The position numbers and the translations under genes were made by a program. Of a stretch of 64,000 nucleotides of DNA, positions 1-64,000 are shown piece after piece. The notes under the pieces are model-generated. The model made no database searches. It saw nothing but the letters and a program-made list of their open reading frames with translations, and was not told where the DNA came from. Position 1 is the first letter of the stretch; each line of letters starts with the position of its first letter. The stretch covers positions 3,982,344 to 4,046,343 of the forward strand of contig NZ_CP025999.1 of assembly GCF_003086695.1 (NCBI RefSeq), written 5' to 3'. Source of the stretch: Stenotrophomonas sp. SAU14A_NAIMI4_8. GTDB taxonomy: Bacteria > Pseudomonadota > Gammaproteobacteria > Xanthomonadales > Xanthomonadaceae.

Positions 1-918
1 CGCGCCCATGGTACGTGCGCCCCGTTGCTGGCGGGACTGTACCTGCGCCAGTGCGGTCCGCTGTGCTTCCTGGAACGTGGCCACTGCCGGCGCCACGGCG
101 GCGGCGGTATCCAGCAGGGACAGCGCTTCCACGTCCAGGCCGACCCGCGCGGCGGTATAGCCCAGCAACGCGGCCTGATAGGCATCCATGGCGCTGCGCA
201 GACGTTCCTGGGCATCGGCCGACAACCCGACCAGGGCGAGGTCGAACGGTAGTTTCTCTTCGCTTGCGCGGTCTGCATGGGTGGAGTCGCCATCGAGCAG
301 CAGCAGCGCTTCCTGCCGGCGCATCTTCTGGACATGCAGCTCCAGCGCGGGACGCTGCTGCGCCGCCACCGCCGCCTGCAGCGTATCGGCAGCCTGCTGC
401 AGCTGCGCGGCCAAACCCGCCTCGCCCCGTCCCATCTCGTCAACACGCGCGAACAGCGCCGTGATGCCGTCGGAGAAGCCGTCCACGGCCTCCGCCAGAG
501 ACTGCAGTGCCTTGCGCCGGCCAGCGTCCATGGGTTGCGCACGCAGCGCCTGCAGGTCGCGTTGCAGCGACTGCTGCGTGACCAGCAATTGGCTGCGGTC
601 GGCATCGTCGAAACTGCGTGCATACTGTGTTTGCAGGCGACGCGCCTCGGCCACACGGGTGGCCAGCGCTGCGGCCAGATCGCTGCCACGCTGGTAGCTG
701 GCCTGCGTGCGTGCGGCCTGTGCGCTGGCGTGGCCGGTCCAGGCATACACCCCAGCGATGGCCACCAGGCCCAGGCCGCAGACCCACAGGGTGGCTTTCA
801 GCTTGTTGGCGACGCTGAGCCGATGCGGCTGCAGCCAGCGCAGCACGCCAGGAAACGCCGAGCGCAGACCATCCAGGCGGGTGCGCAGGGACCGGAGGCG
901 GGGCACCGCGATCAACAT
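1..918 (-). CDS. Membrane sensor, probable methyl-accepting chemotaxis protein, N-terminal part (runs off left edge)
   Basis: An uninterrupted minus-strand frame of 306 codons starts at an ATG at 918 and leaves the window at base 1. The first ~40 residues are basic and end in LSVANKLKA. One membrane helix follows (about residues 43-62), then a long helical, alanine- and glutamine-rich region of ~240 residues without charged clusters, as expected for a periplasmic four-helix ligand-binding domain. The second membrane helix, HAMP and signalling domains would lie beyond the window, so the chemoreceptor call is an inference from the architecture. A histidine kinase with a similar sensor region is the main alternative. 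It is divergent from the acetyltransferase at 1120, with ~200 bases between. Confidence 0.55.
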   Translation of the reverse strand, partial: MLIAVPRLRSLRTRLDGLRSAFPGVLRWLQPHRLSVANKLKATLWVCGLGLVAIAGVYAWTGHASAQAARTQASYQRGSDLAAALATRVAEARRLQTQYARSFDDADRSQLLVTQQSLQRDLQALRAQPMDAGRRKALQSLAEAVDGFSDGITALFARVDEMGRGEAGLAAQLQQAADTLQAAVAAQQRPALELHVQKMRRQEALLLLDGDSTHADRASEEKLPFDLALVGLSADAQERLRSAMDAYQAALLGYTAARVGLDVEALSLLDTAAAVAPAVATFQEAQRTALAQVQSRQQRGARTMGA

Positions 919-1119
919 GACAGACTCCAGGCAGAAGGACGCATCTGTATCGGCCTGGATCGCCTGGACTTTAGCATTTCTTTCGGCGGCCATCGCCGCA
1001 CCAGCGGTCGCGGTCTTTGTACCGGCCACAGACGACGAGGAAATGACACCGCCCTGCCGCTTGACCTCAACCCCGGTTGCGGTTGCACAGTAGGGATCTA
1101 TGCCCCGCCTGGTGCCGTG

Positions 1120-1956
1120 ATGACCACGCTCGATATCCCCCGCTACCTGCAACGCCTGCAGCTGTCGGCCGCGCCGGCTGCCACCCTTGCTGGGCTGGCC
1201 GAGCTGCAGCAGCGCCACAACGCCCACGTACCCTTCGAGACGCTGACCTGCCTGCTGCGCGATGCGGTGCCGATCGATCTGGACAGCGTGCAGCGCAAGC
1301 TGCTGCACGCCCAGCGCGGCGGTTACTGCTTCGAGCTCAACGGCGCCTTCCTGGCGCTGCTGCAGGCGCTGGGTTTCGACGCCCACCCGCTGAGCGCGCG
1401 CGTGCTGCTGTCGGCCAGCGATGGCGAACTGACCCCGCGTACCCATTTGTTGATCCGGGTACGCCTGGATGACGGGGACTGGCTGGTGGACACCGGCTTT
1501 GGCAGCCTGACCCCGACCGTACCGCTGCGCCTGCGCGAGATCGCCGTGCAGGACACGCCCCACGAGCGCTATCGCCTGCAGCGGCTGGACGATGGTGATT
1601 TCCTGCTGGCGGCCAGCAGTGGCGATGACTGGCGTTCGCTGTATCGCTTCGACCTGGCCTCACCGGCGCCGGCCGACAACGAAGTAGGCAACTGGTATGT
1701 GTGCACGCACCCGCACTCGAGTTTCCCGGGCGAGCTGCGTGCTTCGCTGACCGGCCCGAACTGGCGCCGCACCATCGGCAGCGGCAACTACACCGAGTAC
1801 CGCCACGGCCAGACGCCGCAGAAGCGGGCGCTGCGCGATGTGGTCGATGTGCGGCAGGTGCTGCAGGACCGCTTCGGCGTGCGGCTTCCCGACGATGCGC
1901 GGCTGGACCCCGCCATTGCAGGGTGGTTGCAGCGTTGGCAGTCCGCTGCCGCGTAG
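1120..1956 (+). CDS. Arylamine N-acetyltransferase
   Basis: Transfers acetyl from acetyl-CoA to arylamines or arylhydrazines in the cytoplasm. The 278-residue protein has the usual family length when started at the ATG giving MTTLDIPRYL; the frame is open further upstream, but that extension has no family character. The catalytic triad is visible: Cys70 in RGGYCFELN, His109 in TPRTHLLIRV and Asp124 in WLVDTGFG. The N-terminal HNAHVPFETL segment is also typical. It stands alone between a divergent sensor gene and a convergent VOC gene. NAT enzymes often act on xenobiotics; the natural substrate cannot be read from the sequence. Confidence 0.93.
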   Translation: MTTLDIPRYLQRLQLSAAPAATLAGLAELQQRHNAHVPFETLTCLLRDAVPIDLDSVQRKLLHAQRGGYCFELNGAFLALLQALGFDAHPLSARVLLSASDGELTPRTHLLIRVRLDDGDWLVDTGFGSLTPTVPLRLREIAVQDTPHERYRLQRLDDGDFLLAASSGDDWRSLYRFDLASPAPADNEVGNWYVCTHPHSSFPGELRASLTGPNWRRTIGSGNYTEYRHGQTPQKRALRDVVDVRQVLQDRFGVRLPDDARLDPAIAGWLQRWQSAAA

Positions 1957-1963
1957 CCGGGCG

Positions 1964-2332
1964 TCAGGCTGCCGGGGCCTGCACGGCAATGCGGTTGCCT
2001 TCGCTGTCAGCGATCTCGGCCACGTGCCACTCACCGGCCTGGGCGGGGCCGAACCGCAGCGCGGCGCCGGCCTGCAGCGCACGGGCCAGGCTGGCGTCCA
2101 GGTCATCAACACCGATGTAGATGCGCGCACCCTGCTCCGAGGGCCGATAGTCCGCTCCCTGTACCAGGGCCAGGCTGGCGCCGCCAGCGTCATCGTCGAA
2201 CGGCAGGTAGGCCATCATGCAGTCATGCACCGGCACCGGGGCATCGATCACCACCTGCAGCCATCGCTGGTAGAACGCAATGGCACGGGCCAGGTCGGCT
2301 ACCGGAATCTCGACATGCATGACAGGGTTCAT
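1964..2332 (-). CDS. VOC-superfamily (glyoxalase/bleomycin-resistance-like) protein
   Basis: A 122-residue single-module protein starting MNPVMHVEIPVADL. The pattern HVEIPVADLARAIAFYQ at the start, a central IYIGVDDLDASLARA and a final IADSEGNRIAVQAP fit the beta-alpha-beta-beta-beta vicinal-oxygen-chelate fold. Met5-His6 and the EIADSEGN segment are where metal or substrate ligands normally lie. Such proteins include lyases, dioxygenases and antibiotic-binding proteins, so the reaction is unknown. The start was chosen at 2332 because upstream sequence in this frame is only the complement of the next gene. Its stop lies 8 bases from the convergent acetyltransferase stop. Confidence 0.85.
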   Translation of the reverse strand: MNPVMHVEIPVADLARAIAFYQRWLQVVIDAPVPVHDCMMAYLPFDDDAGGASLALVQGADYRPSEQGARIYIGVDDLDASLARALQAGAALRFGPAQAGEWHVAEIADSEGNRIAVQAPAA

Positions 2333-2494
2333 CGCTGCGCCACTTCGCTTCAGATGATGCGCAGGGTAATCGCCTTCGGCATGGCGCGGGGGCCATCGCC
2401 GGCACCGAGCCTGTCGCGGAGCATGGAGGGCGGCACGCCACCGGCACGCTGTGGCTGGCATGCTTGGGCTCCCCCGTGCTTGCCGGAGTACCCC

Positions 2495-3211
2495 ATGCCG
2501 CTGTCCGACTTCCGCACTGCGCTCGCGCCGCTTGGCTACCTTCGGGTCGGCATCAATCTGGGCAACCCGGTGCTGGCGCAGGGCAACGCATCGGCGCCGC
2601 GTGGCCCTTCGGTGGACCTGGCCACGGCGCTGGCGCAACGGTTGGGGGTTGCGTCGCGCTTCACCTGCCATGACGCCGCTGCATCGGTCGTGGCGGCCGC
2701 CGCCAATGATGATTGGGATCTCGCTTTTCTGGCCATTGATCCAGCGCGCGCCGATCGCATCGCCTTCAGCGCACCGTATCTGGAAATTGAAGGCACCTAT
2801 CTGGTGCGTGATGACAGCCCCGCGCAGCAGGTGGCCGATCTTGACCGCCATGGCATGCGCATCGCGGTGGGCCGCGGCGCCGCCTACGATCTGTTTCTCA
2901 GCCGTGCGTTGCAGCATGCACGCATCGAGCGTGCCGACACATCCGCCGCCGCCATCGCCCTGTTCGACCAGCAGCGCATGGACGCAGCCGCAGGCGTACG
3001 CCAGCCGCTGCAGGCGTGGGCCGCGCTGCATCCCGGCCACCGCGTGCTGGCTGACCGGTTCACCGCGATAGCCCAGGCCGTGGCCGCACCGGCCGCGCGC
3101 CCGGTGGCAGCGCTGCAGGCGTTGTTTGCCGAAGTGGATGCCATCCGGCAGACATCGCTGCTGGCCGAAGCGTTCGACCGCGCCGGGCAGCAGGTGACCC
3201 TGCTGCGGTAG
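2495..3211 (+). CDS. Family 3 solute-binding-like protein without a signal peptide
   Basis: A 238-residue protein with the fold pattern of amino-acid ABC transporter binding proteins: LRVGINLGNPVLAQ near residues 16-29, VDLATALAQRLG, WDLAFLAIDPARADRIAFSAPYLEIEGTYLV and a hinge segment near MRIAVGRGAAYDLFL. It starts at an ATG preceded by GGAG at 2485-2488. No signal peptide is visible and no ABC permease or ATPase is adjacent, unlike a normal periplasmic binding protein. It may be a cytoplasmic binding or sensing protein, or a degenerate copy. A REP cluster follows immediately. Confidence 0.75.
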   Translation: MPLSDFRTALAPLGYLRVGINLGNPVLAQGNASAPRGPSVDLATALAQRLGVASRFTCHDAAASVVAAAANDDWDLAFLAIDPARADRIAFSAPYLEIEGTYLVRDDSPAQQVADLDRHGMRIAVGRGAAYDLFLSRALQHARIERADTSAAAIALFDQQRMDAAAGVRQPLQAWAALHPGHRVLADRFTAIAQAVAAPAARPVAALQALFAEVDAIRQTSLLAEAFDRAGQQVTLLR

Positions 3212-3217
3212 GGGCCA

Positions 3218-3365
3218 GTAGAGTCGAGCTTGCTCGACTGCCGCGTTCCGTAGAGTCGAGCTTGCTCGACTGCTTCTGGCAATCCAGTCGAGCAAGCTCG
3301 ACTCTACAAAGAGCGAAGATCAGTCGAGCAAGCTCGACTCTACAGACAGCGAAGCTCGACGCTAC
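3218..3365. repeat. Cluster of SMAG-type REP palindromes (two forward, two reverse, one partial)
   Basis: Four ~23-base copies of a GTAG-headed palindrome (stem AGTCGAGC, loop TT or AA) lie at 3218-3240, 3250-3272, 3285-3307 and 3321-3343, the last two inverted, with a partial copy at 3351-3365. The arrangement can form larger hairpins between two convergent genes. GTAG at the foot of each stem is the hallmark of SMAG elements of Stenotrophomonas maltophilia. Confidence 0.9.
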
Positions 3366-4237
3366 GTGGCGGTGATGCACGCCAGCAGACGCGCCAATGC
3401 AGGATTGCGGTTGCCATCACGCCAGAACAGGACCTGCTGCACCTGCGGGGCATCCTTCAGCCCCACGAATGCAACGCCAGGCACCCCCAGCCGGCGCAGC
3501 GACGCCGGCACCAGCGCGATGCCCAACCCTTCCGCCACCAGGCTGACGATGCTCTGCTGCAACTGCACTTCCAGACGTATCCGCGGTTCGAGCCCTACGG
3601 CGCGGAAGCACGCGTCGATCGCTTCGCGCAGCGTCGGCACCACCTCGGCGGGCGCGGTGATCAGGCCTTCATCGGCCAGCGCAGCCACGGCCACCTGACG
3701 CCGCCGCGCCAAGCGGTGGTCCTGCGGCACCACCACGCACAACGGCTCCTGCAGCAATGGCTGCATCTGCAGACCGCGCATTGCTGCGGGCGCGAAGCCG
3801 ATGCCTGCATCCAGCTCGCCACTGAGCACCCCGTCCAGCAGTGGAAACGGCAGTGCCTCGCGCAGGCGTAGCTGAACCTGCGGGCAGGCTGCCATGAACC
3901 GGCGCGCCAACGGCGGCACCGAGCTGTGGGCGGCGTGCATCATGAAACCGACCTGCAGTTCGCCCTGTTCACCGGCGTCGATCTGCCGCGCCGTGTGGCA
4001 GGCCTACTGCAGTGAGGCCAGCACGGCACGCGCATCTTCGCGAAAGCGCTGGCCGGCCGGGGTCAGCCGCACATGGCGCGAATCGCGCTCGAACAGTGCC
4101 ACGCCCAACGAGCGTTCCAGCGCCGCGATCTGCCGGCTGAGCGGGGGCTGTGTGACGTGCAGGCGCTCGGCCGCACGGCCGAAGTGCAGTGTCTCGGCCA
4201 CGGCCAGGAAATAGCGCAACGGGCGGATGTCGATCAT
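3362..4237 (-). pseudogene. LysR-family transcriptional regulator interrupted by one in-frame amber codon
   Basis: The N-terminal part (4237 down to 4004) is a typical LysR start: MIDIRPLRYFLAVAETLHF, then the winged helix-turn-helix with RAAERLHVTQPPLSRQIAALE. After LASLQ a TAG at 4004-4006 stops translation. The same frame continues without loss with ACHTARQIDAGEQGELQVGF and the full effector-binding domain to 3362. This is exactly the linker expected of the family, so a single CAG-to-TAG change explains the break. The intact protein would be 291 residues. It is divergent from the AEC transporter at 4330, which it probably once regulated. A sequencing error or amber suppression is possible. 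Confidence 0.85.
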
Positions 4238-4329
4238 GCACAAAGGGTATCGCTGAATGCCGAAGAAAGCATTGGAAGGTATGGATGGCGCTGCGTAGCC
4301 TTGTAGCCCCTCCCCTTTTTCAAGCCGCC

Positions 4330-5265
4330 ATGTGGTCTGTACTGGCGATCGTGCTGCCCATCTTCGCCCTGGTGTTCGCGGGTTGGGTGGCACGCCGCAG
4401 CGGCGCCCTGGGCCCGCACTCCACCAGTGAATTGAACCGGTTCGTTGTCTACCTTGCGCTGCCTGCGCTGCTGTTCGACGTGGTGGCCCACGCGCAGTGG
4501 CGCGACCTCTGGCACCCTGGCTTCCTACTCAGCTTCGGCATCGGCACGGCGCTGGTGTTCGCGGCCACGGTGCTGCTGCGCCGACGCGGTGGCCATGCCT
4601 TGGCCGATGCCAGCATCGACGGCCTGAATGCCGCCTACGCAAACACCGGCTTCATGGGCTTTCCGCTGGCGGCCGCGGTACTGGGCCCGACCGCACTGGC
4701 ACCGACTCTGGTCGCCACCCTGCTGACGGTCTGCGTGCTGTTCGCCGTGGCCATCATCCTGATCGAAGCGGGCCTGCAGCGGGAACAGCGCCTGCACCAT
4801 CTGTTGTGGAAGGTCAGCCGATCGCTGGCGCGCAACCCGCTGCTGTTGGCACCGGCGCTGGGCATCGTACCGATGGCAACCGGTCTGGCCGTGCCCGGGC
4901 CGGTGGATGCCTTCCTGAAGCTGCTGGGCAGCGCCGCTGCGCCCTGCGCCTTGATCGCGCTGGGCCTGTTCCTGGGTGAGCGCCGCAATGTTGCACCCGG
5001 CGCCGCACGCAGCGCATTGGGCCTGGGCGCGGCAAAGCTGCTGCTGCAGCCGCTGCTGGTGTGGGTGCTGGCCACCCGGGTGTTTGCGCTGCCCACCCCG
5101 CTGGTACATGCCGCGGTGTTGCTGGCCGCGCTTCCCACCGGCACCGGGCCGTTCATGCTGGCCGAATTCCATCGGCGCGAGGCCGCGACGACCGCGGCGA
5201 CGGTGCTGGGGACGACCGTGCTGTCACTGCTGAGCGTGACCGCGTATCTGGCGCTGATCCGGTAG
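4330..5265 (+). CDS. AEC-family (auxin efflux carrier/malonate-type) membrane transporter
   Basis: A 311-residue inner-membrane protein with about ten hydrophobic helices, starting MWSVLAIVLPIFALVFAGW. Conserved AEC features include LNRFVVYLALPALLFDVVA near residue 40, GLNAAYANTGFMGFPLA in the middle, a C-terminal half beginning near ARNPLLLAPALGI, and LPTGTGPFMLAEFH near the end. Members export auxin-like compounds, malonate or other organic acids; the substrate here is unknown. It is divergent from the broken LysR gene with 92 bases between, a common regulator-transporter pairing. REP palindromes follow the stop. Confidence 0.85.
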   Translation: MWSVLAIVLPIFALVFAGWVARRSGALGPHSTSELNRFVVYLALPALLFDVVAHAQWRDLWHPGFLLSFGIGTALVFAATVLLRRRGGHALADASIDGLNAAYANTGFMGFPLAAAVLGPTALAPTLVATLLTVCVLFAVAIILIEAGLQREQRLHHLLWKVSRSLARNPLLLAPALGIVPMATGLAVPGPVDAFLKLLGSAAAPCALIALGLFLGERRNVAPGAARSALGLGAAKLLLQPLLVWVLATRVFALPTPLVHAAVLLAALPTGTGPFMLAEFHRREAATTAATVLGTTVLSLLSVTAYLALIR

Positions 5266-5293
5266 CGTCGCACCTGCTGGGCGCAGGACTTCT

Positions 5294-5415
5294 GTAGAGT
5301 CGAGCTTGCTCGACTGCCGCCTTCCGTAGAGTCGAGCTTGCTCGACTACCGCCTTCTGTAGAGTCGAGCTTGCTCGACTGCATTTGGCAGTCCAGTCGAG
5401 CAAGCTCGACTCTAC
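5294..5415. repeat. Cluster of four SMAG-type REP palindromes
   Basis: Three forward copies (5294-5316, 5326-5348, 5358-5380) and one inverted copy (5393-5415) of the same GTAG-AGTCGAGC palindrome as at 3218-3365. They fill the convergent gap between the transporter and the phosphatase gene. The shared sequence with the earlier cluster suggests local spread of one subfamily. Confidence 0.9.
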
Positions 5416-5426
5416 AAATAGCGAAG

Positions 5427-6974
5427 TCAGCGGCTCAGGGCTTCCTGCACGGCCAGGGCTACGTCGGTGTTATCGATGTAGCTGCCGTCATTCCAGCCCA
5501 CGTGCTGGCGGTAGCCGGCATCGATGCCGCGCACGCGCCGGGCCAGGGCTTCGGCGCCGTTGCCCTTGGCCCACAGCGGCACCAGCCCATTGGAATGGTT
5601 GCCGGTGGGGCGGAAACTCATGCCCGGCAGCTGCCCGCGGCCGTTGTTGCGTACCGGCTGGAACGCCACCTGCTGTGCATCCGGGCCCATCGGCATGCTG
5701 TTGTCGTGGTCGGTGGTGATGATCAGCAGGTTGCGTTCCCAGCCGCCATTGCGTTCGATCCACTCGACCACCGCGGCGACCGCATCGTTGAACTCCACGG
5801 TTTCCTCGATCAGGCGGCCGAACTGCGGCTGGTCGGTGCAGGCGCCGTAATGCCACTCGGTGCCGCAGGCGCTGGTGTGCGCAGCCCAATCGGTGGCCCC
5901 ACCTTCCACCATCAGGAACAGGCCCTTCGGCGAGCGCTGCTGCAGGAACTGCAACGCACCACGGGTCATGGTGGCCAGGTCAGGCACGCTGTCGATCTTC
6001 TTCACCCCGGACGGCGTGGCCGCATCGCGCCCGACCACGGCCAGTTGCCGCGCCTGCTGCAGCGTGTTGGCGACCTGCGGCACGCCGATCAGCGGGCGAT
6101 CACTGGGCAGGCGGCCTGCGGCCAACGCGGTGAATTCATCCTTGCTGCGGATCAGTCGCCACGCACCTGCCGGATTGCCTGCAATCGGCGTGCCCGCTTC
6201 CAGCTGCTGCCAATCCTGCTGTGACACCCATTCCCAAGGGTTCTGGCAGCCCTCGGCGGCGACCGCATCCAGGCCGTCCACGCAGGGCTTGCCGTCCACG
6301 CTGTAGCCGGGGCCGCCGGTGCCCATCACCAGATCCATGTGGCCCTGCGCCAGCATCTGGTGGGCAATGGCGTGGTAGCTGTTGCGCGACTCGTTCTGCG
6401 CGGCGAACGCCGCGGGCGTTGCGTGTGCGAACGGTACCGAGGTGACCACGCCGGTGGCCATGCCCAGGCGCTTGGCGCGCAGTGTGTTGAAGTCCACCGG
6501 CACGCCGTCGTTGCTGAAGTTGATGGCGTTGTTGTACGTCTTCACCCCGGAAGACAGCGCGGTGCCGGCCGCTGCGCTGTCGGTGGCCACGGCGGCCAGG
6601 TACTGGTAACCCTCGAACGGCAGGTCGGTGGCGGGTACGGCGGTGGCACTCCAGGCGCGCGATGGGTCGTAGCCGATGGTCTGCGCCGCATCGCGGGTGG
6701 GCTGGCTGCTGGCGTTCAACGGGAACGTGGTCACGCCCAGGCGCTGCGGGAACTGCGCGTAGGGCGCGCCGTCGCGACTGCCGTACTGCCAGTATGCGGC
6801 AGCATCCCAGGTGCCCCAGCCGGCGCCGTCGTTGATCATCACGATCACGTTGTGCGGCCGGGTGGCCTCGGCCAGCGGCGCGTCGCCGCGCGCGACGGGC
6901 TGGCATGCGGCCAGCGCGGCCACCATGGCCAGCAGCGACGGGCGCAGCCAGCGCCGCGAAAGAACTCGGGTCAT
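5427..6974 (-). CDS. Alkaline phosphatase, predicted lipoprotein
   Basis: Hydrolyses phosphomonoesters outside the cytoplasm. Translation from the ATG at 6974 gives 515 residues with a lipoprotein signal: MTRVLSRRWLRPSLLAMVAALAAC, with the lipobox Cys at residue 24. Alkaline phosphatase superfamily metal and catalytic sites are visible: Asp49 in NVIVMINDGAGWG, the nucleophile Ser133 in VATDSAAAG, MVEGGATDWAAHTS in the second half and LLIITTDHDNS. The frame is open upstream to 7187, but that extension lacks a signal. It stands alone between a REP cluster and the regulator at 7043. No Pho box was identified. Confidence 0.9.
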   Translation of the reverse strand: MTRVLSRRWLRPSLLAMVAALAACQPVARGDAPLAEATRPHNVIVMINDGAGWGTWDAAAYWQYGSRDGAPYAQFPQRLGVTTFPLNASSQPTRDAAQTIGYDPSRAWSATAVPATDLPFEGYQYLAAVATDSAAAGTALSSGVKTYNNAINFSNDGVPVDFNTLRAKRLGMATGVVTSVPFAHATPAAFAAQNESRNSYHAIAHQMLAQGHMDLVMGTGGPGYSVDGKPCVDGLDAVAAEGCQNPWEWVSQQDWQQLEAGTPIAGNPAGAWRLIRSKDEFTALAAGRLPSDRPLIGVPQVANTLQQARQLAVVGRDAATPSGVKKIDSVPDLATMTRGALQFLQQRSPKGLFLMVEGGATDWAAHTSACGTEWHYGACTDQPQFGRLIEETVEFNDAVAAVVEWIERNGGWERNLLIITTDHDNSMPMGPDAQQVAFQPVRNNGRGQLPGMSFRPTGNHSNGLVPLWAKGNGAEALARRVRGIDAGYRQHVGWNDGSYIDNTDVALAVQEALSR

Positions 6975-7042
6975 GCGTTTCCTGCACTGCAAGGCGGACA
7001 CCGCCGCCGACGGCGCAACGTTATAGCAGTGCAATGTTGCAG

Positions 7043-7486
7043 TTACTGCGGCGACGTTGCCTGCGTGCTCGCTGCCTTGCGCGATCGCGCGGGCGATGCT
7101 GCCTTTGCGGGAATCGCTGCGTCTGCGTCGCACTGTGCCGGCAGTGGCGGCAGGCTCTGCTGCTGTTCGCGATAGCGCTCGCCCCACTCACGCAGGCTCA
7201 GCATGACCGGCGCCAGCGTGCGGGCCAGCGGCGTAGCTTCGTATTCCACGCGTGGCGGCACTTCGGCGTAGACATGGCGCAGCACCATGCCGTCGGCTTC
7301 CAGCTCCCGCAGCTGCAGGGTCAGCATGCGCTGGGTGGCGTTGGGAATCAGCCGGGTCAGTTCCATGAAGCGCTTCTTGCCGGTCAGGATGTGGAACAGC
7401 AACAGCGGCTTCCACACTCCGCCGATCACCGAGAGTGTCAGCTCCACGGCGCAGCCGCTCTTGGGGTCCAGGCGCTTGGTACGCAT
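7043..7486 (-). CDS. HxlR-family winged-helix transcriptional regulator
   Basis: A 147-residue DNA-binding protein with the HxlR core: CAVELTLSVIGGVWKPLLLFHILTGKKRFMELTRLIPNATQRMLTLQLRELEADGMV. The conserved Cys lies at the start of the core, as in redox- or electrophile-sensing members. A proline- and alanine-rich tail of ~40 residues is extra. The start MRTKRLDPKSG was chosen because GGAG stands just upstream; a start eight codons earlier is possible. It is divergent from the oxidoreductase at 7606, which it probably regulates. Confidence 0.9.
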   Translation of the reverse strand: MRTKRLDPKSGCAVELTLSVIGGVWKPLLLFHILTGKKRFMELTRLIPNATQRMLTLQLRELEADGMVLRHVYAEVPPRVEYEATPLARTLAPVMLSLREWGERYREQQQSLPPLPAQCDADAAIPAKAASPARSRKAASTQATSPQ

Positions 7487-7537
7487 GTCGCTTCTCCTGC
7501 CTGCCATAGGCACACGAATGATAGTAACGGCGGTAAT

Positions 7538-7555
7538 TGTGCGTTCTTACGCACA
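7538..7555. promoter_or_regulatory. Inverted repeat in the HxlR/oxidoreductase divergent region
   Basis: TGTGCGT and ACGCACA form perfect 7-base arms around TCTT. The site lies upstream of a TATAGT at 7570-7575, which could be the -10 element of the rightward gene. It is a plausible HxlR operator; binding is inferred from position and symmetry only. Confidence 0.45.
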
Positions 7556-7605
7556 CGGCGGTGCCTGCCTATAGTCGCACCACATCCATCCCCCAAGGAA
7601 ATCCC

Positions 7606-8592
7606 ATGTCCTTCCGAGCCCTCGTTGCCGAGCGCGCCGCCGATGGCGCCGTCACCACCACCCCGCAGGATCTGCAGGACGACATCCTCCACGACGGCAA
7701 TGTGTCCGTGCGCGTGGAATGGTCGAATGTGAACTACAAGGATGCGATCGCGCTGGCCGGCATGCAGATCATCCAGACCTTCCCGCTGATTCCCGGAATC
7801 GACTTTGCGGGCACGGTGGAAGCGTCGTCGGATCCGCGGTTCCAGCCGGGCGATGCAGTGGTGGCCACCGGCTGGGACCTGAGCCAGGCCCACCATGGTG
7901 GCTATGCACAGCGTGCGCGCGTGCCGGGCGACTGGTTGGTGAAGCTGCCTACCGCACTCGACGCGCGCGCCGCCATGGCCATCGGCACCGCCGGCCTGAC
8001 CGCCATGCTCAGCCTGCTGGAAGTGGAGCGCCATGGGGTCGCACCGGGCGACGGCGATGTGCTGGTCACCGGTGCATCCGGTGGCGTGGGCTCGGTGGCT
8101 GTCGCCCTGCTGTCGGGCCGAGGCTACCGGGTGGTGGCGTCCACCGGCAAGCCCGCCGAAGCCGAGTACCTGCGCGCCTTGGGTGCGGCAGAGATCATCG
8201 ACCGCGCCACCCTGTCCGCACAGGGCGCGCCCGTGCAGGCCGAGCGGTGGGCCGCCACCCTGGATGCGGTGGGCGGACAGACGCTGGTGAACGCACTGGC
8301 GCAGACACGCTATCGCGGCATTGCCACCACCTGTGGCTTCGTCGGCGGGCGCGAACTGCCGGGCACGGTGCTGCCATTCATCCTGCGTGGCGTCACCCTG
8401 GCCGGCATCGATTCGGTACGTGCGCCGGCGGCGCTGCGCGAACAGGCATGGCAGCGCCTGGCCGCCGATCTGGACCTGGCCAAGCTGGCGGCCACTACCC
8501 ACGAGATCGGCCTGGGCGAGGTACCGGCCTTCACCGCACGCATGCTGCAGGGCCAGGCCAAGGGCCGCACTCTGGTTGATGTGAACCGCTGA
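7606..8592 (+). CDS. acuI: MDR-family oxidoreductase, acrylyl-CoA reductase type (AcuI/YhdH)
   Basis: Probable NADPH-dependent reductase of acrylyl-CoA or related enones. The 328-residue length fits AcuI/YhdH. Visible motifs: VEWSNVNYKDAIALAG near residue 40, the GroES-like substrate domain with FPLIPGIDFAGTVEASSDPRF, then the Rossmann segment LVTGASGGVGSVAVALL. The start ATG follows CAAGGAAATCCC. It is divergent from the HxlR regulator and followed 23 bases later by an SDR gene, suggesting a small redox or detoxification operon. The true substrate is unproven; a quinone or other electrophile is possible. Confidence 0.82.
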   Translation: MSFRALVAERAADGAVTTTPQDLQDDILHDGNVSVRVEWSNVNYKDAIALAGMQIIQTFPLIPGIDFAGTVEASSDPRFQPGDAVVATGWDLSQAHHGGYAQRARVPGDWLVKLPTALDARAAMAIGTAGLTAMLSLLEVERHGVAPGDGDVLVTGASGGVGSVAVALLSGRGYRVVASTGKPAEAEYLRALGAAEIIDRATLSAQGAPVQAERWAATLDAVGGQTLVNALAQTRYRGIATTCGFVGGRELPGTVLPFILRGVTLAGIDSVRAPAALREQAWQRLAADLDLAKLAATTHEIGLGEVPAFTARMLQGQAKGRTLVDVNR

Positions 8593-8615
8593 TCCCTTCC
8601 CTGCCTGGAATACCC

Positions 8616-9401
8616 ATGAAAACCTCCCCCATCGCGCTGGTGACCGGCGCTTCCACCGGCATTGGTGCCGTGTACGCCGATCGCTTCGCCCGCCGTGGCC
8701 ATGCGCTGGTGCTGGTAGCGCGCGATGCCCAGCGCCTTGCCGCGCTGGCCGAGCGCCTGCGCACCGAGCATGGTTGTGCCGTGGAAGTGCTTACCGCCGA
8801 CCTGACCGCCGCTGATGATCTGGCGCGCGTGGAAGCGCGCCTACAGCGTGGCGATATCGACGTACTGGTGAACAACGCCGGCATGTCGCTGAAAGGCGGA
8901 TTGATCGACAACACGCCGCAGGCGCTGGAGCAGATCATCGCCCTGAACGTCTCCGCGCCAACCCGCCTGTGTGCCGCCGCCGGCCGCGCCTTCCTGGCAC
9001 AGGGCCGCGGCACGATCATCAACCTGTCGTCGGTGCTGGCCCTGGCGCCAGAGATGTTCGAAGGCGTGTACAGCGGTACCAAGGCCTACCTGCTGAACCT
9101 GAGCCAGGCGCTGGCAGCACAGTGGGAACCGCAGGGGCTGCGGGTGCAAGCGGTGCTGCCGGGCGCCACCCGCACCGAGCTCTGGGAAAAGGCCGGGCGC
9201 GATGTCGACAGCTTCCCGCCGGGCTTCCTGATGGAAACCGGCGACATGGTGGATGCCGCGCTAGTGGGCCTGGATCTGGGGGAGACCGTCACCCTGCCCC
9301 CGCTGCCGGATGACGCGCAGTTCGCCGCCCTGCAGGCGGCACGGTTGGCCATGGCCCCCAACCTGTCACGCAGCGAAGTACCCGCCCGCTACCGCCGCTA
9401 G
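8616..9401 (+). CDS. Short-chain dehydrogenase/reductase (SDR)
   Basis: A classical NAD(P)-dependent SDR of 261 residues. The nucleotide-binding TGASTGIG is at residues ~10-17, NNAG near 88, catalytic Ser in IINLSSVLAL and the YSGTKAY active site (Tyr-x3-Lys) near 152. It is probably co-transcribed with the upstream oxidoreductase. Substrate cannot be predicted from sequence. Confidence 0.9.
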   Translation: MKTSPIALVTGASTGIGAVYADRFARRGHALVLVARDAQRLAALAERLRTEHGCAVEVLTADLTAADDLARVEARLQRGDIDVLVNNAGMSLKGGLIDNTPQALEQIIALNVSAPTRLCAAAGRAFLAQGRGTIINLSSVLALAPEMFEGVYSGTKAYLLNLSQALAAQWEPQGLRVQAVLPGATRTELWEKAGRDVDSFPPGFLMETGDMVDAALVGLDLGETVTLPPLPDDAQFAALQAARLAMAPNLSRSEVPARYRR

Positions 9402-9451
9402 CGGCCACGACCCCACAGGGCCCACCGTGGCCCTGTGTATCGCCCCGCATC

Positions 9452-9470
9452 AAATGCGAATGATTCGTGA
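9452..9470 (+). promoter_or_regulatory. Fur-like operator upstream of the TonB receptor
   Basis: AAATGCGAATGATTCGTGA contains the perfect palindrome CGAATGATTCG and resembles the 19-base Fur consensus in its GAATGATT core. It lies ~85 bases before the start of a siderophore-type TonB-dependent receptor, so iron repression is the likely meaning. The match is partial. Confidence 0.5.
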
Positions 9471-9554
9471 TACGATTGTTAAGGAATACTGAAACCCCCA
9501 CACACGGACGTCCCAGCCATCGCCAGTGGACCCCCTCACAGGAGTACCTGCGCG

Positions 9555-11606
9555 ATGTCGCACGCCTCACCGAACCGCCGCCGTTCCATTGCCACCCTGA
9601 CCGCCGCGATCGGTCTGGCGCTGGCTGCCCACGCCCACGCTGATGCCAGCGCCGATGCCTCCTCGGCACGCCAGCTGGACACCGTGGTGGTCACCGCCAC
9701 CGGTGCCCAGCAGTGGATCAAGGATGCCCCGGCCAGCATCAGCGTGATCACCCGCGAGGAGATCGAGCGCAAGCCGGTCAGCAGCATCGGCCAACTGCTG
9801 AGCACCGTGCCGGGCGTCACCGGCGGCTACGCGCTGTCCGGCGCGCAGTCGAAGATCCGCCTGCGCGGCCTGCCCGAGCAGTACACGCTGATCCTGATCG
9901 ACGGCCGCCGCCAAGGCAGCTCGGCCGGCGTGAACTACCGCGATGACCTGGGCCCGCAGGATCTGAACTGGCTGTCGCCGGACATGATCGAGCGCATCGA
10001 AGTGGTGCGCGGCCCGATGTCCTCGCTGTACGGTTCGGACGCGATGGGCGGTGTGATCAACATCATCACCCGCAAGATCGCCGACCACTGGGGCGGCTCG
10101 GCCACCTTCAACTACAGCAAGCCCGATTCGGATACGCGCGGCAACACCACGCAGATGGGCGCGCTGTTCAGTGGCCCGCTCACCCAGAACCTGGGCGTGC
10201 GCGTGGGCGCCAACGTGACCGACCGCGAATCGGACCGCGGCGCGCGGCAGACGCCCGGCAACAAGGCGGAAAATGCCAACGTGCAGTTCCATTGGCGGAT
10301 GAACGACAACCACAGCGTGGGCGTGGAAGCCTCGCGCGGCACCCAGCGCAACAGCGGCGCCGGCGCGGTCAGCAGCTGGGGTCTGTCCAAGCTGGTGCAG
10401 ACCGGCTACGTGCTCAGCCATGACGGCAAGTACGGCGACGCCAGCACGTCCAAGACCACGCTGGTGCAGAACGATTACGAGGACAAGGGCAGCACGGTGG
10501 GCAACCATTCGAAGGAAACTGTCTTCGATACCGCCTTCACCACCGGCTTCCACTGGGGCTTCGAGCACAGCCTGAACGTGGGCGGGCAATGGAAGCGCGA
10601 GGAGCTGGAAAACAGCGACACGATCGGTACCGTTCCGGTCACCTGGACCGGCAGCGGCCGCATCAGCCCCACCAGCGAAGCCGATTCGTGGGCGCTGTTC
10701 GCCGAAGACCACATCACCCTGCACGAGCGCTTCGTGCTGACCCTGGGCCTGCGCTGGGACAACACTGAAAACTACGACGACAACCTGAGCCCGCGCATCT
10801 ACGGCGTGTGGCACCCGGCCGATGCGTGGACCGTGCGTGGTGGCATTTCCAAGGGCTTCCGCGCGCCCAACCTGAAGCAGGGCACCGCCGGCGCGGCCAC
10901 CCAGTCCGGTGGCAACGGCTGCCGCGCGTTGACCGTGGAAGGCTGGAGCAGCACCTCGGTGAATGCCGATGGCACGCGTGGCTGCTACATGGCCGGCAAC
11001 CCGAACCTGGAACCGGAAACCAGCACCAACTACGAGCTGGGCCTGGGCTATGACCAGGGTGGCTGGTCGGCGTCGGCCACCTACTTCCTGACCAACTTCG
11101 ACGACAAGATCGAGCAGGTGCCGCTGAGCCAGATTCCCGGCCAGACCACCAGCTTCGTCAACGGCTACTGGTGGACGGTGGCGCAGAACATCCAGAAGGC
11201 GCGCACGCGCGGCGTGGAAGCCAGCGTGACCGTGCCGCTGCATGAACGCCTGAGCTGGACCGCCAATGCCACGCGCATGCTGGAATCGAAGAACCGCACC
11301 ACCGGCGCCACCCTGCTGGTGGTACCGGAACTGACTGCCAACACCTCGCTGGAATGGCAGGTGACCGACGCCTGGTCGCTCAATGCCAGTGCGCAGCACA
11401 TCGGCAAGCAGCTGGTGTCGGCCACCAGCGCCACCTTCGCCAAGGCCTACACCACGTGGGATCTGGTCACCGGCTTCGACGTGAACGAGAACCTGACCCT
11501 GCGTGCCGGCGTGCTGAACGTGGGTGATGTGTCCACCATCGACGAAGGCAACAACTACGACGGCGGCGCACGTACCTTCTTCGTCGGCGCCACCGCGCGG
11601 TTCTGA
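9555..11606 (+). CDS. TonB-dependent outer-membrane receptor, ferric-siderophore (FepA/IrgA-like) type
   Basis: Imports a ligand, probably a ferric siderophore, across the outer membrane using TonB energy. The 683-residue protein has a signal peptide (cleavage near AHAHADA), a TonB-box-like segment DTVVVTATG, and the plug domain (residues ~50-170) with ISVITREEIERKP, LRGLPEQYTLILIDGRRQGS and VVRGPMSSLYGSDAMGGVINIIT. A 22-strand-type barrel ends in the terminal Phe (ATARF) used by the Bam machinery. The plug resembles catecholate siderophore receptors. A Fur-like box precedes it and no siderophore genes are adjacent. Confidence 0.9.
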   Translation: MSHASPNRRRSIATLTAAIGLALAAHAHADASADASSARQLDTVVVTATGAQQWIKDAPASISVITREEIERKPVSSIGQLLSTVPGVTGGYALSGAQSKIRLRGLPEQYTLILIDGRRQGSSAGVNYRDDLGPQDLNWLSPDMIERIEVVRGPMSSLYGSDAMGGVINIITRKIADHWGGSATFNYSKPDSDTRGNTTQMGALFSGPLTQNLGVRVGANVTDRESDRGARQTPGNKAENANVQFHWRMNDNHSVGVEASRGTQRNSGAGAVSSWGLSKLVQTGYVLSHDGKYGDASTSKTTLVQNDYEDKGSTVGNHSKETVFDTAFTTGFHWGFEHSLNVGGQWKREELENSDTIGTVPVTWTGSGRISPTSEADSWALFAEDHITLHERFVLTLGLRWDNTENYDDNLSPRIYGVWHPADAWTVRGGISKGFRAPNLKQGTAGAATQSGGNGCRALTVEGWSSTSVNADGTRGCYMAGNPNLEPETSTNYELGLGYDQGGWSASATYFLTNFDDKIEQVPLSQIPGQTTSFVNGYWWTVAQNIQKARTRGVEASVTVPLHERLSWTANATRMLESKNRTTGATLLVVPELTANTSLEWQVTDAWSLNASAQHIGKQLVSATSATFAKAYTTWDLVTGFDVNENLTLRAGVLNVGDVSTIDEGNNYDGGARTFFVGATARF

Positions 11607-11617
11607 TCAAACCGTGG

Positions 11618-11652
11618 GGTCAGAGCCCGCTGCCAGGCAACGGGCTCTGACC
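11618..11652. terminator. Long inverted repeat after the TonB receptor
   Basis: Perfect 12-base arms GGTCAGAGCCCG and CGGGCTCTGACC surround an 11-base loop just after the receptor stop. A second imperfect hairpin (GGATCCCTTCGC / GCGAAGGGCTCC) follows at about 11659-11685. There is no T-tract, so this may be a repeat family or mRNA-end stabiliser rather than an intrinsic terminator. Confidence 0.5.
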
Positions 11653-11705
11653 GCGGGGCGGATCCCTTCGCGCAGCGAAGGGCTCCGACCCCAGCCTGCG
11701 CCCCC

Positions 11706-11728
11706 ATCCACGCATGGCGTGGATCTAC
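11706..11728. repeat. Single SMAG-type REP palindrome
   Basis: ATCCACGC-ATG-GCGTGGAT followed by CTAC is an inverted GTAG element of the GATCCACGC subfamily, seen again at 19794, 19852, 29713 and 31089. It lies at the convergent junction of the receptor and the next gene. Confidence 0.85.
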
Positions 11729-11736
11729 CGCGGCCG

Positions 11737-12567
11737 CTACGGCCGGAACAGGTCGTTCAGGGCGGCGCCGGCAGCGGCCTGCTGCAGCCCATCGAAGCGG
11801 CCCTCGCGCACAAGCGGATCGGTGGCCTGCATCAATCCTCCCCACGCCGCGCGGGCCAGCGCGCCGCCCAGGCTGACCCGGCGCACGCCCAGCGCCGCGA
11901 TGTCCTGCAGCGTCAGTGGCGTCGGCCCACCCACCAGCAGGTTCACCGGCGTGCCCTCCGCGGCGGCCACCACTGCCTGGATCTGTTCCACCGTGGTGAT
12001 GCCCGGGGCGTACAGCACATCGGCACCGGCCGCCGCGTAGGCACGCAGGCGCCGCAGCGTATCGTCCAGATCCGGCACGCCCACGAAGAAGTTCTCTGCG
12101 CGCCCCACCAGCAGCACATCGGCGGCGGCGCGATCAATGGCCGCACGCGCGGCGCGCAGGCGTTGCACGGCCTCATCCAGCGGGCGCAACGGTGCATCGG
12201 CCAGACCGCTGGCGTCCTCGATCGACAGTGCGGCAATGCCGGTGTCCAGCGCCGCGGTCACCGCCTGGTCCACGTCTTCGGGTGTGGCGCCGAAACCATC
12301 GCCGAAGTCGGCGTTCAACGGCAGATCCGTGGCCGCAGCCATCAACCGCAGATGGTCCAGTGTGGCCTGCAGCGAGACCGCACCGTCGGGCCGGCCTTCG
12401 CTCCACGCACAGCCGGCGCTGGTGGTCGCCAAGGCCTGGAACCCCTGCCGCTGCAGATAGCGCGCACTGCCCACATCCCACGGGTTGGGCAGCACGAAGC
12501 AACCCTGCGCATGCAGCTGGCGGAAGGCGGCACGCTTGCGCTGGGTCTGGGCGTCTGTAGCGGTCAT
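11737..12567 (-). CDS. Isocitrate lyase/PEP-mutase-family protein
   Basis: A 276-residue TIM-barrel protein. The start MTATDAQTQRKRAAFRQLH gives the usual length; a 21-codon upstream extension lacks family character. Typical segments are GCFVLPNPWDVGSARYLQRQGF, LATTSAGCAWSEG, LPLNADFGDGFG (metal-binding acidic loop), LSIEDASG and LLVGRAENF. Characterised relatives act on C-C or P-C bonds of small oxo-acids (oxaloacetate hydrolase, 2-methylisocitrate lyase, PEP phosphonomutase). The catalytic KKCG loop of true isocitrate lyases is absent, so the specific reaction is unknown. No phosphonate genes are adjacent. Confidence 0.82.
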   Translation of the reverse strand: MTATDAQTQRKRAAFRQLHAQGCFVLPNPWDVGSARYLQRQGFQALATTSAGCAWSEGRPDGAVSLQATLDHLRLMAAATDLPLNADFGDGFGATPEDVDQAVTAALDTGIAALSIEDASGLADAPLRPLDEAVQRLRAARAAIDRAAADVLLVGRAENFFVGVPDLDDTLRRLRAYAAAGADVLYAPGITTVEQIQAVVAAAEGTPVNLLVGGPTPLTLQDIAALGVRRVSLGGALARAAWGGLMQATDPLVREGRFDGLQQAAAGAALNDLFRP

Positions 12568-12722
12568 GGCAGACAGGCGGAGTGGCGACAGCGCCACCCT
12601 AGCCCGCTGACCGACGCAACTCAACGCCACATGGCGTGGCCTTCATGAAGTGATGCTGCCTGCTTATTGGACCGGCGCCAGGCGCTGCGCAACGGTGGCA
12701 GACCCCCTTCAGGAGTCCGGAC

Positions 12723-12971
12723 ATGCCCATCGAGGCTGGCACGCTGCTGCCCACTGGCGATGATCACCATGCACAACAGGCTGACCTGGGATCACCGGTG
12801 CGCCGGCGCCTGCTCGCCTCGGCCGGGGTGGCAGTGGGCGGGCTGGCCAGCGCCAGTGCCGGCAGCGCTGCCGGCGCCGCGCCCAACACCACCGAGCCGG
12901 GGCGCCCCGGCTTCCGCCCGATCGTGCCGCCGCCCGCACAGGGGCACAGCCCCTGGGCCAGGACACGGTGA
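12723..12971 (+). CDS. Small Tat-signal-like protein, translationally coupled to the next gene
   Basis: An 82-residue frame starts at an ATG preceded by AGGAG at about 12710-12714. It contains VRRRLLASAGVAVGGLASAS, arginines followed by a hydrophobic alanine/glycine stretch like a twin-arginine signal, then a proline-rich tail. Its TGA overlaps the GTG start of the dioxygenase-like gene (GTGA at 12968-12971), which supports real translation. No function is recognised. It could also be the signal-peptide remnant of a once-fused gene. Confidence 0.5.
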   Translation: MPIEAGTLLPTGDDHHAQQADLGSPVRRRLLASAGVAVGGLASASAGSAAGAAPNTTEPGRPGFRPIVPPPAQGHSPWARTR

Positions 12972-13444
12972 GCGAAGCCACACCGCGCCCAGCCAGCGTT
13001 CGTCCAGGCGAAACGCCACTGCCCGACCGGCCACGCGCCTATACCGATATCAAGAGCTACCACGCGCATATCTATTTCGACGAAGACAGCTACCAGAAGG
13101 CGGCACTGCTGCGGCGCTGGGTAGCCGAGCGCTTTCCGGTGGAACTGGGCAACTGGAACCTGCAGCCGCGCGGCCCGCACGTCACGCCGTCGTTCTATTT
13201 CGGCTTCCGCAACGACCTGCTGCCGGTGCTGGTGCCGTGGCTGCAGCTGAACAGCCTGGGCCTGACCATCCTCATCCACCCCAACACCGGCGATGGCCGT
13301 GCCGACCATCTGCACTACGCGCTGTGGGTGAACCGGGCGCAGCCGGTGAACGCCTACAACTGGCCTGCACCAGCGCCGGGGGAAACCGAAGCGCTGGAAG
13401 AAGTCTTTCCCAACGTGGTGCCCACGGTGCCGCTGGAGAGCTGA
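12968..13444 (+). CDS. DOPA 4,5-dioxygenase-family protein
   Basis: A 158-residue protein of the small family related to fungal and plant DOPA 4,5-extradiol dioxygenases. The probable metal-site histidines are in IKSYHAHIYFD, GPHVTPSFYFGF, LTILIHPNTG and ADHLHYALWVN. The start is a GTG overlapping the stop of the small upstream ORF, so it depends on translational coupling. Bacterial members open catechol rings, but the substrate here is unknown. Confidence 0.82.
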   Translation: MSEATPRPASVRPGETPLPDRPRAYTDIKSYHAHIYFDEDSYQKAALLRRWVAERFPVELGNWNLQPRGPHVTPSFYFGFRNDLLPVLVPWLQLNSLGLTILIHPNTGDGRADHLHYALWVNRAQPVNAYNWPAPAPGETEALEEVFPNVVPTVPLES

Positions 13445-13457
13445 GCACGGTACATTC

Positions 13458-13480
13458 ATCCCCGCATGGCGCGGATCTAC
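13458..13480. repeat. SMAG-type REP palindrome (variant)
   Basis: ATCCCCGC-ATG-GCGCGGAT then CTAC, a slightly degenerate inverted GTAG element just after the dioxygenase-like stop. The remaining bases before aroQ (to 13681) show no gene. Confidence 0.7.
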
Positions 13481-13681
13481 CCCGCCGGGGCCATTGTCGG
13501 CGTACGTGCTGCCATCGCCGCCGATGACAACGTTCAGCCAGCCTTGATCCGCCCTGCCGCATACGGCCACAAGGGCCTCGGCGAATTTCAAACAAACGAT
13601 TGAAACGCCGCAAACTTCGCCGAACTGGACACCATCCTCAGGTTCCGCCAGACTGCCGCCCTTTCCCGTTGATCGGATTCC

Positions 13682-14125
13682 ATGGCGAAGCTGCTGGTCC
13701 TGCACGGCCCCAACCTCAACCTGCTCGGCACGCGCGAGCCGGAGGTCTACGGGCGCACCACGCTGGCCGACATCGACCAGGCCCTGGCTGCCCAGGCGGG
13801 CGCCGCCGGCCACGCCGTGGACAGCCTGCAATCCAACGCCGAGCACGTGCTGGTGGACCGCGTACAGGCCGCACGCGCCGACGGAACCGCTTTCATCCTG
13901 ATCAACCCGGCCGCCTTCACCCACACCTCGGTCGCCCTGCGCGATGCGCTGGCGGCGGTGGCGGTGCCGTTCATCGAAATCCACCTGTCCAACCCGCATA
14001 CCCGCGAACCGTTCCGCCAGCACAGCTATTTCAGCGACAAGGCGGTGGGCGTGGTGTGCGGCTTCGGCGCCGACAGCTACCGCTACGCGATGGACGCGGC
14101 CCTGCTGCGGCTGTCGGCCACCTGA
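13682..14125 (+). CDS. aroQ: 3-dehydroquinate dehydratase, type II
   Basis: Third step of the shikimate pathway: dehydration of 3-dehydroquinate to 3-dehydroshikimate in the cytoplasm. The 147-residue length is typical of the dodecameric type II enzyme. The N-terminal signature [17 protein letters not shown] is followed by VYG, with the lid Arg and catalytic Tyr. [19 protein letters not shown] and [20 protein letters not shown] carry the active-site Asn and His. It precedes accB by 59 bases, a common arrangement (aroQ-accB-accC) in gammaproteobacteria. Confidence 0.97.
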
Positions 14126-14184
14126 TTGTCGAACCGGGCGCCCATGGCGCCCTCCTCACCTAGATAGAAACCAAAGAGGCCCTC

Positions 14185-14664
14185 ATGGATCTGCGCAAAA
14201 TCAAGAAGCTGATCGACCTGCTGGAAGAGTCGAACCTGGCTGAAATCGAAATCAAGGAAGGCGAAGAATCCGTGCGCCTGTCGCGCGCCCCGGTGGCCGG
14301 CTACGCCGCGCCGGTCGCGGCCCCGGTGTACGCCGCGCCGGCCGCCCCGGCGGCCCCGGCCATGCCGATGCAGTCGCCCACCGAAGCCTCCACTGGCGGC
14401 ACCGCCAAGCCGGGCCCGGCCCTGCCGGAAGGCCACGTGCTGCGCTCGCCGATGGTCGGCACCTTCTACGCTTCGGCCGCTCCGGACAAGCCGGCCTTCG
14501 TCACCGTTGGCCAGCAGGTCAAGGAAGGCGAAACCCTGGCCATCATCGAAGCGATGAAGATGTTCAACCCGATCGAAGCCGACAAGTCCGGCACCATCGT
14601 CGCCATCTTGGGCGAGAACGGCCAGCCGGTGGAATTCGACCAGCCGCTGTTCGTGATCGGCTGA
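14185..14664 (+). CDS. accB: Biotin carboxyl carrier protein of acetyl-CoA carboxylase
   Basis: Carries the biotin prosthetic group in the first committed step of fatty-acid synthesis. The 159-residue protein starts [18 protein letters not shown], has a central alanine/proline-rich linker (residues ~33-75) and a C-terminal biotinyl domain. The biotin-accepting lysine is Lys125 in EAMKMFN. The capped loop [15 protein letters not shown] typical of bacterial BCCP is present. It is 10 bases upstream of accC and clearly co-transcribed. Confidence 0.97.
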
Positions 14665-14674
14665 GGGGCACGCC

Positions 14675-16042
14675 ATGCTCGACAAAGTCGTCATTGCCAA
14701 CCGAGGGGAGATCGCGCTGCGCATCCTGCGCGCGTGCCACACCCTGGGCATCCGCACGGTGGCCGTGCATTCCACGGTCGACCGCAACCTCAAGCACGTG
14801 GCCATGGCCGACGAGTCGGTCTGCATCGGCCCGGCGCCGTCGCCGCAGAGCTACCTCAACATTCCGGCACTGATCGCCGCCGCTGAAGTCACCGACGCCC
14901 AGGCCATCCATCCGGGCTACGGCTTCCTGTCGGAAAACGCCGATTTCGCCGAGCGCGTAGAAGAGTCCGGTTTCATCTTCATCGGCCCCAAGGCCGACAC
15001 CATCCGCATGATGGGTGACAAGGTCGAAGCGATCCGCGCGATGAAGTCCGCCGGCGTGCCGTGCGTGCCCGGCTCGGGCGGCCCGCTGGGCGAAGACATC
15101 GTGGCCAACACCAAGATCGCCCGCGAGATCGGCTACCCGGTCATCATCAAGGCGGCCGGTGGCGGCGGTGGCCGCGGCATGCGCGTGGTGCATGCCGAAG
15201 CCTCGCTGAAGACCTCGATCGAAACCACCAAGAGCGAGGCCAAGGCCGCGTTCGGCAATGGCGAGGTCTACATGGAGAAGTTCCTGGAGAATCCGCGCCA
15301 CGTGGAAATCCAGGTACTGGCCGACGGCCAGGGCAACGCCATCCACCTGGGTGAGCGCGACTGCTCGATGCAGCGCCGCCACCAGAAGGTGGTGGAAGAA
15401 GCCCCGGCACCGGGCATCACCGCCGAGCAGCGCGAGCAGATCGGCAAGGTGTGCGTGGAAGCCTGCATCCGCATCGGCTACCGCGGCGCCGGCACGTTCG
15501 AGTTCCTGTACGAGGACGGCCGCTTCTACTTCATCGAAATGAACACCCGCATCCAGGTGGAACATCCGGTGACCGAGATGGTGACCGGCATCGACCTGGT
15601 GGCCGAGCAGCTGAAGATCGCCGCGGGCCAGAAGCTGTCGATCAAGCAGAGCGACGTGGTGCTGACCGGCCACGCCATCGAATGCCGCATCAACGCCGAA
15701 GATGCTGAAACCTTCGTGCCGAGCCCGGGCACCATCACCGGCTTTCATCCGCCGGGCGGCCCCGGCGTGCGCGTGGACACCCACATCTACAGTGGCTACC
15801 GCGTGCCGTCGAACTACGACTCGATGATCGGCAAGCTGATCGTGCACGGCCCGGACCGCGAAACCGCCATCGCCCGCATGCGGGTGGCGCTGAGCGAAAT
15901 GGTGGTGGACGGCATCAAGACCAACGTGGCGCTGCAGCAGCGCATCATGCGTGACAAGGGCTTCCAGGCCGGTGGGCAGAACATCCACTACCTGGAAAAG
16001 CGCCTGGCCGAACGCAAGAACAAGCCGATCGCATTGACCTGA
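14675..16042 (+). CDS. accC: Biotin carboxylase subunit of acetyl-CoA carboxylase
   Basis: ATP-dependent carboxylation of biotin on AccB using bicarbonate. The 455-residue length is standard. It starts [20 protein letters not shown]; the ATP-grasp glycine-rich loop [14 protein letters not shown] is near residue 160, followed by [30 protein letters not shown], and [16 protein letters not shown] with the catalytic glutamates and arginine. The C-terminal biotin-carboxylase domain includes DSMIGKLI. An intrinsic terminator follows 22 bases after the stop. Confidence 0.98.
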
Positions 16043-16064
16043 TCGCGCAGCCAACGCTGGACAC

Positions 16065-16098
16065 GAAAAGGGCGGGGATTTCCCCGCCCTTTTCTGTT
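16065..16098 (+). terminator. Intrinsic terminator of aroQ-accB-accC
   Basis: AAAAGGGCGGGGA and TCCCCGCCCTTTT form a near-perfect hairpin with T-rich end, right after accC. Confidence 0.9.
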
Positions 16099-16121
16099 GC
16101 GCGCGGCGACGATGCGCAACG

Positions 16122-16145
16122 CCACCGGGCTTGGCCCGGCGCTAC
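16122..16145. repeat. SMAG-type REP palindrome (GCGCCGGGC subfamily)
   Basis: CACCGGGCTTGGCCCGGCG followed by CTAC. It is an inverted GTAG element at the convergent end of accC and the next gene. Confidence 0.75.
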
Positions 16146-16155
16146 CGGGCGCAGG

Positions 16156-16530
16156 TCAGCGCTTGTCGGCCACTTCGGCAGGAATCTGCGAATTGGCCAG
16201 CGGGCGCACGCCATTGGGCGAGGTCGGATCGACGATCACCATGGTTTCGGTGGAACCATCGGGCCAGACCACCTGGAAGGTGCTGCCGGCCGGCAACGAA
16301 GCGAACGGCACCCCACTCTGCGCGCGGTACACCGCAGCGACCTGGCTGGCACCGGCGCGGCGCACTGCTTCCTGCGCCTTCACCGTGGTCAATTCCACCT
16401 TCGACAGGTGCCGGTAGCGATCTTCGTAGGTGTCGATCATCAACAGGCCGACCGCACCGGCCGAGTAAGCCACGAACAACACCACCCAGAACCAGAACTT
16501 GGCGCCATGTAGTAAACGACGGTAGTTCAT
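16156..16530 (-). CDS. Small inner-membrane protein of unknown function
   Basis: A 124-residue protein, MNYRRLLHGAKFWFWVVLFVAYSAGAVGLLMIDTYEDRYR, with one N-terminal membrane helix (about residues 11-31) and a soluble C-terminal domain containing FQVVWPDGSTETMVIVDPTSPNGVRPL. The ATG at 16530 overlaps the upstream stop as ATGA, which selects this start over one 12 codons earlier. No family is recognised. Orientation is likely cytoplasmic N-terminus with a periplasmic domain. It is translationally coupled to the 321-residue gene upstream. Confidence 0.75.
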   Translation of the reverse strand: MNYRRLLHGAKFWFWVVLFVAYSAGAVGLLMIDTYEDRYRHLSKVELTTVKAQEAVRRAGASQVAAVYRAQSGVPFASLPAGSTFQVVWPDGSTETMVIVDPTSPNGVRPLANSQIPAEVADKR

Positions 16531-17492
16531 CGCCCTGCTCCCGTACCAATCAATCGCTTGATCCACTCTTTCATCTTCCCCGCACCTTGCCGCGAAACCG
16601 CGGCGTCATACACGAAATCCCGGAAATCCTGCGTTCCACCCTGCGAACAGATCCCTCCGTTCGCGCAATAACTGTTCACCAGCACGCTGTCGGCGCCGCA
16701 CGGCAGCCCCAGCTCGCAGGCGGCAACGCGCCAGGCCAGCTCGCTCAGCTGTTCGCCGGCAACCATGCCGGTCATCGCCTTGTCGCCGGCCGCGCGCAGA
16801 CCCATGGCCGGTGCCAGCGCCATGTAGGCCTCTGGATCGCGCGATGCCTGCACGCGCTGCACCAGCTCGCGGCGGTACTGCTCGCTGTCCTGCAGCGGCT
16901 CACCTTCGGCCAGCAGCGATGCTTCCGCCGCCAGGTTGCCTTCCTGCGCCGCGCGCCGGCGCTCGCCGATCACCAGCGCCGGCCCCAGCTTGTCGCCCGG
17001 CACGAAGCCACCACAGCGCTGGGCCACGCGTTCGCGCGCCTGCACCATGGCCGGCGCCGCGCTCAGCCCCAACCCGGCCAGCACGTTGTTGTCCAGGCGG
17101 TAGCCACCCGGGTCCACCGCGTACTGCGCGCAGTAGTCGTAGACCCGGCTCAGCATCCAGCGCGCCTCGTGGTTGCCGTTGTCGGCCTGCACGCGCAGGC
17201 GCTGCGCATAGGCGAACAGATCGGTCTCACCTTCGATATCCGCGCGGATATCCAGCGGCAGGCCGGACGGCAGCGCGGTGCTGCGCTCCACGCCCGACAG
17301 ACGCCGGGCCAACCCTTCGGGCACCACCGGCGCCAACGCATCGCCCACCGAAGACGCGGACACCTCCATCGGCACCGCCACGCCATCCTGCAGCGCGTGG
17401 CCATGGCCGCTGGCCCGGTAACCGGCCACGCCAAGCACCGCCACGGCGGGCAGCACGAGCAACCAGGTTTTCAGGGTGGGAGCGAAGGCCAT
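16527..17492 (-). CDS. Membrane-anchored Sel1/TPR-like protein of unknown function
   Basis: A 321-residue protein with one N-terminal membrane helix (LLVLPAVAVLGVAGYRA, residues ~10-26) and a long helical periplasmic region. DLFAYAQRLRVQADNGNHEARWMLSRVYDYCA and EAYMALAPAMGLRAAGDKAMTG resemble Sel1-like helical repeats. Several cysteines, in RVAACELGLPCGADSVLVNSYCANGGICSQ, may form disulfides. The start MAFAPTLKTWLL was chosen; the frame is open 16 codons further up. It overlaps the next membrane gene by four bases and is divergent from prmA. No confident family assignment. Confidence 0.7.
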   Translation of the reverse strand: MAFAPTLKTWLLVLPAVAVLGVAGYRASGHGHALQDGVAVPMEVSASSVGDALAPVVPEGLARRLSGVERSTALPSGLPLDIRADIEGETDLFAYAQRLRVQADNGNHEARWMLSRVYDYCAQYAVDPGGYRLDNNVLAGLGLSAAPAMVQARERVAQRCGGFVPGDKLGPALVIGERRRAAQEGNLAAEASLLAEGEPLQDSEQYRRELVQRVQASRDPEAYMALAPAMGLRAAGDKAMTGMVAGEQLSELAWRVAACELGLPCGADSVLVNSYCANGGICSQGGTQDFRDFVYDAAVSRQGAGKMKEWIKRLIGTGAGR

Positions 17493-17641
17493 GGGCGACA
17501 GAAGTGGACGCGGGGCACAGCAAAGCCGGCATTTTAGCAAGCCCCCGAAGCGCTGTCTGAACCACTGCGGTTCATCTCAGGGCATACGGAGACGGCCGGA
17601 TGGTCTAGCATGGCCCCTTTCCCGCGATTGCCCCCACCGCC

Positions 17642-18562
17642 ATGCCGTTCCTGGAACTGACCCTGCGCTGCACCGAAGCCACCCAGCCCCGCTATGAAAA
17701 CGCGCTGGAGGACGTGGGCGCGCTGGCCGTCACCCTGCTTGATGCCGAAGCCGACACCAGCAACGAGCAGGCCATCCTCGAACCGGGCGTGGGCGAAACC
17801 CCGCTGTGGGACACCCTGGTACTGAGCGCGCTGTTCCCGGCCGACAGCAATGCGCTGTTGCTGCTGGCGGCGCTGGAAGCGTTCGACCCGGACCTGGACT
17901 GGAGCGGCGGCAGCTTCCGCGCCGTGGAAGACGAAGACTGGGAACGCGCCTGGCTGGACCAGTTCCAGCCGATGGATTTCGGCAGCCGCACCTGGATCGT
18001 GCCGTGGAACCACGACCTGCCGGAGGCCGCGCAGGCCGCCGATGCCGCCGTCGTGCGCCTGGACCCGGGCCTGGCCTTCGGCTCGGGCACCCACCCGACC
18101 ACCGCGCTGTGCCTGCGCTGGCTGGACCAGCTGGCCGTGGACGGCCAGCTGCAGGGCCAGCGCGTGCTCGACTTCGGCTGTGGCTCGGGCATCCTGGCCC
18201 TGGCGGCACTGAAGCTGGGCGCGGCCGAAGCGATCGGCGTGGACAACGACCCGCAGGCGCTCGTGGCCACCGCCGACAACGCCGAGCGCAATGGCGAGCA
18301 GGCGCGCATGCACGTCTATCTGCCGCAGGACGAACCGGTGGCGACCTATCCCATCGTGGTCGCCAACATCCTGGCCTCGGCGCTGGACGCACTGGCCGAA
18401 CTGCTGGCCGCACGCGTGGCCGCCGGTGGCCGCATCGCCCTGTCGGGCATCCTGCATGGCCAGGAAGGCGAACTGCTGCAGCGCTATGCCGCCTGGTTCG
18501 ACGAACTGCAGGCCACCCAGGATGGCGATTGGATGCGCATCACCGGCGTACGCCGCGCCTGA
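17642..18562 (+). CDS. prmA: Ribosomal protein L11 methyltransferase
   Basis: SAM-dependent trimethylation of ribosomal protein L11. The 306 residues have an N-terminal substrate-recognition domain ([34 protein letters not shown]), a linker with [35 protein letters not shown], and the methyltransferase domain with the SAM loop [20 protein letters not shown] and the catalytic NILASALD segment. It is followed by a DUF3426 gene and fis, a Xanthomonadaceae-type order. Confidence 0.96.
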
Positions 18563-18604
18563 TCGTGGTTGAATGAGCGCTGGATCCGAGCCGGTGCCCT
18601 GACG

Positions 18605-19348
18605 ATGTCCGAGCCGAACCCGCCGCGTCGCCCGCTGGCCACCTTCCTGCGCACTGCGCCGGGAGCCGACGCCGCACCTGTCGACGCCACCGGCCACGCC
18701 GCCCCGCAGCTGCTGCAGGAAGGCGAGGCCGCGGAGGACGATCAGGACACCGCGCCGTCGCTCGCCCCGATCGAGGTACCCACCGCACATGCCGATGCCG
18801 ATGCCGACCGTGCCGAAAGCGACACGGTCGATGCGGCCGTGGCCAGCGAGGCCCCCAGCTTCCTGGACCTGCGCCCGCGCGCGCGACCGTCACCGCGCTG
18901 GCACTGGGCACTGGTTGCAGGACTGGCACTGTTGCTGCTGCTGCAGAGCGTGCTGGCCGATCGCGCGCGCCTGGCCGCCGATGCCGGCCATCGGCCCTGG
19001 ATCAGCGCGCTGTGCGGTGTGCTTCGCTGCAGCCTGCCGGCTTGGCGCGAACCCACGGCGTTCACCATGACCAGCCGCGAGATCCGCCCCCTGCCGGGGC
19101 AGGCAGGTGTGCTGCAGGTGCAGGCCAGCATCCGCAACGATGCGCGCTGGGCACAGGCCTGGCCGGACCTGCGCCTGTCGTTGTCCGATGCCGATGGCCG
19201 CCTGATCGGCAGCGGGGTGTTTACCCCGGCGCAGTACCTGGGTGAGGCCCCGGCGGCCACGCTGGAGCCCGGGCAGAGCGCGCGGGTCGCGTTCCGCGTG
19301 CAGGAGCCGGCGGCCTCCACCGTCGCATTCACCTTCGAGTTCCTCTGA
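18605..19348 (+). CDS. DUF3426 domain-containing membrane protein
   Basis: A 247-residue protein with an acidic, disordered N-terminal ~95 residues, one membrane helix (WHWALVAGLALLLLLQSVLA, about residues 98-117), and a C-terminal DUF3426-type domain with FTMTSREIRPLPGQAGVLQVQASIRNDARWAQAWPDLRLSLSDADGRLIGSGVFTPAQYL broken into typical strands. Many relatives begin with a zinc ribbon; none is present here. The ATG at 18605 was preferred to a TTG at 18569. Function unknown. It lies between prmA and fis. Confidence 0.82.
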   Translation: MSEPNPPRRPLATFLRTAPGADAAPVDATGHAAPQLLQEGEAAEDDQDTAPSLAPIEVPTAHADADADRAESDTVDAAVASEAPSFLDLRPRARPSPRWHWALVAGLALLLLLQSVLADRARLAADAGHRPWISALCGVLRCSLPAWREPTAFTMTSREIRPLPGQAGVLQVQASIRNDARWAQAWPDLRLSLSDADGRLIGSGVFTPAQYLGEAPAATLEPGQSARVAFRVQEPAASTVAFTFEFL

Positions 19349-19462
19349 CCAAGGTCGAGGCGTCAGGCCGTGGCAGCTCGGGCACGCTCGCGCTAGACTG
19401 ACGGCCAATCACACGTCCGCCTGCGCGCACCGCGCGCACCGGCCTTCAGATCGGGAACCCCC

Positions 19463-19738
19463 TTGAACGCTGTCCTCACTCGTCCTGACACCAGTCGTGG
19501 CGCTGCCCGGCCACCGCTGCGCGAACACGTAGCCCAGTCCGTGCGCCGCTACCTGCGCGACCTTGATGGCTGCGATGCGGACGATGTGTACGAGATCGTG
19601 CTGCGCGAGATGGAGATTCCGCTGTTCGTGGAAGTGCTCAACCACTGCGAAGGCAACCAGAGCCGCGCCGCGGCCATGCTGGGCATCCACCGCGCCACCC
19701 TGCGCAAGAAGCTGAAGGAATACGGCATCAGCGCGTAA
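19463..19738 (+). CDS. fis: DNA-binding protein Fis
   Basis: Nucleoid-associated factor that bends DNA and activates rRNA and other growth-linked promoters. The 91-residue protein has a short variable N-terminus and the conserved C-terminal helix-turn-helix [33 protein letters not shown]. Length and order match Fis of other gammaproteobacteria. It follows the DUF3426 gene in the same direction. Confidence 0.95.
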
Positions 19739-19745
19739 GCGCACC

Positions 19746-19874
19746 GCCGCCGGGCATGGCCCGGCGCTACCGATACCAGGCCATCACCTGCCAGTAGATC
19801 CACGCCATGCGTGGATGAAGGCCCCGCAGGATCAACCGCCCCCGCCCGCGTGTAGATCCACGCCATGCGTGGAT
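19746..19874. repeat. Three SMAG-type REP palindromes
   Basis: One element of the GCGCCGGGC subfamily (19746-19770, inverted) and two of the GATCCACGC subfamily (19794-19816 and 19852-19874, forward) lie between fis and the convergent phospholipid operon. Confidence 0.88.
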
Positions 19875-19881
19875 GAAGCCC

Positions 19882-20874
19882 TCAGCCCCCGCCCGCCTTC
19901 CAGTAATACCGCACCACATGGAAGAACACCGGCGCGGCGAAGCACACTGAATCCAGCCGATCGAGCATGCCGCCATGGCCTTCGATCATGTGCCCCCAGT
20001 CCTTGATGCCGCGGTCGCGCTTGATGGCCGACATCACCAGGCCGCCCCAGAACCCCATCAGGTTGATCAGCAGGGACAGCCCGAACGCCTGCAGCGGCGT
20101 GAACGGGGTGATCCACCACAGCGCCGCACCCAGCGCGCTGGCGCTCAGCACCCCGCCCACGAACCCTTCCACCGTCTTCGACGGCGACAGCTTCGGTGCG
20201 ATCAGGTGCCGGCCCAGCAGCTTGCCCCAGATGTACTGCAGCACATCGGACGACTGCACCACGATCACCAGGAAGGCAAACAACAGCACGTTGCGCGCCG
20301 GGTCGTGGCCCGGCACCTGCAGGTTCAGCAGCAGCGGCACGTGCGAAATGCAGAACACGCAGATCATCAGTCCCCACTGCACCTTGGCCGTGCGCTCTAG
20401 GTAGTGGGTGGTATCGCCGCCGATGGTCGACAGGATGGGCAGGAACAGGAACGCGTAGACCGGAATCAGCAGGGTGTACATGCCGTACCAGTCGATCCAC
20501 ACCAGGTAGTACTGCCATGGCAGCACGATGTAGAACGCCGCCAGCAACGCGTAGTAATCACCCGACCGGGTGGGTGCCAGGGTGATGAACTCGCGCAGCG
20601 CGAACAGCGAAATGATCGCGAACAGCACGATCACCCCGGCGCGGCCGAACAACAGCGCGCCACCCACCACGATCGCCATCACCCACCACGCGCGGATGCG
20701 CGAGACCAGGTTGGCGATGACCGCGCTGGGTTTGCCGCGCTGGCGCCAGCGCAGGGTCTCGGCCACCACCGTGGCCAGCACCAGCACCGCACCGATGCCG
20801 CCGAACAGCAGCCCGGTCTGCTGGCCCACGCTCTGCGTGGCCAGATCGCCGGACACATCGATCAGAAAACTCAT
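19882..20874 (-). CDS. ynbB: CdsA-family phosphatidate cytidylyltransferase (YnbB-like)
   Basis: Probably makes CDP-diacylglycerol or a related CDP-lipid from CTP. The 330-residue membrane protein has about eight helices and the CdsA signature SAIKRDRGIKDWGHMIEGHGG followed by MLDRLDS. SPSKTVEGFVGG is also conserved. It is the last gene of a six-gene operon. Its start overlaps the acyltransferase stop by four bases. The length and neighbours match E. coli YnbB rather than the housekeeping cdsA, so it is likely a second, pathway-specific enzyme. Confidence 0.88.
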   Translation of the reverse strand: MSFLIDVSGDLATQSVGQQTGLLFGGIGAVLVLATVVAETLRWRQRGKPSAVIANLVSRIRAWWVMAIVVGGALLFGRAGVIVLFAIISLFALREFITLAPTRSGDYYALLAAFYIVLPWQYYLVWIDWYGMYTLLIPVYAFLFLPILSTIGGDTTHYLERTAKVQWGLMICVFCISHVPLLLNLQVPGHDPARNVLLFAFLVIVVQSSDVLQYIWGKLLGRHLIAPKLSPSKTVEGFVGGVLSASALGAALWWITPFTPLQAFGLSLLINLMGFWGGLVMSAIKRDRGIKDWGHMIEGHGGMLDRLDSVCFAAPVFFHVVRYYWKAGGG

Positions 20875-21500
20875 GCGCGGCCCCCGTTCGGCGCCAGGTC
20901 AAGCAGTGCCTGCCGGCTGCGCGCCAGGAACGCCGCTTTGTCCTCTTCGGCCTGCAGGCGCAGCGGTGCGCCGAAGGTTGCGGTGCACAGCAATGGCAGC
21001 GGTAGGAAGCGGCCCTTGGGCATCACCCGCTTCAGGTTGTCGATCCACACTGGTACGAACTCCAGTTCCGGGCGCTGCCGCGCCAGATGGTAGATGCCAC
21101 TCTTGAACGGCAGCAGCGGCTCCTCACCGGTGTTGCGCGTGCCTTCCGGGAACAGGATCAGCGAGCAGCCTTCATCCACCGCATCGCGCAGTACCTGCAG
21201 GGGATCCTGCTGGCGGCGCGCCGCTTCGCGTTCCACCAGCACGCCGTTGAATACCGCATCGATCAGGTAGCGGCGCAGGCCATCGCGCTGCCAGTACTCG
21301 GCCGCGGCCACCGGCCGCACCTGGCGGCGCAACGCGGGTGGCATCGACGACCAGATCAGCACGAAGTCGCCGTGGCTGGCATGGTTGCCATAGTACACGC
21401 GGTGGTCGCTGGAGGGCGCGCAGCCGATCCACAGCGCGCGCGCACCGGTCAGCACATGGATGGCGCCACTGCAGGCACGGGCAATCACGCTTGCGAACAT
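20871..21500 (-). CDS. Lysophospholipid/1-acylglycerol-3-phosphate acyltransferase-type protein
   Basis: A 209-residue PlsC-superfamily acyltransferase. The catalytic motif NHASHGD (HX4D type) is near residues 39-45, and the glycerol-phosphate-binding block FPEGTRNTGEEPLLPFKSGIYHL follows near residue 118. It probably acylates a lysophospholipid or glycerol-phosphate intermediate at the inner membrane. The gene lies 10 bases after the small membrane gene and overlaps the cytidylyltransferase by four bases. An acyltransferase fits a full lipid-building module. Confidence 0.88.
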   Translation of the reverse strand: MFASVIARACSGAIHVLTGARALWIGCAPSSDHRVYYGNHASHGDFVLIWSSMPPALRRQVRPVAAAEYWQRDGLRRYLIDAVFNGVLVEREAARRQQDPLQVLRDAVDEGCSLILFPEGTRNTGEEPLLPFKSGIYHLARQRPELEFVPVWIDNLKRVMPKGRFLPLPLLCTATFGAPLRLQAEEDKAAFLARSRQALLDLAPNGGRA

Positions 21501-21510
21501 CAGGTTCCCC

Positions 21511-21948
21511 TCAGGTCTGCGGCCACAACACGGCCAGCAGCACCGCTACGAACTGCAGCGCGGTGAACAGATACTGGCGCAGCAGCAGGCCGCGCATGCC
21601 GGCCCAGCGCGCGTCCCAGCCACGCAGCGGCGCATCGGCCGGCAGCCGGCGCAGCCCGGCCACGTGCAGGGCCTGGTCGATCCGATGTGCTGCCGCCTCG
21701 CCCTGCAGGCCTTCCTGCAGCAGCAACTGCAGCAGGCTGGCATCCAATCGCACGCGCACCGCGAAGTACGCCTGCGCCAGGCCCAGCACCACGCTCAGCA
21801 GCACCAGGCCGGCGGCGATCATCGCCAGCCCCGGCTCGATGCCGAGCAGCAGCAGGCCCACCAGCAACAGTCCCAGCGACAGCACGGCGGGCCAGCGGCC
21901 CTGGCGCAGCAGCAGGTGCATCATCGGCAGGTCCGGGGCCTGGCTCAT
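21511..21948 (-). CDS. Small membrane protein within the phospholipid operon
   Basis: A 145-residue protein beginning MSQAPDLPMMHLLLRQGRW. It has two adjacent membrane helices (about residues 19-62), a soluble helical region with LQLLLQEGLQGEAAAHRIDQALHVAGLR, and a third helix near the C-terminus (LFTALQFVAVLLAVLW). The ATG overlaps the upstream stop as ATGA. No family is recognised. Its position suggests an accessory or scaffold role for the surrounding lipid enzymes. Confidence 0.75.
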   Translation of the reverse strand: MSQAPDLPMMHLLLRQGRWPAVLSLGLLLVGLLLLGIEPGLAMIAAGLVLLSVVLGLAQAYFAVRVRLDASLLQLLLQEGLQGEAAAHRIDQALHVAGLRRLPADAPLRGWDARWAGMRGLLLRQYLFTALQFVAVLLAVLWPQT

Positions 21949-23279
21949 ACGGTGGTCTCCTGTGCGGCAGCGGCCGCGATCGCCAACAGGTGAACGTCGT
22001 GCAGCACGATGGACGGCCGTGCCTGGCGCACCTGCGCCACCGCCTGCGCGGCATCGCCAGCGCGGCCACTGCACAGCAGCCACGTCGCCACGCTGGCGGC
22101 ACTGCGCGAATAGCCCAGCGCGCAACACACCAGCAGCGGCCCCTGCGCATGCAGGCGCTCGATCGCGGCGGCAGCGGCGCGCAGCTGGGCAGCGCTGGGC
22201 ACCACCAGGTCCAGCATCGGCACCCCGGCATAGACCGCGCCCGGGGCGCGGCAGGACAGTTCGGCACAGGTATCGACCACGCCCTGCAGCGGCGCCGGCA
22301 AGCGGCCGCTGGGCAGGCGCCCCAGCCACACACCGTCGGCCACCTGCACCGGCTGCGGCGCACGCCGTGTCCACAGCCGTGAATTGATCCATGCAGCGGC
22401 CAGGTACGGCGCCAGCAGCCAGCGTGCGGCCATGGTCAGCCGGCCATCGGCGCGCTTCTGGAACACCGCCGTGCCCAACCCCGCATACGCCAGCGCCACC
22501 AGCAGCAGCGACACCACCGGCCACAGCAGCCACAGCGCTGTGCCGTGCCACTGCAGCACCGGCAGCAACACCACGGCCGCCCCCAGCAGGTACAGCAGCG
22601 CCAGGCGCCAGCGCTTCGGGTCGCGCGCGGTGCGCCATGCGCGCAGCGGTGGCACACCCTGGTCGGGCCACAGCCACACGCACAGCCAGCCCACCAGCAG
22701 CCCGGTGGGTACATCGATGAAGTGGTGCTGGAAGGTGGTCAGCACCGATATGCCGATCAGCAGCGCCCACCCATGCAGCACCCAGCGCCACGCGCCGTGC
22801 AGGTACTGGGCGAACTTCACCCACAGCACGATCAGCAGCACGATGTGCAGCGATGGCGCCTGGTTGAACGGCTTGTCGAAACCCAGCAGCACATCGAACA
22901 GCCAGCCGAAGACGCCGTCGATCTCCGGCCGCTGGAAACTGAAGCGTAATGGCCACAGCAGGAAGCAGCTCACCGCGATCAGCTGCGCACTGAACAAGCG
23001 CAACGCGTGCCGGTCCAGTTCCAGCCGCTGCCGGCACAGGAACAGCGAAATGGCATAGAACAGATCGATGGACCAGTACGGCACGATGGTCCAGGCCACG
23101 AATGGAATGTGGGTTTCCCAAGCGAAGGCGAGCACCGGCACGTCCGGCTGGCGACCGGCCATCCAGTTCGCAAAGCCGTAGCTGGCGAAGAAGAACGGCC
23201 CCAGCAGCACCAGCCACAACAGGGCGCGCCGCCAGGGGCGCGTCGTGGGGGCCACCGGGGTGGCAGCGACGGCGGACAT
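21945..23279 (-). CDS. ynbD: PAP2-type membrane phosphatase fused to a dual-specificity phosphatase (YnbD-like)
   Basis: A 444-residue two-part protein. The N-terminal membrane half carries PAP2-like motifs: FNQAPSLHIVLL near residue 140 and a later TTFQHHFIDVPTGLLVGW. After further helices, the C-terminal ~130 residues are a cysteine phosphatase of the dual-specificity type with CX5R in CALGYSRSAASVATWLL. Both parts could remove phosphate from a lipid-phosphate intermediate. Start MSAVAATPVAPT overlaps the preceding stop (TGATG). The same fusion is known as YnbD in E. coli. Confidence 0.87.
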   Translation of the reverse strand: MSAVAATPVAPTTRPWRRALLWLVLLGPFFFASYGFANWMAGRQPDVPVLAFAWETHIPFVAWTIVPYWSIDLFYAISLFLCRQRLELDRHALRLFSAQLIAVSCFLLWPLRFSFQRPEIDGVFGWLFDVLLGFDKPFNQAPSLHIVLLIVLWVKFAQYLHGAWRWVLHGWALLIGISVLTTFQHHFIDVPTGLLVGWLCVWLWPDQGVPPLRAWRTARDPKRWRLALLYLLGAAVVLLPVLQWHGTALWLLWPVVSLLLVALAYAGLGTAVFQKRADGRLTMAARWLLAPYLAAAWINSRLWTRRAPQPVQVADGVWLGRLPSGRLPAPLQGVVDTCAELSCRAPGAVYAGVPMLDLVVPSAAQLRAAAAAIERLHAQGPLLVCCALGYSRSAASVATWLLCSGRAGDAAQAVAQVRQARPSIVLHDVHLLAIAAAAAQETTV

Positions 23280-25030
23280 CAGCCGACCCGGCGCGCCAGC
23301 GAAACGGTGAAGATGCCGAACTCGTCGATGCGCTGGGCCACCTTCTGGAACCCGGCCAGGCGTACCAGCTCGTCCATCTCCTGCTGGGTACGGCGGCGCA
23401 TCACCCACGCCGCGCCACCGCGGTGGCTGGTGAGCGCACGCGCGATGAACTCCAGCTGCGGATGCCACGGCTGGCCGGTATAGGCCAGGTAACCGCCCAC
23501 TGGTACGGTCGCGGCAATGCCCTGCAGCGAGCGCAGCACCGCATCGTTGTCGGGGAACAGTTCGTACAGGCCCGACACCACCGCCAGCGTCGGCGCCGGG
23601 TCCACCTTCGCCAGCTGCGCCGGGTCGAATGCATCGCCCTGTTCGAAGCGGGCGATATCGGTCGCCCCCAAGCGTTCGATCAAGGCCTGGCCTTGGGTCA
23701 CGTTCAGTTCGCTGAAATCGCGCAGCACGATGCGCTCGGCGCGCTGTTCGCCCTGTCCCAGCGCCTCCAGCACGTAGCGCCCGTGGCCTGCGGCCACGTC
23801 CAGCACGCGTACCGGCGTGCCCTGCCCGCGCAGGCGCTGGGCGGCGTCGCGCAGCAGTTCCTGCAGGTGCTGGCCGCGCACGCGGATACCGCGCCAGCCG
23901 ATCGCGTCCAGATAGTTGCGGTCGACCATGCGCCCCAGCGGGCCCTTGCCCCGCGCCTGGTCGCGGTAGATGTAATCCAGCGTGCTGCCCGAATCGAAGC
24001 CGGTCTGCAGGCCCAGGGCAATGCCCTCGGACAGCGTGCCGCCGAAACGCAGGCCACCACGCACAAAGCGCCAACGCAGGTCGGCCAGGCTGTTGCGTTC
24101 GGGCGGCCACGACAGAATCTCCGATTCTTCGAAGGTCGGACCGTGGCGGTGTGCATCGCGGCGCGACAGTTCGCGCAATGGTTCGGCGAAACGTGCCTGG
24201 ATGAAGCTGCGGATGCGTGCCAGTGCCGGCGCGCGGTCACGCTCGCCCAGGGTGTCGTGGAAGAAGCCCGGCAGGTGCACGCGCTCCTTGATCGGGCTGG
24301 ACAGGCGTTCGTAGAAGCGGTCCTGCGGGCCCCGGTGCACGACGAAATCCGAACCGGACACCAGCAGCTGCAGCGGCACGCTGATCGCCTGCGCATCGGC
24401 CACGATGCGGTCGGCCGCCTCGTACAGGCCCAGCAGCACGCGCACCGAAATCGGCCGGGTGATCAGCGGATCGGTGCGGTAGCTTTCCACCCGCGCCGGG
24501 TCGTGGGTCAGCCACTGCGGTTTCACGTAGCTGTTGACGAAGAAGTTGCCGCGCAGCTTCTGCATAAGCGCCAGCCCTGCCCGTGCGAACGGCACGTACA
24601 GCTTCACCTTGAACGCCGGCGAGGCCATCACCAGCGCCCGCAGGCGCGGCGCGTAGTCGTGCACCCAGGTGGCGGCCACCACCGCGCCCACGCTCTGCGC
24701 GATCACCACGATGTCTTCCACCGCGATGCCGTGCTCGGCGCCGATATGGGCAATGAAGCTGTCCAGGTCGCGGACCAGCGCCGGGAACCCGGGGGCATCG
24801 CCGCGCGCACCGGGCGAACGGCCATTGCCACGCGCATCCCACGCGAAGAAGGCGGTATCGGGCAGGTCCAGCTCATCGACCAGGTGGGTGACCCGGCCGG
24901 AATATTCGTGGCCGCGATGCAGCAGCACCACGGCCTTGCTGGCCGTGCTGCCCGTGGTGCTCGCCCAGTACCGGTAGAACAGCGGTACCTGGTCGAAGCT
25001 GTGGAATTCCCGTTCCTGCGCCTGACGCAT
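23279..25030 (-). CDS. ynbC: Bifunctional alpha/beta hydrolase-methyltransferase (YnbC-like)
   Basis: A 583-residue cytoplasmic fusion. The N-terminal ~290 residues are an alpha/beta hydrolase: AVVLLHRGHEYSGRV, DARGNGRSPG, nucleophile Ser in VVIAQSVGAVVAATW, and a late His in LPGFFHDTLGE. The nucleophile elbow AQSVGA departs slightly from GXSXG. The C-terminal ~200 residues are a SAM methyltransferase with VRVLDVAAGHGRYVLEAL. The fusion matches the uncharacterised E. coli YnbC. It could trim and methylate a lipid head group, but neither activity is shown. Confidence 0.87.
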   Translation of the reverse strand: MRQAQEREFHSFDQVPLFYRYWASTTGSTASKAVVLLHRGHEYSGRVTHLVDELDLPDTAFFAWDARGNGRSPGARGDAPGFPALVRDLDSFIAHIGAEHGIAVEDIVVIAQSVGAVVAATWVHDYAPRLRALVMASPAFKVKLYVPFARAGLALMQKLRGNFFVNSYVKPQWLTHDPARVESYRTDPLITRPISVRVLLGLYEAADRIVADAQAISVPLQLLVSGSDFVVHRGPQDRFYERLSSPIKERVHLPGFFHDTLGERDRAPALARIRSFIQARFAEPLRELSRRDAHRHGPTFEESEILSWPPERNSLADLRWRFVRGGLRFGGTLSEGIALGLQTGFDSGSTLDYIYRDQARGKGPLGRMVDRNYLDAIGWRGIRVRGQHLQELLRDAAQRLRGQGTPVRVLDVAAGHGRYVLEALGQGEQRAERIVLRDFSELNVTQGQALIERLGATDIARFEQGDAFDPAQLAKVDPAPTLAVVSGLYELFPDNDAVLRSLQGIAATVPVGGYLAYTGQPWHPQLEFIARALTSHRGGAAWVMRRRTQQEMDELVRLAGFQKVAQRIDEFGIFTVSLARRVG

Positions 25031-25054
25031 GCAATCTCCGTATTGTCGTGGTGT

Positions 25055-25672
25055 TTACTGCGGTGTAACCGCCGATTCCTGCAGGCCCCTGCGCACCCGG
25101 TTGAACAGCGTCACCGCGCACAGCAGTGCAGCCACGCCCGCCACCCACGTCACCGTGGCGGCCCCCACCCAGCCGAAGGCCAGCAGCAGGCCCAGCACAC
25201 CGATCACGAAGGCGCGGTCGCTCTTGCCCATGGGCCCATCGTAGCGCCGGCTGGCGCCGACCATCAGGCCCAGCACGCCGGCGTATTCGCTCAGTGCCGC
25301 CGCCCAGGCCAGCAGCCACAGCGCCACCGGGTTCACGCCCGCCACGCTGAGCAGGCTCAGGTACAGCGCGGCGTCGGCAATCACATCGCACAATTCGTTC
25401 AGATAGGCGCCCAGCCGCGACTGCTGGCCGAACTCGCGGGCCAGCATGCCGTCCACGGCGTTGAGCGCCATGCGCAGCAGCATCCACAGCGGCAGCAGCA
25501 GGTACAGCAGCGGTTGCGCCGGGGCGCAGCACCACACGGCGGCGGCCACCAGCAGCGAGACCACGGCGGCGGCCACAGTCACCGTGTTGGCGGTGATGCC
25601 GAGGCGGTAGAGCCCGCGCACGGCCGGAGGCAACAGGTCCTGGAAACGTCCTTTCAATGCATAGATCGACAC
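25055..25672 (-). CDS. ynbA: CDP-alcohol phosphatidyltransferase-family protein (YnbA-like)
   Basis: Probably transfers a phosphatidyl group from CDP-diacylglycerol to an alcohol acceptor at the inner membrane. The 205-residue protein has about six helices. The family block reads NAVDGMLAREFGQQSRLGAY then LNELCDVIAD. Two of the four usual metal-binding aspartates appear as Asn in this reading. A GTG start at 25672 gives MSIYALKGRFQDLL, which best matches the YnbA N-terminus; ATG codons further up would add unrelated sequence. It heads the operon, 24 bases before ynbC, divergent from purH. Confidence 0.83.
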   Translation of the reverse strand: MSIYALKGRFQDLLPPAVRGLYRLGITANTVTVAAAVVSLLVAAAVWCCAPAQPLLYLLLPLWMLLRMALNAVDGMLAREFGQQSRLGAYLNELCDVIADAALYLSLLSVAGVNPVALWLLAWAAALSEYAGVLGLMVGASRRYDGPMGKSDRAFVIGVLGLLLAFGWVGAATVTWVAGVAALLCAVTLFNRVRRGLQESAVTPQ

Positions 25673-25853
25673 GATCTGAACCCGCTGATCCCTGGCAGTT
25701 CCGGCATAGCCTACCCCATGGCGTGCCCAGCCCAGCATGCCGATACGGGCGTTTGTACGCACCGGGGGCAGGAAACCGCCCCGCGCAGCGCCCGCCACCG
25801 GCCCCCACGAACTACAATATCGGCCCCGCTCCGCTGCCGATTGCCCTGTCCCC

Positions 25854-27437
25854 ATGACTGCTGATCTGTTGCCCGTCCGCCGGGCCCTCCTTTCCGTTTC
25901 CGACAAGACCGGCCTGGTCGAGCTGGCCACTGCACTGGCCGCACGCGGCGTGGAGCTGCTGTCCACCGGCGGTACCGCCAAGGCCATCCGCGATGCCGGC
26001 CTGGCCGTGAAGGACGTGGCCGATGTCACCGGCTTCCCGGAAATGATGGACGGCCGGGTCAAGACCCTGCACCCGATGGTGCATGGCGGCCTGCTGGGCC
26101 GTTCGGGCCTGGACGATGCGGTGATGGCCGAGCATGGCATCGGCGCCATCGACCTGCTGGTGCTGAACCTGTACCCGTTCGAAGCGGTCACCGCCAAGGC
26201 CGACTGCACCTTGGCCGACGCGGTGGAAAACATCGATATCGGCGGCCCGGCCATGCTGCGCTCGGCGGCCAAGAACTTCGCCCGCGTGGCGGTGACCACC
26301 GACCCGTCGCAGTACGCCGAACTGCTGGCCTCGCTTGAAGCCAACGACGGCCAGCTGAGCGCCGCCACCCGCTTCGCGTTCTCGGTGGCCGCGTTCAACC
26401 GCGTGGCCCAGTACGATGCGGCCATCAGCAACTACCTGTCGGCGGTCACCGCCACCGACGTCGCCGTGCCGGTGCGCGCCGAATACCCGGCGCAGATGAA
26501 TTCCACCTTCGTGAAGGTGATGGACCTGCGCTACGGCGAAAACCCGCACCAGAGCGGCGCGTTCTACCGCGACCTGTACCCGGTGCCGGGCACGCTGGCC
26601 ACCTTCCAGCAGCTGCAGGGCAAGGAACTGAGCTACAACAACCTGGCCGATGCCGATGCGGCGTGGGAATGCGTGCGCCAGTTCGACGCGCCGGCCTGCG
26701 TGATCGTCAAGCACGCCAACCCGTGCGGCGTGGCCGTGGGTGCCGGCAACGGCGATGCCTATGAACTGGCCTACGCCACCGACCCGACCAGCGCCTTCGG
26801 CGGCATCATCGCCTTCAACAAGCCGCTGGACGCCGCCACCGCCAAGGTGATCCTGGACCGCCAGTTCGTGGAAGTGCTGATCGCCCCGGACTACGAGCCG
26901 GCCGCGCTGGAATACGCGCAGAAGAAGGCCAACGTGCGCGTGCTGCGCATTCCGCACGGTGATGGCCTGAACAACTTCGACAGCAAGCGCGTGGGCTCGG
27001 GCCTGCTGCTGCAGTCGTCGGACAACCGCGGCATGACCCGCGACGAACTGAAGGTGGTCAGCAAGCTGGCGCCGACCGACAAGCAGTTCACCGATCTGCT
27101 GTTCGCCTGGAAGGTGGCCAAGTTCGTGAAGTCCAACGCGATCGTGTACGCCAAGGACAACCGCACCATTGGCGTGGGCGCCGGGCAGATGAGCCGCGTG
27201 TACTCGGCACGCATCGCCGGCATCAAGGCCGCCGACGCCAACCTGGTGGTCGAAGGTTCGGTGATGGCCTCCGACGCGTTCTTCCCGTTCCGCGACGGTA
27301 TCGATGCCGCCGCCGCTGCCGGCATCAAGGCGGTGATCCAGCCGGGCGGTTCGATGCGCGATGCGGAAGTGATCGCCGCCGCCGACGAGCATGGCCTGGC
27401 CATGGTGTTCACCGGCGTTCGCCACTTCCGCCACTGA
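25854..27437 (+). CDS. purH: Bifunctional AICAR formyltransferase/IMP cyclohydrolase
   Basis: Last two steps of purine synthesis, AICAR to IMP. The 527-residue protein starts [23 protein letters not shown]. The N-terminal IMP cyclohydrolase domain has [36 protein letters not shown] and [17 protein letters not shown]. The C-terminal transformylase domain has [28 protein letters not shown] with the catalytic Lys-His, [13 protein letters not shown] and [14 protein letters not shown] [20 protein letters not shown]. Length and motifs are complete. It is divergent from ynbA and precedes a lipoprotein gene and purD. Confidence 0.97.
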
Positions 27438-27454
27438 TACAGGGAGCGACACGG

Positions 27455-28321
27455 ATGTCTGCAGTCTCTTTGAAACCGCTCACCGTGCTCGCTTTGGCCG
27501 GCACGGCCTTGCTGGCCGGCTGCACGCCGGCCGCCGATCCTGCGCCGGCTGCTGCCGCTGCAGCGCCGGCGGCCACGACGGCGGCGGCCGAACCGGCCAC
27601 GCCGATCAGCCGCACCGCCCGGCTGCAGGCCTTCCTGGCCCAGCGTTACGGCCAGGGCGCCGCGCTGTCGGGTGACTGGCGCGGCAGCTGGACCCAGGAC
27701 GGCGAAACGCGCCCGGTCAGCTGGCAGGTCTGCGCCGAGCAGCCGGTGGTGAGCGGCGACAGCTGGCAGCAGCTGCTGGCCGTCTGCGGCGCGCTGGTCG
27801 AAGCCGGCCACCCGGAGCCGGGCACCATCGACTTCTACGTGCTGCGGCCAACCGCCAGCGGCTTCGACGTGGCCGCCGAGCTGACCGGTGGCACCTACGG
27901 CAGCAGCGGCCAGCCCGGCACGGTGCAGATCGTGCGCGCCGGCAGCGATTTCTACGGCTTCCGAGTGGAAGACGGCTGGTTCGGCCAGGGCTATTCGCTG
28001 ATCTCGCAATCGCTGGTGCTGCCCGGCCCGAAGGGCCTGGTCGACACCGGCAGCATGCGCAGCCATATCGACAATGGCGCCGCCTACGATTGCGACGACG
28101 CCGATGCGGCCGAAGACTGCCGCAGCAAGGTATTCAACATCGACTTCAACCAGCGCTTCGACGACAGCGACCGCAGCGCACGCGTCTGGCCGCTGCTGGT
28201 GGAGGAGACCGGCAGCACCTGCGGTGGCACCGCCGTGCGCCAGCAGCACCGCTTCACCCTGGACCCGAAGACGTGGACCTATTCCTTCCCCGCCGCGCTG
28301 CTGCGCGAGGGCTGCGAGTGA
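27455..28321 (+). CDS. Lipoprotein of unknown function between purH and purD
   Basis: A 288-residue protein with a lipoprotein signal ending LLAGC (Cys23), then an alanine/proline-rich linker (residues ~24-50) and a domain with cysteines at [42 protein letters not shown] and the C-terminal EGCE. These may pair as disulfides in the periplasm. It sits 17 bases after purH and 58 before purD and is likely co-transcribed, though its role in purine synthesis is not obvious. No family is recognised. Confidence 0.8.
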
Positions 28322-28379
28322 GGCACGCGGCCTGCCGGGAACATCGCCCTTCCCTTCCCACGCAATCTGGAATCTCGTG

Positions 28380-29663
28380 ATGAACGTACTTGTCATCGGC
28401 TCTGGCGGCCGCGAACACGCCCTGGCATGGAAGCTGGCCCAATCCCCCCAGGTCAGTGAAGTGCTCGTGGCGCCCGGCAACGCCGGCACCGCCACCGAGG
28501 ACAAGTGCCGCAACGCGGCGGTGAAGGTGACCGACATCGACGGCCTGCTGGCGCTGGCCCAGGCCGAAGGCGTGGCATTGACCGTGGTGGGCCCGGAAGT
28601 ACCGCTGGTGGCCGGCGTGGTCGACCGCTTCCGCGCCGCCGGCCTGCGCATCTTCGGGCCGACCGCCGCCGCTGCACAGCTGGAAGGCAGCAAGGCCTAC
28701 GCCAAGGACTTCCTGGCCCGCCACAACATCCCCACCGCGTTCTACGCCGTGCACACCGAGGTGGACGCGGCGCTGGCCTACATCCGCGACAAGGGCGCCC
28801 CGATCGTGGTCAAGGCCGACGGCCTGGCCGCCGGCAAGGGCGTGATCGTGGCGATGACCCTGGCCGAGGCCGAAGACGCCGTGCGCGACATGCTGTCGGG
28901 CAATGCCTTCGGCGACGCCGGTGCGCGCGTGGTGATCGAGGAATTCCTGGACGGCGAAGAAGCCAGCTTCATTTCCATGGTCGATGGCGTGCATGCGCTG
29001 CCGATGGCCACCTCGCAGGACCACAAGCGCGTGGGCGACGGCGATACCGGCCCGAACACCGGCGGCATGGGCGCCTATTCGCCGGCACCGGTGGTCACCG
29101 CCGAAGTACATGCGCGGGTGATGCGCGAGGTGGTGAACCCGACCGTGCAGGGCATGATTGCCGACGGCATTCCGTTCACCGGCTTCCTGTATGCCGGGCT
29201 GATGATCGATGCCAGCGGCGCACCGAAGGTGATCGAGTTCAACGTGCGCTTCGGCGATCCGGAAACCCAGCCGGTGATGCTGCGCCTGCAGTCCGACCTG
29301 GTGGACCTGGTGGAAGCGGCCATCGACGGTCGCCTGGACCAAGTGGAGGCGCAGTGGGACCCGCGCCCGTCGCTGGGCGTGGTGCTGGCCGCGAGGCCGT
29401 ACCCGGAATCGCCGATCACCGGTGATGTGATTTCCGGCCTGGCCGATGTGCCGGCCAGCGCCAAGGTGTTTCATGCCGGCACCGCGCTGGACGCGCAGGG
29501 CCAGGTGCTGAGCGCCGGTGGCCGCGTGCTGTGCGTGGCCGCGCTGGGCGACAGCGTGCGCGACGCGCAGGCCAATGCCTATGCCGGCGTGGCCAAGGTG
29601 CGCTGGGCCAACGAGTTCCACCGCACCGACATCGGCTGGCGCGCGATCGCACGCGAGGGGTGA
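28380..29663 (+). CDS. purD: Phosphoribosylamine-glycine ligase
   Basis: Second step of purine synthesis, joining glycine to phosphoribosylamine with ATP. The 427-residue ATP-grasp enzyme starts [19 protein letters not shown]. Further motifs are [76 protein letters not shown] and [23 protein letters not shown] one codon earlier is an alternative start. It ends the purH cluster. Confidence 0.97.
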
Positions 29664-29675
29664 GGTGCGGGGTGC

Positions 29676-29735
29676 AGCCACGCATGGCGTGGCTCTACCC
29701 GGGTTGATCGCAGTAGATCCACGCCATGCGTGGAT
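29676..29735. repeat. Pair of SMAG-type REP palindromes in opposite orientation
   Basis: An inverted variant at 29676-29698 (stem AGCCACGC) and a forward GTAGATCCACGC element at 29713-29735 follow purD. They mark the left border of the lower-GC toxin-antitoxin segment. Confidence 0.85.
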
Positions 29736-29752
29736 GAACCCTGCAGACACGC

Positions 29753-29777
29753 AAAGGCCCGGCGTTGCCGGGCCTTT
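29753..29777. terminator. Bidirectional hairpin between purD and the antitoxin gene
   Basis: AAAGGCCCGGC and GCCGGGCCTTT are perfect 11-base arms around GTT. The A- and T-rich ends could terminate purD from the left and the toxin-antitoxin operon from the right. Confidence 0.75.
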
Positions 29778-29780
29778 GCC

Positions 29781-30113
29781 TTAGAGGACAGCGTCCAGAC
29801 CCTTGCGGTCGATCAGGTTCAGAAGCTTCAGCGAGGGCCCGCTCGGCTTCTTTTCGCCCTGCTCCCAGCTGCGGACTGTCGAAACGCTGGTATTGAGCAC
29901 ACCGGCGAATACGGGCTGGCTGAGGTGCAGCGACGCGCGCAGTGCGCGGATCTGGGCACTGCTGTATTCGGGTACGGGCTCCAGACACAGGGCCTCGTAC
30001 ATGCCCATTCGTCGCTTGTCGATGAAGCCGCTGGCATACAGGCCTGCAGCGCCTTCATGCACCGCATCAAGGATTGGGCTCTTTGCACGTCTACGTTCAA
30101 CACGCTTGGTCAT
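29781..30113 (-). CDS. Helix-turn-helix antitoxin of a RelE/HigB-type module
   Basis: A 110-residue DNA-binding protein. The C-terminal half carries the HTH: IRALRASLHLSQPVFAGVLNTSVSTVRSWEQGEKKPSGPSLKLLNLI, the WEQG-x-PSGP signature common to antitoxins paired with RelE/HigB toxins. The N-terminal half (ILDAVHEGAAGLYASGFIDKRRM) would hold the toxin-binding region. It lies downstream of the toxin and overlaps it by 17 bases, the toxin-first order seen in HigBA-like systems. It likely represses its own operon. Confidence 0.85.
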   Translation of the reverse strand: MTKRVERRRAKSPILDAVHEGAAGLYASGFIDKRRMGMYEALCLEPVPEYSSAQIRALRASLHLSQPVFAGVLNTSVSTVRSWEQGEKKPSGPSLKLLNLIDRKGLDAVL

Positions 30114-30480
30114 GGCATATCTCCTGCAGATCGCCGCACATCACTGCCCTGTCCAACTGTGCAGGGCTCATCTTCAAGAACTCAGACGCATATAACTCAA
30201 GCGCATCCCGTTCCGCCCTGGTGAGGTTCGCGCGCTCGTTCTTTTCATAGCAGAAGAGAAAGAACCAGTAGCGCCCCAACTGGGTCGCCACGATGGTGCG
30301 GGCGCTACCGCGCTTTCCGCGGCCCGGCAGCGCGACGCGTTTCTTGATGAGACCGCCACCCAGATCGGCATCAATAAGCCCATGACGCATTTCGCTCACC
30401 GCGCGGCACAATGCCGAGTCGGACAACGTTGACTTTCGTGTGCTTCGGTTGAAGCTTCGGGTGCGGAAGACACGTGGCAT
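30097..30480 (-). CDS. RelE/HigB-type toxin
   Basis: A protein of 127 residues starting MPRVFRTRSFNRSTRK (a start two codons earlier is also possible). The pattern MRHGLIDADLGGGLIKKRVALPGRGKRGSARTIVATQLGRYWFFLFCYEKNERANLTRAERDAL matches the RelE family that includes ribosome-dependent mRNA interferases. Conserved KKR and GKRGSAR basic residues would contact RNA. The gene overlaps the antitoxin gene. Codon use and GC are lower than in the neighbours, consistent with transfer. Confidence 0.83.
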   Translation of the reverse strand: MPRVFRTRSFNRSTRKSTLSDSALCRAVSEMRHGLIDADLGGGLIKKRVALPGRGKRGSARTIVATQLGRYWFFLFCYEKNERANLTRAERDALELYASEFLKMSPAQLDRAVMCGDLQEICHDQAC

Positions 30481-30487
30481 GATCATA

Positions 30488-30508
30488 CCGTGCCACCGAG
30501 TGGTACGG
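30488..30508. promoter_or_regulatory. Palindromic operator of the toxin-antitoxin operon
   Basis: CCGTGCCAC and GTGGTACGG are 9-base arms with one mismatch around CGA. The site abuts the toxin start, where an HTH antitoxin would bind for autorepression. Confidence 0.6.
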
Positions 30509-30637
30509 CGTGAAAATCAGCGTCAGGCTCCTGCATACGTGGGGATTGTGAGCACCTGATCGTCGGTATGGCGGCAGGAAGGAACAGAAGCGGCCCGGCA
30601 ACGCCAGGCCTCGGCTTCAGGGACGGGAGTACGCAGA

Positions 30638-31078
30638 ATGCGCCAGCATCAGGATTATCCGGACGGCTTTGAGTGTGTTTGGCTGGGCGTTGACCAGACC
30701 GGCGCAGTGGCGGCATTCGTCACCGCAGGCGAGGGAGACATCCCTACCGCGCTTCTGCACCAAGCCGCGGTGGACATCTTCGATATGGAAATGATGTTGA
30801 TGGAGCTGCCGGTGGTTGGCAGGGCCGTCATGCACATGAAGGTTCCCCGTGACGATGACGGTGTGGCCATGGCTTCGCGCGGCATCCATGTGTACGACTG
30901 GAACCGGGGCGGCTACGTGCGCTTTGCCACGCCTACATTGGCCATTCAGCGCACGGCACTCAGCGGGGACCTGCAGGTGCTGGCCGGTCTGGCGACCTTC
31001 AACACGATCGACTTCCGGCAACACGCATCGATCCCGGTCTGGGCCCTGACGGAGACGACGGGAAAGCCGATGCCATGA
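30638..31078 (+). CDS. Protein of unknown function (orphan beside the toxin-antitoxin pair)
   Basis: A 146-residue soluble protein, MRQHQDYPDGFECVWLGVDQTGAVAAFVTAGEGDIPTALL at the start. It has no signal or membrane helix. GGGAG at 30624-30628 gives a ribosome-binding site. The alpha/beta pattern with an early Trp and acidic surface recalls small immunity or adaptor proteins, but I do not recognise a family. It is divergent from the toxin-antitoxin operon and bordered by REP elements, so the three genes look like one inserted segment. Confidence 0.75.
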   Translation: MRQHQDYPDGFECVWLGVDQTGAVAAFVTAGEGDIPTALLHQAAVDIFDMEMMLMELPVVGRAVMHMKVPRDDDGVAMASRGIHVYDWNRGGYVRFATPTLAIQRTALSGDLQVLAGLATFNTIDFRQHASIPVWALTETTGKPMP

Positions 31079-31088
31079 GGCGGGATCA

Positions 31089-31111
31089 GTAGATCCACGC
31101 CATGCGTGGAT
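31089..31111. repeat. SMAG-type REP palindrome
   Basis: A forward GTAGATCCACGC element marking the right border of the toxin-antitoxin/orphan segment, identical in core to those at 19794 and 29713. Confidence 0.85.
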
Positions 31112-31123
31112 GAGCCCCACCAA

Positions 31124-31158
31124 ACAAAAAAGGCCCGGCATTGCCGGGCCTTTCGTCT
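31124..31158 (-). terminator. Intrinsic terminator of rpoH
   Basis: Read on the minus strand, AGGCCCGGCAA and TTGCCGGGCCT form a hairpin followed by a run of T (31125-31131). It lies 19-50 bases after the rpoH stop. It may also stop the rightward orphan transcript. Confidence 0.85.
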
Positions 31159-31176
31159 TTGCAACGCTGCACCGCG

Positions 31177-32052
<876 letters not shown>

Positions 32053-32062
32053 AGGGCTCATC

Positions 32063-32089
32063 TTAGCAGTCCGGGTTTTGGACTGCTAA
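32063..32089 (-). promoter_or_regulatory. Perfect hairpin abutting the rpoH start codon
   Basis: TTAGCAGTCC and GGACTGCTAA are perfect 10-base arms around a 7-base loop. On the rpoH mRNA the stem ends one base before the ATG at 32061 and ~10 before that at 32052, where the ribosome must bind. It could act as an operator on DNA or as a translation-controlling hairpin on RNA. Confidence 0.6.
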
Positions 32090-32105
32090 AGCGGTAGGAA
32101 GTTCC
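32078..32105 (-). promoter_or_regulatory. Putative extracytoplasmic-stress (RpoE-type) promoter of rpoH
   Basis: On the minus strand GGAACTT (32099-32105) is followed after 15 bases by GTCCAA (32078-32083), close to the sigma-E pattern of the E. coli rpoH P3 promoter. The rest of the 32106-32371 gap shows no gene, only short hairpins such as GCCCGGCAATGTTGCCGG-like sequence near 32280. Confidence 0.45.
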
Positions 32106-32371
32106 AGTGTTCCGCAGGCGAAACAATGGGCCGTTCAACATCCCTACCCTATCGCGAATTGATGACAATGGCGAGCACGCCCCATAACGCATCAAACCAT
32201 TACAAAACAATCACTTATGCACAAACTGGTGGATGAATTGTGCTTTTGGGCCGCAAAATCCCACCAACCCGCCCCATTCAGCCCGGCAATGTTGCCGGTC
32301 ATTCAGGCCCAGGCGGCCCCAGCCCGGTAGTGCCGGACCATGCCCGGCAACCCAGGCCGCGGCCAAAGCGC

Positions 32372-35300
32372 TCAGTAGTAGCCGGACAGGTTCAGGAAGA
32401 AGCCCTTGCTCTCGTAGCGCAGCTCGGTCAGGTCGTCGCTGAACTCGGTGAAGTTGTAGCCGGCACCGATCTTGAAGTTCTGCCCGACCTGTCGGTCCAC
32501 GCCCAGCAGCCAGCCCTTCTTGTCGCCGCCGTCGCGCACATCCAGCCAGCGGTACTCGGCCAGGCCTTCCCACTGCGACCACAGCCGGTAGCGCAACTGC
32601 AGCGCCGAGAAGTTCACCCGGCTGTCCAGCCAGGGGCCTTCGCCGCGGCCGGGGCGGTAGTCGCCCCAGCGCGCGGCCAGCTTGGCCGCCACTTCCCAGC
32701 GCTCGCCGATCTGCCGCACGCCCTCCAGCGAGATGATCTGCGACTTCTGGTCGTACACGTTGCCGCCTTCCTGGCCCAGCGACGCCACGTCGTACAGATA
32801 GGTGTATTTGCCGAACGCGGCCCAGCGCGTGTTGTCGTGCGGGCGCCAGGCGAAGCCCAGGTTGGATTCCACCAGCTTGGCATCGGCCAGCGCGTTGATC
32901 CTGTCCTGGGTATCGGCGTAGTTGGCGCGCAGCGCAATGCGCCAGTCCTCGTTGATCTTGTACAGCAGGCGGTTGGTGGTCACCCACTGCTCGCGCTGTT
33001 CGGCGCCCTGGTCGCGGCGGTACTCCAGCTTGCTGGTCCACTGCGTGTTGGCGTCGGTACGGCCACCGCTGACACTGTAGGCGCGGCGATCGACGCGGCC
33101 GGTGGTGGCGTCCAGCTTGCCATCCATCACGCTGAAGCCCAGGTTCCAGCCCTGCGCCGGGTAGAAATCCATGCCGAAGGTGTTGACCAGGCCCGCGGTG
33201 TCCTCGCGCCGGTCCTTCAGGTACTGGCTTTCGTTGAACACATTCACCTGGTTGCTCAGGCGCCAGCGCTGGCCCAGCGTCCAGCCCGACTGCAGGCCGG
33301 TGTCGTACAGCGGGTCGGTGGTGGTGCGGTCGGTGCTGTAGCTGTAGTTGCCGTAGAAGCTGTGCTCGGGGGTCATCCAGTACTCGGCTTCCAGCTTGGC
33401 GCCGTCGCCGCGGCTGCCGCTGCTCACTTCGGCGCCCACGCTGGAGCGATCACCGAACAGATAGCGCGTGCCCAGGGTCAACAGGTTGTTGTCCTCGTAA
33501 GCGCCGCCGTCGTCATCCACGGTCAGCTGGCCGGTGCCGTACAGCTCCCACTTGGCGCCGAAGCGCTGCCGGTAGCTCAATGCGGCCAGGGTGCCATCCA
33601 CGTCCACGCCTGCATTCTCTTCGCGCACCCGGCGCAGCTCCGCACCCAGCTGGCCGTTGTTGCCCAGCCGCCAATCCAGCGTCAGCTGCGATTGTTCCAG
33701 CGCCACGTCGCCGCGTTCGGCGCGGCTCTGGCGGCCATACAGGCTGAGGTTGTCGGTGAAGTAGCCGAGGAACTCGGCGCCGTACTCTTCCAGTGCTACC
33801 CCGGTGTCCATGCGCGATACCGAGAAGCCGGCATCCACATCGCGCCACCAGGCGCCAAAGCTCCAGTCCTGCGTGGTCCAGCCCAGCTCGCGCAGGTTGG
33901 CGCGTGCTTCCACGGCCCGTGCATCGCCCTTGCGCGCCGCGTTCACCGGGTTGCGCTGGATGAAGCTCAGACCGCCGTTGTCGGAATAGAAGATCGGCGC
34001 GGCGGTGGCTTCGCTGCGGGTCTGTTCCAGCTTCAGGTAGGTACCGCGCCCGGCCTGCAGGGTCAGGTCGGCGCCCATCAGGCTGTAGTCGTCGCCGCTG
34101 CGGTTTTCGTCCACGTAGGTGCCGCCCACCGCCACGTGGTTACCGAACCATTGCTTGCCACGCAGGCCGGCGCTGACATCGTCCGTGCTGAAGCCCACCG
34201 GCACGTACTCGTAATCGACCAGCAGCACCTGGTCGTAGCCATCCAGCGGCGTGTCACGGGTGAGCGTGCGCACGTTCTCGCGGGTGATCTGCGAAAGCGC
34301 ACGGGTCAGCAGGATGCGGCCCTGGATCTCGTTCACTTCGTAGTCCACGCCGCGCTGCAGGGTGCTGCGCACTTCGGTACGGCCGGTGGTGCGGTCGCGC
34401 ACTTCCAGCACCACCTGTTCCGAGCCCGGCAGCAGATCGGTGTGGCGCAGGTAGTACAGGCTGCCGCCGGTGCCCAGGAATTCGCTGTGGCCCAGCGCCG
34501 ACTGCGCCTCCGAGCCGAATGCCTTCAGGTAGGAACGCGGATCGCCCAGCGGCGTGGTCGCGCGTGATCGCCAGCTCAGCGCCGCACCATACAGCGAGCG
34601 CACGTACTGGCCGTACTCGGTGCCGGTGAAGCCGGTGGCGAAGTTGCCCCACAGCGCCTGGTTCTGGTCCCAGTCCACGCGCACGTACAGCTTGCCCTGG
34701 GTATCCACATCGCGGTACGTGGTCGAATCATCGCCGTACACCGGGTAGTACTGGTCCGGGTCCAGGCGGCGGAACACATCGCGCGCATCAGCATCCAGGA
34801 AGCCGCTGAACAGACGCTTCAACTCGCGATCGTAGGTGTCGGCCTGCGCGGTCACCAGGTACTTCCCGCGCAGCTTGCTCTTCAGGTAGAACGCCAGGCG
34901 GCCTTCGCTGAGGAAGCTGTCGTCACGGTCCTGGTCGGCCACCAGTGGGTCCAGGTTGCCACTGGCGGTGTTCTTGGAAAGGGTCACATCGGCCAGGGCC
35001 ACCAGGAAGCGGTAGCTGCCGGTCACCTCCACGTCCAGGGTGCGCTGCAGGGGCGGCGCGTCCTGCGCTTCCACTTCCACCTGGTAGCGGTGCTGGCCGA
35101 TCGGCTCCAGGAATTCGGCGGCGAACTTCTGCTCCAGATCCACCGGGAAGCTCTGCCCGTTGATCAGCACGCGCGCGTTGGGTGCCAGGCCACGGCCGTA
35201 GATGCGCACGCGCGAGCCGTAGATGGCGATGTTCTGCTGGCGCAGCGCGTTCTGTCCATAGATGTCATTGGTCAGCTGCTGGTCGCGCGCCTCCTCGCCG

Positions 35301-35986
35301 TTCAGCACCTTGCCCAGGGTCTTCTGCACGTTGTCGCGCACCTGCTGCGTGCCCCGCTCGTAGTCGGTGGGCAGCACCAGCTGGAAGCGCTGCGCGCTGG
35401 TTTCGTCGAACGCGCCATCGTGGCCGTAGGCGCGGGCGATGTACTGCAGTTCGTCGCCTTCGCGCAGGTTCAGCCCAGCCGGCAGCTGCCCATCCCATTC
35501 GGTGTTGCCCACGTAGTCCACCGGCATGGGAATGCGCGCCAGCGGCGTGACCAGATCGGTATCGGAACCGCGATACAGCGTGATCTCGATGCGTTCGATG
35601 AACGAGGCGTAGTTGTTGTAGCCATGGAAGCGCAGCGGCTTGGTCAGGCGCCCGTTCTCGAACGGTGCCATGGAACCGGTCTGCACGTTCAGCACCGGCG
35701 CCGACAGCGACGGATCTTCGGTGGCCCACACCACCGCGCCGTCAGGCAGCTCGGTCACGAACTGCCCACCCGGTGCGGCCGCGCGCGCGTCGGCGGGCGT
35801 TGGTACGGTCTGCGGGGTCGGGTCGCCATGCACCTGCAGCAGCAGGTCGTTGCCGCGGCGGCAGCCTTCGGCACCGCACAGGGTCTGCGGCACTTCCGGT
35901 GCCGGCGCGGGCGCTGCGGTCTGCGCCCAGGCCGAAGGCAGCAGCAGCGCGGTGGCCAGGGTGATGAGTGCGGTCGTCTTGATCAT
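32372..35986 (-). CDS. Large outer-membrane beta-barrel protein, third gene of the surface operon
   Basis: A 1204-residue exported protein. The signal peptide is MIKTTALITLATALLLPSAWA. Residues ~25-300 form a soluble region with Ig-like strands (FIERIEITLYRGSD, LRFHGYNNYASF, VRIYGRGLAPNARVLINGQ). From ~380 on, alternating polar/aromatic strands (for example YLVTAQADTYDRELKRLF, GQLTVDDDGGAYEDNNLLTLGTRYLFG) predict a large barrel that ends in LNLSGYY, with an aromatic last residue as Bam substrates have. GAGGAG overlaps the stop of the 3660-residue gene, so translation is coupled. It may anchor, export or cap that giant protein. No TonB box or plug was seen. Confidence 0.82.
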   Translation of the reverse strand: MIKTTALITLATALLLPSAWAQTAAPAPAPEVPQTLCGAEGCRRGNDLLLQVHGDPTPQTVPTPADARAAAPGGQFVTELPDGAVVWATEDPSLSAPVLNVQTGSMAPFENGRLTKPLRFHGYNNYASFIERIEITLYRGSDTDLVTPLARIPMPVDYVGNTEWDGQLPAGLNLREGDELQYIARAYGHDGAFDETSAQRFQLVLPTDYERGTQQVRDNVQKTLGKVLNGEEARDQQLTNDIYGQNALRQQNIAIYGSRVRIYGRGLAPNARVLINGQSFPVDLEQKFAAEFLEPIGQHRYQVEVEAQDAPPLQRTLDVEVTGSYRFLVALADVTLSKNTASGNLDPLVADQDRDDSFLSEGRLAFYLKSKLRGKYLVTAQADTYDRELKRLFSGFLDADARDVFRRLDPDQYYPVYGDDSTTYRDVDTQGKLYVRVDWDQNQALWGNFATGFTGTEYGQYVRSLYGAALSWRSRATTPLGDPRSYLKAFGSEAQSALGHSEFLGTGGSLYYLRHTDLLPGSEQVVLEVRDRTTGRTEVRSTLQRGVDYEVNEIQGRILLTRALSQITRENVRTLTRDTPLDGYDQVLLVDYEYVPVGFSTDDVSAGLRGKQWFGNHVAVGGTYVDENRSGDDYSLMGADLTLQAGRGTYLKLEQTRSEATAAPIFYSDNGGLSFIQRNPVNAARKGDARAVEARANLRELGWTTQDWSFGAWWRDVDAGFSVSRMDTGVALEEYGAEFLGYFTDNLSLYGRQSRAERGDVALEQSQLTLDWRLGNNGQLGAELRRVREENAGVDVDGTLAALSYRQRFGAKWELYGTGQLTVDDDGGAYEDNNLLTLGTRYLFGDRSSVGAEVSSGSRGDGAKLEAEYWMTPEHSFYGNYSYSTDRTTTDPLYDTGLQSGWTLGQRWRLSNQVNVFNESQYLKDRREDTAGLVNTFGMDFYPAQGWNLGFSVMDGKLDATTGRVDRRAYSVSGGRTDANTQWTSKLEYRRDQGAEQREQWVTTNRLLYKINEDWRIALRANYADTQDRINALADAKLVESNLGFAWRPHDNTRWAAFGKYTYLYDVASLGQEGGNVYDQKSQIISLEGVRQIGERWEVAAKLAARWGDYRPGRGEGPWLDSRVNFSALQLRYRLWSQWEGLAEYRWLDVRDGGDKKGWLLGVDRQVGQNFKIGAGYNFTEFSDDLTELRYESKGFFLNLSGYY

Positions 35987-35996
35987 GGCCCTCTCC

Positions 35997-38900
35997 TCAG
36001 CGGTCCGCGCGGTCAACGGTGGCCGGTGCAGGCAGTACCTGCACCTGCACCCGGTCGGCCCACCCGTCTGGCAACCGCGCCAGCACGGCCTGCTGCAGCA
36101 CGCGGCCGCGGTCTGCCGCCAACGCTTCCTGGCCCGCCTCGGCACGCACCTGCAGCACCCCGCCCTGGCGGGCCTGCAACGCGCTGGCCGCCTGCACCAG
36201 TACCGCCTCGTTGCCAGGTGCCAGTTCGGCGCGGCCCGGTACGAACAGTGCAGGACCGAACTCCAGCCGCAGGGCCGGACGACCGCTGTCGAACCGTGCA
36301 TCGGGCAGCTGCACGCCGAAGTCGAAGCGTACCGGCAACCCCGGGGTGATCCGCCGCAGCAGCGGGTTGCGCGTGGTGAAGCGCGCGTCGGCCGGCAGCG
36401 TGGTCGGGTCCACCTTCAGGATGAAGTTGCGCCCACGTGCCTGGCCGCCGTTGATGCCGACCAGGTGGTAGCGGCCGAAGGCATCGGTTTCCATCACCAG
36501 GCCTTCCACCGATGCCACGCGCACGCCGGGAATGCCGCGCTCACCGTCATCCTGGATGCCGTTGCCGTTGCGGTCTTCGAACACGCTGCCCAGGATCAGG
36601 CTCTCGTCCAGCAAGGGATCGCCCACCACCTCTACATCGGCCGACGCCACGTTGCCGATGCTGGCGTTGACCGCATCCACCGCGGTCACCCGGTTGGTGT
36701 GGATGCCCTGGCCCACGCCAGCCCCCACGCGCAGGTAGTACACCAGCGTGGCGCGGCCACCGGCGGCGATATCCACCTGTTCCACCCGCAGCGGTGAACG
36801 CGCGCTCACGAACGCGGCGTTGTCCAGGTCGCGGGCCTCGAAGCCCTCCTGCACGAAGGTGAAGCCGGCCGGCAGCGTATCGACCACGTTCACGCCCAGC
36901 GCGTCCACTTCGCCCAGGTTTTCCACGGTCACCACGTAGCGCACCAGCTCGCCCACTTTCACCGTGCGCTGCGCCGTCTGCTTGGTCAGGCGCAGCACGG
37001 CACCGCTGGCGGTGACGGTGATGTTCACCCGGCCATCGGCGCAGACCGGGGTCGGAATGGAGACGTCGCAGATGTTGTAGGTGAAGGCATCCTGGCCGCT
37101 GTAGCCGACGAAGGCGGTGTAGATGCAGACGCCGTCGGTGCAGCCCAGGCGGCCGTAGCGCGGCGCGGCCAGCACGCGCAGCGAACGCGGGTTGATCGGC
37201 GCGCCGCTGGTGCTGATGTTGTCCAGCAGCGAGATCGTGACCGGTTCACCATCGGGCGTGGTCACGGTCTCATCCACCACTTCCACGGCGTTGGCCTGCA
37301 CCTGCACCGTCACGCTGGCGGTACCGCACTGCACCGGCGCGGCCTGCGTGCAGACGGTGTAGGCGAAGGTGTCACTGCCGCTGAACGTGGCCGCCGGCGT
37401 GTAGCGCACACTGCCGTCGGCCAGTACTGCGGCCGTGCCCGAGGTGGGCGCAGTGCTGATGGTCACGGCCACCGACGCCGGCACCACCGGGCTGCCGGCG
37501 ACCAGGTCGTTGGCCAGCACCGCCACCACCACCGGGCTGTCCTGCGGCGTCGTAGCGGTATCGTCGGCGGGCTGCACGGTGCTGCCCGCCGGTGGGTTGG
37601 CCAGGGTCACCGTCACCGTACCGATGTCGCAGACGCTGGGCTGGCTGACCAGGCAGATCTGGTAGGTGGTGGTGTAGGTGGCGCCGGCCACACCGGCGGC
37701 AACGTCCACGCTGCCATTGGCCTGGATGGTGATGGCCGTGGTGTTGGTGGGGGTCAGCTGCACCGTGGTCGGGTCCAGCGCGGCGCCGTTGAACGTGTCG
37801 TTCACCAGCACGTTCAACACTGCGGTGGCGCCGGTGGCCGGCACATCGGCAATCGCATCATCCACCGCGACCAGGGTGCCACCCGCGGCGCTGACCGTGA
37901 TGGCCAGTGTGGCGGTATCGCACACGCCGGCATACGGCGCGGGCAGGCACAGCTGGTAGATGAAGGAATCGTTGCCGGTGTAGCCTGCGTTGGGCGTGTA
38001 GGTGTAACTGCCATTGGCATTGAGCACCACGGTGCCCTGCGCCGGTGCGGTCACCAGCGAGAACACCGAACCGCCGCCGGCGTTGTCATTGCCCGCCACG
38101 CTGCCGCTCAGCGCCTGCCCGGCCGGCGTGGTGGCCACGTCGTTCACCGCGTCCGGACGTACCAGCACCAGTGCCGTAGCCTGCGCGCAGTTGCCCGTGT
38201 TGCTGGCTTCGCAGATCTGATAGGTCAGGTTGAGCGCACCGGCCGCGGCACTGCCGGCGATGGTGATGATGCCGTTGGCATCGATGCTGACGCCTGCCGG
38301 AGGTGCGACCAGGGACACCGTGACCTGCGCCGGCTGCACCGGCACGCCATTGATCAGGTCATTGCCCAGCACCGACGGCGTGGACCCGCCCGCGCCAGGC
38401 AGGGTGGGCGTGCCACTGAAGTTGTCGCTCACTGCCTGAAGGGTCGTGGCGCTCACGGTCACGCTGACCGACCCGGTGTCACAGACATTGAGGTTCGGTG
38501 CCGGCAGGCAGACCTGGTAGGTGAAGGTATCGGTGCCGGTAAAGCCCGGGTTCGGGGTGTAGCTGATGGTGTTGTCACCATTCACCACGGCGGTGCCGTT
38601 CAAAGGCGCAACGATCACCGTGAACACCGGGTTCAACGGCAGCGTGTCGTTGGCGGCAACGTTCAGCACGGTGGTGCCGGTACCGGCCGACAGCGTGTCA
38701 TCGGCCGCGTTCGGGCGCACCGCCACCAGTGCGGTGGCCTGCGCGCAGTTGGTCGGCACCGCGTTTTCGCAGACCTGGTAGTTCAGCGTGGTGGCGACCG
38801 GAACCAGACCCGCAGCGACGGTGATGACGCCGCTCGGGCTCATGCTGTAGCCGGTGGGCGGCGTGATCAGCGTGGCGGTTACCGGCGTGGTACCCGGCAC

Positions 38901-41900
38901 GATGGGCGCACCGTTGAAGCTGTCGTTCAACAGCACGCTGGTGGTGGTGCCGCCGGTGGCCGGCACGATGGGTGTCGCGCTGAAGTCATCGTTCAACGCG
39001 CTCACGCTGGTCGTGCCCACGTTGACGGTGACGGTGGCGGTGGAGCACACCCCCGCTGCCGGCGCGGGCAGGCAGACCTGGTAGGTGAAGGTGTCAGCGC
39101 CGGTGAAGCCCGCCGCAGGCGTGTAGCTGATGGTGTTGTCGGCGTTGACGACCGCGGCACCATTGCCCGGCGCCACCAGCACGGTCAGCGTGGGGTTGGA
39201 CGGCAGGGTGTCGTTGGCGGTGACGTTAAGCACCGTGGTGGTGCCGGCCGTTGCCGTCAGGGTGTCGTTGGCCGCAGCAGGACTGACCGCAACCACCGCG
39301 GTGGACTGCGCGCAGTTGCTGGGCACCGCGTTCTCGCAGACCTGGTAGGTCAGCGTTGCCGCAGCCGGCGGCGTGCCCGGTGCCACCGTGATCTGCCCGT
39401 TGGCAGCCATCGTGTAGCCCGCAGGCGGGGTGATCAGCGTTGCGGTGACCGGCGTGGTGCCCGGCACGATCGCAGCGCCGTTGAAGGTGTCGTTGAGCAA
39501 CACGCTGGTGGTGGTGCCGCCGCTGGCCGGTGCGATCGGCGCGGCGGTGAAATCATCGGCGTTGGCGACCAGGGTGGTGGCCGCAACGGTGAGGCTGACC
39601 GTGGCGGTGTCGCAGACGCCGGCGGCCGGTGCCGGCAGGCACACCTGGTAGGTGAAGCTGTCGCTGCCGGTGAAGCCTTCCGAGGGCGAGTAGCGGATCG
39701 TGCCGTCTGCCAGCACCGTGGCCAGGCCGTTGGTCGGCGCAACCGTCACGGTCACCACCGGGTTCGACGGCACGGTGTCGTTGGCCAGCACGTTCAGGAT
39801 GGTGCTGGTACCGGCGGCAGCCAGCAGGGTGTCGGCCACCGCGTCCGGGCTGACCGCCACCAGCGCCGTTGCCTGCGCGCAGTTGGTGGGCACGGCGGTT
39901 TCGCAGACCTGGTAGTTCAGCGTGACCGCCGCGGGCGTGGTGCCCGCCGCAACGGTGATGACGCCCGTTGCGCTCATGCTGTAGCCGGTCACCGGCGTCA
40001 CCAGCGAGGCAGCAACCGGGGTGGTACCAGGCACGATGGCCGCACCGTTGAACGTGTCGTTCAACAGCACGCTGGCGGTGCTGCCACCGGTGGCGGGTGC
40101 GATGGGCATGCCGCTGAAGTCATCGGCGAGCGCGCTGATGCCATTGGCACCCACCGTCAGGCTGACCGTGGCGGTATCGCAGACCGCACTGCCCGGCGCC
40201 GGCAGGCACAACTGGTAGGTGAAGCTGTCCGCGCCGGTGAAGCCCGGCGTCGGGGTGTAGTTGATGCTGCCATCTGGATTGACCGTGGCAGTCCCGTTGG
40301 CCGGTGCCGCCGACACGGTCACCACCGGGTTCAGCGGTGCGGTGTCGTTGGCCAGCACGTTGAGCACGGTGGTGGTCCCCGCCGTTGCGGTCAGGGTGTC
40401 CGCCACCGCTTCCGGGCTGACCGCCACGATGGCCGAGGCCACCGCGCAGTTGGTCGGCACCGCGTTTTCGCAGACCTGGTAGTTCAACGTCACTGCGGCA
40501 GGCGTGGTACCCGGTGCCACCGTGATCACGCCGGCCGGGTTCATGCTGTAGCCGTTCACCGGCGTCACCAGCGAGGCGCTGACCGGCGTGGTGCCCGGCA
40601 CGATGGCCGCGCCATTGAAGGTGTCGTTCAGCAGCACACTGGCGGTGCTGCCACCGGCCGCCGGGGCGATCGGCGCCGCAGTGAAGTCATCGCCCAGGGC
40701 GCTGAGCGTGGTGTTGCTGACGGTGACCGTCACCGTCGCCGAATCGCAGACCGTGGCGCCGGGGGCCGGCAGGCAGACCTGGTAGGTGAAGCTGTCGGTG
40801 CCGGTGAAGCCCGCCGTCGGGGTGTAGCTGATGCTGCCGTCGGCATTCACCGTGGTGCTGCCATTGGTCGGTGCGACCGACACCGTCACCGTCGGGTTGG
40901 CCGGTGCGCGATCGTTGGCCAGCACGTTCAGTACGGTGGTGGCGCCAGCGGCAGCGGGCAGCGCGTCGGCCACCGCCTCCGGGCTGACCGCGACCACGAC
41001 GGTGGCTGCCGCACAGTTGGTCGGCGCCGCGTTCTCGCAGACCTGGTAGTTCAGCGTGGTTGCCGCCGGCGTGGTGCCCGCCGCAACGCTGATCACCCCG
41101 TTGGCCGACATGCTGTAGCCGCTGGGCGGCGCCAGCAGCGACGCCGTCACGGCAGTGGTGCCCGGCACGATGGCCGCGCCATTGAACGTATCGTTGAGCA
41201 GCACGCTGGTGGTGCTGCCGCCGGTGGCCGGCGCGATAGGCGCTGCGGTGAAGTCATCGTTGGTCGCCACCAGCGAGGTGTTGCTGACCGCAAGCGAAAC
41301 GGTTGCAGTGGCGCAGACCGTTGCCGCCGGCGCGGGCAGGCACAACTGGTAGGTGAAGCTGTCGGCACCGGTGTAGCCGGCCGTCGGCGTGTAGCTGATG
41401 CTGCCGTCGGCATTGACCGTGGTGGTGCCGTTGGTCGGCGCCACCGACACGGTCACCACCGGGTTCTGCGGTGCGGTGTCGTTGGCCAGCACGTTCAGCA
41501 CGGTCGTGGTACCGGCGGTGGCCGGCAGAGTGTCGGCCACCGCCACCGGGCTGACCGCGACCACGGCCGAGGCCGACGCGCAGTTGCCCGGCACCGCGTT
41601 TTCGCAGACCTGGTAGTTCAGCGTCGTCGTCGCCGGCGGTGATCCTGCGGCCACGGTGATCACGCCGTCGGCCGCCATGCTGTAGCCCGGCACCGTGGTC
41701 AGCAGCGAAGCGGTCACCGCCGTGGTGCCCGGCACGATGGCCACGCCATTGAACGTGTCGTTCAACAACACGCTGCTGGTGCTGCCGCCGGCCGCGGGAG
41801 CGATCGGGCTGCTGCTGAAATCATCGTTGGCCGCGGTCAGCGTCGTGGCCGCCACGGTGACGGTTACCGCCGCGGTATCGCAGACCGCCGCCGCTGGTGC

Positions 41901-44900
41901 CGGCAGGCAGACCTGGTAGCTGAAGGTATCGGTGCCGGTGAAACCAGCGCTGGGCGTGTAGCTGATGGTGCCGTCGCCATTGACGAGGGTGGTGCCGTTG
42001 CCCGCCGCCACCGATACGGTCACCAGCGGGTTCAGCGGCGCGGCATCGTTGGCCAGCACGTTCAGCACGGTGGTGGCACCGGCGGCCGCCGGCAGCGCAT
42101 CGGCCACGGCGTCCGGGCTGACCGCCACCAGCGCGGTGGCCGCGGCACAGTTGCCCGGCACCGCGTTTTCGCAGACCTGGTAGTTCAGGGTCGCCGCGGC
42201 CGGCGTGGTTCCCGCAGCAACGGTGATCACACCGCTGGCCGAGATCGTGTAACCGGCCGGCGCGGCAATCAGCGTGGCGGTGACCGGCGTGGTGCCCGGC
42301 ACGATGGGGGCGCCGCTGAAGGTGTCGTTCAACAGCACGCTGCTGGTGCTGCCACCGGTGGCCGGTGCAATCGGGCTGGCGCTGAAATCATCGTTGCTGG
42401 CCACCAGCGAGGTGGCACTGACAGTGACCGTCACCGTGGCCGAATCGCAGACCGTGCCGCCCGGCGCGGGCAGGCACAGCTGGTAGGTGAAGGTATCGGT
42501 ACCGGTGAAGCCGGCGGTCGGCGTGTAGCTGATGGTGCCATCGCCATTGGCCACGGCCGTGCCCTGGCTCGGGCCGGCACTGACGGTGACCACCGGGTTC
42601 AGCGGCGCGGCATCGTTGGCCAGCACGTTCAACACCGTGGTGGTGCCTGCGGTGGCCGGCAGGCTGTCGGCGACGGCATCGGGGCTGACCGCCACCAGTG
42701 CGGTGGCGGCGGCGCAGTTGGTCGGCACCGCGTTCTCGCACACCTGGTAGCTGAGCGTGGTTGCCGCCGGGCGCGTACCCGCGGCCACACTCACCACACC
42801 GTCGGCCGACAGGCTGTAGCCGGACACCGGCGTGACCAGCGATGCGGTGACCGGCGTGGTGCCCGGCACGATCGCACTGCCGCTGAAGGTGTCGTTGAGC
42901 AGCACGCTGGTGGTGCTGCCGCCGGCCGCCGGATCGATGGGCGTGGCCAGGAAGCTGTCATTCACCGCGACCAGCGAGGTCGTGCTGACCGTCACCGCCA
43001 CCGTGGCGGTATCACACACGCTGCCATGGGGCGCCGGCAGGCACAGCTGGTAGGTGAAGGAATCCGGCCCGCTGAAACTGCCGGTGGGGGTGTAGCTGAT
43101 GCTGCCGTCGGCGTTGACCACGGCGCTGCCATTCACCGGCGCCACGCTGACGGTCACCACCGGCGTGGCCGGTGCCACGTCGTTGGCCAGGACATTCAGT
43201 ACGGTGGTCGCACCGGCCGCGGCCGGCAGTGCATCGTTCACTGCATCCGGGCTCATCACCACCACCGCCGTGGCGGTGGCACAGTTGGTCGGCGCAGCGG
43301 TTTCGCAGACCTGGTAACCCAGCGCGACCGAGCCCGGCAAGGTACCGGCCGCGACGCTGATGACACCATTGGCGGCCATGCTGTAGCCGGACACCAGGGT
43401 GGTCAGGCTGGCGGTGACCGGGGTGGTACCCGGCACGATGGCCGCACCGTTGAAGGTGTCGTTGAGCAGCACGCTGGCGGTACTGCCACCGCTCGGCGGG
43501 ACCGCGCTGGCACTGAAATCATCATTCACCGCCACCAGTGCAGCGGCCGCCAGGGTCAGCGCCACCTGGGCGGTATCGCAGACAGCGCCGTCCGGTGCCG
43601 GCAGGCACACCTGGTAGGTCAACGTATCGGCACCGCTGGCGCCCGCGTTGGCGGTGTACTGCAGGCTGCCGCTGGTCGACAGCACCGCGCTGCCCAGGGT
43701 GGGCGGGGTAACCACGGTATACGTGGCACCGGCAGGCACGTTGTCGTTGGCGGCCAGGTCGAAGGTGCCCGGCTGGGTGCCGGTCACGCTGCCGCTGTCA
43801 TCGACGGCATCGGGCGCAACCACTACCTGCACCGCGGCGGTATCGCAGGTGCTGCCGCCCTGCTCGCACAGCGAGTAGGTGAGCGTGGTGGCACCGGCCG
43901 GCGCGTAGCTGGCCACGGTGATGATGCCATTGGCATCAATGCTGAAACCGGTGGGCGCGGCCACCAGATTGGCCGTGACCTGCAGCGGATTCACCGGCGC
44001 GCCGTTGAAGCTGTCGTTGGCAAACACCGTGGGCGTGGTGCCGCCGGCACCGGGCGCGAACACGGGGCTGCGGAAGTTGTCATCCACCGCATCAACGGTG
44101 TTGGCCACCACCGTGATCGTGACCGTGCCGGTGGCACAGACGGCCGCATCGGGCGCCGGCAGGCAGACCTGGTACTGCGCGGTCTGCGGCCCCGCCGCGG
44201 CCGGTGCATAGCTGAAGCTGCCGTTGCCCTGCAGGGTGAACGTGCCAGCGGCCGGCGGCGTGACCAGGCTGTAGGTCGCAGCTGCAGGCGCGTTGTCATT
44301 CAGGCTGACATCGCCCACCAGGGGCTGCCCGGCCGAGGTGCTGTAGCTGTCGTCGGTGGCAGCGGGCGCCACCACCAGCGCGACCTGGGCGGTGTCGCAG
44401 TTGGCGGTACCGGCCTCGCACAGTTCATAGGTCAGGGTCTGCGCGCCAGCAGCGGCGCCGGCCGGCACGTTGATCACCCCGGCGCTGGTGAAGGTGTAGC
44501 CCGGCGGCGGTGCGTTCACCAGGCTCACGCTCACCTGCGCGGCGGTCACCGCCGCGCCGTTGAACAGATCATTGCCCAGCACGCTGGGCGTGCTTCCGCC
44601 GGTCACCGGCGAGATGGCCGGCGTGCCAAAGGCATCGTCCACCGCATCGACCGTGTTGGCGGTGATGACAAAGGTGGCCGTCGCCGTCGAGCACACCGCA
44701 CTGTTCGGTGCGGGCAGGCAGACCTGGTAGCTGGCGCTGTCAGTGCCACCGCTGCCGGCGGCCGAGGTGTAGGTGAAGCCGCCATCGGCGGCCAGCAGCA
44801 GCGTGCCCTGGGTGGGGGCGACCAGCACGCTGAATTCCGCACCGGTACCGGTGCTGTCATTGCTGGCCACCGAACCGGTCACGGCCTGGCCCGACTGCAC

Positions 44901-46979
44901 CGGCACGCTGTCGGCCACGGCTGTCGGCGCGACCAGCACCTGCACGCTGGCGGTATCGCAGTTGGCCGGGGCTGCCGTTTCGCACAGCTGGTAGGCCAGA
45001 GTCGTGGCACCCGGCGTGGTGCCTGCGGCCACGGTGATCACGCCGCTGCTGGCATCCAGGTTGAAGCCCGCCACCGGCGCCTGCAGCGTTGCCGTAACCG
45101 TCCCGGCGGTGACCACCACGCCATTGAGGGTGTCGTTGCCCAGCACGCTGGGGGTGGTGCCGCCGGCAAGGCCGGGCACCGGGGTGGCGAACAGATCATC
45201 GTTGGCCACCAGCGCATTGGCGCCCAGGGTGACGGTGACCGTCGCGGTATCGCACACCGCAGCGTTCGGTGCCGGCAGGCATACCTGGTAGCCGAACGTG
45301 TCGCTGCCGGTAACGCCGGCATTGGGCGTGTAGGTATAGCTGCCGTCGCTGTTCACGGTCACCACGCCCTTGCTGGCGGCGGTACCGAGGCTGAAGGTGG
45401 AGCCGGCCGGGGTGTTGTCGTTGCTGCCGACGTTGGCGGACACCGGCTGCCCCGCACCTGGCGTGGCGATCGCATCGTCCACCGCATCGGGAGCGATGAC
45501 CAGTTGCACGCTGGCCGTATCGCACAGCGTGGGCGCGGCGGTCAGGCAGATGCGGTAGCCCAGGGTGACCGGGCCGGCCACGGCGTTGGCCGGCACCGTG
45601 ACCACGCCAGCGGCGTTGATCAGATACCCCGCCGGCGCGGTGATCAGCGTGGTGGTCAGATTGGCCGGCACCACTGCCACGCCATTGAAGGTGTCGTTGC
45701 CCAGCACGCTGGCCGTGGTGCCGCCGATGGCCGCGGCGATCGGCGCGGCGCTGAAATCATCGTTCACCGCATCGATGGTGTTGGCGGTCAGGTTCACGGT
45801 GACCGTTGCGGTGTCACACACCGCCGCGTTCGGTGCCGGCAGGCACACCTGGTAGCCGAAGGTATCGGTGCCGGTGGCGCCCACGTTGGCGGTGTAGGTG
45901 AACGCGCCGCTGGCCTGCAGCACCACGCTGCCCTGGCTGGGCACTGCGCCGGTCTGCACGAAGGTGGAACCGGTAAAGACATTGTCGTTGCTGGCAACGT
46001 TGCCGTTCACCGCCTGCCCGGCCTGCACGGCCACGCTGTCATCCAGCGCATCCGGGCTGACCAGCAGGCTGACCGTGGCGCTGGCGCAGTTGCTGGGCGA
46101 AGCCGCTTCGCAGATCTGATAGGTCAGGCTGACCGGCCCGGCTGCGGCGGTGGCCGGCACGCTGATGGTGCCGTTGGCCGCAATGGCATAGCCGGACGGC
46201 GCGTTGGTCAGCGTCGCGACCACGGCGGCATCGGCGAACGCCGCGCCACCCAGGGTGTCGTTGGTGAACACGCGCGGCGTGCTGCCGCCGCCGCCCGGCG
46301 GGAATGGCGTGGCACTATAGTCGTCGTTGGTGGCGACGATGGCGGCCGCCTGCACGGCGATGGTGGGCGTGGTGGCGGTGTTGTCGCCCGGCGTCGGATC
46401 GGTGGTACCCGGCGGCGGGGTGATGGTGGCCGCGTTGGCGGAAATGGTCGCCGGGGTGACGCTAGGCGCGGTGCCGTTCACCAGCACCACCAGCACATCG
46501 CCCACGCCCACGTTGACGCCGACGTTCAGGCTGCCGGTGCCCGAAGCCGCCGAGCAGGAGGTGGCCGCCGACACCGTTGCGCAGGTCCAGGTGACCCCGC
46601 TCAGCTGCGCGGGCACCGAATCGGTAAGGGTGGCGCCCACCGCCTGCGACGGGCCGGTGTTGCGCACTTCAATGCGGTACTGCACCGCCCCACCGGCCGC
46701 GACCGGCACCGGCGTGGTGATGGTCTTGACGATGCTCAGCTGCGCGCTGGCGGCCAGTGCATTGCTGTCGCTGCTGCTGTTGTTGCCCGGGGTGGGATCG
46801 GACACGTCAGCCGGCGCGGTCACCGTGGCGGTGTTCACCAGCGGGTTGCGGTACGCCTGCGCCTGTGCGCCCGCCATGGCCAGCGTGGCCAGCAGCGCGG
46901 TGCCCAGTTGCAGCGCGCGCGCGCGCAGGCAGGCGTGGCCGGGCAGGCAGTTCAAGCGACGGGCGCGGGCGGTGTGCAT
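35997..46979 (-). CDS. Giant tandem-repeat surface protein (3660 residues)
   Basis: The signal peptide ends near AMAGAQAQA (residue ~42). A DUF11 domain follows (about 60-200). Residues ~215-3040 hold about fifteen units of ~189 residues, each made of two Ig/cadherin-like halves. Half A runs from DDFS-PIAPA-GGST-SVLLNDTFNG to YQVCENAVPTNCA; half B from VLNVLANDTAP via NADGSISYTP-GFTGTDSFTY to a second cysteine pair (CLPAP-four-residues-C type). Three diverged modules follow (to ~3320), then a DUF11 (~3326-3450), an SdrD-B-like domain (SVFEDRNGNGIQDDGERGIPGVRV, ~3460-3553) and an OmpA-like tail lacking clear peptidoglycan ligands. The repeats contain almost no lysine. Likely an adhesin or surface filament. 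Confidence 0.85.
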   Translation of the reverse strand: MHTARARRLNCLPGHACLRARALQLGTALLATLAMAGAQAQAYRNPLVNTATVTAPADVSDPTPGNNSSSDSNALAASAQLSIVKTITTPVPVAAGGAVQYRIEVRNTGPSQAVGATLTDSVPAQLSGVTWTCATVSAATSCSAASGTGSLNVGVNVGVGDVLVVLVNGTAPSVTPATISANAATITPPPGTTDPTPGDNTATTPTIAVQAAAIVATNDDYSATPFPPGGGGSTPRVFTNDTLGGAAFADAAVVATLTNAPSGYAIAANGTISVPATAAAGPVSLTYQICEAASPSNCASATVSLLVSPDALDDSVAVQAGQAVNGNVASNDNVFTGSTFVQTGAVPSQGSVVLQASGAFTYTANVGATGTDTFGYQVCLPAPNAAVCDTATVTVNLTANTIDAVNDDFSAAPIAAAIGGTTASVLGNDTFNGVAVVPANLTTTLITAPAGYLINAAGVVTVPANAVAGPVTLGYRICLTAAPTLCDTASVQLVIAPDAVDDAIATPGAGQPVSANVGSNDNTPAGSTFSLGTAASKGVVTVNSDGSYTYTPNAGVTGSDTFGYQVCLPAPNAAVCDTATVTVTLGANALVANDDLFATPVPGLAGGTTPSVLGNDTLNGVVVTAGTVTATLQAPVAGFNLDASSGVITVAAGTTPGATTLAYQLCETAAPANCDTASVQVLVAPTAVADSVPVQSGQAVTGSVASNDSTGTGAEFSVLVAPTQGTLLLAADGGFTYTSAAGSGGTDSASYQVCLPAPNSAVCSTATATFVITANTVDAVDDAFGTPAISPVTGGSTPSVLGNDLFNGAAVTAAQVSVSLVNAPPPGYTFTSAGVINVPAGAAAGAQTLTYELCEAGTANCDTAQVALVVAPAATDDSYSTSAGQPLVGDVSLNDNAPAAATYSLVTPPAAGTFTLQGNGSFSYAPAAAGPQTAQYQVCLPAPDAAVCATGTVTITVVANTVDAVDDNFRSPVFAPGAGGTTPTVFANDSFNGAPVNPLQVTANLVAAPTGFSIDANGIITVASYAPAGATTLTYSLCEQGGSTCDTAAVQVVVAPDAVDDSGSVTGTQPGTFDLAANDNVPAGATYTVVTPPTLGSAVLSTSGSLQYTANAGASGADTLTYQVCLPAPDGAVCDTAQVALTLAAAALVAVNDDFSASAVPPSGGSTASVLLNDTFNGAAIVPGTTPVTASLTTLVSGYSMAANGVISVAAGTLPGSVALGYQVCETAAPTNCATATAVVVMSPDAVNDALPAAAGATTVLNVLANDVAPATPVVTVSVAPVNGSAVVNADGSISYTPTGSFSGPDSFTYQLCLPAPHGSVCDTATVAVTVSTTSLVAVNDSFLATPIDPAAGGSTTSVLLNDTFSGSAIVPGTTPVTASLVTPVSGYSLSADGVVSVAAGTRPAATTLSYQVCENAVPTNCAAATALVAVSPDAVADSLPATAGTTTVLNVLANDAAPLNPVVTVSAGPSQGTAVANGDGTISYTPTAGFTGTDTFTYQLCLPAPGGTVCDSATVTVTVSATSLVASNDDFSASPIAPATGGSTSSVLLNDTFSGAPIVPGTTPVTATLIAAPAGYTISASGVITVAAGTTPAAATLNYQVCENAVPGNCAAATALVAVSPDAVADALPAAAGATTVLNVLANDAAPLNPLVTVSVAAGNGTTLVNGDGTISYTPSAGFTGTDTFSYQVCLPAPAAAVCDTAAVTVTVAATTLTAANDDFSSSPIAPAAGGSTSSVLLNDTFNGVAIVPGTTAVTASLLTTVPGYSMAADGVITVAAGSPPATTTLNYQVCENAVPGNCASASAVVAVSPVAVADTLPATAGTTTVLNVLANDTAPQNPVVTVSVAPTNGTTTVNADGSISYTPTAGYTGADSFTYQLCLPAPAATVCATATVSLAVSNTSLVATNDDFTAAPIAPATGGSTTSVLLNDTFNGAAIVPGTTAVTASLLAPPSGYSMSANGVISVAAGTTPAATTLNYQVCENAAPTNCAAATVVVAVSPEAVADALPAAAGATTVLNVLANDRAPANPTVTVSVAPTNGSTTVNADGSISYTPTAGFTGTDSFTYQVCLPAPGATVCDSATVTVTVSNTTLSALGDDFTAAPIAPAAGGSTASVLLNDTFNGAAIVPGTTPVSASLVTPVNGYSMNPAGVITVAPGTTPAAVTLNYQVCENAVPTNCAVASAIVAVSPEAVADTLTATAGTTTVLNVLANDTAPLNPVVTVSAAPANGTATVNPDGSINYTPTPGFTGADSFTYQLCLPAPGSAVCDTATVSLTVGANGISALADDFSGMPIAPATGGSTASVLLNDTFNGAAIVPGTTPVAASLVTPVTGYSMSATGVITVAAGTTPAAVTLNYQVCETAVPTNCAQATALVAVSPDAVADTLLAAAGTSTILNVLANDTVPSNPVVTVTVAPTNGLATVLADGTIRYSPSEGFTGSDSFTYQVCLPAPAAGVCDTATVSLTVAATTLVANADDFTAAPIAPASGGTTTSVLLNDTFNGAAIVPGTTPVTATLITPPAGYTMAANGQITVAPGTPPAAATLTYQVCENAVPSNCAQSTAVVAVSPAAANDTLTATAGTTTVLNVTANDTLPSNPTLTVLVAPGNGAAVVNADNTISYTPAAGFTGADTFTYQVCLPAPAAGVCSTATVTVNVGTTSVSALNDDFSATPIVPATGGTTTSVLLNDSFNGAPIVPGTTPVTATLITPPTGYSMSPSGVITVAAGLVPVATTLNYQVCENAVPTNCAQATALVAVRPNAADDTLSAGTGTTVLNVAANDTLPLNPVFTVIVAPLNGTAVVNGDNTISYTPNPGFTGTDTFTYQVCLPAPNLNVCDTGSVSVTVSATTLQAVSDNFSGTPTLPGAGGSTPSVLGNDLINGVPVQPAQVTVSLVAPPAGVSIDANGIITIAGSAAAGALNLTYQICEASNTGNCAQATALVLVRPDAVNDVATTPAGQALSGSVAGNDNAGGGSVFSLVTAPAQGTVVLNANGSYTYTPNAGYTGNDSFIYQLCLPAPYAGVCDTATLAITVSAAGGTLVAVDDAIADVPATGATAVLNVLVNDTFNGAALDPTTVQLTPTNTTAITIQANGSVDVAAGVAGATYTTTYQICLVSQPSVCDIGTVTVTLANPPAGSTVQPADDTATTPQDSPVVVAVLANDLVAGSPVVPASVAVTISTAPTSGTAAVLADGSVRYTPAATFSGSDTFAYTVCTQAAPVQCGTASVTVQVQANAVEVVDETVTTPDGEPVTISLLDNISTSGAPINPRSLRVLAAPRYGRLGCTDGVCIYTAFVGYSGQDAFTYNICDVSIPTPVCADGRVNITVTASGAVLRLTKQTAQRTVKVGELVRYVVTVENLGEVDALGVNVVDTLPAGFTFVQEGFEARDLDNAAFVSARSPLRVEQVDIAAGGRATLVYYLRVGAGVGQGIHTNRVTAVDAVNASIGNVASADVEVVGDPLLDESLILGSVFEDRNGNGIQDDGERGIPGVRVASVEGLVMETDAFGRYHLVGINGGQARGRNFILKVDPTTLPADARFTTRNPLLRRITPGLPVRFDFGVQLPDARFDSGRPALRLEFGPALFVPGRAELAPGNEAVLVQAASALQARQGGVLQVRAEAGQEALAADRGRVLQQAVLARLPDGWADRVQVQVLPAPATVDRADR
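37300..46340 (-). repeat. Tandem coding repeat, ~567-bp unit, in the giant surface gene
   Basis: Equivalent positions recur at 40021, 40588 and 41155, and at 40831, 41398, 41965, 42532 and 43099, an exact 567-bp period (189 codons). One step of 570 and one of 564 occur nearer 39-40 kb. The central units (about 38.9-43.1 kb) are most alike; outer units are more diverged. This is consistent with recent internal duplication. Confidence 0.92.
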
Positions 46980-47051
46980 GCTGTCATCCTCGAAAGCACC
47001 GCGCAGGCTCTGGCGTTCCCCACCTGCGCGTCACATGAAGCGTCGTTGCTG

Positions 47052-47079
47052 CCGGGCCGCGCACAGCGCAGCGGCCCGG
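47052..47079 (-). promoter_or_regulatory. Intercistronic hairpin between the first two surface genes
   Basis: CCGGGCCGC and GCGGCCCGG are perfect 9-base arms around 10 bases. It lies in the 110-base gap between the 726-residue and 3660-residue genes and has no T-run, so it may stabilise or set the ratio of the two messages rather than end transcription. Confidence 0.55.
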
Positions 47080-47089
47080 GTGGATACGG

Positions 47090-49270
47090 CTAGTACGCGC
47101 CCGGATCGGCGCTGAAGCTGACAGGCACGGTGATCGTGGCCTGCCCCCCATTGATCAGGTTCACCCCCAGGCTGACGCTGGTGCCGCCCGCGGCACCGCC
47201 ACTGGCGGCGCTGCAGGTGCTGCCGGCCGAGGCACTGCAGGTCCACGGCGCGCTGAGCGTGGCGCCCGCTGGCAGCGTGTCGCTGACCTGCGCGGCGGTC
47301 ACCGCATCGGGGCCGGCGTTGCTGACGGTCAGCACATAGCTGGCGCTGCCACCGGGTGTGTAGGTGGCACTGCCATCGCTCTTGCTGATCGACAGATCGG
47401 CCTGGCGGGTGCGGTTGGTGATGCGGCAGACCACGGTGAGCGGCTGCGCCGCCAGCGCCGGCGCGGTGAAGTTGAAGCTCTGGCCGGTGCCGCTGCTGAG
47501 CGTGGTGCCGCCCTGGTCCTTGCACTCCCAACTGCTGGCGTAGCGCGCCAGGACCGTGGCGGTGCCTGCGGTTTCGGCCAGCGTGTAGACCGTGCCGGGT
47601 GTCGTAACCACTGCCGTGGTGGCACCGTTGTTACCCACGTTGGCCACGCTGGCCAGCACCGTGGCCCCCTGTGCCACGCTCAGGTTGAACACACCGGTAT
47701 CGGTGGTCGGCGCCAGCGTCTTCACCAGCTGCACCGTGGCAGCGCAGCTCTGCGAAATGCTTTCCACGGTGAACACCGCTTGGCCGATGCGGATGCCCAG
47801 CAAGGCCAGCAGGTTGTCGACCACCCCGCCCAGCACCGCCGTCAGCACCGGTCCCACCAGTGCATTCACCACGGTGCGCAGCGGTGGCAGCAGGGTGGAT
47901 ACCAGCGCGTTGACGATGGTGTTCACCGGCAGTGGCAGGGTAACCAGCGCGTTGACCAGACGCACCACCGGCGTACCGCTGGTGATGGTCACGTCCAGCG
48001 AATTGATCAGCGAGGTGACCATGGTGCTGGCGCTGACCGTGCCCGCGGTGAGCGTGCGTGTCTGTGGAAATGCGCCGGGTACCACTACCGACTGCAGGCC
48101 GGGCGTAGCCGTGGCGACGGCGCGCACCGACACGGTCAACGGCACATCCACGTCGGCCACTTTCACGGCACCGGCCAACAAGCTGACCGCCACGGTCACG
48201 TTCAACGTCGTGGCATTGATGGGGGTCACGCTGGCCGGGGTGAGTACGGCACTGCGGTTGAAGAACACCGCGTCGCTGATGGTGCCGACATACAGGTTCA
48301 CCAGGCCCGGTCGCGCCTGCAGGGTGACCGCGTTGCTGGCCAGGCTGACCGCGCTGATGGTGCCTTCGGCGCGCGCCACATCGGCGTAGACCGACAGATG
48401 TAGCAGCGACGCATTGATGCTGGTGCCCGACAGCGATACCAGGCCACCCACGTTCAGTCCGTTCACCGCTGAAATCAGCGGCGCCACGTTCAGGCCCTGC
48501 ACGATGTCGAAATCCAGCTTGAGGCGGATCGCCGCGCTGTGGAAGCTGGTGCCGACCGGGCCGCAGTTGAACACCGGCGGTTCGACCACCTGCGCCCACA
48601 CGCGCACGTTGGCCAGCCCGCCCAGTCCCAACGGTGCCAGCTGCGCAGTGGTCAGGGTGATCGGCGTGGGCGTGGTGACCACGTTGCGGAAGTTGTACAG
48701 CTGCACCCCGCCGGTGATCAGGTCCAGCACGTCCAGGTTCACCGTGGCCAGCGAACCCGGCGGCAGGCTGACCTGCAGCAGATCGGCCAGGCGGATGTTG
48801 CCGGTCAGCCCACCGATGGACGGACTGAGCAGACCCAGCGCGCTGGCCGCGGCGGTCTTGCCGTCGGCCTGCAGCACCGACACCATCGCCGCCTGCAGCT
48901 GGGCCAGGGTGATGTTGGCGTTGAGCACCTGGCTGGGATCACTGACCACCACGCCGCCGTTGAGCTGGGTCAGCAGCGCGTTGAGATTGATGTCGGCGCC
49001 GGCCAGGTTGTTCCAGTCCAAGGCGGTGAGCTGGACGCTGGTGCCGGGCAGCAGCGTGCTGAACAACAGATTCAACACCGGGCTCTGGGTGGAATCGACC
49101 GACACCAGGCGGGGCCCAGCCGAAACACAGGCGCCATTGGCGGTACAGGCATCCTGGGCGCGGGCCGTCGGCACGACCATTATTAATGTGCACAGGATCA
49201 CACTAAATAGCAGGACATTTACTTTGGTGAGTAACACTGACACCCGCTTCACGACTGAAGCCTTATCCAT
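47090..49270 (-). CDS. Secreted TadG-like/DUF11 protein, first gene of the surface operon
   Basis: A 726-residue protein with a signal peptide (hydrophobic VNVLLFSVILCTLIMVVPTARA). Residues ~30-540 are rich in Leu, Val, Asn and Thr, with segments such as SVQLTALDWNNLAGADINLNALLTQLN and LQAAMVSVLQADGKTAAASAL, which recall the extracellular part of TadG-like pilus-associated proteins (a resemblance, not a firm match). Residues ~600-726 form a DUF11 domain (ADLSISKSDGSATYTPGGSASYVLTVSNAGPDAVTAAQVSDTLPAG). The ATG at 49270 gives the signal peptide; upstream codons do not. It leads the operon and is divergent from an XRE regulator. Confidence 0.78.
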   Translation of the reverse strand: MDKASVVKRVSVLLTKVNVLLFSVILCTLIMVVPTARAQDACTANGACVSAGPRLVSVDSTQSPVLNLLFSTLLPGTSVQLTALDWNNLAGADINLNALLTQLNGGVVVSDPSQVLNANITLAQLQAAMVSVLQADGKTAAASALGLLSPSIGGLTGNIRLADLLQVSLPPGSLATVNLDVLDLITGGVQLYNFRNVVTTPTPITLTTAQLAPLGLGGLANVRVWAQVVEPPVFNCGPVGTSFHSAAIRLKLDFDIVQGLNVAPLISAVNGLNVGGLVSLSGTSINASLLHLSVYADVARAEGTISAVSLASNAVTLQARPGLVNLYVGTISDAVFFNRSAVLTPASVTPINATTLNVTVAVSLLAGAVKVADVDVPLTVSVRAVATATPGLQSVVVPGAFPQTRTLTAGTVSASTMVTSLINSLDVTITSGTPVVRLVNALVTLPLPVNTIVNALVSTLLPPLRTVVNALVGPVLTAVLGGVVDNLLALLGIRIGQAVFTVESISQSCAATVQLVKTLAPTTDTGVFNLSVAQGATVLASVANVGNNGATTAVVTTPGTVYTLAETAGTATVLARYASSWECKDQGGTTLSSGTGQSFNFTAPALAAQPLTVVCRITNRTRQADLSISKSDGSATYTPGGSASYVLTVSNAGPDAVTAAQVSDTLPAGATLSAPWTCSASAGSTCSAASGGAAGGTSVSLGVNLINGGQATITVPVSFSADPGAY

Positions 49271-49399
49271 CGCCCCATCCCCTGCGCCGCGGCTGCACCC
49301 GACCAGCACCGCCCGGACATTGCCGGTGATGAGGCATGTGTCGCACACTGGCTTCGATGTTTCTGATGTTTTCCGGCGCTGCGTGGCCGGTTTTGCGAT

Positions 49400-49427
49400 T
49401 AATTACGTTTGCGCGCGCAGGGGTCAA
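49400..49427 (-). promoter_or_regulatory. Putative promoter of the surface operon
   Basis: On the minus strand TTGACC (49422-49427) and TAATTA (49400-49405) are separated by 16 bases, a good sigma-70-type match in an AT-richer patch. It lies ~130 bases before the 726-residue gene. The rest of the 49271-49599 gap holds no other clear gene. Confidence 0.5.
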
Positions 49428-49599
49428 ACAAGACGGCGTGAAGACGGTAGTAAGCAGCACTGTCGCCAGGGAGGAGACGATGGGAAACCCAGGTGCGGCA
49501 AGGGCAGACAGTCATTCTGTACAGGCACGTAAAAGAATCGCTGCCCGGTAAGTATCGATAACCACCCATCAACTAGGGACAGGGAAAGGGGGAATACCG

Positions 49600-49959
49600 A
49601 TGTTGTCGATGGCTGATCGAATCCGCGGTGCACGCACGGCGGCCGGACTTTCACAGACACAGCTGGCGCAGGAAACCGGGGTGAAGCGCAGTGCGGTGGC
49701 GCAATGGGAGCGGCGCGGCGGCACCCATCCCAGCGTGTCGCATCTGGCCCGGATCGCAGTGGTGACCGAGGTCCGCTTTGAATGGCTGGCCACGGGCCGC
49801 GGCTGCGGCAAGCCGGACGATGAGGAACTGGGGGCGGCGCCGCCCAGCGCCGATTACGCGCGCAATGACCTGGAGGGCAACATCCTGTCGCTGGTACGGC
49901 GGCTGCCGCCGCGCAAGCGCAAGGTGGCGCACGACATCATCGAGATGCTGGGCGTGTGA
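49600..49959 (+). CDS. XRE-family transcriptional regulator
   Basis: A 119-residue protein with an N-terminal helix-turn-helix: ADRIRGARTAAGLSQTQLAQETGVKRSAVAQWERRGGTHPSVSHLARIA. The C-terminal ~50 residues are charged (LSLVRRLPPRKRKVAHDIIEML). A start at the internal ATG (49609) is possible. It is divergent from the surface operon with a shared ~330-base region, so it is the obvious candidate regulator. It is not beside phage genes. Confidence 0.83.
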   Translation: MLSMADRIRGARTAAGLSQTQLAQETGVKRSAVAQWERRGGTHPSVSHLARIAVVTEVRFEWLATGRGCGKPDDEELGAAPPSADYARNDLEGNILSLVRRLPPRKRKVAHDIIEMLGV

Positions 49960-49980
49960 CGCTGCGGTGGGCCCGCCGGG

Positions 49981-50694
49981 TTACAGGCGGGCGCGCGGCG
50001 GCAGCGACCAGTCGATCGGCGCCTGGCCCTGGTGCTGCAGGTAGTCGTTGGCCATCGAGAAATGGCGGCAGCCGAGGAAACCGCGGTGCGCCGACAACGG
50101 TGAGGGATGCGGCGCCTTCAGCACGCGGTGGCGGCCGGTGTCGATCACCTTGCCCTTCTTCTGCGCGTACGCGCCCCAGAGCATGAACACCAGGCCGTCG
50201 CGTTCGCGGTTCAGCACGTCCACCACGTGGTCGGTGAAGCCTTCCCAGCCGCGGCCCTGGTGGGCGCCGGCACTGCCCTCCTCCACCGTCAGCACCGCGT
50301 TCAACAGCAGCACGCCACGCTGCGCCCACGGCAGCAGGCAGCCGTGATCGGGCCGGGCAATGCCCAGGTCGCCTTCGATCTCTTTGTAGATGTTCAGCAG
50401 CGAAGGTGGCACCGGCACGCCGGGCTGCACCGAGAAGCTCAGCCCATGGGCCTGGCCCTGGCCGTGGTAGGGATCCTGGCCCAGCACGACCACCTTCACC
50501 TGCTCGAACGGGGTGGCGTCGAACGCAGCGAAGATCTGCGGCCCCGGCGGGAACACCGCCACGCCGCTGGCCTTGCGCTGGCGCAGGAACGCGGACAGCT
50601 CGCGCATCTGCGGCTGCAGCAGATAATCGCCCACGCGCTGCTTCCAGCTCGGCTCCAGCTGGATAGCCGGGGTTCCCACTACTTCGTCGATCAT
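49981..50694 (-). CDS. ung: Uracil-DNA glycosylase
   Basis: Removes uracil from DNA to start base-excision repair. The 237-residue family 1 enzyme has the water-activating motif VVVLGQDPYHGQGQAHGLSFSV (catalytic Asp74), PPSLLNIYKEIEGDLG, GVLLLNAVLTVEEGSAGAH and the DNA-intercalating HPSPLSAHRGFLGCRHFS loop. Its ATG overlaps the stop of the upstream tandem-receiver gene (ATGA), so it is the last gene of the ftsE-ftsX-regulator-ung group. Confidence 0.97.
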   Translation of the reverse strand: MIDEVVGTPAIQLEPSWKQRVGDYLLQPQMRELSAFLRQRKASGVAVFPPGPQIFAAFDATPFEQVKVVVLGQDPYHGQGQAHGLSFSVQPGVPVPPSLLNIYKEIEGDLGIARPDHGCLLPWAQRGVLLLNAVLTVEEGSAGAHQGRGWEGFTDHVVDVLNRERDGLVFMLWGAYAQKKGKVIDTGRHRVLKAPHPSPLSAHRGFLGCRHFSMANDYLQHQGQAPIDWSLPPRARL

Positions 50695-51533
50695 TTCAAT
50701 ACAGGTCCATCGTTCAAGCGGGCCAGGCGCAGCTGGAACAGCACCTTGGTCACCAGCAGGCGTTCTTCGATCGGCTTGAGCACCAGATCGTTGGCACCGG
50801 CCTGCAGCAGGCCGGTCTGGTTGTGCGGATTGCCGTCGCCGGTCATCACCAGCACCGGCAGGCGGCGCTTGCCGTAACCGAAATCCACGCGCACGCGCTG
50901 CACCACGTCACGCCCGCTCAGTTCCCCCTTCAGGGTCACGTCGGTCAGCACCAGGTCGATGCGGTGGCGGCTGCGGCCCAGCGATTCGGCGGTGAGCAGG
51001 GTGAAGGCTTCTTCGGCACTGACCACGTGCAGCACGTTCAACTGCTGCCGTTCCAGCATGCGCTTGGTGGCCTCGGCCACGACCCGGCTGTCTTCCACGT
51101 ACAGAATGGTGGCGCCAGGAATGGTCTGCGGCTGCACGTAGCCACGGATGAACGTCGCCAGGGCTTCGTGGCCCAGCGACTTGTCGAAATAGTCGGTAAC
51201 GAATTCGGTGAAGCGGCGCTGCTCCAGGTGCTGCTGCGCGTCGCCAGACACCACGATCACCGGCACATAGGCCTGGCCGGCGGCCTCGCGCACCTTGCGG
51301 GCCAGGTCCAGGCCGTCGCCATCGCGCAGGGTGAGCGAGGTGGTGACCAGGTCCACCGGGCCCTGCGCCAGCACCTGCTGCGCCTCTTCAATGCTGTCGC
51401 AGCCGATCACCTCCACGCCGGGCAGGTCGCGCTGCAGCACGTCGGCAATCAGCTTGCGGACCAGCTTGGACCCATCGACCACCATCACCCGCGTCGCGGG
51501 CCCTTCAATATGCTTCAGCGCTTGCGGTTGCAT
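50691..51533 (-). CDS. Tandem-receiver response regulator without an output domain
   Basis: A 280-residue protein with two CheY-like domains and no DNA-binding or enzymatic output. Domain 1 (about residues 15-130) has VMVVDGSKLVRKLIADVL and a late FDKS lysine, but the phosphoacceptor position reads VTTSLTL, with Ser instead of Asp. Domain 2 (about 140-270) is intact: ILYVEDSRVVAEA, the acceptor in LVLTDVTL, VMTGD and LKPIEER. The start MQPQALKH is 7 bases after ftsX. It may be a phosphate sink or a protein-interaction switch. Confidence 0.87.
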   Translation of the reverse strand: MQPQALKHIEGPATRVMVVDGSKLVRKLIADVLQRDLPGVEVIGCDSIEEAQQVLAQGPVDLVTTSLTLRDGDGLDLARKVREAAGQAYVPVIVVSGDAQQHLEQRRFTEFVTDYFDKSLGHEALATFIRGYVQPQTIPGATILYVEDSRVVAEATKRMLERQQLNVLHVVSAEEAFTLLTAESLGRSRHRIDLVLTDVTLKGELSGRDVVQRVRVDFGYGKRRLPVLVMTGDGNPHNQTGLLQAGANDLVLKPIEERLLVTKVLFQLRLARLNDGPVLK

Positions 51534-51540
51534 GCAGGTC

Positions 51541-52488
51541 TCAGGTGTCGGTGGGGCGGGTCTGGCGCAGGAAGTGGCCGGTGACCAGCCAGGCCCCCAG
51601 CCAGCCCAGCAGCAGCGTGCCCAGCAGCACGAGGCTGCCGTGCAGCAGGTCCAGCCCGTGCAGTACGAACGGGCTGCCGTAGCTGCGCGAAAGGTCGGCC
51701 AGCGGTGCGCGCAATGCGGCACCGGCCACGCCGATCAGCGCGAGTGCCACGGCACCGGCGCCCAGGCCGTACCACGCGCCCAGGTACAGGAACGGGCGGC
51801 GGATGAAGCCATCGCTGGCGCCCAGCAGCTGCAGCACGCCGATTTCCTCGCGGCGGGCCTGGATATCCAGGCGCACGGTGTTGCCCACCACCAGCGCGGC
51901 GCCCACGCCCAGCAGCGCCGACAGCACCTGCACCAGCCGCGCGCCGAACGCCAGCCATGCATCCAGGCGCTTGCGCCACAAGGCATCGTGCTGCACCAGG
52001 TCGGCACCGGGCAGGCTTTCCAGCGCGCGCGCCAGACGCGCGTCATCCTGACCCTGCGCCGGGGTCACCACCAGCAGCGAGGGCAGCGGGTTGTCGTTGA
52101 GGGCGTCGATCGCCTCGCCCAGGCCGGCTTGGCGCAGTTCCTCCAGGCCTTGTTCGGGGGTGCGCACGGCCACGTTGGCCACGTCCTGGCGGTCGCGCAG
52201 TTCGCCGGCCAGGCGCAGTGCGCCGGGACCGTCCACATCGGCCTTCAGGAACACGTTGATGTCGCGCGACTGCTGCACGCTGCCAGCGAACTGTTTCAGG
52301 TTGTCCAGCGCGATGGACAACCCCAACGGCAGCGCCAGTGCCAGCGCCATGACCATCACGGTCAGCAGGGTGGCCCACGGCTTGCGGCAGGCACGGCCCA
52401 GGCTGAACACCACGCTGTGTACGTGGTGCTGGATCCACACGCCCAGGCGCGAGGGTGCGGCGGCTTCGGCGTTTTCGTTCTTGGCCAT
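51541..52488 (-). CDS. ftsX: Cell-division ABC transporter permease-like protein FtsX
   Basis: Inner-membrane partner of FtsE in septal peptidoglycan hydrolysis and divisome assembly. The 315-residue protein has a cytoplasmic N-terminus, a helix at ~40-60 (ATLLTVMVMALALALPLGLSIAL), a large periplasmic domain (~65-180) with RDINVFLKADVDG, and three C-terminal helices typical of the FtsX permease fold. It starts 3 bases after the ftsE stop. Confidence 0.95.
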   Translation of the reverse strand: MAKNENAEAAAPSRLGVWIQHHVHSVVFSLGRACRKPWATLLTVMVMALALALPLGLSIALDNLKQFAGSVQQSRDINVFLKADVDGPGALRLAGELRDRQDVANVAVRTPEQGLEELRQAGLGEAIDALNDNPLPSLLVVTPAQGQDDARLARALESLPGADLVQHDALWRKRLDAWLAFGARLVQVLSALLGVGAALVVGNTVRLDIQARREEIGVLQLLGASDGFIRRPFLYLGAWYGLGAGAVALALIGVAGAALRAPLADLSRSYGSPFVLHGLDLLHGSLVLLGTLLLGWLGAWLVTGHFLRQTRPTDT

Positions 52489-52491
52489 GGG

Positions 52492-53178
52492 TTACTCCGC
52501 CAGATCCTGCGGCGAGATGTCATCCACCAGCCGGCCGTGGTCCAGGATCAATACGCGCTTGCGCATGCGCCGCAGCAGCGGCAGATCGTGGCTGACCACC
52601 AGCACGCTGGTGCCGCGCGAAGGCAGTTCGGCGAACAGGGCCATGATTTCGGCGGCCAGGGTCGGGTCGAGGTTGCCGGTCGGCTCGTCGGCCACCAGCA
52701 GCTTGGGTTCGCCCACGATGGCGCGGGCAATGCCGACGCGCTGCTGCTCACCGGCCGACAGCTGCGACGGCAGTGCCTTTTCGCGGTGGCCCAGGCCCAT
52801 GCGTTCCAGCACCGAGCGCACGCGCTTGCCGATATCGGCGCGGCGCGTGCCGCGCAGGATCAGCGGCAGGGCCACGTTCTCGGCGATGGACCGGTCCATC
52901 AGCAGGCGATGGTCCTGGTAGACCGCGCCGACCGCGCGACGGTGGCGCGGCACATCGCCGCCGCGCACCTTCAGCAGGTTGCGATCGTCGAACACCACCG
53001 CGCCGCGGCTCGGCCGTTCGTCCAGGTGGATAAGCCGCAGCAGGGTGCTCTTGCCCGCCCCGGAATGGCCGGTGACGAACAGCATCTCGCCGGGGGCCAC
53101 TTCGAAGCTGACATCGATCAGCGCCTCGTGGCCACCGGCGTACTGTTTGCTGACATTGTCAAAGCGCAGGACACTCAT
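52492..53178 (-). CDS. ftsE: Cell-division ATP-binding protein FtsE
   Basis: ATPase subunit of the FtsEX complex. The 228 residues show the Walker A motif TGHSGAGKSTLL (Lys43), a Q-loop in AVYQDHRLL, the ABC signature LSAGEQQR and Walker B LLVADEPTGNLD. The start MSVLRFDNVSKQYAGG gives the normal length; the open frame upstream covers REP sequence. It heads the ftsE-ftsX-regulator-ung run. Confidence 0.95.
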   Translation of the reverse strand: MSVLRFDNVSKQYAGGHEALIDVSFEVAPGEMLFVTGHSGAGKSTLLRLIHLDERPSRGAVVFDDRNLLKVRGGDVPRHRRAVGAVYQDHRLLMDRSIAENVALPLILRGTRRADIGKRVRSVLERMGLGHREKALPSQLSAGEQQRVGIARAIVGEPKLLVADEPTGNLDPTLAAEIMALFAELPSRGTSVLVVSHDLPLLRRMRKRVLILDHGRLVDDISPQDLAE

Positions 53179-53211
53179 GCCCCGATTATGCAGGACCGAC
53201 GCGACGGATCG

Positions 53212-53281
53212 GTAGCGCCGGGCCATGCCCGGCGGATTTTTCAATCTGCCGCTGCGCTCGCCGGGCATGGCCCGGCGCTAC
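53212..53281. repeat. Convergent pair of SMAG-type REP palindromes
   Basis: GTAGCGCCGGGC elements at 53212-53234 (forward) and 53259-53281 (inverted), able to form one long hairpin between rhlB and ftsE. Confidence 0.88.
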
Positions 53282-53301
53282 CCGCTGATCGGCAGTGCCG
53301 A

Positions 53302-55023
53302 TCAGTTGCCCGACAGCATCCGGCGGATCTTGCGGCCGATGCGGGTCAGGAACGAATCACCGGTATCGGCGGCGGTGCGTACCGGCTTGGCCACCACCTG
53401 CACCGGGGTGACCGGGTTGGCGCCGTTGCCCGACGAGGTCTGCACGCCTTCGGCGCCTTCGACCGGACGGCCGTGGCGACGACGACGGCGCTTGCGCGGC
53501 TTGCGCTCGCCCTCGGCGGCGCCTTCCACTGCACCTTCGGCGCGCGGCGGGCGCGGCGGACGCGGGGCCTGGGCCACGGCGGCCTCGGCACCCTCGACCG
53601 GCGCGGCGGCCGTCTGCTCGCCTTCCACGCGCGGCTTGCGCGGGCCACGCGGGCGACGCTCGCCACTGCGCTCACCGTCACGGCGCTCGCCACGGCCACC
53701 GCCGGAGCGGCCACCACTGCGGCCACCGCCACGACGCTCTTCCTCGGCAGCGCGGGCTTCGCGCGCTTCACGGAAGATCTGGCCGACGCTCTCGTTCTCC
53801 TCGCCTTCCTCGCCCGCAGCCGGGGCCGGACGTTCCGGGCGCGGCAGCGGGGTCAGCAGTTCCTTGGTGACCGGCTCGGACGGAATCTTCTGCTCAATGT
53901 AGGCCTCGATGTCCGGCAGGCCCATCGCGTAGCGCTCGCAGGCGAAGCTGATCGCATCACCCTCTTCGCCCAGGCGCGCGGTACGGCCGATGCGGTGCAC
54001 GTAGTCTTCGGCATCGAACGGCAGATCGTAGTTGTAGACGTACTTGATGCCGTCGATGTGCAGGCCGCGGGCGGCCACGTCGGTGGCCACCAGGATTTCC
54101 AGCTGGCCCTTCTGGAAGCGGTTGAGCAGGCTCTCACGCTTCTTCTGCGGCACGTCACCGGACAGCACGCCCACGCGGTAGCCGGCCTTTTCCAGCGAAC
54201 GCGCCACGCGCTCGACGAAGACCTTGGTGTTGACGAAGACCATGGTGCGCGCGCCTTCGCTGCGCGACAGCAGGCCCAGCAGCAGCGGGATCTTCTCGTC
54301 GTCGGCCGGGAAGTAGATGCGCTGGCGCACGCGCGCAGCGGTAATGGTCTCGGCTTCGACCACCAGCTTCTGCGGCTCGTTCATGTGTTCGTAGGCCAGC
54401 TCCAGCACGCGGTGGCTGAGGGTGGCGCTGAACAGCAGGGTCTGCCGGGTGGTGCGCTCGGGCATGCGGCGCAGCAGGAAGCGGATGTCCTTGATGAAGC
54501 CCAGGTCGAACATGCGGTCGGCTTCGTCCAGCACGCAGATTTCGCAGGCGTGCAGCGAAACCACCTTGTGCTGCTTCACGTAGTCGATCAGGCGGCCCGG
54601 GGTGGCGATGATCACGTCCACGCCCTGCTGCAGCAGCTCGCGCTGCTTGTCGTAATCCACGCCGCCGTAGACCAGAGCGAAACGCAGGCCCAGGTCGGAA
54701 CCGAACTTCACCGCATCCTTGTGGATCTGGATGGCCAGTTCGCGGGTCGGCGCCAGGATCAGTGCGCGCGGATCTTCCGGCTTGCGGTCGGCCAGCGCCG
54801 GACGCGTCAGCAGGCGGTTTACGACAGCGACCAGGAAGGCCAGCGTCTTGCCGGTGCCGGTCTGGGCCTGGCCGGCAACATCGCCACCGGGCAGCGCGAC
54901 CGGCAGGGTCAGCGCCTGGATGGGGGTGCAACGGGTGAATCCGGCTCCTTCAAGGCCCGCCTGCAGGGCCGGGTGCAGCTCGAAGGAGGAGAAGGTCAAA
55001 TCGGTCAGCGGTTTGTCGCTCAT
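53302..55023 (-). CDS. rhlB: DEAD-box RNA helicase RhlB with a long basic tail
   Basis: ATP-dependent RNA helicase, in other gammaproteobacteria part of the RNA degradosome. The 573-residue protein has a helicase core to about residue 400: AQTGTGKT (Walker A), [43 protein letters not shown] and [10 protein letters not shown]. Residues ~405-560 form a low-complexity tail rich in Arg, Gly and Glu ([36 protein letters not shown]). E. coli RhlB is ~421 residues, so the tail is a large addition. It is divergent from trxA-rho, the classic arrangement. Confidence 0.93.
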
Positions 55024-55546
55024 GAGTCCGTCTTGGTATGGCCGCCGGCCCGTGGGGCGGCTGGCACTTCATCGTCTAGGGGCACCGTCGCAAACTGCGG
55101 CCCCTGCGGCGGGTTGGCAGGCTGGGACCACCGGGTCCGCACGCCTCACAATGCCTCAGTTTACCGCAACCGGGCCGGCAATCCCGCGCAGCCGTCTCAA
55201 CCCGCCTAGAGACGAACCCTGCACCCCGCTCTTCACCCAGCCACACCGCACTTGAACGCCCCCCGCCGACAGGGGCTGGGCCGGCCGCCAGATGCCCCCA
55301 TATCCCGGGAAGACAGTGAAATCCGACACATACCGTCGTCGGACACGGTCACGATACGCTGGGTTCCAGCCAGCCTCTGTCCCCGCGCTGCGATAGGGGT
55401 ACACTGCCGGCCGTGAGCGTCCAGGCATCCCGCCGAACGCACCGTGGCACACCGCCGCGAGGCAACGACGAGGGTCGCGCCACCGGGCATGGCCCAGTTC
55501 ACCCACCTCCGGCCTGGCCGGGTGCAATCCAAGACGAGAAACCAAG
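55024..55546. other. Intergenic region between rhlB and trxA
   Basis: This 523-base gap holds no convincing gene; frames across it are short or lack family character. It must contain the divergent promoters. Small inverted repeats (for example TCCGAC / GTCGGA at 55322-55343) and a degenerate REP-like stretch near 55480 are present. A TACACT near 55399 could be a -10 element for trxA. Confidence 0.5.
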
Positions 55547-55876
55547 ATGAGCGACAAGGTTGTACACGTCGGCGATGCCGACTTCGATAGCGCAGTGCTG
55601 AATTCCAAGGAACCGGTGCTGGTCGATTTCTGGGCCGAGTGGTGTGGCCCGTGCAAGATGATCGCCCCGGCGCTGGACGAACTGGCCGACGCCTACCAGG
55701 GCCGCGCCAAGATCGCCAAGGTCAATGTCGACAACAACCGTGCGCTGGCCGCCAAGTACCACGTGCGTTCCATTCCCTACCTGGTCGTCTTCAAGGACGG
55801 CGAAAAGGTGGGCGAGCAGATCGGTGCGGTGGGCAAGGCCCAGCTGGCCGGCCTGCTGGACAAGGCCCTGGCCTGA
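55547..55876 (+). CDS. trxA: Thioredoxin
   Basis: Cytoplasmic disulfide reductase. The 109-residue protein has the WCGPCK active site (Cys33, Cys36) within [18 protein letters not shown] and the cis-proline RSIPYLVVF. It lies directly upstream of rho, in the same direction, as in E. coli. Confidence 0.97.
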
Positions 55877-55956
55877 TCCTGCTGTTCCACGGCAGCCGCT
55901 GACCGCGGCTGCCGCTGGGCGCCCCGCGCCCGCATGAATGCCATTCCCGGTGACCC

Positions 55957-55984
55957 TTGCAAGGCGCCGCGGGCCGATGATAGT
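55957..55984 (+). promoter_or_regulatory. Putative rho promoter
   Basis: TTGCAA (55957-55962) and GATAGT (55979-55984) are spaced by 16 bases, about 120 bases before the rho start. The long leader is compatible with Rho autoregulation, but no attenuator was identified. Confidence 0.4.
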
Positions 55985-56103
55985 GTCGGCATATCCGGCC
56001 GCGTTCGCGTGCCGCACCCTCTGGACGCAGTTTCTTCCAGACCCATTCCCAACGTTCGCCGCCCCAGCCGGGCGCTCGCACCTTCAAGCGAGGAATAACG
56101 CTC

Positions 56104-57855
56104 TTGTCCGATCACACTTCCGAAACCGGCAGCGCCGATGCGCCCGCCGAAAAGCGCGTGCGCAAGCCCCGCGTGAGCAAGGCCGCCGCTCCGGCAGCCG
56201 CCGAAACCAGCGCTGCCCCCGCGCAGCCGACCCTGCCGCTGGCAGCCGCGCCCGAAGCGCCGGCACCGGCCGCAGCCGCCCCCGCGCCGAGCGCGCCCGC
56301 CGCTGAAGCCCCCGCCTCCGGCGGCGGTGACGCCGGCGAAGGCCGCGAATCCGGCCAGCCGCGCCAGCAGAACCACCAGGGTGGTCAGGGTGGCGGCCAG
56401 AACCAGGGCCAGAACAACAACCCGTACAACCAGAACGGCCAGCAGGGCCAGGGCAACCGCCGCGACCGCTTCCGCAACCGTCGCGACCGTGACCGCAACC
56501 GCGGTGGCCGCGATGACGGCATGCCGCAGGACGGCGGCGAGCAGCAGCCCTTCGTGCCGCGCCCGCACGCCAACGTGCCGGAAGGTTTCCCGGTCTATTC
56601 GCTGAGCGACCTCAAGCGCATGCCGGCGCAGAAGCTGCTGGAAATCGCCGAGCAGCTGCAGATCTCCGAAGGCGTCGCCCGCGCCCGCAAGCAGGACGTG
56701 ATCTTCGCCCTGCTGAAGGTGCTGACCCGCCACGGTGACGGCGTCGCCGCCGACGGCGTGCTGGAAATCCTGCCGGACGGCTTCGGCTTCCTGCGCGCGG
56801 CCGAAGCCAGCTACCTGGCCGGCCCGGACGATACCTACATCTCGCCCAGCCAGATCCGCCGCTTCAACCTGCGCACCGGCGACCACATCTCCGGCCGCAT
56901 CCGCTTCCCGAAGGACGGCGAGCGCTACTTCGCACTGAACATCGTCGACACCATCAATGGTGAGCCGATCGAAGCGTCGAAGAACAAGGTGCTGTTCGAG
57001 AACCTGACCCCGCTGTTCCCGCGTCGCCGCTTCACCCTGGAGCGCGGCAACGGTTCGTCGGAAGACATCACCGGCCGCATCCTCGACCTGATGGCGCCGC
57101 AGGGCAAGGGCCAGCGTTCGCTCATCGTGTCCCAGCCGAAGGCCGGTAAGACGATGATGATGCAGCAGGTGGCCACGGCCATCACCACCAACCACCCGGA
57201 CGTGCACCTGATCGTGCTGCTGATCGACGAGCGCCCGGAAGAAGTGACCGAAATGCAGCGCACCGTGCGCGGCGAAGTCATCAGCTCGACCTTCGACGAA
57301 CCGGCCGCACGCCACGTGCAGGTAGCCGAAATGGTGATCGAGCGCGCCAAGCGCCTGGTCGAACACAAGAAGGACGTGGTGATCCTGCTGGACTCGATCA
57401 CCCGCCTGGCACGTGCCTACAACAACGTGGTGCCGAGCTCGGGCAAGGTGCTGACCGGTGGTGTGGACGCCAACGCCCTGCACCGCCCGAAGCGCTTCTT
57501 CGGTGCTGCGCGCAACGTGGAAGAAGGCGGCAGCCTGACCATCATCGCCACCGCGCTGGTCGACACCGGCTCGAAGATGGACGAGGTGATCTACGAAGAG
57601 TTCAAGGGCACCGGCAACAGCGAAGTGCACCTGAGCCGTCGCATCGCTGAAAAGCGTGTGTTCCCGGCCATCGACATCAACCGTTCGGGCACCCGCCGCG
57701 AAGACCTGCTGATCGAACCGGAACTGCTGCAGAAGATCTGGATCCTGCGCAAGCTGCTGCATCCGATGGATGAAATGGCCGCGATGGAATTCCTGCTGGA
57801 CAAGATGAAGAACACCAAGTCCAACGACGAGTTCTTCGGTTCCATGAAGCGATAA
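56104..57855 (+). CDS. rho: Transcription termination factor Rho with a disordered N-terminal insert
   Basis: Hexameric RNA-dependent ATPase that ends transcription. The start is a TTG giving [19 protein letters not shown] and 583 residues; E. coli Rho has 419. The extra ~165 residues are an Ala/Pro-rich stretch followed by a Gly/Gln/Asn/Arg-rich segment (about residues 73-140). The normal N-terminal helical domain begins near [22 protein letters not shown], then the cold-shock-like RNA-binding domain ([23 protein letters not shown]) and the ATPase domain with P-loop QPKAGKTMM (Lys349), [13 protein letters not shown] and [13 protein letters not shown]. It is followed by an intrinsic terminator. 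Confidence 0.96.
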
Positions 57856-57860
57856 GAAAG

Positions 57861-57888
57861 AAGCCCCGCAGTGCGGGGCTTTTTTTTG
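57861..57888 (+). terminator. Intrinsic terminator of rho
   Basis: AGCCCCGCA and TGCGGGGCT form a tight stem followed by eight T, starting five bases after the rho stop. Confidence 0.93.
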
Positions 57889-57903
57889 CTTCCGGGACGG
57901 CCC

Positions 57904-58107
57904 CATCCACGCATGGCGTGCATCTACCGGTAGCGCCGGGCCATGCCCGGCGGATGCATCACCCCCCGGTAGCGCCGGGCCAAGCCCGGCGGATGCATCC
58001 CCCCCGGTAGCGCCGGGCCATGCCCGGCGGATGCATCACCCCCCGGTAGCGCCGGGCCAAGCCCGGCGGATGCATCCCCCCCGGTAGCGCCGGGCCATGC
58101 CCGGCGG
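57904..58107. repeat. Ordered array of SMAG-type REP elements with a 77-bp higher-order unit
   Basis: After one GATCCACGC-type copy (57904-57928), five GTAGCGCCGGGC copies start at 57930, 57969, 58007, 58046 and 58084. Their loops alternate ATG, AAG, ATG, AAG, ATG and the spacers alternate, so the array is a 77-bp dimer repeated. All five point the same way, unlike the usual inverted pairs. Confidence 0.92.
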
Positions 58108-58114
58108 CTTGGGT

Positions 58115-59182
58115 TTACGCGCAGACCTGCCGCGGGTCCAGGCCGAGGTCACGGCAGATGCGGTCGTGGGCCAGGCCGGCGCAGCGCAACGTGCCGCCCA
58201 GCATTTCACTGAGGATGCTGCTGCCGCGGTAGGCCAGGTAGCACCACGGCTCCACCGGCACCTTGCCGCCCTGCGCCTGCATCACCACGCGCGCTTCTTC
58301 CCACGCACCGCTGAAGTACAGCGCCAATGCGAACTGGCTCAGGTGACGGCGTTCGCGCAGGGACGTACGCCCGGCCAGTGCGTGTGCCAGCCCGGCGGGG
58401 TGCACGTCCAGCCAGTCCAGCAGCGCCTTGCGCACCAGATCCGCCAGCCCGGGCACCCTGCCCGCGCGCACCACGCCGACGATTTCCAGCGGTGCATTGC
58501 ACTCGTCCACCCACGTCTCGGCCCATTCCACCACGTGCCAGGCGATCACCGCATGCGCATCACGGCCACGCGGTGCGTGCTCACTGATCCAGCGCAGGTA
58601 CGCCCACATCTGCTCATCGCTGCCGTCCCATTTGCCCATGCTGGCCTTGGCCAGCATGTGCACCGACGGCGCGTGGAAGGGGACCATCGCCATTACCTGT
58701 GCGAAGCGCTGGCTGCGCGCATCACGCTCGATGTCACACACCACATCGCAATGCAGCAGCCCATAGAAGGCCAACGGCGGCGGATTGATGCGCGCGGCCA
58801 GTTCCTTGAACCGCGTCTGCGCGGCCTGGAACTTCAGCGGAAACGCGCGCCTGCGCGCAGCGGGAATGTCGTCATAGTAGTCCTCGCCGCGTACGCGCCA
58901 CGCTTCCCCCAGTTCGGCGAAGGCCAGCAGCAGCGCAGCATCGGCGGAGTCGGGTTCGGCGGCGAGCCACTGCGCAGCAATCGCCATGGCGTCCTTCAGC
59001 TCACCCAGACAGGCATAGAAGTTCACCTGGTCGCCTTCATGCACCCCGGCCATGGTGGCCGAAGCCGAGGCGTAGGCGCCCTCGCGCACCTGCTGCAGCA
59101 GGGCCTGCGCTTCGCCGACAAGCCTGACATTCACGGTGGAGGCGTACGGCAGCAGCCGCACGCTCTGGAACAAACGCCGCAT
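58115..59182 (-). CDS. Helical-repeat protein of unknown function
   Basis: A 355-residue soluble protein, MRRLFQSVRLLPYASTVNVRLVGEAQALLQQVREG. It is almost all alpha-helical, with TPR/Sel1-like spacing (ADAALLLAFAELGEAWRVRGEDYYDDIP, SQFALALYFSGAWEEARVVMQAQGG) and several Cys and Trp. No signal peptide is evident. No family is recognised with confidence. Start at 59182 rather than 59206 was chosen because the longer form adds little. It lies alone between the REP array and the glucosidase. Confidence 0.72.
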   Translation of the reverse strand: MRRLFQSVRLLPYASTVNVRLVGEAQALLQQVREGAYASASATMAGVHEGDQVNFYACLGELKDAMAIAAQWLAAEPDSADAALLLAFAELGEAWRVRGEDYYDDIPAARRRAFPLKFQAAQTRFKELAARINPPPLAFYGLLHCDVVCDIERDARSQRFAQVMAMVPFHAPSVHMLAKASMGKWDGSDEQMWAYLRWISEHAPRGRDAHAVIAWHVVEWAETWVDECNAPLEIVGVVRAGRVPGLADLVRKALLDWLDVHPAGLAHALAGRTSLRERRHLSQFALALYFSGAWEEARVVMQAQGGKVPVEPWCYLAYRGSSILSEMLGGTLRCAGLAHDRICRDLGLDPRQVCA

Positions 59183-59320
59183 GATCGTCCTTGTGTGTGA
59201 ATCCACGCCATGCGCGGATCGTTTCCTGGCGCGCCAGTGTAACGGCGCACCAGGATCAACGGACGGAACAGCATCCCGTTTTGCCGCGCGGACCGGCGTG
59301 CGCCCGCACGGGCGCGCGTC

Positions 59321-61852
59321 TTACGGGCAGGCCACCGCGCCCTCGGCGTTGGCCGTGTTGGCGGTCAACTTGATCTGGGTGAATGCCGCCGCAAACGGCT
59401 TGTCCGCGCTCACCACGAACGGAGCCTCCACCGCGCCCAATGCCACACCCTGTTTGGCGAAGCACGCCAGCGGCACGGTCACCGTCTGCTTCTGCCCCGG
59501 CGAGAGCTTGCCCAGCAGCGGGGCGATATCCACCCCGCCCTCGCAGCCACTGCCGCACTGCATGGTCACCTTCACCGGCGAGGCCGGTCGCTTCACCAGC
59601 TGCACGTCGAACTGCAGCGCGCCGTTGCTGCGCGCCAGGGCGCCCAGGTTGCGCCGCGAGGTGCTGCGTGCGATCAGCTGCGCCGGGGCCAGCCAGGTCA
59701 CTTCCTTGGCATCCTGCTGGGTGTTCACCTGCACGGTATGCACCTGCACCACCGGCGTGGCGGTCGGCCAGCGCAGGGTGGCATTGAGATCATTGCCCAG
59801 CGGCTGGGTGGCGCCCGCGGCCGCTACGTGCAACGCGAACGGCGGCGTGTCGGCGCGGTTGAAGATCGGCAGCACCGTCACTTCGCCGCAACTGTCCGGG
59901 TCGGCCTCTTCGAGACGGGCGACCTTGCCGCCCTTGGCGTAGCTGAGGCCATAGCCGAGCGCGAACAGCGACGGCTTCTTCGCATCGGGCTGGTCGATCG
60001 GTGCCGGGCAGGGCACGCCCGGCCAGGGGAAGCTGAGGCGGCCGCGGAAGTCGTGCGCGGGCTTGCCGCCCTTGCCGGCCACCAGCACGTCGGCCACGCC
60101 CTTGCCTTCGGTGCCCGGCAGCCAGGCTGCGACGAAGGCGCTGGACAGGTTGAGCAGATCGTTGGTGTACATCGGGCGACCGGACAGGTAGACCGTCACC
60201 ACCGGCTTGCCGGTCGCAGCGGCCGCCTTCAGCGCGGCCAGATCCTGCGGGTAGGCACGGCTGTGGCTGACGGTATCTGAGGCAAGGATGTCGCCGTTGG
60301 TTTCCGCATACGGCGTCTCCCCGATCACCGCCAGCACCACGTCGAAGGACTTCGGGTCGACGCCCTGGCCATCGGCACTGAAGCTGACCTTGTCCGCGCC
60401 CAGTTCGGCGCGCAGCGCGCCCAGCACCGAATCGGCGTTTGGGAAATCGGCGTTCTTGTTCTCGGTACCCTGCCAGGTCAGCGACCAGCCACCGGACTGG
60501 TCACCGATGTTGTCGGCGCCCTTGCCGACCACCAGCACGCGCGCATCGCGGCGCAACGGCAGCACCTTGCCTTCGTTCTTCAGCAGCACCAGCGATTCGC
60601 GCACTGCACGGCGCGCCAGTTCGCGGTGCTGCACGGCGCTGGCATCACCGGCATAGCGGCTGTCGGACGGCTTGTGCTCGAACAGGCCGGCGCGCAGCTT
60701 CACCCGCAGGATGCGCGTCACCGCATCGTCAATGCGCGCCATCGGGATCTCGCCCTTCTGCACCTGCGCGGTGGTGTTGTCGATGAAGGCCTTCCAGTCG
60801 TCGGGCACCATCACCATGTCGATGCCGGCGTTGATCGCATGCGCGCAGCTGTCGTTGCGGCAGCCCGGCACCTGGGCGATGCCGTTCCAATCGGAGACGA
60901 CGAAGCCGTCAAAGCCCATCTTGTCCTTCAGCGCGTCGGTCAGCAGCGCCTTGCTGCCGTGCATCTTGCCGTAGTCGACGCCGGCGGCACGATCATTCCA
61001 GCTGTTGAACGAGGCCATCACCGTCTGCGCGCCTTCGGCCAGCGCGCCGTAGTAGCCCTGCGCATGCACGTTGATCATCGTCGCCTTGTCGACCAGCGCC
61101 TCGCCCTGGTCGCGGCCGCTGTCGGTGGCGCCATCGCCAAGGTAGTGCTTGGCGGTGGTGACCACGTTGCCGTCATCCTTGAACGCGCCCTGGGCGCCCT
61201 TGACGTAGGCATGGGCGAAACTGCGGATCACCGCCGGGTCGGACGAATAGCTTTCGTACGTGCGGCCCCAGCGCGGGTCGTGGGCCACCGCCAGGGTGGG
61301 CGCGAACACCCAGCCGATGCCGGTGGCGCGCACCGAGCGCGCGGTTGCTTCGCCGATACGCTCGATCAGTTCCGGATCGCCGGCCGCGCCCAGGCCGATG
61401 TTGTGCGGGAACAGGGTGGCGCCCAGTACGTTGTTGTGGCCATGCACCGCATCGGTGCCCCAGATCACGGGCACCGGCGTCTTCGCATCGGTGGCCAGCG
61501 AGGCAGCGTGGTAGGCATCAGCCAGTTTCAGCCAGTCCTGCACGCTGGCGTGCTTGTCCATGCCCGGCCACGAGCCGCCGCCGTTGAGCACCGAACCGAT
61601 GTAGTAGCGGCGCACCTGCTCGGGTGTGATCGTCTTGATCTCGGCCTGGGTCATCTGCCCGATCTTCTGCGCCAGCGTCATCTGCGAAAGGATCTGCTGC
61701 ACGCGGCTTTCGATCTGCGCATCGGTGGCGATCGCGCTGTGCACGCGCGGCCAGTCCTGCAGGCGTTCGCCGCTGGCCGGTGCGGCACCCACGGGCGCGG
61801 CAAGGGCGGCCAGCAGGCAGCTGGCAAGAAGGGTCTGGGTGGGGCGATTCAC
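59321..61852 (-). CDS. Glycoside hydrolase family 3 exo-beta-glucosidase (ExoP-like)
   Basis: Cleaves terminal beta-glucosyl units from oligosaccharides in the periplasm. The 843-residue protein has a signal peptide (LLASCLLAALAAPVGA), the GH3 N-terminal barrel (PVIWGTDAVHGHNNVLGATLFPHNIGLGA, AHDPRWGRTYESYSSDP, VTTAKHYLGDG) and the nucleophile Asp in FDGFVVSDWNGI. The C-terminal GH3 domain (ESLVLLKNEGKVLPL) is followed by a ~180-residue domain as in ExoP-type exoglucanases. It has a promoter overlapped by a LacI-type operator and is divergent from the LacI gene. Confidence 0.93.
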   Translation of the reverse strand: MNRPTQTLLASCLLAALAAPVGAAPASGERLQDWPRVHSAIATDAQIESRVQQILSQMTLAQKIGQMTQAEIKTITPEQVRRYYIGSVLNGGGSWPGMDKHASVQDWLKLADAYHAASLATDAKTPVPVIWGTDAVHGHNNVLGATLFPHNIGLGAAGDPELIERIGEATARSVRATGIGWVFAPTLAVAHDPRWGRTYESYSSDPAVIRSFAHAYVKGAQGAFKDDGNVVTTAKHYLGDGATDSGRDQGEALVDKATMINVHAQGYYGALAEGAQTVMASFNSWNDRAAGVDYGKMHGSKALLTDALKDKMGFDGFVVSDWNGIAQVPGCRNDSCAHAINAGIDMVMVPDDWKAFIDNTTAQVQKGEIPMARIDDAVTRILRVKLRAGLFEHKPSDSRYAGDASAVQHRELARRAVRESLVLLKNEGKVLPLRRDARVLVVGKGADNIGDQSGGWSLTWQGTENKNADFPNADSVLGALRAELGADKVSFSADGQGVDPKSFDVVLAVIGETPYAETNGDILASDTVSHSRAYPQDLAALKAAAATGKPVVTVYLSGRPMYTNDLLNLSSAFVAAWLPGTEGKGVADVLVAGKGGKPAHDFRGRLSFPWPGVPCPAPIDQPDAKKPSLFALGYGLSYAKGGKVARLEEADPDSCGEVTVLPIFNRADTPPFALHVAAAGATQPLGNDLNATLRWPTATPVVQVHTVQVNTQQDAKEVTWLAPAQLIARSTSRRNLGALARSNGALQFDVQLVKRPASPVKVTMQCGSGCEGGVDIAPLLGKLSPGQKQTVTVPLACFAKQGVALGAVEAPFVVSADKPFAAAFTQIKLTANTANAEGAVACP

Positions 61853-61932
61853 TGGGCTCTACCTCCGTGGATGAAGTTCCTGGCGTGTTCGGCTGCGGCA
61901 ACACGTCGGCGTGGGCGCCTGCGCACCGCTCC

Positions 61933-61946
61933 TGACAGCGCTGTCA
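61933..61946. promoter_or_regulatory. LacI-type operator 1
   Basis: TGACAGCGCTGTCA is a perfect 14-base palindrome with the central CG typical of LacI-family sites, lying at the GH3 promoter. Confidence 0.75.
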
Positions 61947-61971
61947 TATAAGGCGTCCCCGCGGCTGTCAA
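61943..61971 (-). promoter_or_regulatory. Promoter of the GH3 gene
   Basis: On the minus strand a perfect TTGACA (61966-61971) is followed after 17 bases by TATGAC (61943-61948). The -10 element overlaps the palindromic operator at 61933-61946, as expected for repression. The rest of the 61853-62193 gap holds no gene. Confidence 0.6.
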
Positions 61972-62193
61972 TCGTTGTTCGTGTGCAACCGGGCGCGTGT
62001 ACCGCAACAGCGGGCTCCGGCGCGCCCATCGCATGCTGGCGGCCTGCGCGGGTGCTGCATCGCGACACGAAATCGGGAGGTGCCAGCGCCCCTCATGTCG
62101 TGGCAACATCCGCCTGCTTCGGCAACATCGACCGGGTCGGCACGCACTACCATCGCCGCGTGCCCGCCGCCTTCCAGGAGGAACCATCGCACC

Positions 62194-63201
62194 ATGCGCA
62201 GTCGAATCGAGGATGTCGCCGCCGTTGCCGGAGTGTCGATCAAGACCGTGTCCCGCGTGCTCAACCATGAGCCGAACGTGCGCGAGCAGACCCGTGAACG
62301 CGTGCTGGCGGCGGTGGCGCGGCTGGGCTACAAGCCGAACCTGTCGGCGCGCAGCCTGGCCGGCCAGCGCTCGTATGCACTGGCGCTGGTCTACAACAAT
62401 CCGTCGCGCAACTACCTGATGGAAATCCAGAGCGGCATGCTGGAAGCGTGTCATGCCCAGCACTACAACCTGATCCTGGGCCCGGTCGGCATCGGCCGCC
62501 GCACCCTGCCCGACCTGGCCGCGCTGTTCGAGAACTCGCGCCCGGATGGCGTGGTGCTGATCCCGCCACTGACCGACGATGAGGTGGTGCTGTCCTACCT
62601 GGAAGAGCAGGACATCCCCTTCGCCTGCATCGCGCCACGCCACCCGGAAGGCCGCATCGGCGTGCGCATGGATGAAACCACCGCCGTGGTCGAACTGATC
62701 GGCCACCTGGTCGCGCAGGGCCATCGCCGCATCGGCCACATCAAGGGCCCGCGCGCGCACGGTGCCTGCCAGTGGCGCCATGCCGGTTACCGCCAAGCGC
62801 TGCGCGACGCAGGCATCGCCTACGACCCGGCACTGGTGGTCAGCGGCCAGTTCTCTTTCGAGTCCGGCGTGGACGCGGCCAACCTCCTGCTTGACCTGGA
62901 TGACCCGCCGACAGCGATCTTCGCCGCCAACGACGACATGGCCGCCGCGGTGTACCGCGTGGCGGGCGAGCGTGGCCTGCGCGTGCCGCGCGACCTGTCG
63001 GTGTGTGGCTTCGACGACACGCCCATCGCGGGCCACATCTACCCGGCGTTGACCACCGTGCGCCAGCCGACCGCGCACATGGGCCGGCTGGCCACCGAGC
63101 AGCTGATCGAGCACATCCGCACCGAGACGGCCGGACGCATGATCACGGTCGAACACGCGGTGCTGGACCGCGAATCGACCGCCGCACCGCGCCGACGCTG
63201 A
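62194..63201 (+). CDS. LacI-family transcriptional regulator of the carbohydrate locus
   Basis: A 335-residue repressor. The HTH is at residues ~4-25 (IEDVAAVAGVSIKTVSRVLN), followed by the hinge ARSLAGQRS, and a periplasmic-binding-like sugar domain with LALVYNNPSRNYLMEIQSGM, DGVVLIPPLTDD, GHRRIGHIKGPRAHG, AIFAANDDMAAAVYR and VCGFDDTPIAGHIYPALTTVRQP. AGGAGG lies 12 bases upstream of the ATG. It sits between the GH3 gene and a TonB receptor that carry the same palindrome, so it probably controls both in response to a sugar. Confidence 0.93.
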   Translation: MRSRIEDVAAVAGVSIKTVSRVLNHEPNVREQTRERVLAAVARLGYKPNLSARSLAGQRSYALALVYNNPSRNYLMEIQSGMLEACHAQHYNLILGPVGIGRRTLPDLAALFENSRPDGVVLIPPLTDDEVVLSYLEEQDIPFACIAPRHPEGRIGVRMDETTAVVELIGHLVAQGHRRIGHIKGPRAHGACQWRHAGYRQALRDAGIAYDPALVVSGQFSFESGVDAANLLLDLDDPPTAIFAANDDMAAAVYRVAGERGLRVPRDLSVCGFDDTPIAGHIYPALTTVRQPTAHMGRLATEQLIEHIRTETAGRMITVEHAVLDRESTAAPRRR

Positions 63202-63424
63202 CGCCCCCTGCCGCAGCGGACCTGCGCGTCCGTTGCCGGTTCCCACACACGTGCGTGCACGCGCGCGGCGGCCGCTTCGCCGTGCGCGATGACAGGCCTG
63301 CATGCGGACACTGCGCTGCATGCGTTGTCCGTGCATCGTCGTTGCCATGTCCAGAACCTGTCCTCCCGGTCATCGATTCAAGCCATCCAGAGGACATGCA
63401 CGACATCCTCCGGGCATTGCGTTT

Positions 63425-63438
63425 GTCCAGCGCTGTCA
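63425..63438. promoter_or_regulatory. LacI-type operator, half-conserved copy
   Basis: GTCCAGCGCTGTCA keeps the right half CAGCGCTGTCA; the three left bases differ. It is ~330 bases before the receptor gene. Confidence 0.4.
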
Positions 63439-63526
63439 ATCGCACCAACACCCTCGCCCCCAGCTCGCTGCACCTGCATCCGCGCAGTTCCGTTCTGCAC
63501 CGCACAACACGATTCCACCGATCCAT

Positions 63527-63540
63527 TGGCAGCGCTGTCA
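63527..63540. promoter_or_regulatory. LacI-type operator 2
   Basis: TGGCAGCGCTGTCA differs from operator 1 by one base. Confidence 0.6.
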
Positions 63541-63660
63541 TGGCTGAAAAACCGCTGCAAATGCTGCAACCAAAGGCAATTCATCCGCGTGAGCACTTTC
63601 ATGGCAACGGTTACATCGCGACCTGCGCGCACGTTGCTGAGGCGCACTTGATGGCAGTTT

Positions 63661-63678
63661 GTTGACAACGCTGTCAAC
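63661..63678. promoter_or_regulatory. LacI-type operator 3, overlapping a -35 element
   Basis: GTTGACAACGCTGTCAAC has 7-base arms GTTGACA and TGTCAAC. A consensus -35 TTGACA lies inside it (63662-63667). It is ~90 bases before the receptor start, the best-placed operator for that gene. Confidence 0.65.
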
Positions 63679-63765
63679 CGTCGCTCCAATCCGGCCACGT
63701 GCAGTAACCCGCCATCGAGAAGACGCCGCAACGACACCACCGAATTCCCTGGGGAGGGAGCTTCC

Positions 63766-64000
63766 ATGAAGACGTACAAGGCAGTACCTCGCAAGACGAT
63801 GCTCACTTCCGCGCTGCTGGCAGCGCTCGCTGCACCGGCCTGGGCGCAGGATGCACCTGCCGGCGAAGCTCCCGACCCGGCCACGCTCGATACGGTGCAG
63901 GTCACCGGTATCCGCGGCAGCCTGCAGTCTTCCATGAACCTCAAGCGCGACAGCCAGGGCGTGGTCGATGGCATCGTTGCCGAGGACATCGGCAAGTTCC
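63766..64000 (+). CDS. TonB-dependent receptor of the carbohydrate-utilisation type, N-terminal part (runs off right edge)
   Basis: Only 78 residues are visible: a signal peptide (MLTSALLAALAAPAWAQ end), a TonB-box-like LDTVQVTGIRGSLQSSMNLKRDS and the plug start QGVVDGIVAEDIGKF. This N-terminus is typical of Xanthomonadaceae receptors for plant-derived oligosaccharides. GGGAGGGAG provides the ribosome-binding site. With the adjacent LacI regulator and GH3 enzyme it forms a sugar-scavenging locus. Confidence 0.88.
   Translation, partial: MKTYKAVPRKTMLTSALLAALAAPAWAQDAPAGEAPDPATLDTVQVTGIRGSLQSSMNLKRDSQGVVDGIVAEDIGKF

What the first reader, a model, noticed from the sequence alone, without database searches (positions are those of the whole stretch)
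19882..25672. A self-contained six-gene phospholipid module related to the uncharacterised ynbABCD genes
The operon encodes a CDP-lipid synthase, a CDP-alcohol phosphatidyltransferase, a PAP2/dual-specificity phosphatase fusion, a hydrolase/methyltransferase fusion, an acyltransferase and a small membrane protein, nearly all with overlapping stops and starts. Together these activities could activate a lipid, attach an alcohol phosphate, remove the phosphate and methylate or remodel the product. The logic parallels phosphatidylglycerol and phosphatidylinositol synthesis, but none of the housekeeping genes matches. The acyltransferase and the 145-residue protein are additions relative to the E. 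coli set as I recall it.
Basis: partly seen in the sequence, partly recalled or inferred. Interest (0 to 1): 0.75.

Follow-up and report, generated by a model that had tools for sequence, protein, structure and literature searches.

The report
Arc1-type phospholipid operon in Stenotrophomonas
This six-gene lipid operon looks like the Stenotrophomonas version of arc1, a gene cluster that helps Pseudomonas survive attack by other bacteria, and its central enzyme lacks two of the four metal-binding residues thought essential in its family, which makes its unknown product a clear question to test.

Summary
Six genes lie where stated (minus strand, 25672-19882): CDP-alcohol phosphotransferase homologue (A), hydrolase/methyltransferase (B), PAP2/phosphatase (C), small membrane protein (D), acyltransferase (E), YnbB-type CTP transferase (F). 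The set is not new: Pseudomonas species share it, and it corresponds to arc1A-F (PA2541-36), a published Gac/Rsm-controlled antagonism-resistance cluster that helps survive lipase effectors; its chemistry is unknown. I could not fetch the P. aeruginosa genes themselves.

Two points go beyond the papers I read. (1) A breaks the CDP-alcohol phosphotransferase signature: the first and third Asp are Asn in 113 of 113 loci, Fusobacterium to E. coli; this genome's three other such enzymes are canonical. (2) E adjoins F in 30 of 30 YnbB-type loci sampled (not in E. coli K-12, Moraxella or Fusobacterium), and the 8 nearest Asn-type enzymes outside Arc1 lie within 1.5 kb of F, against 0 of 6 canonical relatives.

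Best reading: an inducible branch making a special phospholipid (E, F, A, then C; tailored by B) against phospholipase attack. Head group unknown; inositol unlikely. No structure could be predicted.

The parts
25055..25672 (-). Gene A (arc1A/ynbA): CDP-alcohol phosphotransferase homologue of the Asn type, 205 aa, GTG start
   Evidence: Pfam PF01066 31.8 bits; signature N71..D74-G75..A-R..G88...N92-E93..D96; orthologue with the same signature in 113 of 113 loci
25385..25462 (-). Altered signature in gene A (residues 71-96): Asn at the first and third Asp positions, Asp kept at the second and fourth
   Evidence: 113 of 113 Arc1A/YnbA loci; 3 of 3 other CDP-alcohol phosphotransferases of this genome canonical
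23279..25030 (-). Gene B (arc1B/ynbC): alpha/beta hydrolase fused to Methyltransf_20, 583 aa
   Evidence: Pfam 224.8 and 493.3 bits; S113, D228, H258 and the D-x-A-x-G-H-G-R-Y motif invariant in 12 of 12 aligned
21945..23279 (-). Gene C (arc1C/ynbD): PAP2-type membrane domain (PSLH ... HHFID) plus dual-specificity phosphatase (CX5R), 444 aa; overlaps B by 1 nt
   Evidence: motifs in 106, 107 and 106 of 107 scored hits
21511..21948 (-). Gene D: small membrane protein, 145 aa, conserved family without a Pfam model; overlaps C by 4 nt
   Evidence: 31 members aligned, D69, L72, R109, R114 invariant; no Pfam or NCBIfam match
20871..21500 (-). Gene E: PlsC-type acyltransferase, 209 aa, HX4D and FPEGT motifs intact
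   Evidence: Pfam PF01553 56.7 bits; adjacent to F in 30 of 30 YnbB-type loci
19882..20874 (-). Gene F (ynbB type): CDP-lipid synthase, 330 aa; overlaps E by 4 nt
   Evidence: Pfam PF01148 230.5 bits; GHGG..D..D in 85 of 85 and SPxKTxEG in 84 of 85
19463..19738 (+). Flanking gene fis (convergent), not part of the operon; name recalled from the sequence
   Evidence: found on the F side of the operon in 17 of 25 Lysobacteraceae loci
25854..27437 (+). Flanking gene purH (divergent), not part of the operon; name recalled from the sequence
   Evidence: within 3 kb of gene A in 21 of 25 Lysobacteraceae loci

Best explanation
The operon is the Stenotrophomonas arc1 cluster: a dedicated, membrane-embedded side branch of phospholipid synthesis. 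Proposed order: E acylates a lyso-lipid to a phosphatidic-acid-like lipid; F activates it with CTP to a CDP-lipid kept apart from the bulk pool; A, an Asn-type CDP-alcohol phosphotransferase with a re-set metal site, joins the lipid to a phosphate-bearing acceptor; C removes that phosphate (dual-specificity phosphatase domain) and perhaps also works through its AUR1-like PAP2 domain, helped by its partner D; B trims or clears acyl chains (lysophospholipase-like domain) and methylates the product. The product and the lysolipid clean-up help the membrane survive phospholipase attack by rival bacteria. Shown here: gene content, order, conserved active sites, the altered signature and the gene pairings. 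Published for relatives: the defence phenotype and CDP-DAG synthesis by YnbB. Inferred: every reaction of A to E, the order of steps, the head group, the sidedness of C, and the defence role in Stenotrophomonas.
For: Same six families in the same order in 77 of 80 named loci, including many Pseudomonas, which fits the paper's description of PA2541-36. Arc1 mutants lose antagonism resistance, partly restored by complementation; arc1A mutants are more sensitive to the lipase effectors TseL and Tle1. The YnbB family makes CDP-DAG but cannot carry bulk synthesis. E beside F in 30 of 30 YnbB-type loci. Equivalents of the phosphate-binding Arg155 and Arg195 of M. tuberculosis PIPS are invariant in A. 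The genome keeps three canonical CDP-alcohol phosphotransferases and a second CTP transferase. Proteins with A and B domains fused exist (P0118, P0120). In one Pseudomonadaceae-like genome (G190) A, E and F stand together without B. One Asn-type/F/E cassette lies in a VgrG-Tle1-like effector run.
Against: None of the papers I opened shows a reaction for A to E of any member. A lacks two metal ligands that the literature calls absolutely conserved. The P. aeruginosa genes were not retrieved here (0 of 25 genomes). RsmA-type leader motifs do not distinguish A from control genes. In P. aeruginosa arc1A's part against TseL is called auxiliary: the quadruple mutant is no more sensitive than the one lacking arc3A, and no single B. 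thailandensis effector explained the Arc1 defect. The T6SS-effector neighbourhood was absent in 7 of 7 related Asn-type loci. Composition varies: L118 has no C beside the rest, L112 and L114 have no E-F in the stretch, L117 shows only A and B, Fusobacterium only B-A-F.
Confidence: 0.55

Rival explanations
1. A plain second phosphatidylglycerol pathway: A makes phosphatidylglycerol phosphate from glycerol-3-phosphate and C dephosphorylates it, like PgsA plus a PTPMT1-type phosphatase (comparison recalled), giving an inducible supply of PG.
For: The arc1 paper notes that four genes resemble PG-synthesis enzymes; phosphate-binding Arg pair conserved; glycerol-3-phosphate is generally available (general knowledge).
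Against: A scores far below the PgsA model (19 vs cut-off 109.1 bits); signature altered in 113 of 113; does not explain B or the E-F pairing.
Confidence: 0.15
2. A phosphatidylinositol-type pathway using inositol phosphate as acceptor.
For: Best family models for A are archaetidylinositol-phosphate and PI-phosphate synthases (72.9 and 51.2 bits); best solved structure by sequence is M. tuberculosis PIPS.
Against: Both scores are far below cut-offs (180, 170); no INO1 match in this genome (controls ring in 6 of 14); S132 and K135 of PIPS align with Gly in the window protein.
Confidence: 0.04
3. A glycolipid route like MPIase: F adds a sugar phosphate to CDP-DAG to give a sugar-PP-DAG that the other genes process.
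For: YnbB overproduction raises MPIase, and YnbB restores it in CdsA-depleted cells.
Against: A ynbB deletion alone shows no MPIase or phospholipid defect; none of the six genes matches a glycosyltransferase family; ynbB was reported as not needed for ECA-PG.
Confidence: 0.08
4. Mainly a repair kit: E re-acylates lysolipids and B destroys the rest; A is a pseudo-enzyme or scaffold and makes no new lipid.
For: A lacks two metal ligands; B resembles lysophospholipase L2 weakly (31.6 bits, cut-off 362); lipase-resistance phenotype.
Against: The other signature residues of A and both acceptor arginines are invariant or nearly so; the PA2541 deletion has a phenotype that was partly complemented.
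Confidence: 0.15

Closest known systems
arc1A-F (PA2541-PA2536), antagonism resistance cluster 1 of P. aeruginosa (PMC8926400)
   Same: Six genes, five of them phospholipid-related per the paper; the six families occur in this order in many other Pseudomonas loci. The family of each single PA gene is recalled
   Different: Different genus and site (purH-fis); control and phenotype not shown in Stenotrophomonas; P. aeruginosa sequence not retrieved
E. coli ynbABCD
   Same: A, F, B, C families, including the Asn-type signature
   Different: Order A-F-B-C; no E and no D in K-12, though an E. coli plasmid has E beside F
Phosphatidylinositol-phosphate synthase (M. tuberculosis PgsA1, PDB 6h53)
   Same: Closest solved homologue by sequence; both phosphate-binding Arg and the fourth Asp kept
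   Different: First and third Asp are Asn; inositol contacts S132/K135 not kept; no INO1 match in the genome
YnbB / CdsA CDP-diacylglycerol synthases
   Same: CTP_transf_1 family and catalytic motifs
   Different: YnbB-type, mostly paired with an acyltransferase gene; YnbB cannot replace CdsA in E. coli
AUR1 / inositolphosphorylceramide synthase-type PAP2 enzymes (motif comparison recalled)
   Same: PSLH and HHxxD motifs without the Arg of the SRX5H motif, suggesting transferase-like chemistry
   Different: Fused to a dual-specificity phosphatase; Pfam PAP2_3 found only below cut-off and only for E. coli YnbD

Membership tests
arc1 antagonism resistance cluster | Six-gene set A-B-C-D-E-F in one direction, as in Pseudomonas species | tested here: met
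   Window; 77 of 80 named loci incl. many Pseudomonas
arc1 antagonism resistance cluster | Direct match to the P. aeruginosa genes PA2541-36 | not tested
   The genes could not be fetched (0 of 25 genomes); only the primer-implied start Met-Ile-Ser of PA2541 fits
arc1 antagonism resistance cluster | Gac/Rsm control | tested here: inconclusive
   CsrA/RsmA gene present; ANGGA upstream of A in 70/95, of B 65/92, of E 46/88, so not discriminating
arc1 antagonism resistance cluster | Protects against antagonism | not testable with these tools
   Needs competition assays; what I read covers P. aeruginosa
ynbABCD | Homologues of YnbA, YnbB, YnbC and YnbD together | tested here: met
CDP-alcohol phosphotransferase | Sequence homology to the family | tested here: met
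   PF01066 31.8 bits, cut-off 22; PIPS profile match 49.9 bits
CDP-alcohol phosphotransferase | Eight-residue signature DxxDGxxAR...GxxxDxxxD | tested here: not met
   Two of eight positions are Asn in 113 of 113 loci; called absolutely conserved in PMC4634129
Phosphatidylinositol-phosphate synthase | Curated score cut-off (NF045883) | tested here: not met
   51.2 vs 170 bits
Phosphatidylinositol-phosphate synthase | Inositol phosphate supply (INO1) in the genome | tested here: not met
   0 matches; controls ring in 6 of 14; uptake of inositol phosphate not tested
CdsA/YnbB CDP-DAG synthase | CTP_transf_1 domain and catalytic motifs | tested here: met
   230.5 bits; GHGG..D..D in 85 of 85
PlsC-type acyltransferase | HX4D and PEG motifs | tested here: met
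   80 of 81 and 81 of 81
AUR1-type PAP2 phosphotransferase | PSLH and HHxxD motifs with a significant profile match | tested here: inconclusive
   Motifs in 106 and 107 of 107; PF14378 not matched by the window protein, 22.3 bits (cut-off 27) for YnbD

The most novel reading that the evidence does not exclude
The Asn-type CDP-alcohol phosphotransferases form a catalytically re-set branch of the superfamily (metal site rebuilt around Asp2, Asp4 and the acidic residue that follows position 3). Together with a YnbB-type CTP transferase and a partner acyltransferase they form an unrecognised, widespread lipid cassette that makes a non-standard phospholipid. Arc1/Ynb is its elaborated, phospholipase-defence version.
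Probability: 0.3. Interest if true: 0.8.

Novelty: new member of a known kind. Interest (0 to 1): 0.55.

Why it matters
Arc1 is a published defence cluster whose chemistry none of the papers I opened explains. Finding that its key enzyme breaks the family's metal-binding signature in every locus tested, and that a smaller Asn-type/E/F cassette exists without the other genes, gives a compact starting point: three proteins, one missing metal-ligand pair, one lipid product. It also suggests that ynbABCD in E. coli K-12 is a reduced arc1, so a laboratory strain could be used to solve it.

Tried and rejected
Inositol lipid as product: weakened by no INO1 match and missing inositol contacts. RsmA-motif test of regulation: not discriminating. 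Retrieving P. aeruginosa by a primer segment printed in the paper: 0 of 25 genomes of one unnamed genus. A T6SS-effector link as a rule: seen in 1 locus (L172), absent in the 7 relatives examined, so kept only as a hint. Recent horizontal transfer into the window: not supported; the cluster sits within 3 kb of purH in 21 of 25 Lysobacteraceae loci, and purH and fis are close together in 7 of 8 genomes lacking it. Structures of C and D: never run, machine busy at every attempt.
Full report
What is there. Six genes lie head to tail on the minus strand between purH (25854, divergent) and fis (19738, convergent); both flanking names are recalled from the sequence. They are A 25672-25055, B 25030-23279, C 23279-21945, D 21948-21511, E 21500-20871 and F 20874-19882. 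Three of five junctions overlap (1, 4 and 4 nt); the other two are gaps of 24 and 10 nt. The genome is one 4.48-Mb contig, 100% complete; B is 95-97% identical to proteins of the Stenotrophomonas maltophilia group.

It is a known system. Ting et al. 2022 (PMC8926400; abstract, sections 5 and 6 and passages read) named PA2541-36 of P. aeruginosa arc1A-F. They report Gac/Rsm control, loss of resistance to B. thailandensis T6SS attack with partial complementation, and five of six genes related to phospholipids. A 2025 CRISPRi study (PMC12663445; passages read) found that arc1A contributes to resisting the lipase effectors TseL and Tle1, in a role called auxiliary to arc3A for TseL. None of the papers I opened gives the product, and no title listed by my searches (listings only for most) suggests it. 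YnbB, the F family, makes CDP-DAG in vitro, cannot replace CdsA for bulk lipid, and raises the glycolipid MPIase when overproduced (PMC6362211 passages; PMC7018664 passages). I could not fetch P. aeruginosa itself, and the family of each single PA gene is recalled. The link rests on the paper's description, on many Pseudomonas loci with the same six genes, and on a weak sign: the paper's deletion primers imply that PA2541 begins Met-Ile-Ser, as do four Pseudomonas-like A proteins here (L003, L004, L005, L010).

Distribution. B occurs in 27 of 398 Pseudomonadota genomes and, at full length, in 12 of 79 genomes of the window's family. Of 80 named loci (the best 80 of more, many of them Pseudomonas), 77 show A-B-C-(D)-E-F in one direction; 2 have E and F upstream of A (L062, L067); 1 contig (L073) shows only A to D. 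D was not matched by BLAST in 21 of the 80 but in most of these an ORF of the family follows C; Cupriavidus (L100) has no room for it. In 10 Xanthomonas and Lysobacter loci about 2.6 kb lie between C and E: two more genes, a 519-residue protein (matched to TIGR04222 in L036, the only one scanned with that library) and a second CDP-alcohol phosphotransferase homologue, which is weak in L036. In Lysobacteraceae the cluster sits within 3 kb of purH in 21 of 25 named loci (L041 at 2.8 kb), and fis is found on the far side in 17. In 8 genomes without it, purH and fis are within about 0.8 kb in 7 and fis was not seen in 1. So it is an old resident that is sometimes lost or absent, not a recent import. 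Variants: L118 has no C beside the rest; L112 and L114 have no E-F in the stretch, and in the genome of L112 an E-F pair lies on another contig beside another Asn-type enzyme; L117 shows only A and B; Fusobacterium shows B-A-F.

The altered enzyme. CDP-alcohol phosphotransferases carry DxxDGxxAR...GxxxDxxxD, described as eight absolutely conserved residues whose Asp bind metals (PMC4634129 and PMC6506517, passages). In M. tuberculosis PIPS, Mg-1 is held by D68, D71 and D89, and Mg-2 by D89 and D93. In gene A the equivalents of D68 and D89 are Asn. The same holds in 113 of 113 loci (111 distinct sequences, the window's own genome included), each with Glu directly after the second Asn; AR is AN in Fusobacterium and AK in Moraxella. 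These loci were found with gene B, not with A. The three other CDP-alcohol phosphotransferases of this genome are canonical (3 of 3). The second and fourth Asp, most of the TM5 motif GPxGKSDRA and the TM6 Arg are invariant in the 15-member alignment; GPxGKSDRA is found in 111 of 113, the 2 misses being cut by the locus end. The TM5 and TM6 arginines align with Arg155 and Arg195, which bind the acceptor phosphate in PIPS; the inositol contacts S132 and K135 align with Gly132 and Gly135 of the window protein. I infer a phosphate-bearing acceptor, probably not inositol: this genome has no INO1 match. By the evidence rule, A is a homologue of the family that fails its defining signature.

A smaller core. 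Searching 249 Pseudomonadota genomes with A gave Arc1/Ynb-type A proteins down to E about 1e-41 and then a gap to 1e-13. Of the next 14 loci read, 8 carry Asn at both positions, again followed by Glu or Asp; in these the Arg of AR is also replaced by Val or Ile. All 8 have an F gene within 1.5 kb; 6 are canonical and 0 have F or E there (one of these 6 loci is only 2 kb long). Larger stretches of 11 loci (with 91 and 105) show the Asn-type, E and F genes contiguous or nearly so; in L176 the Asn-type gene is divergent, and in L174 a 132-residue ORF intervenes. Other neighbours differ from locus to locus, for example tRNA-synthetase, KdpA and Dus genes. In reverse, a search with F in 249 genomes gave 32 YnbB-type hits of 222 bits or more, well apart from the rest (108 bits or less, apart from one 162-bit fragment). 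In the 30 that came with a locus, E is next to F in 30; the other two are L172 and L176, also with E. Counting the operons known, an Asn-type enzyme accompanies 21 of the 30; 9 have E-F alone within 1.5 kb. So in this sample E-F is a fixed pair, the Asn-type enzyme joins it often, and B, C and D are the Arc1 additions; one genome (G190) has A-E-F without B. Against this, F stands without E in E. coli K-12, Moraxella and Fusobacterium; an E. coli plasmid has E beside F. The samples overlap and include Arc1 loci, so the counts are not independent.

A hint toward function. In one genome the cassette follows VgrG, DUF4123, a Tle1-like phospholipase and DUF2931 genes on the same strand. None of 7 relatives examined has these genes within the 14-kb stretch, so this is one case only. 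It fits the published lipase-resistance phenotype but does not prove it.

Other parts. B keeps a Ser-Asp-His triad and a SAM-binding motif in 12 of 12 aligned, and A-B fusions exist. C has PSLH and HHxxD motifs like AUR1-type enzymes (comparison recalled) and an intact CX5R phosphatase loop. D stays beside C when E-F lies elsewhere (L112, L116, L128), so it is probably C's partner.

Best model and limits. E to F to A to C makes a special phospholipid, with B tailoring acyl or methyl groups, induced under attack. Gene content, order, signature and pairings are shown here; the reactions, head group and role in Stenotrophomonas are inferred. Leader GGA motifs did not discriminate, though a CsrA gene and an Arc3A-family (DUF2339) gene are present. 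Structure prediction could not be run.

Noticed in passing
window 35997-46979 and 47090-49348, minus strand: A 3660-residue protein of bacterial Ig and cadherin-like repeats, next to a DUF11/SpaA-like protein; looks like a giant surface adhesin pair.
   Followed up: no
L036, L039, L040, L043-L047 between genes D and E: Xanthomonas and Lysobacter operons carry an extra membrane protein (TIGR04222 in L036) and a second CDP-alcohol phosphotransferase homologue with Asn at position 1 in 8 of 8 read, and at position 3 Asn in 4, Ser in 3, His in 1.
   Followed up: partly
L172, 5067-13153, minus strand: VgrG, DUF4123, Tle1-like phospholipase, DUF2931, then an Asn-type phosphotransferase, F and E in one run; not seen in 7 related loci.
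   Followed up: partly
L225, L226, L227: The E-F pair without an Asn-type enzyme lies beside a RuvC-like gene in L225 and L226 and beside a PurH-like gene in L227, so a purH neighbourhood recurs outside Xanthomonads (gene names recalled).
   Followed up: no
L124 (Moraxella osloensis plasmid): Variant set: A, B, then a patatin-like phospholipase and an SDR oxidoreductase, with F and a PAP2 gene on the other strand.
   Followed up: no
G000:C1:3498857-3501079 and G000:C1:1697755-1697910: The window's genome also has an Arc3A-family (DUF2339) protein and a CsrA/RsmA gene.
   Followed up: no
L127 (E. coli plasmid): A plasmid-borne ynb set with an acyltransferase; gene A matches in two pieces and gene C is cut short. 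Described only.
   Followed up: no
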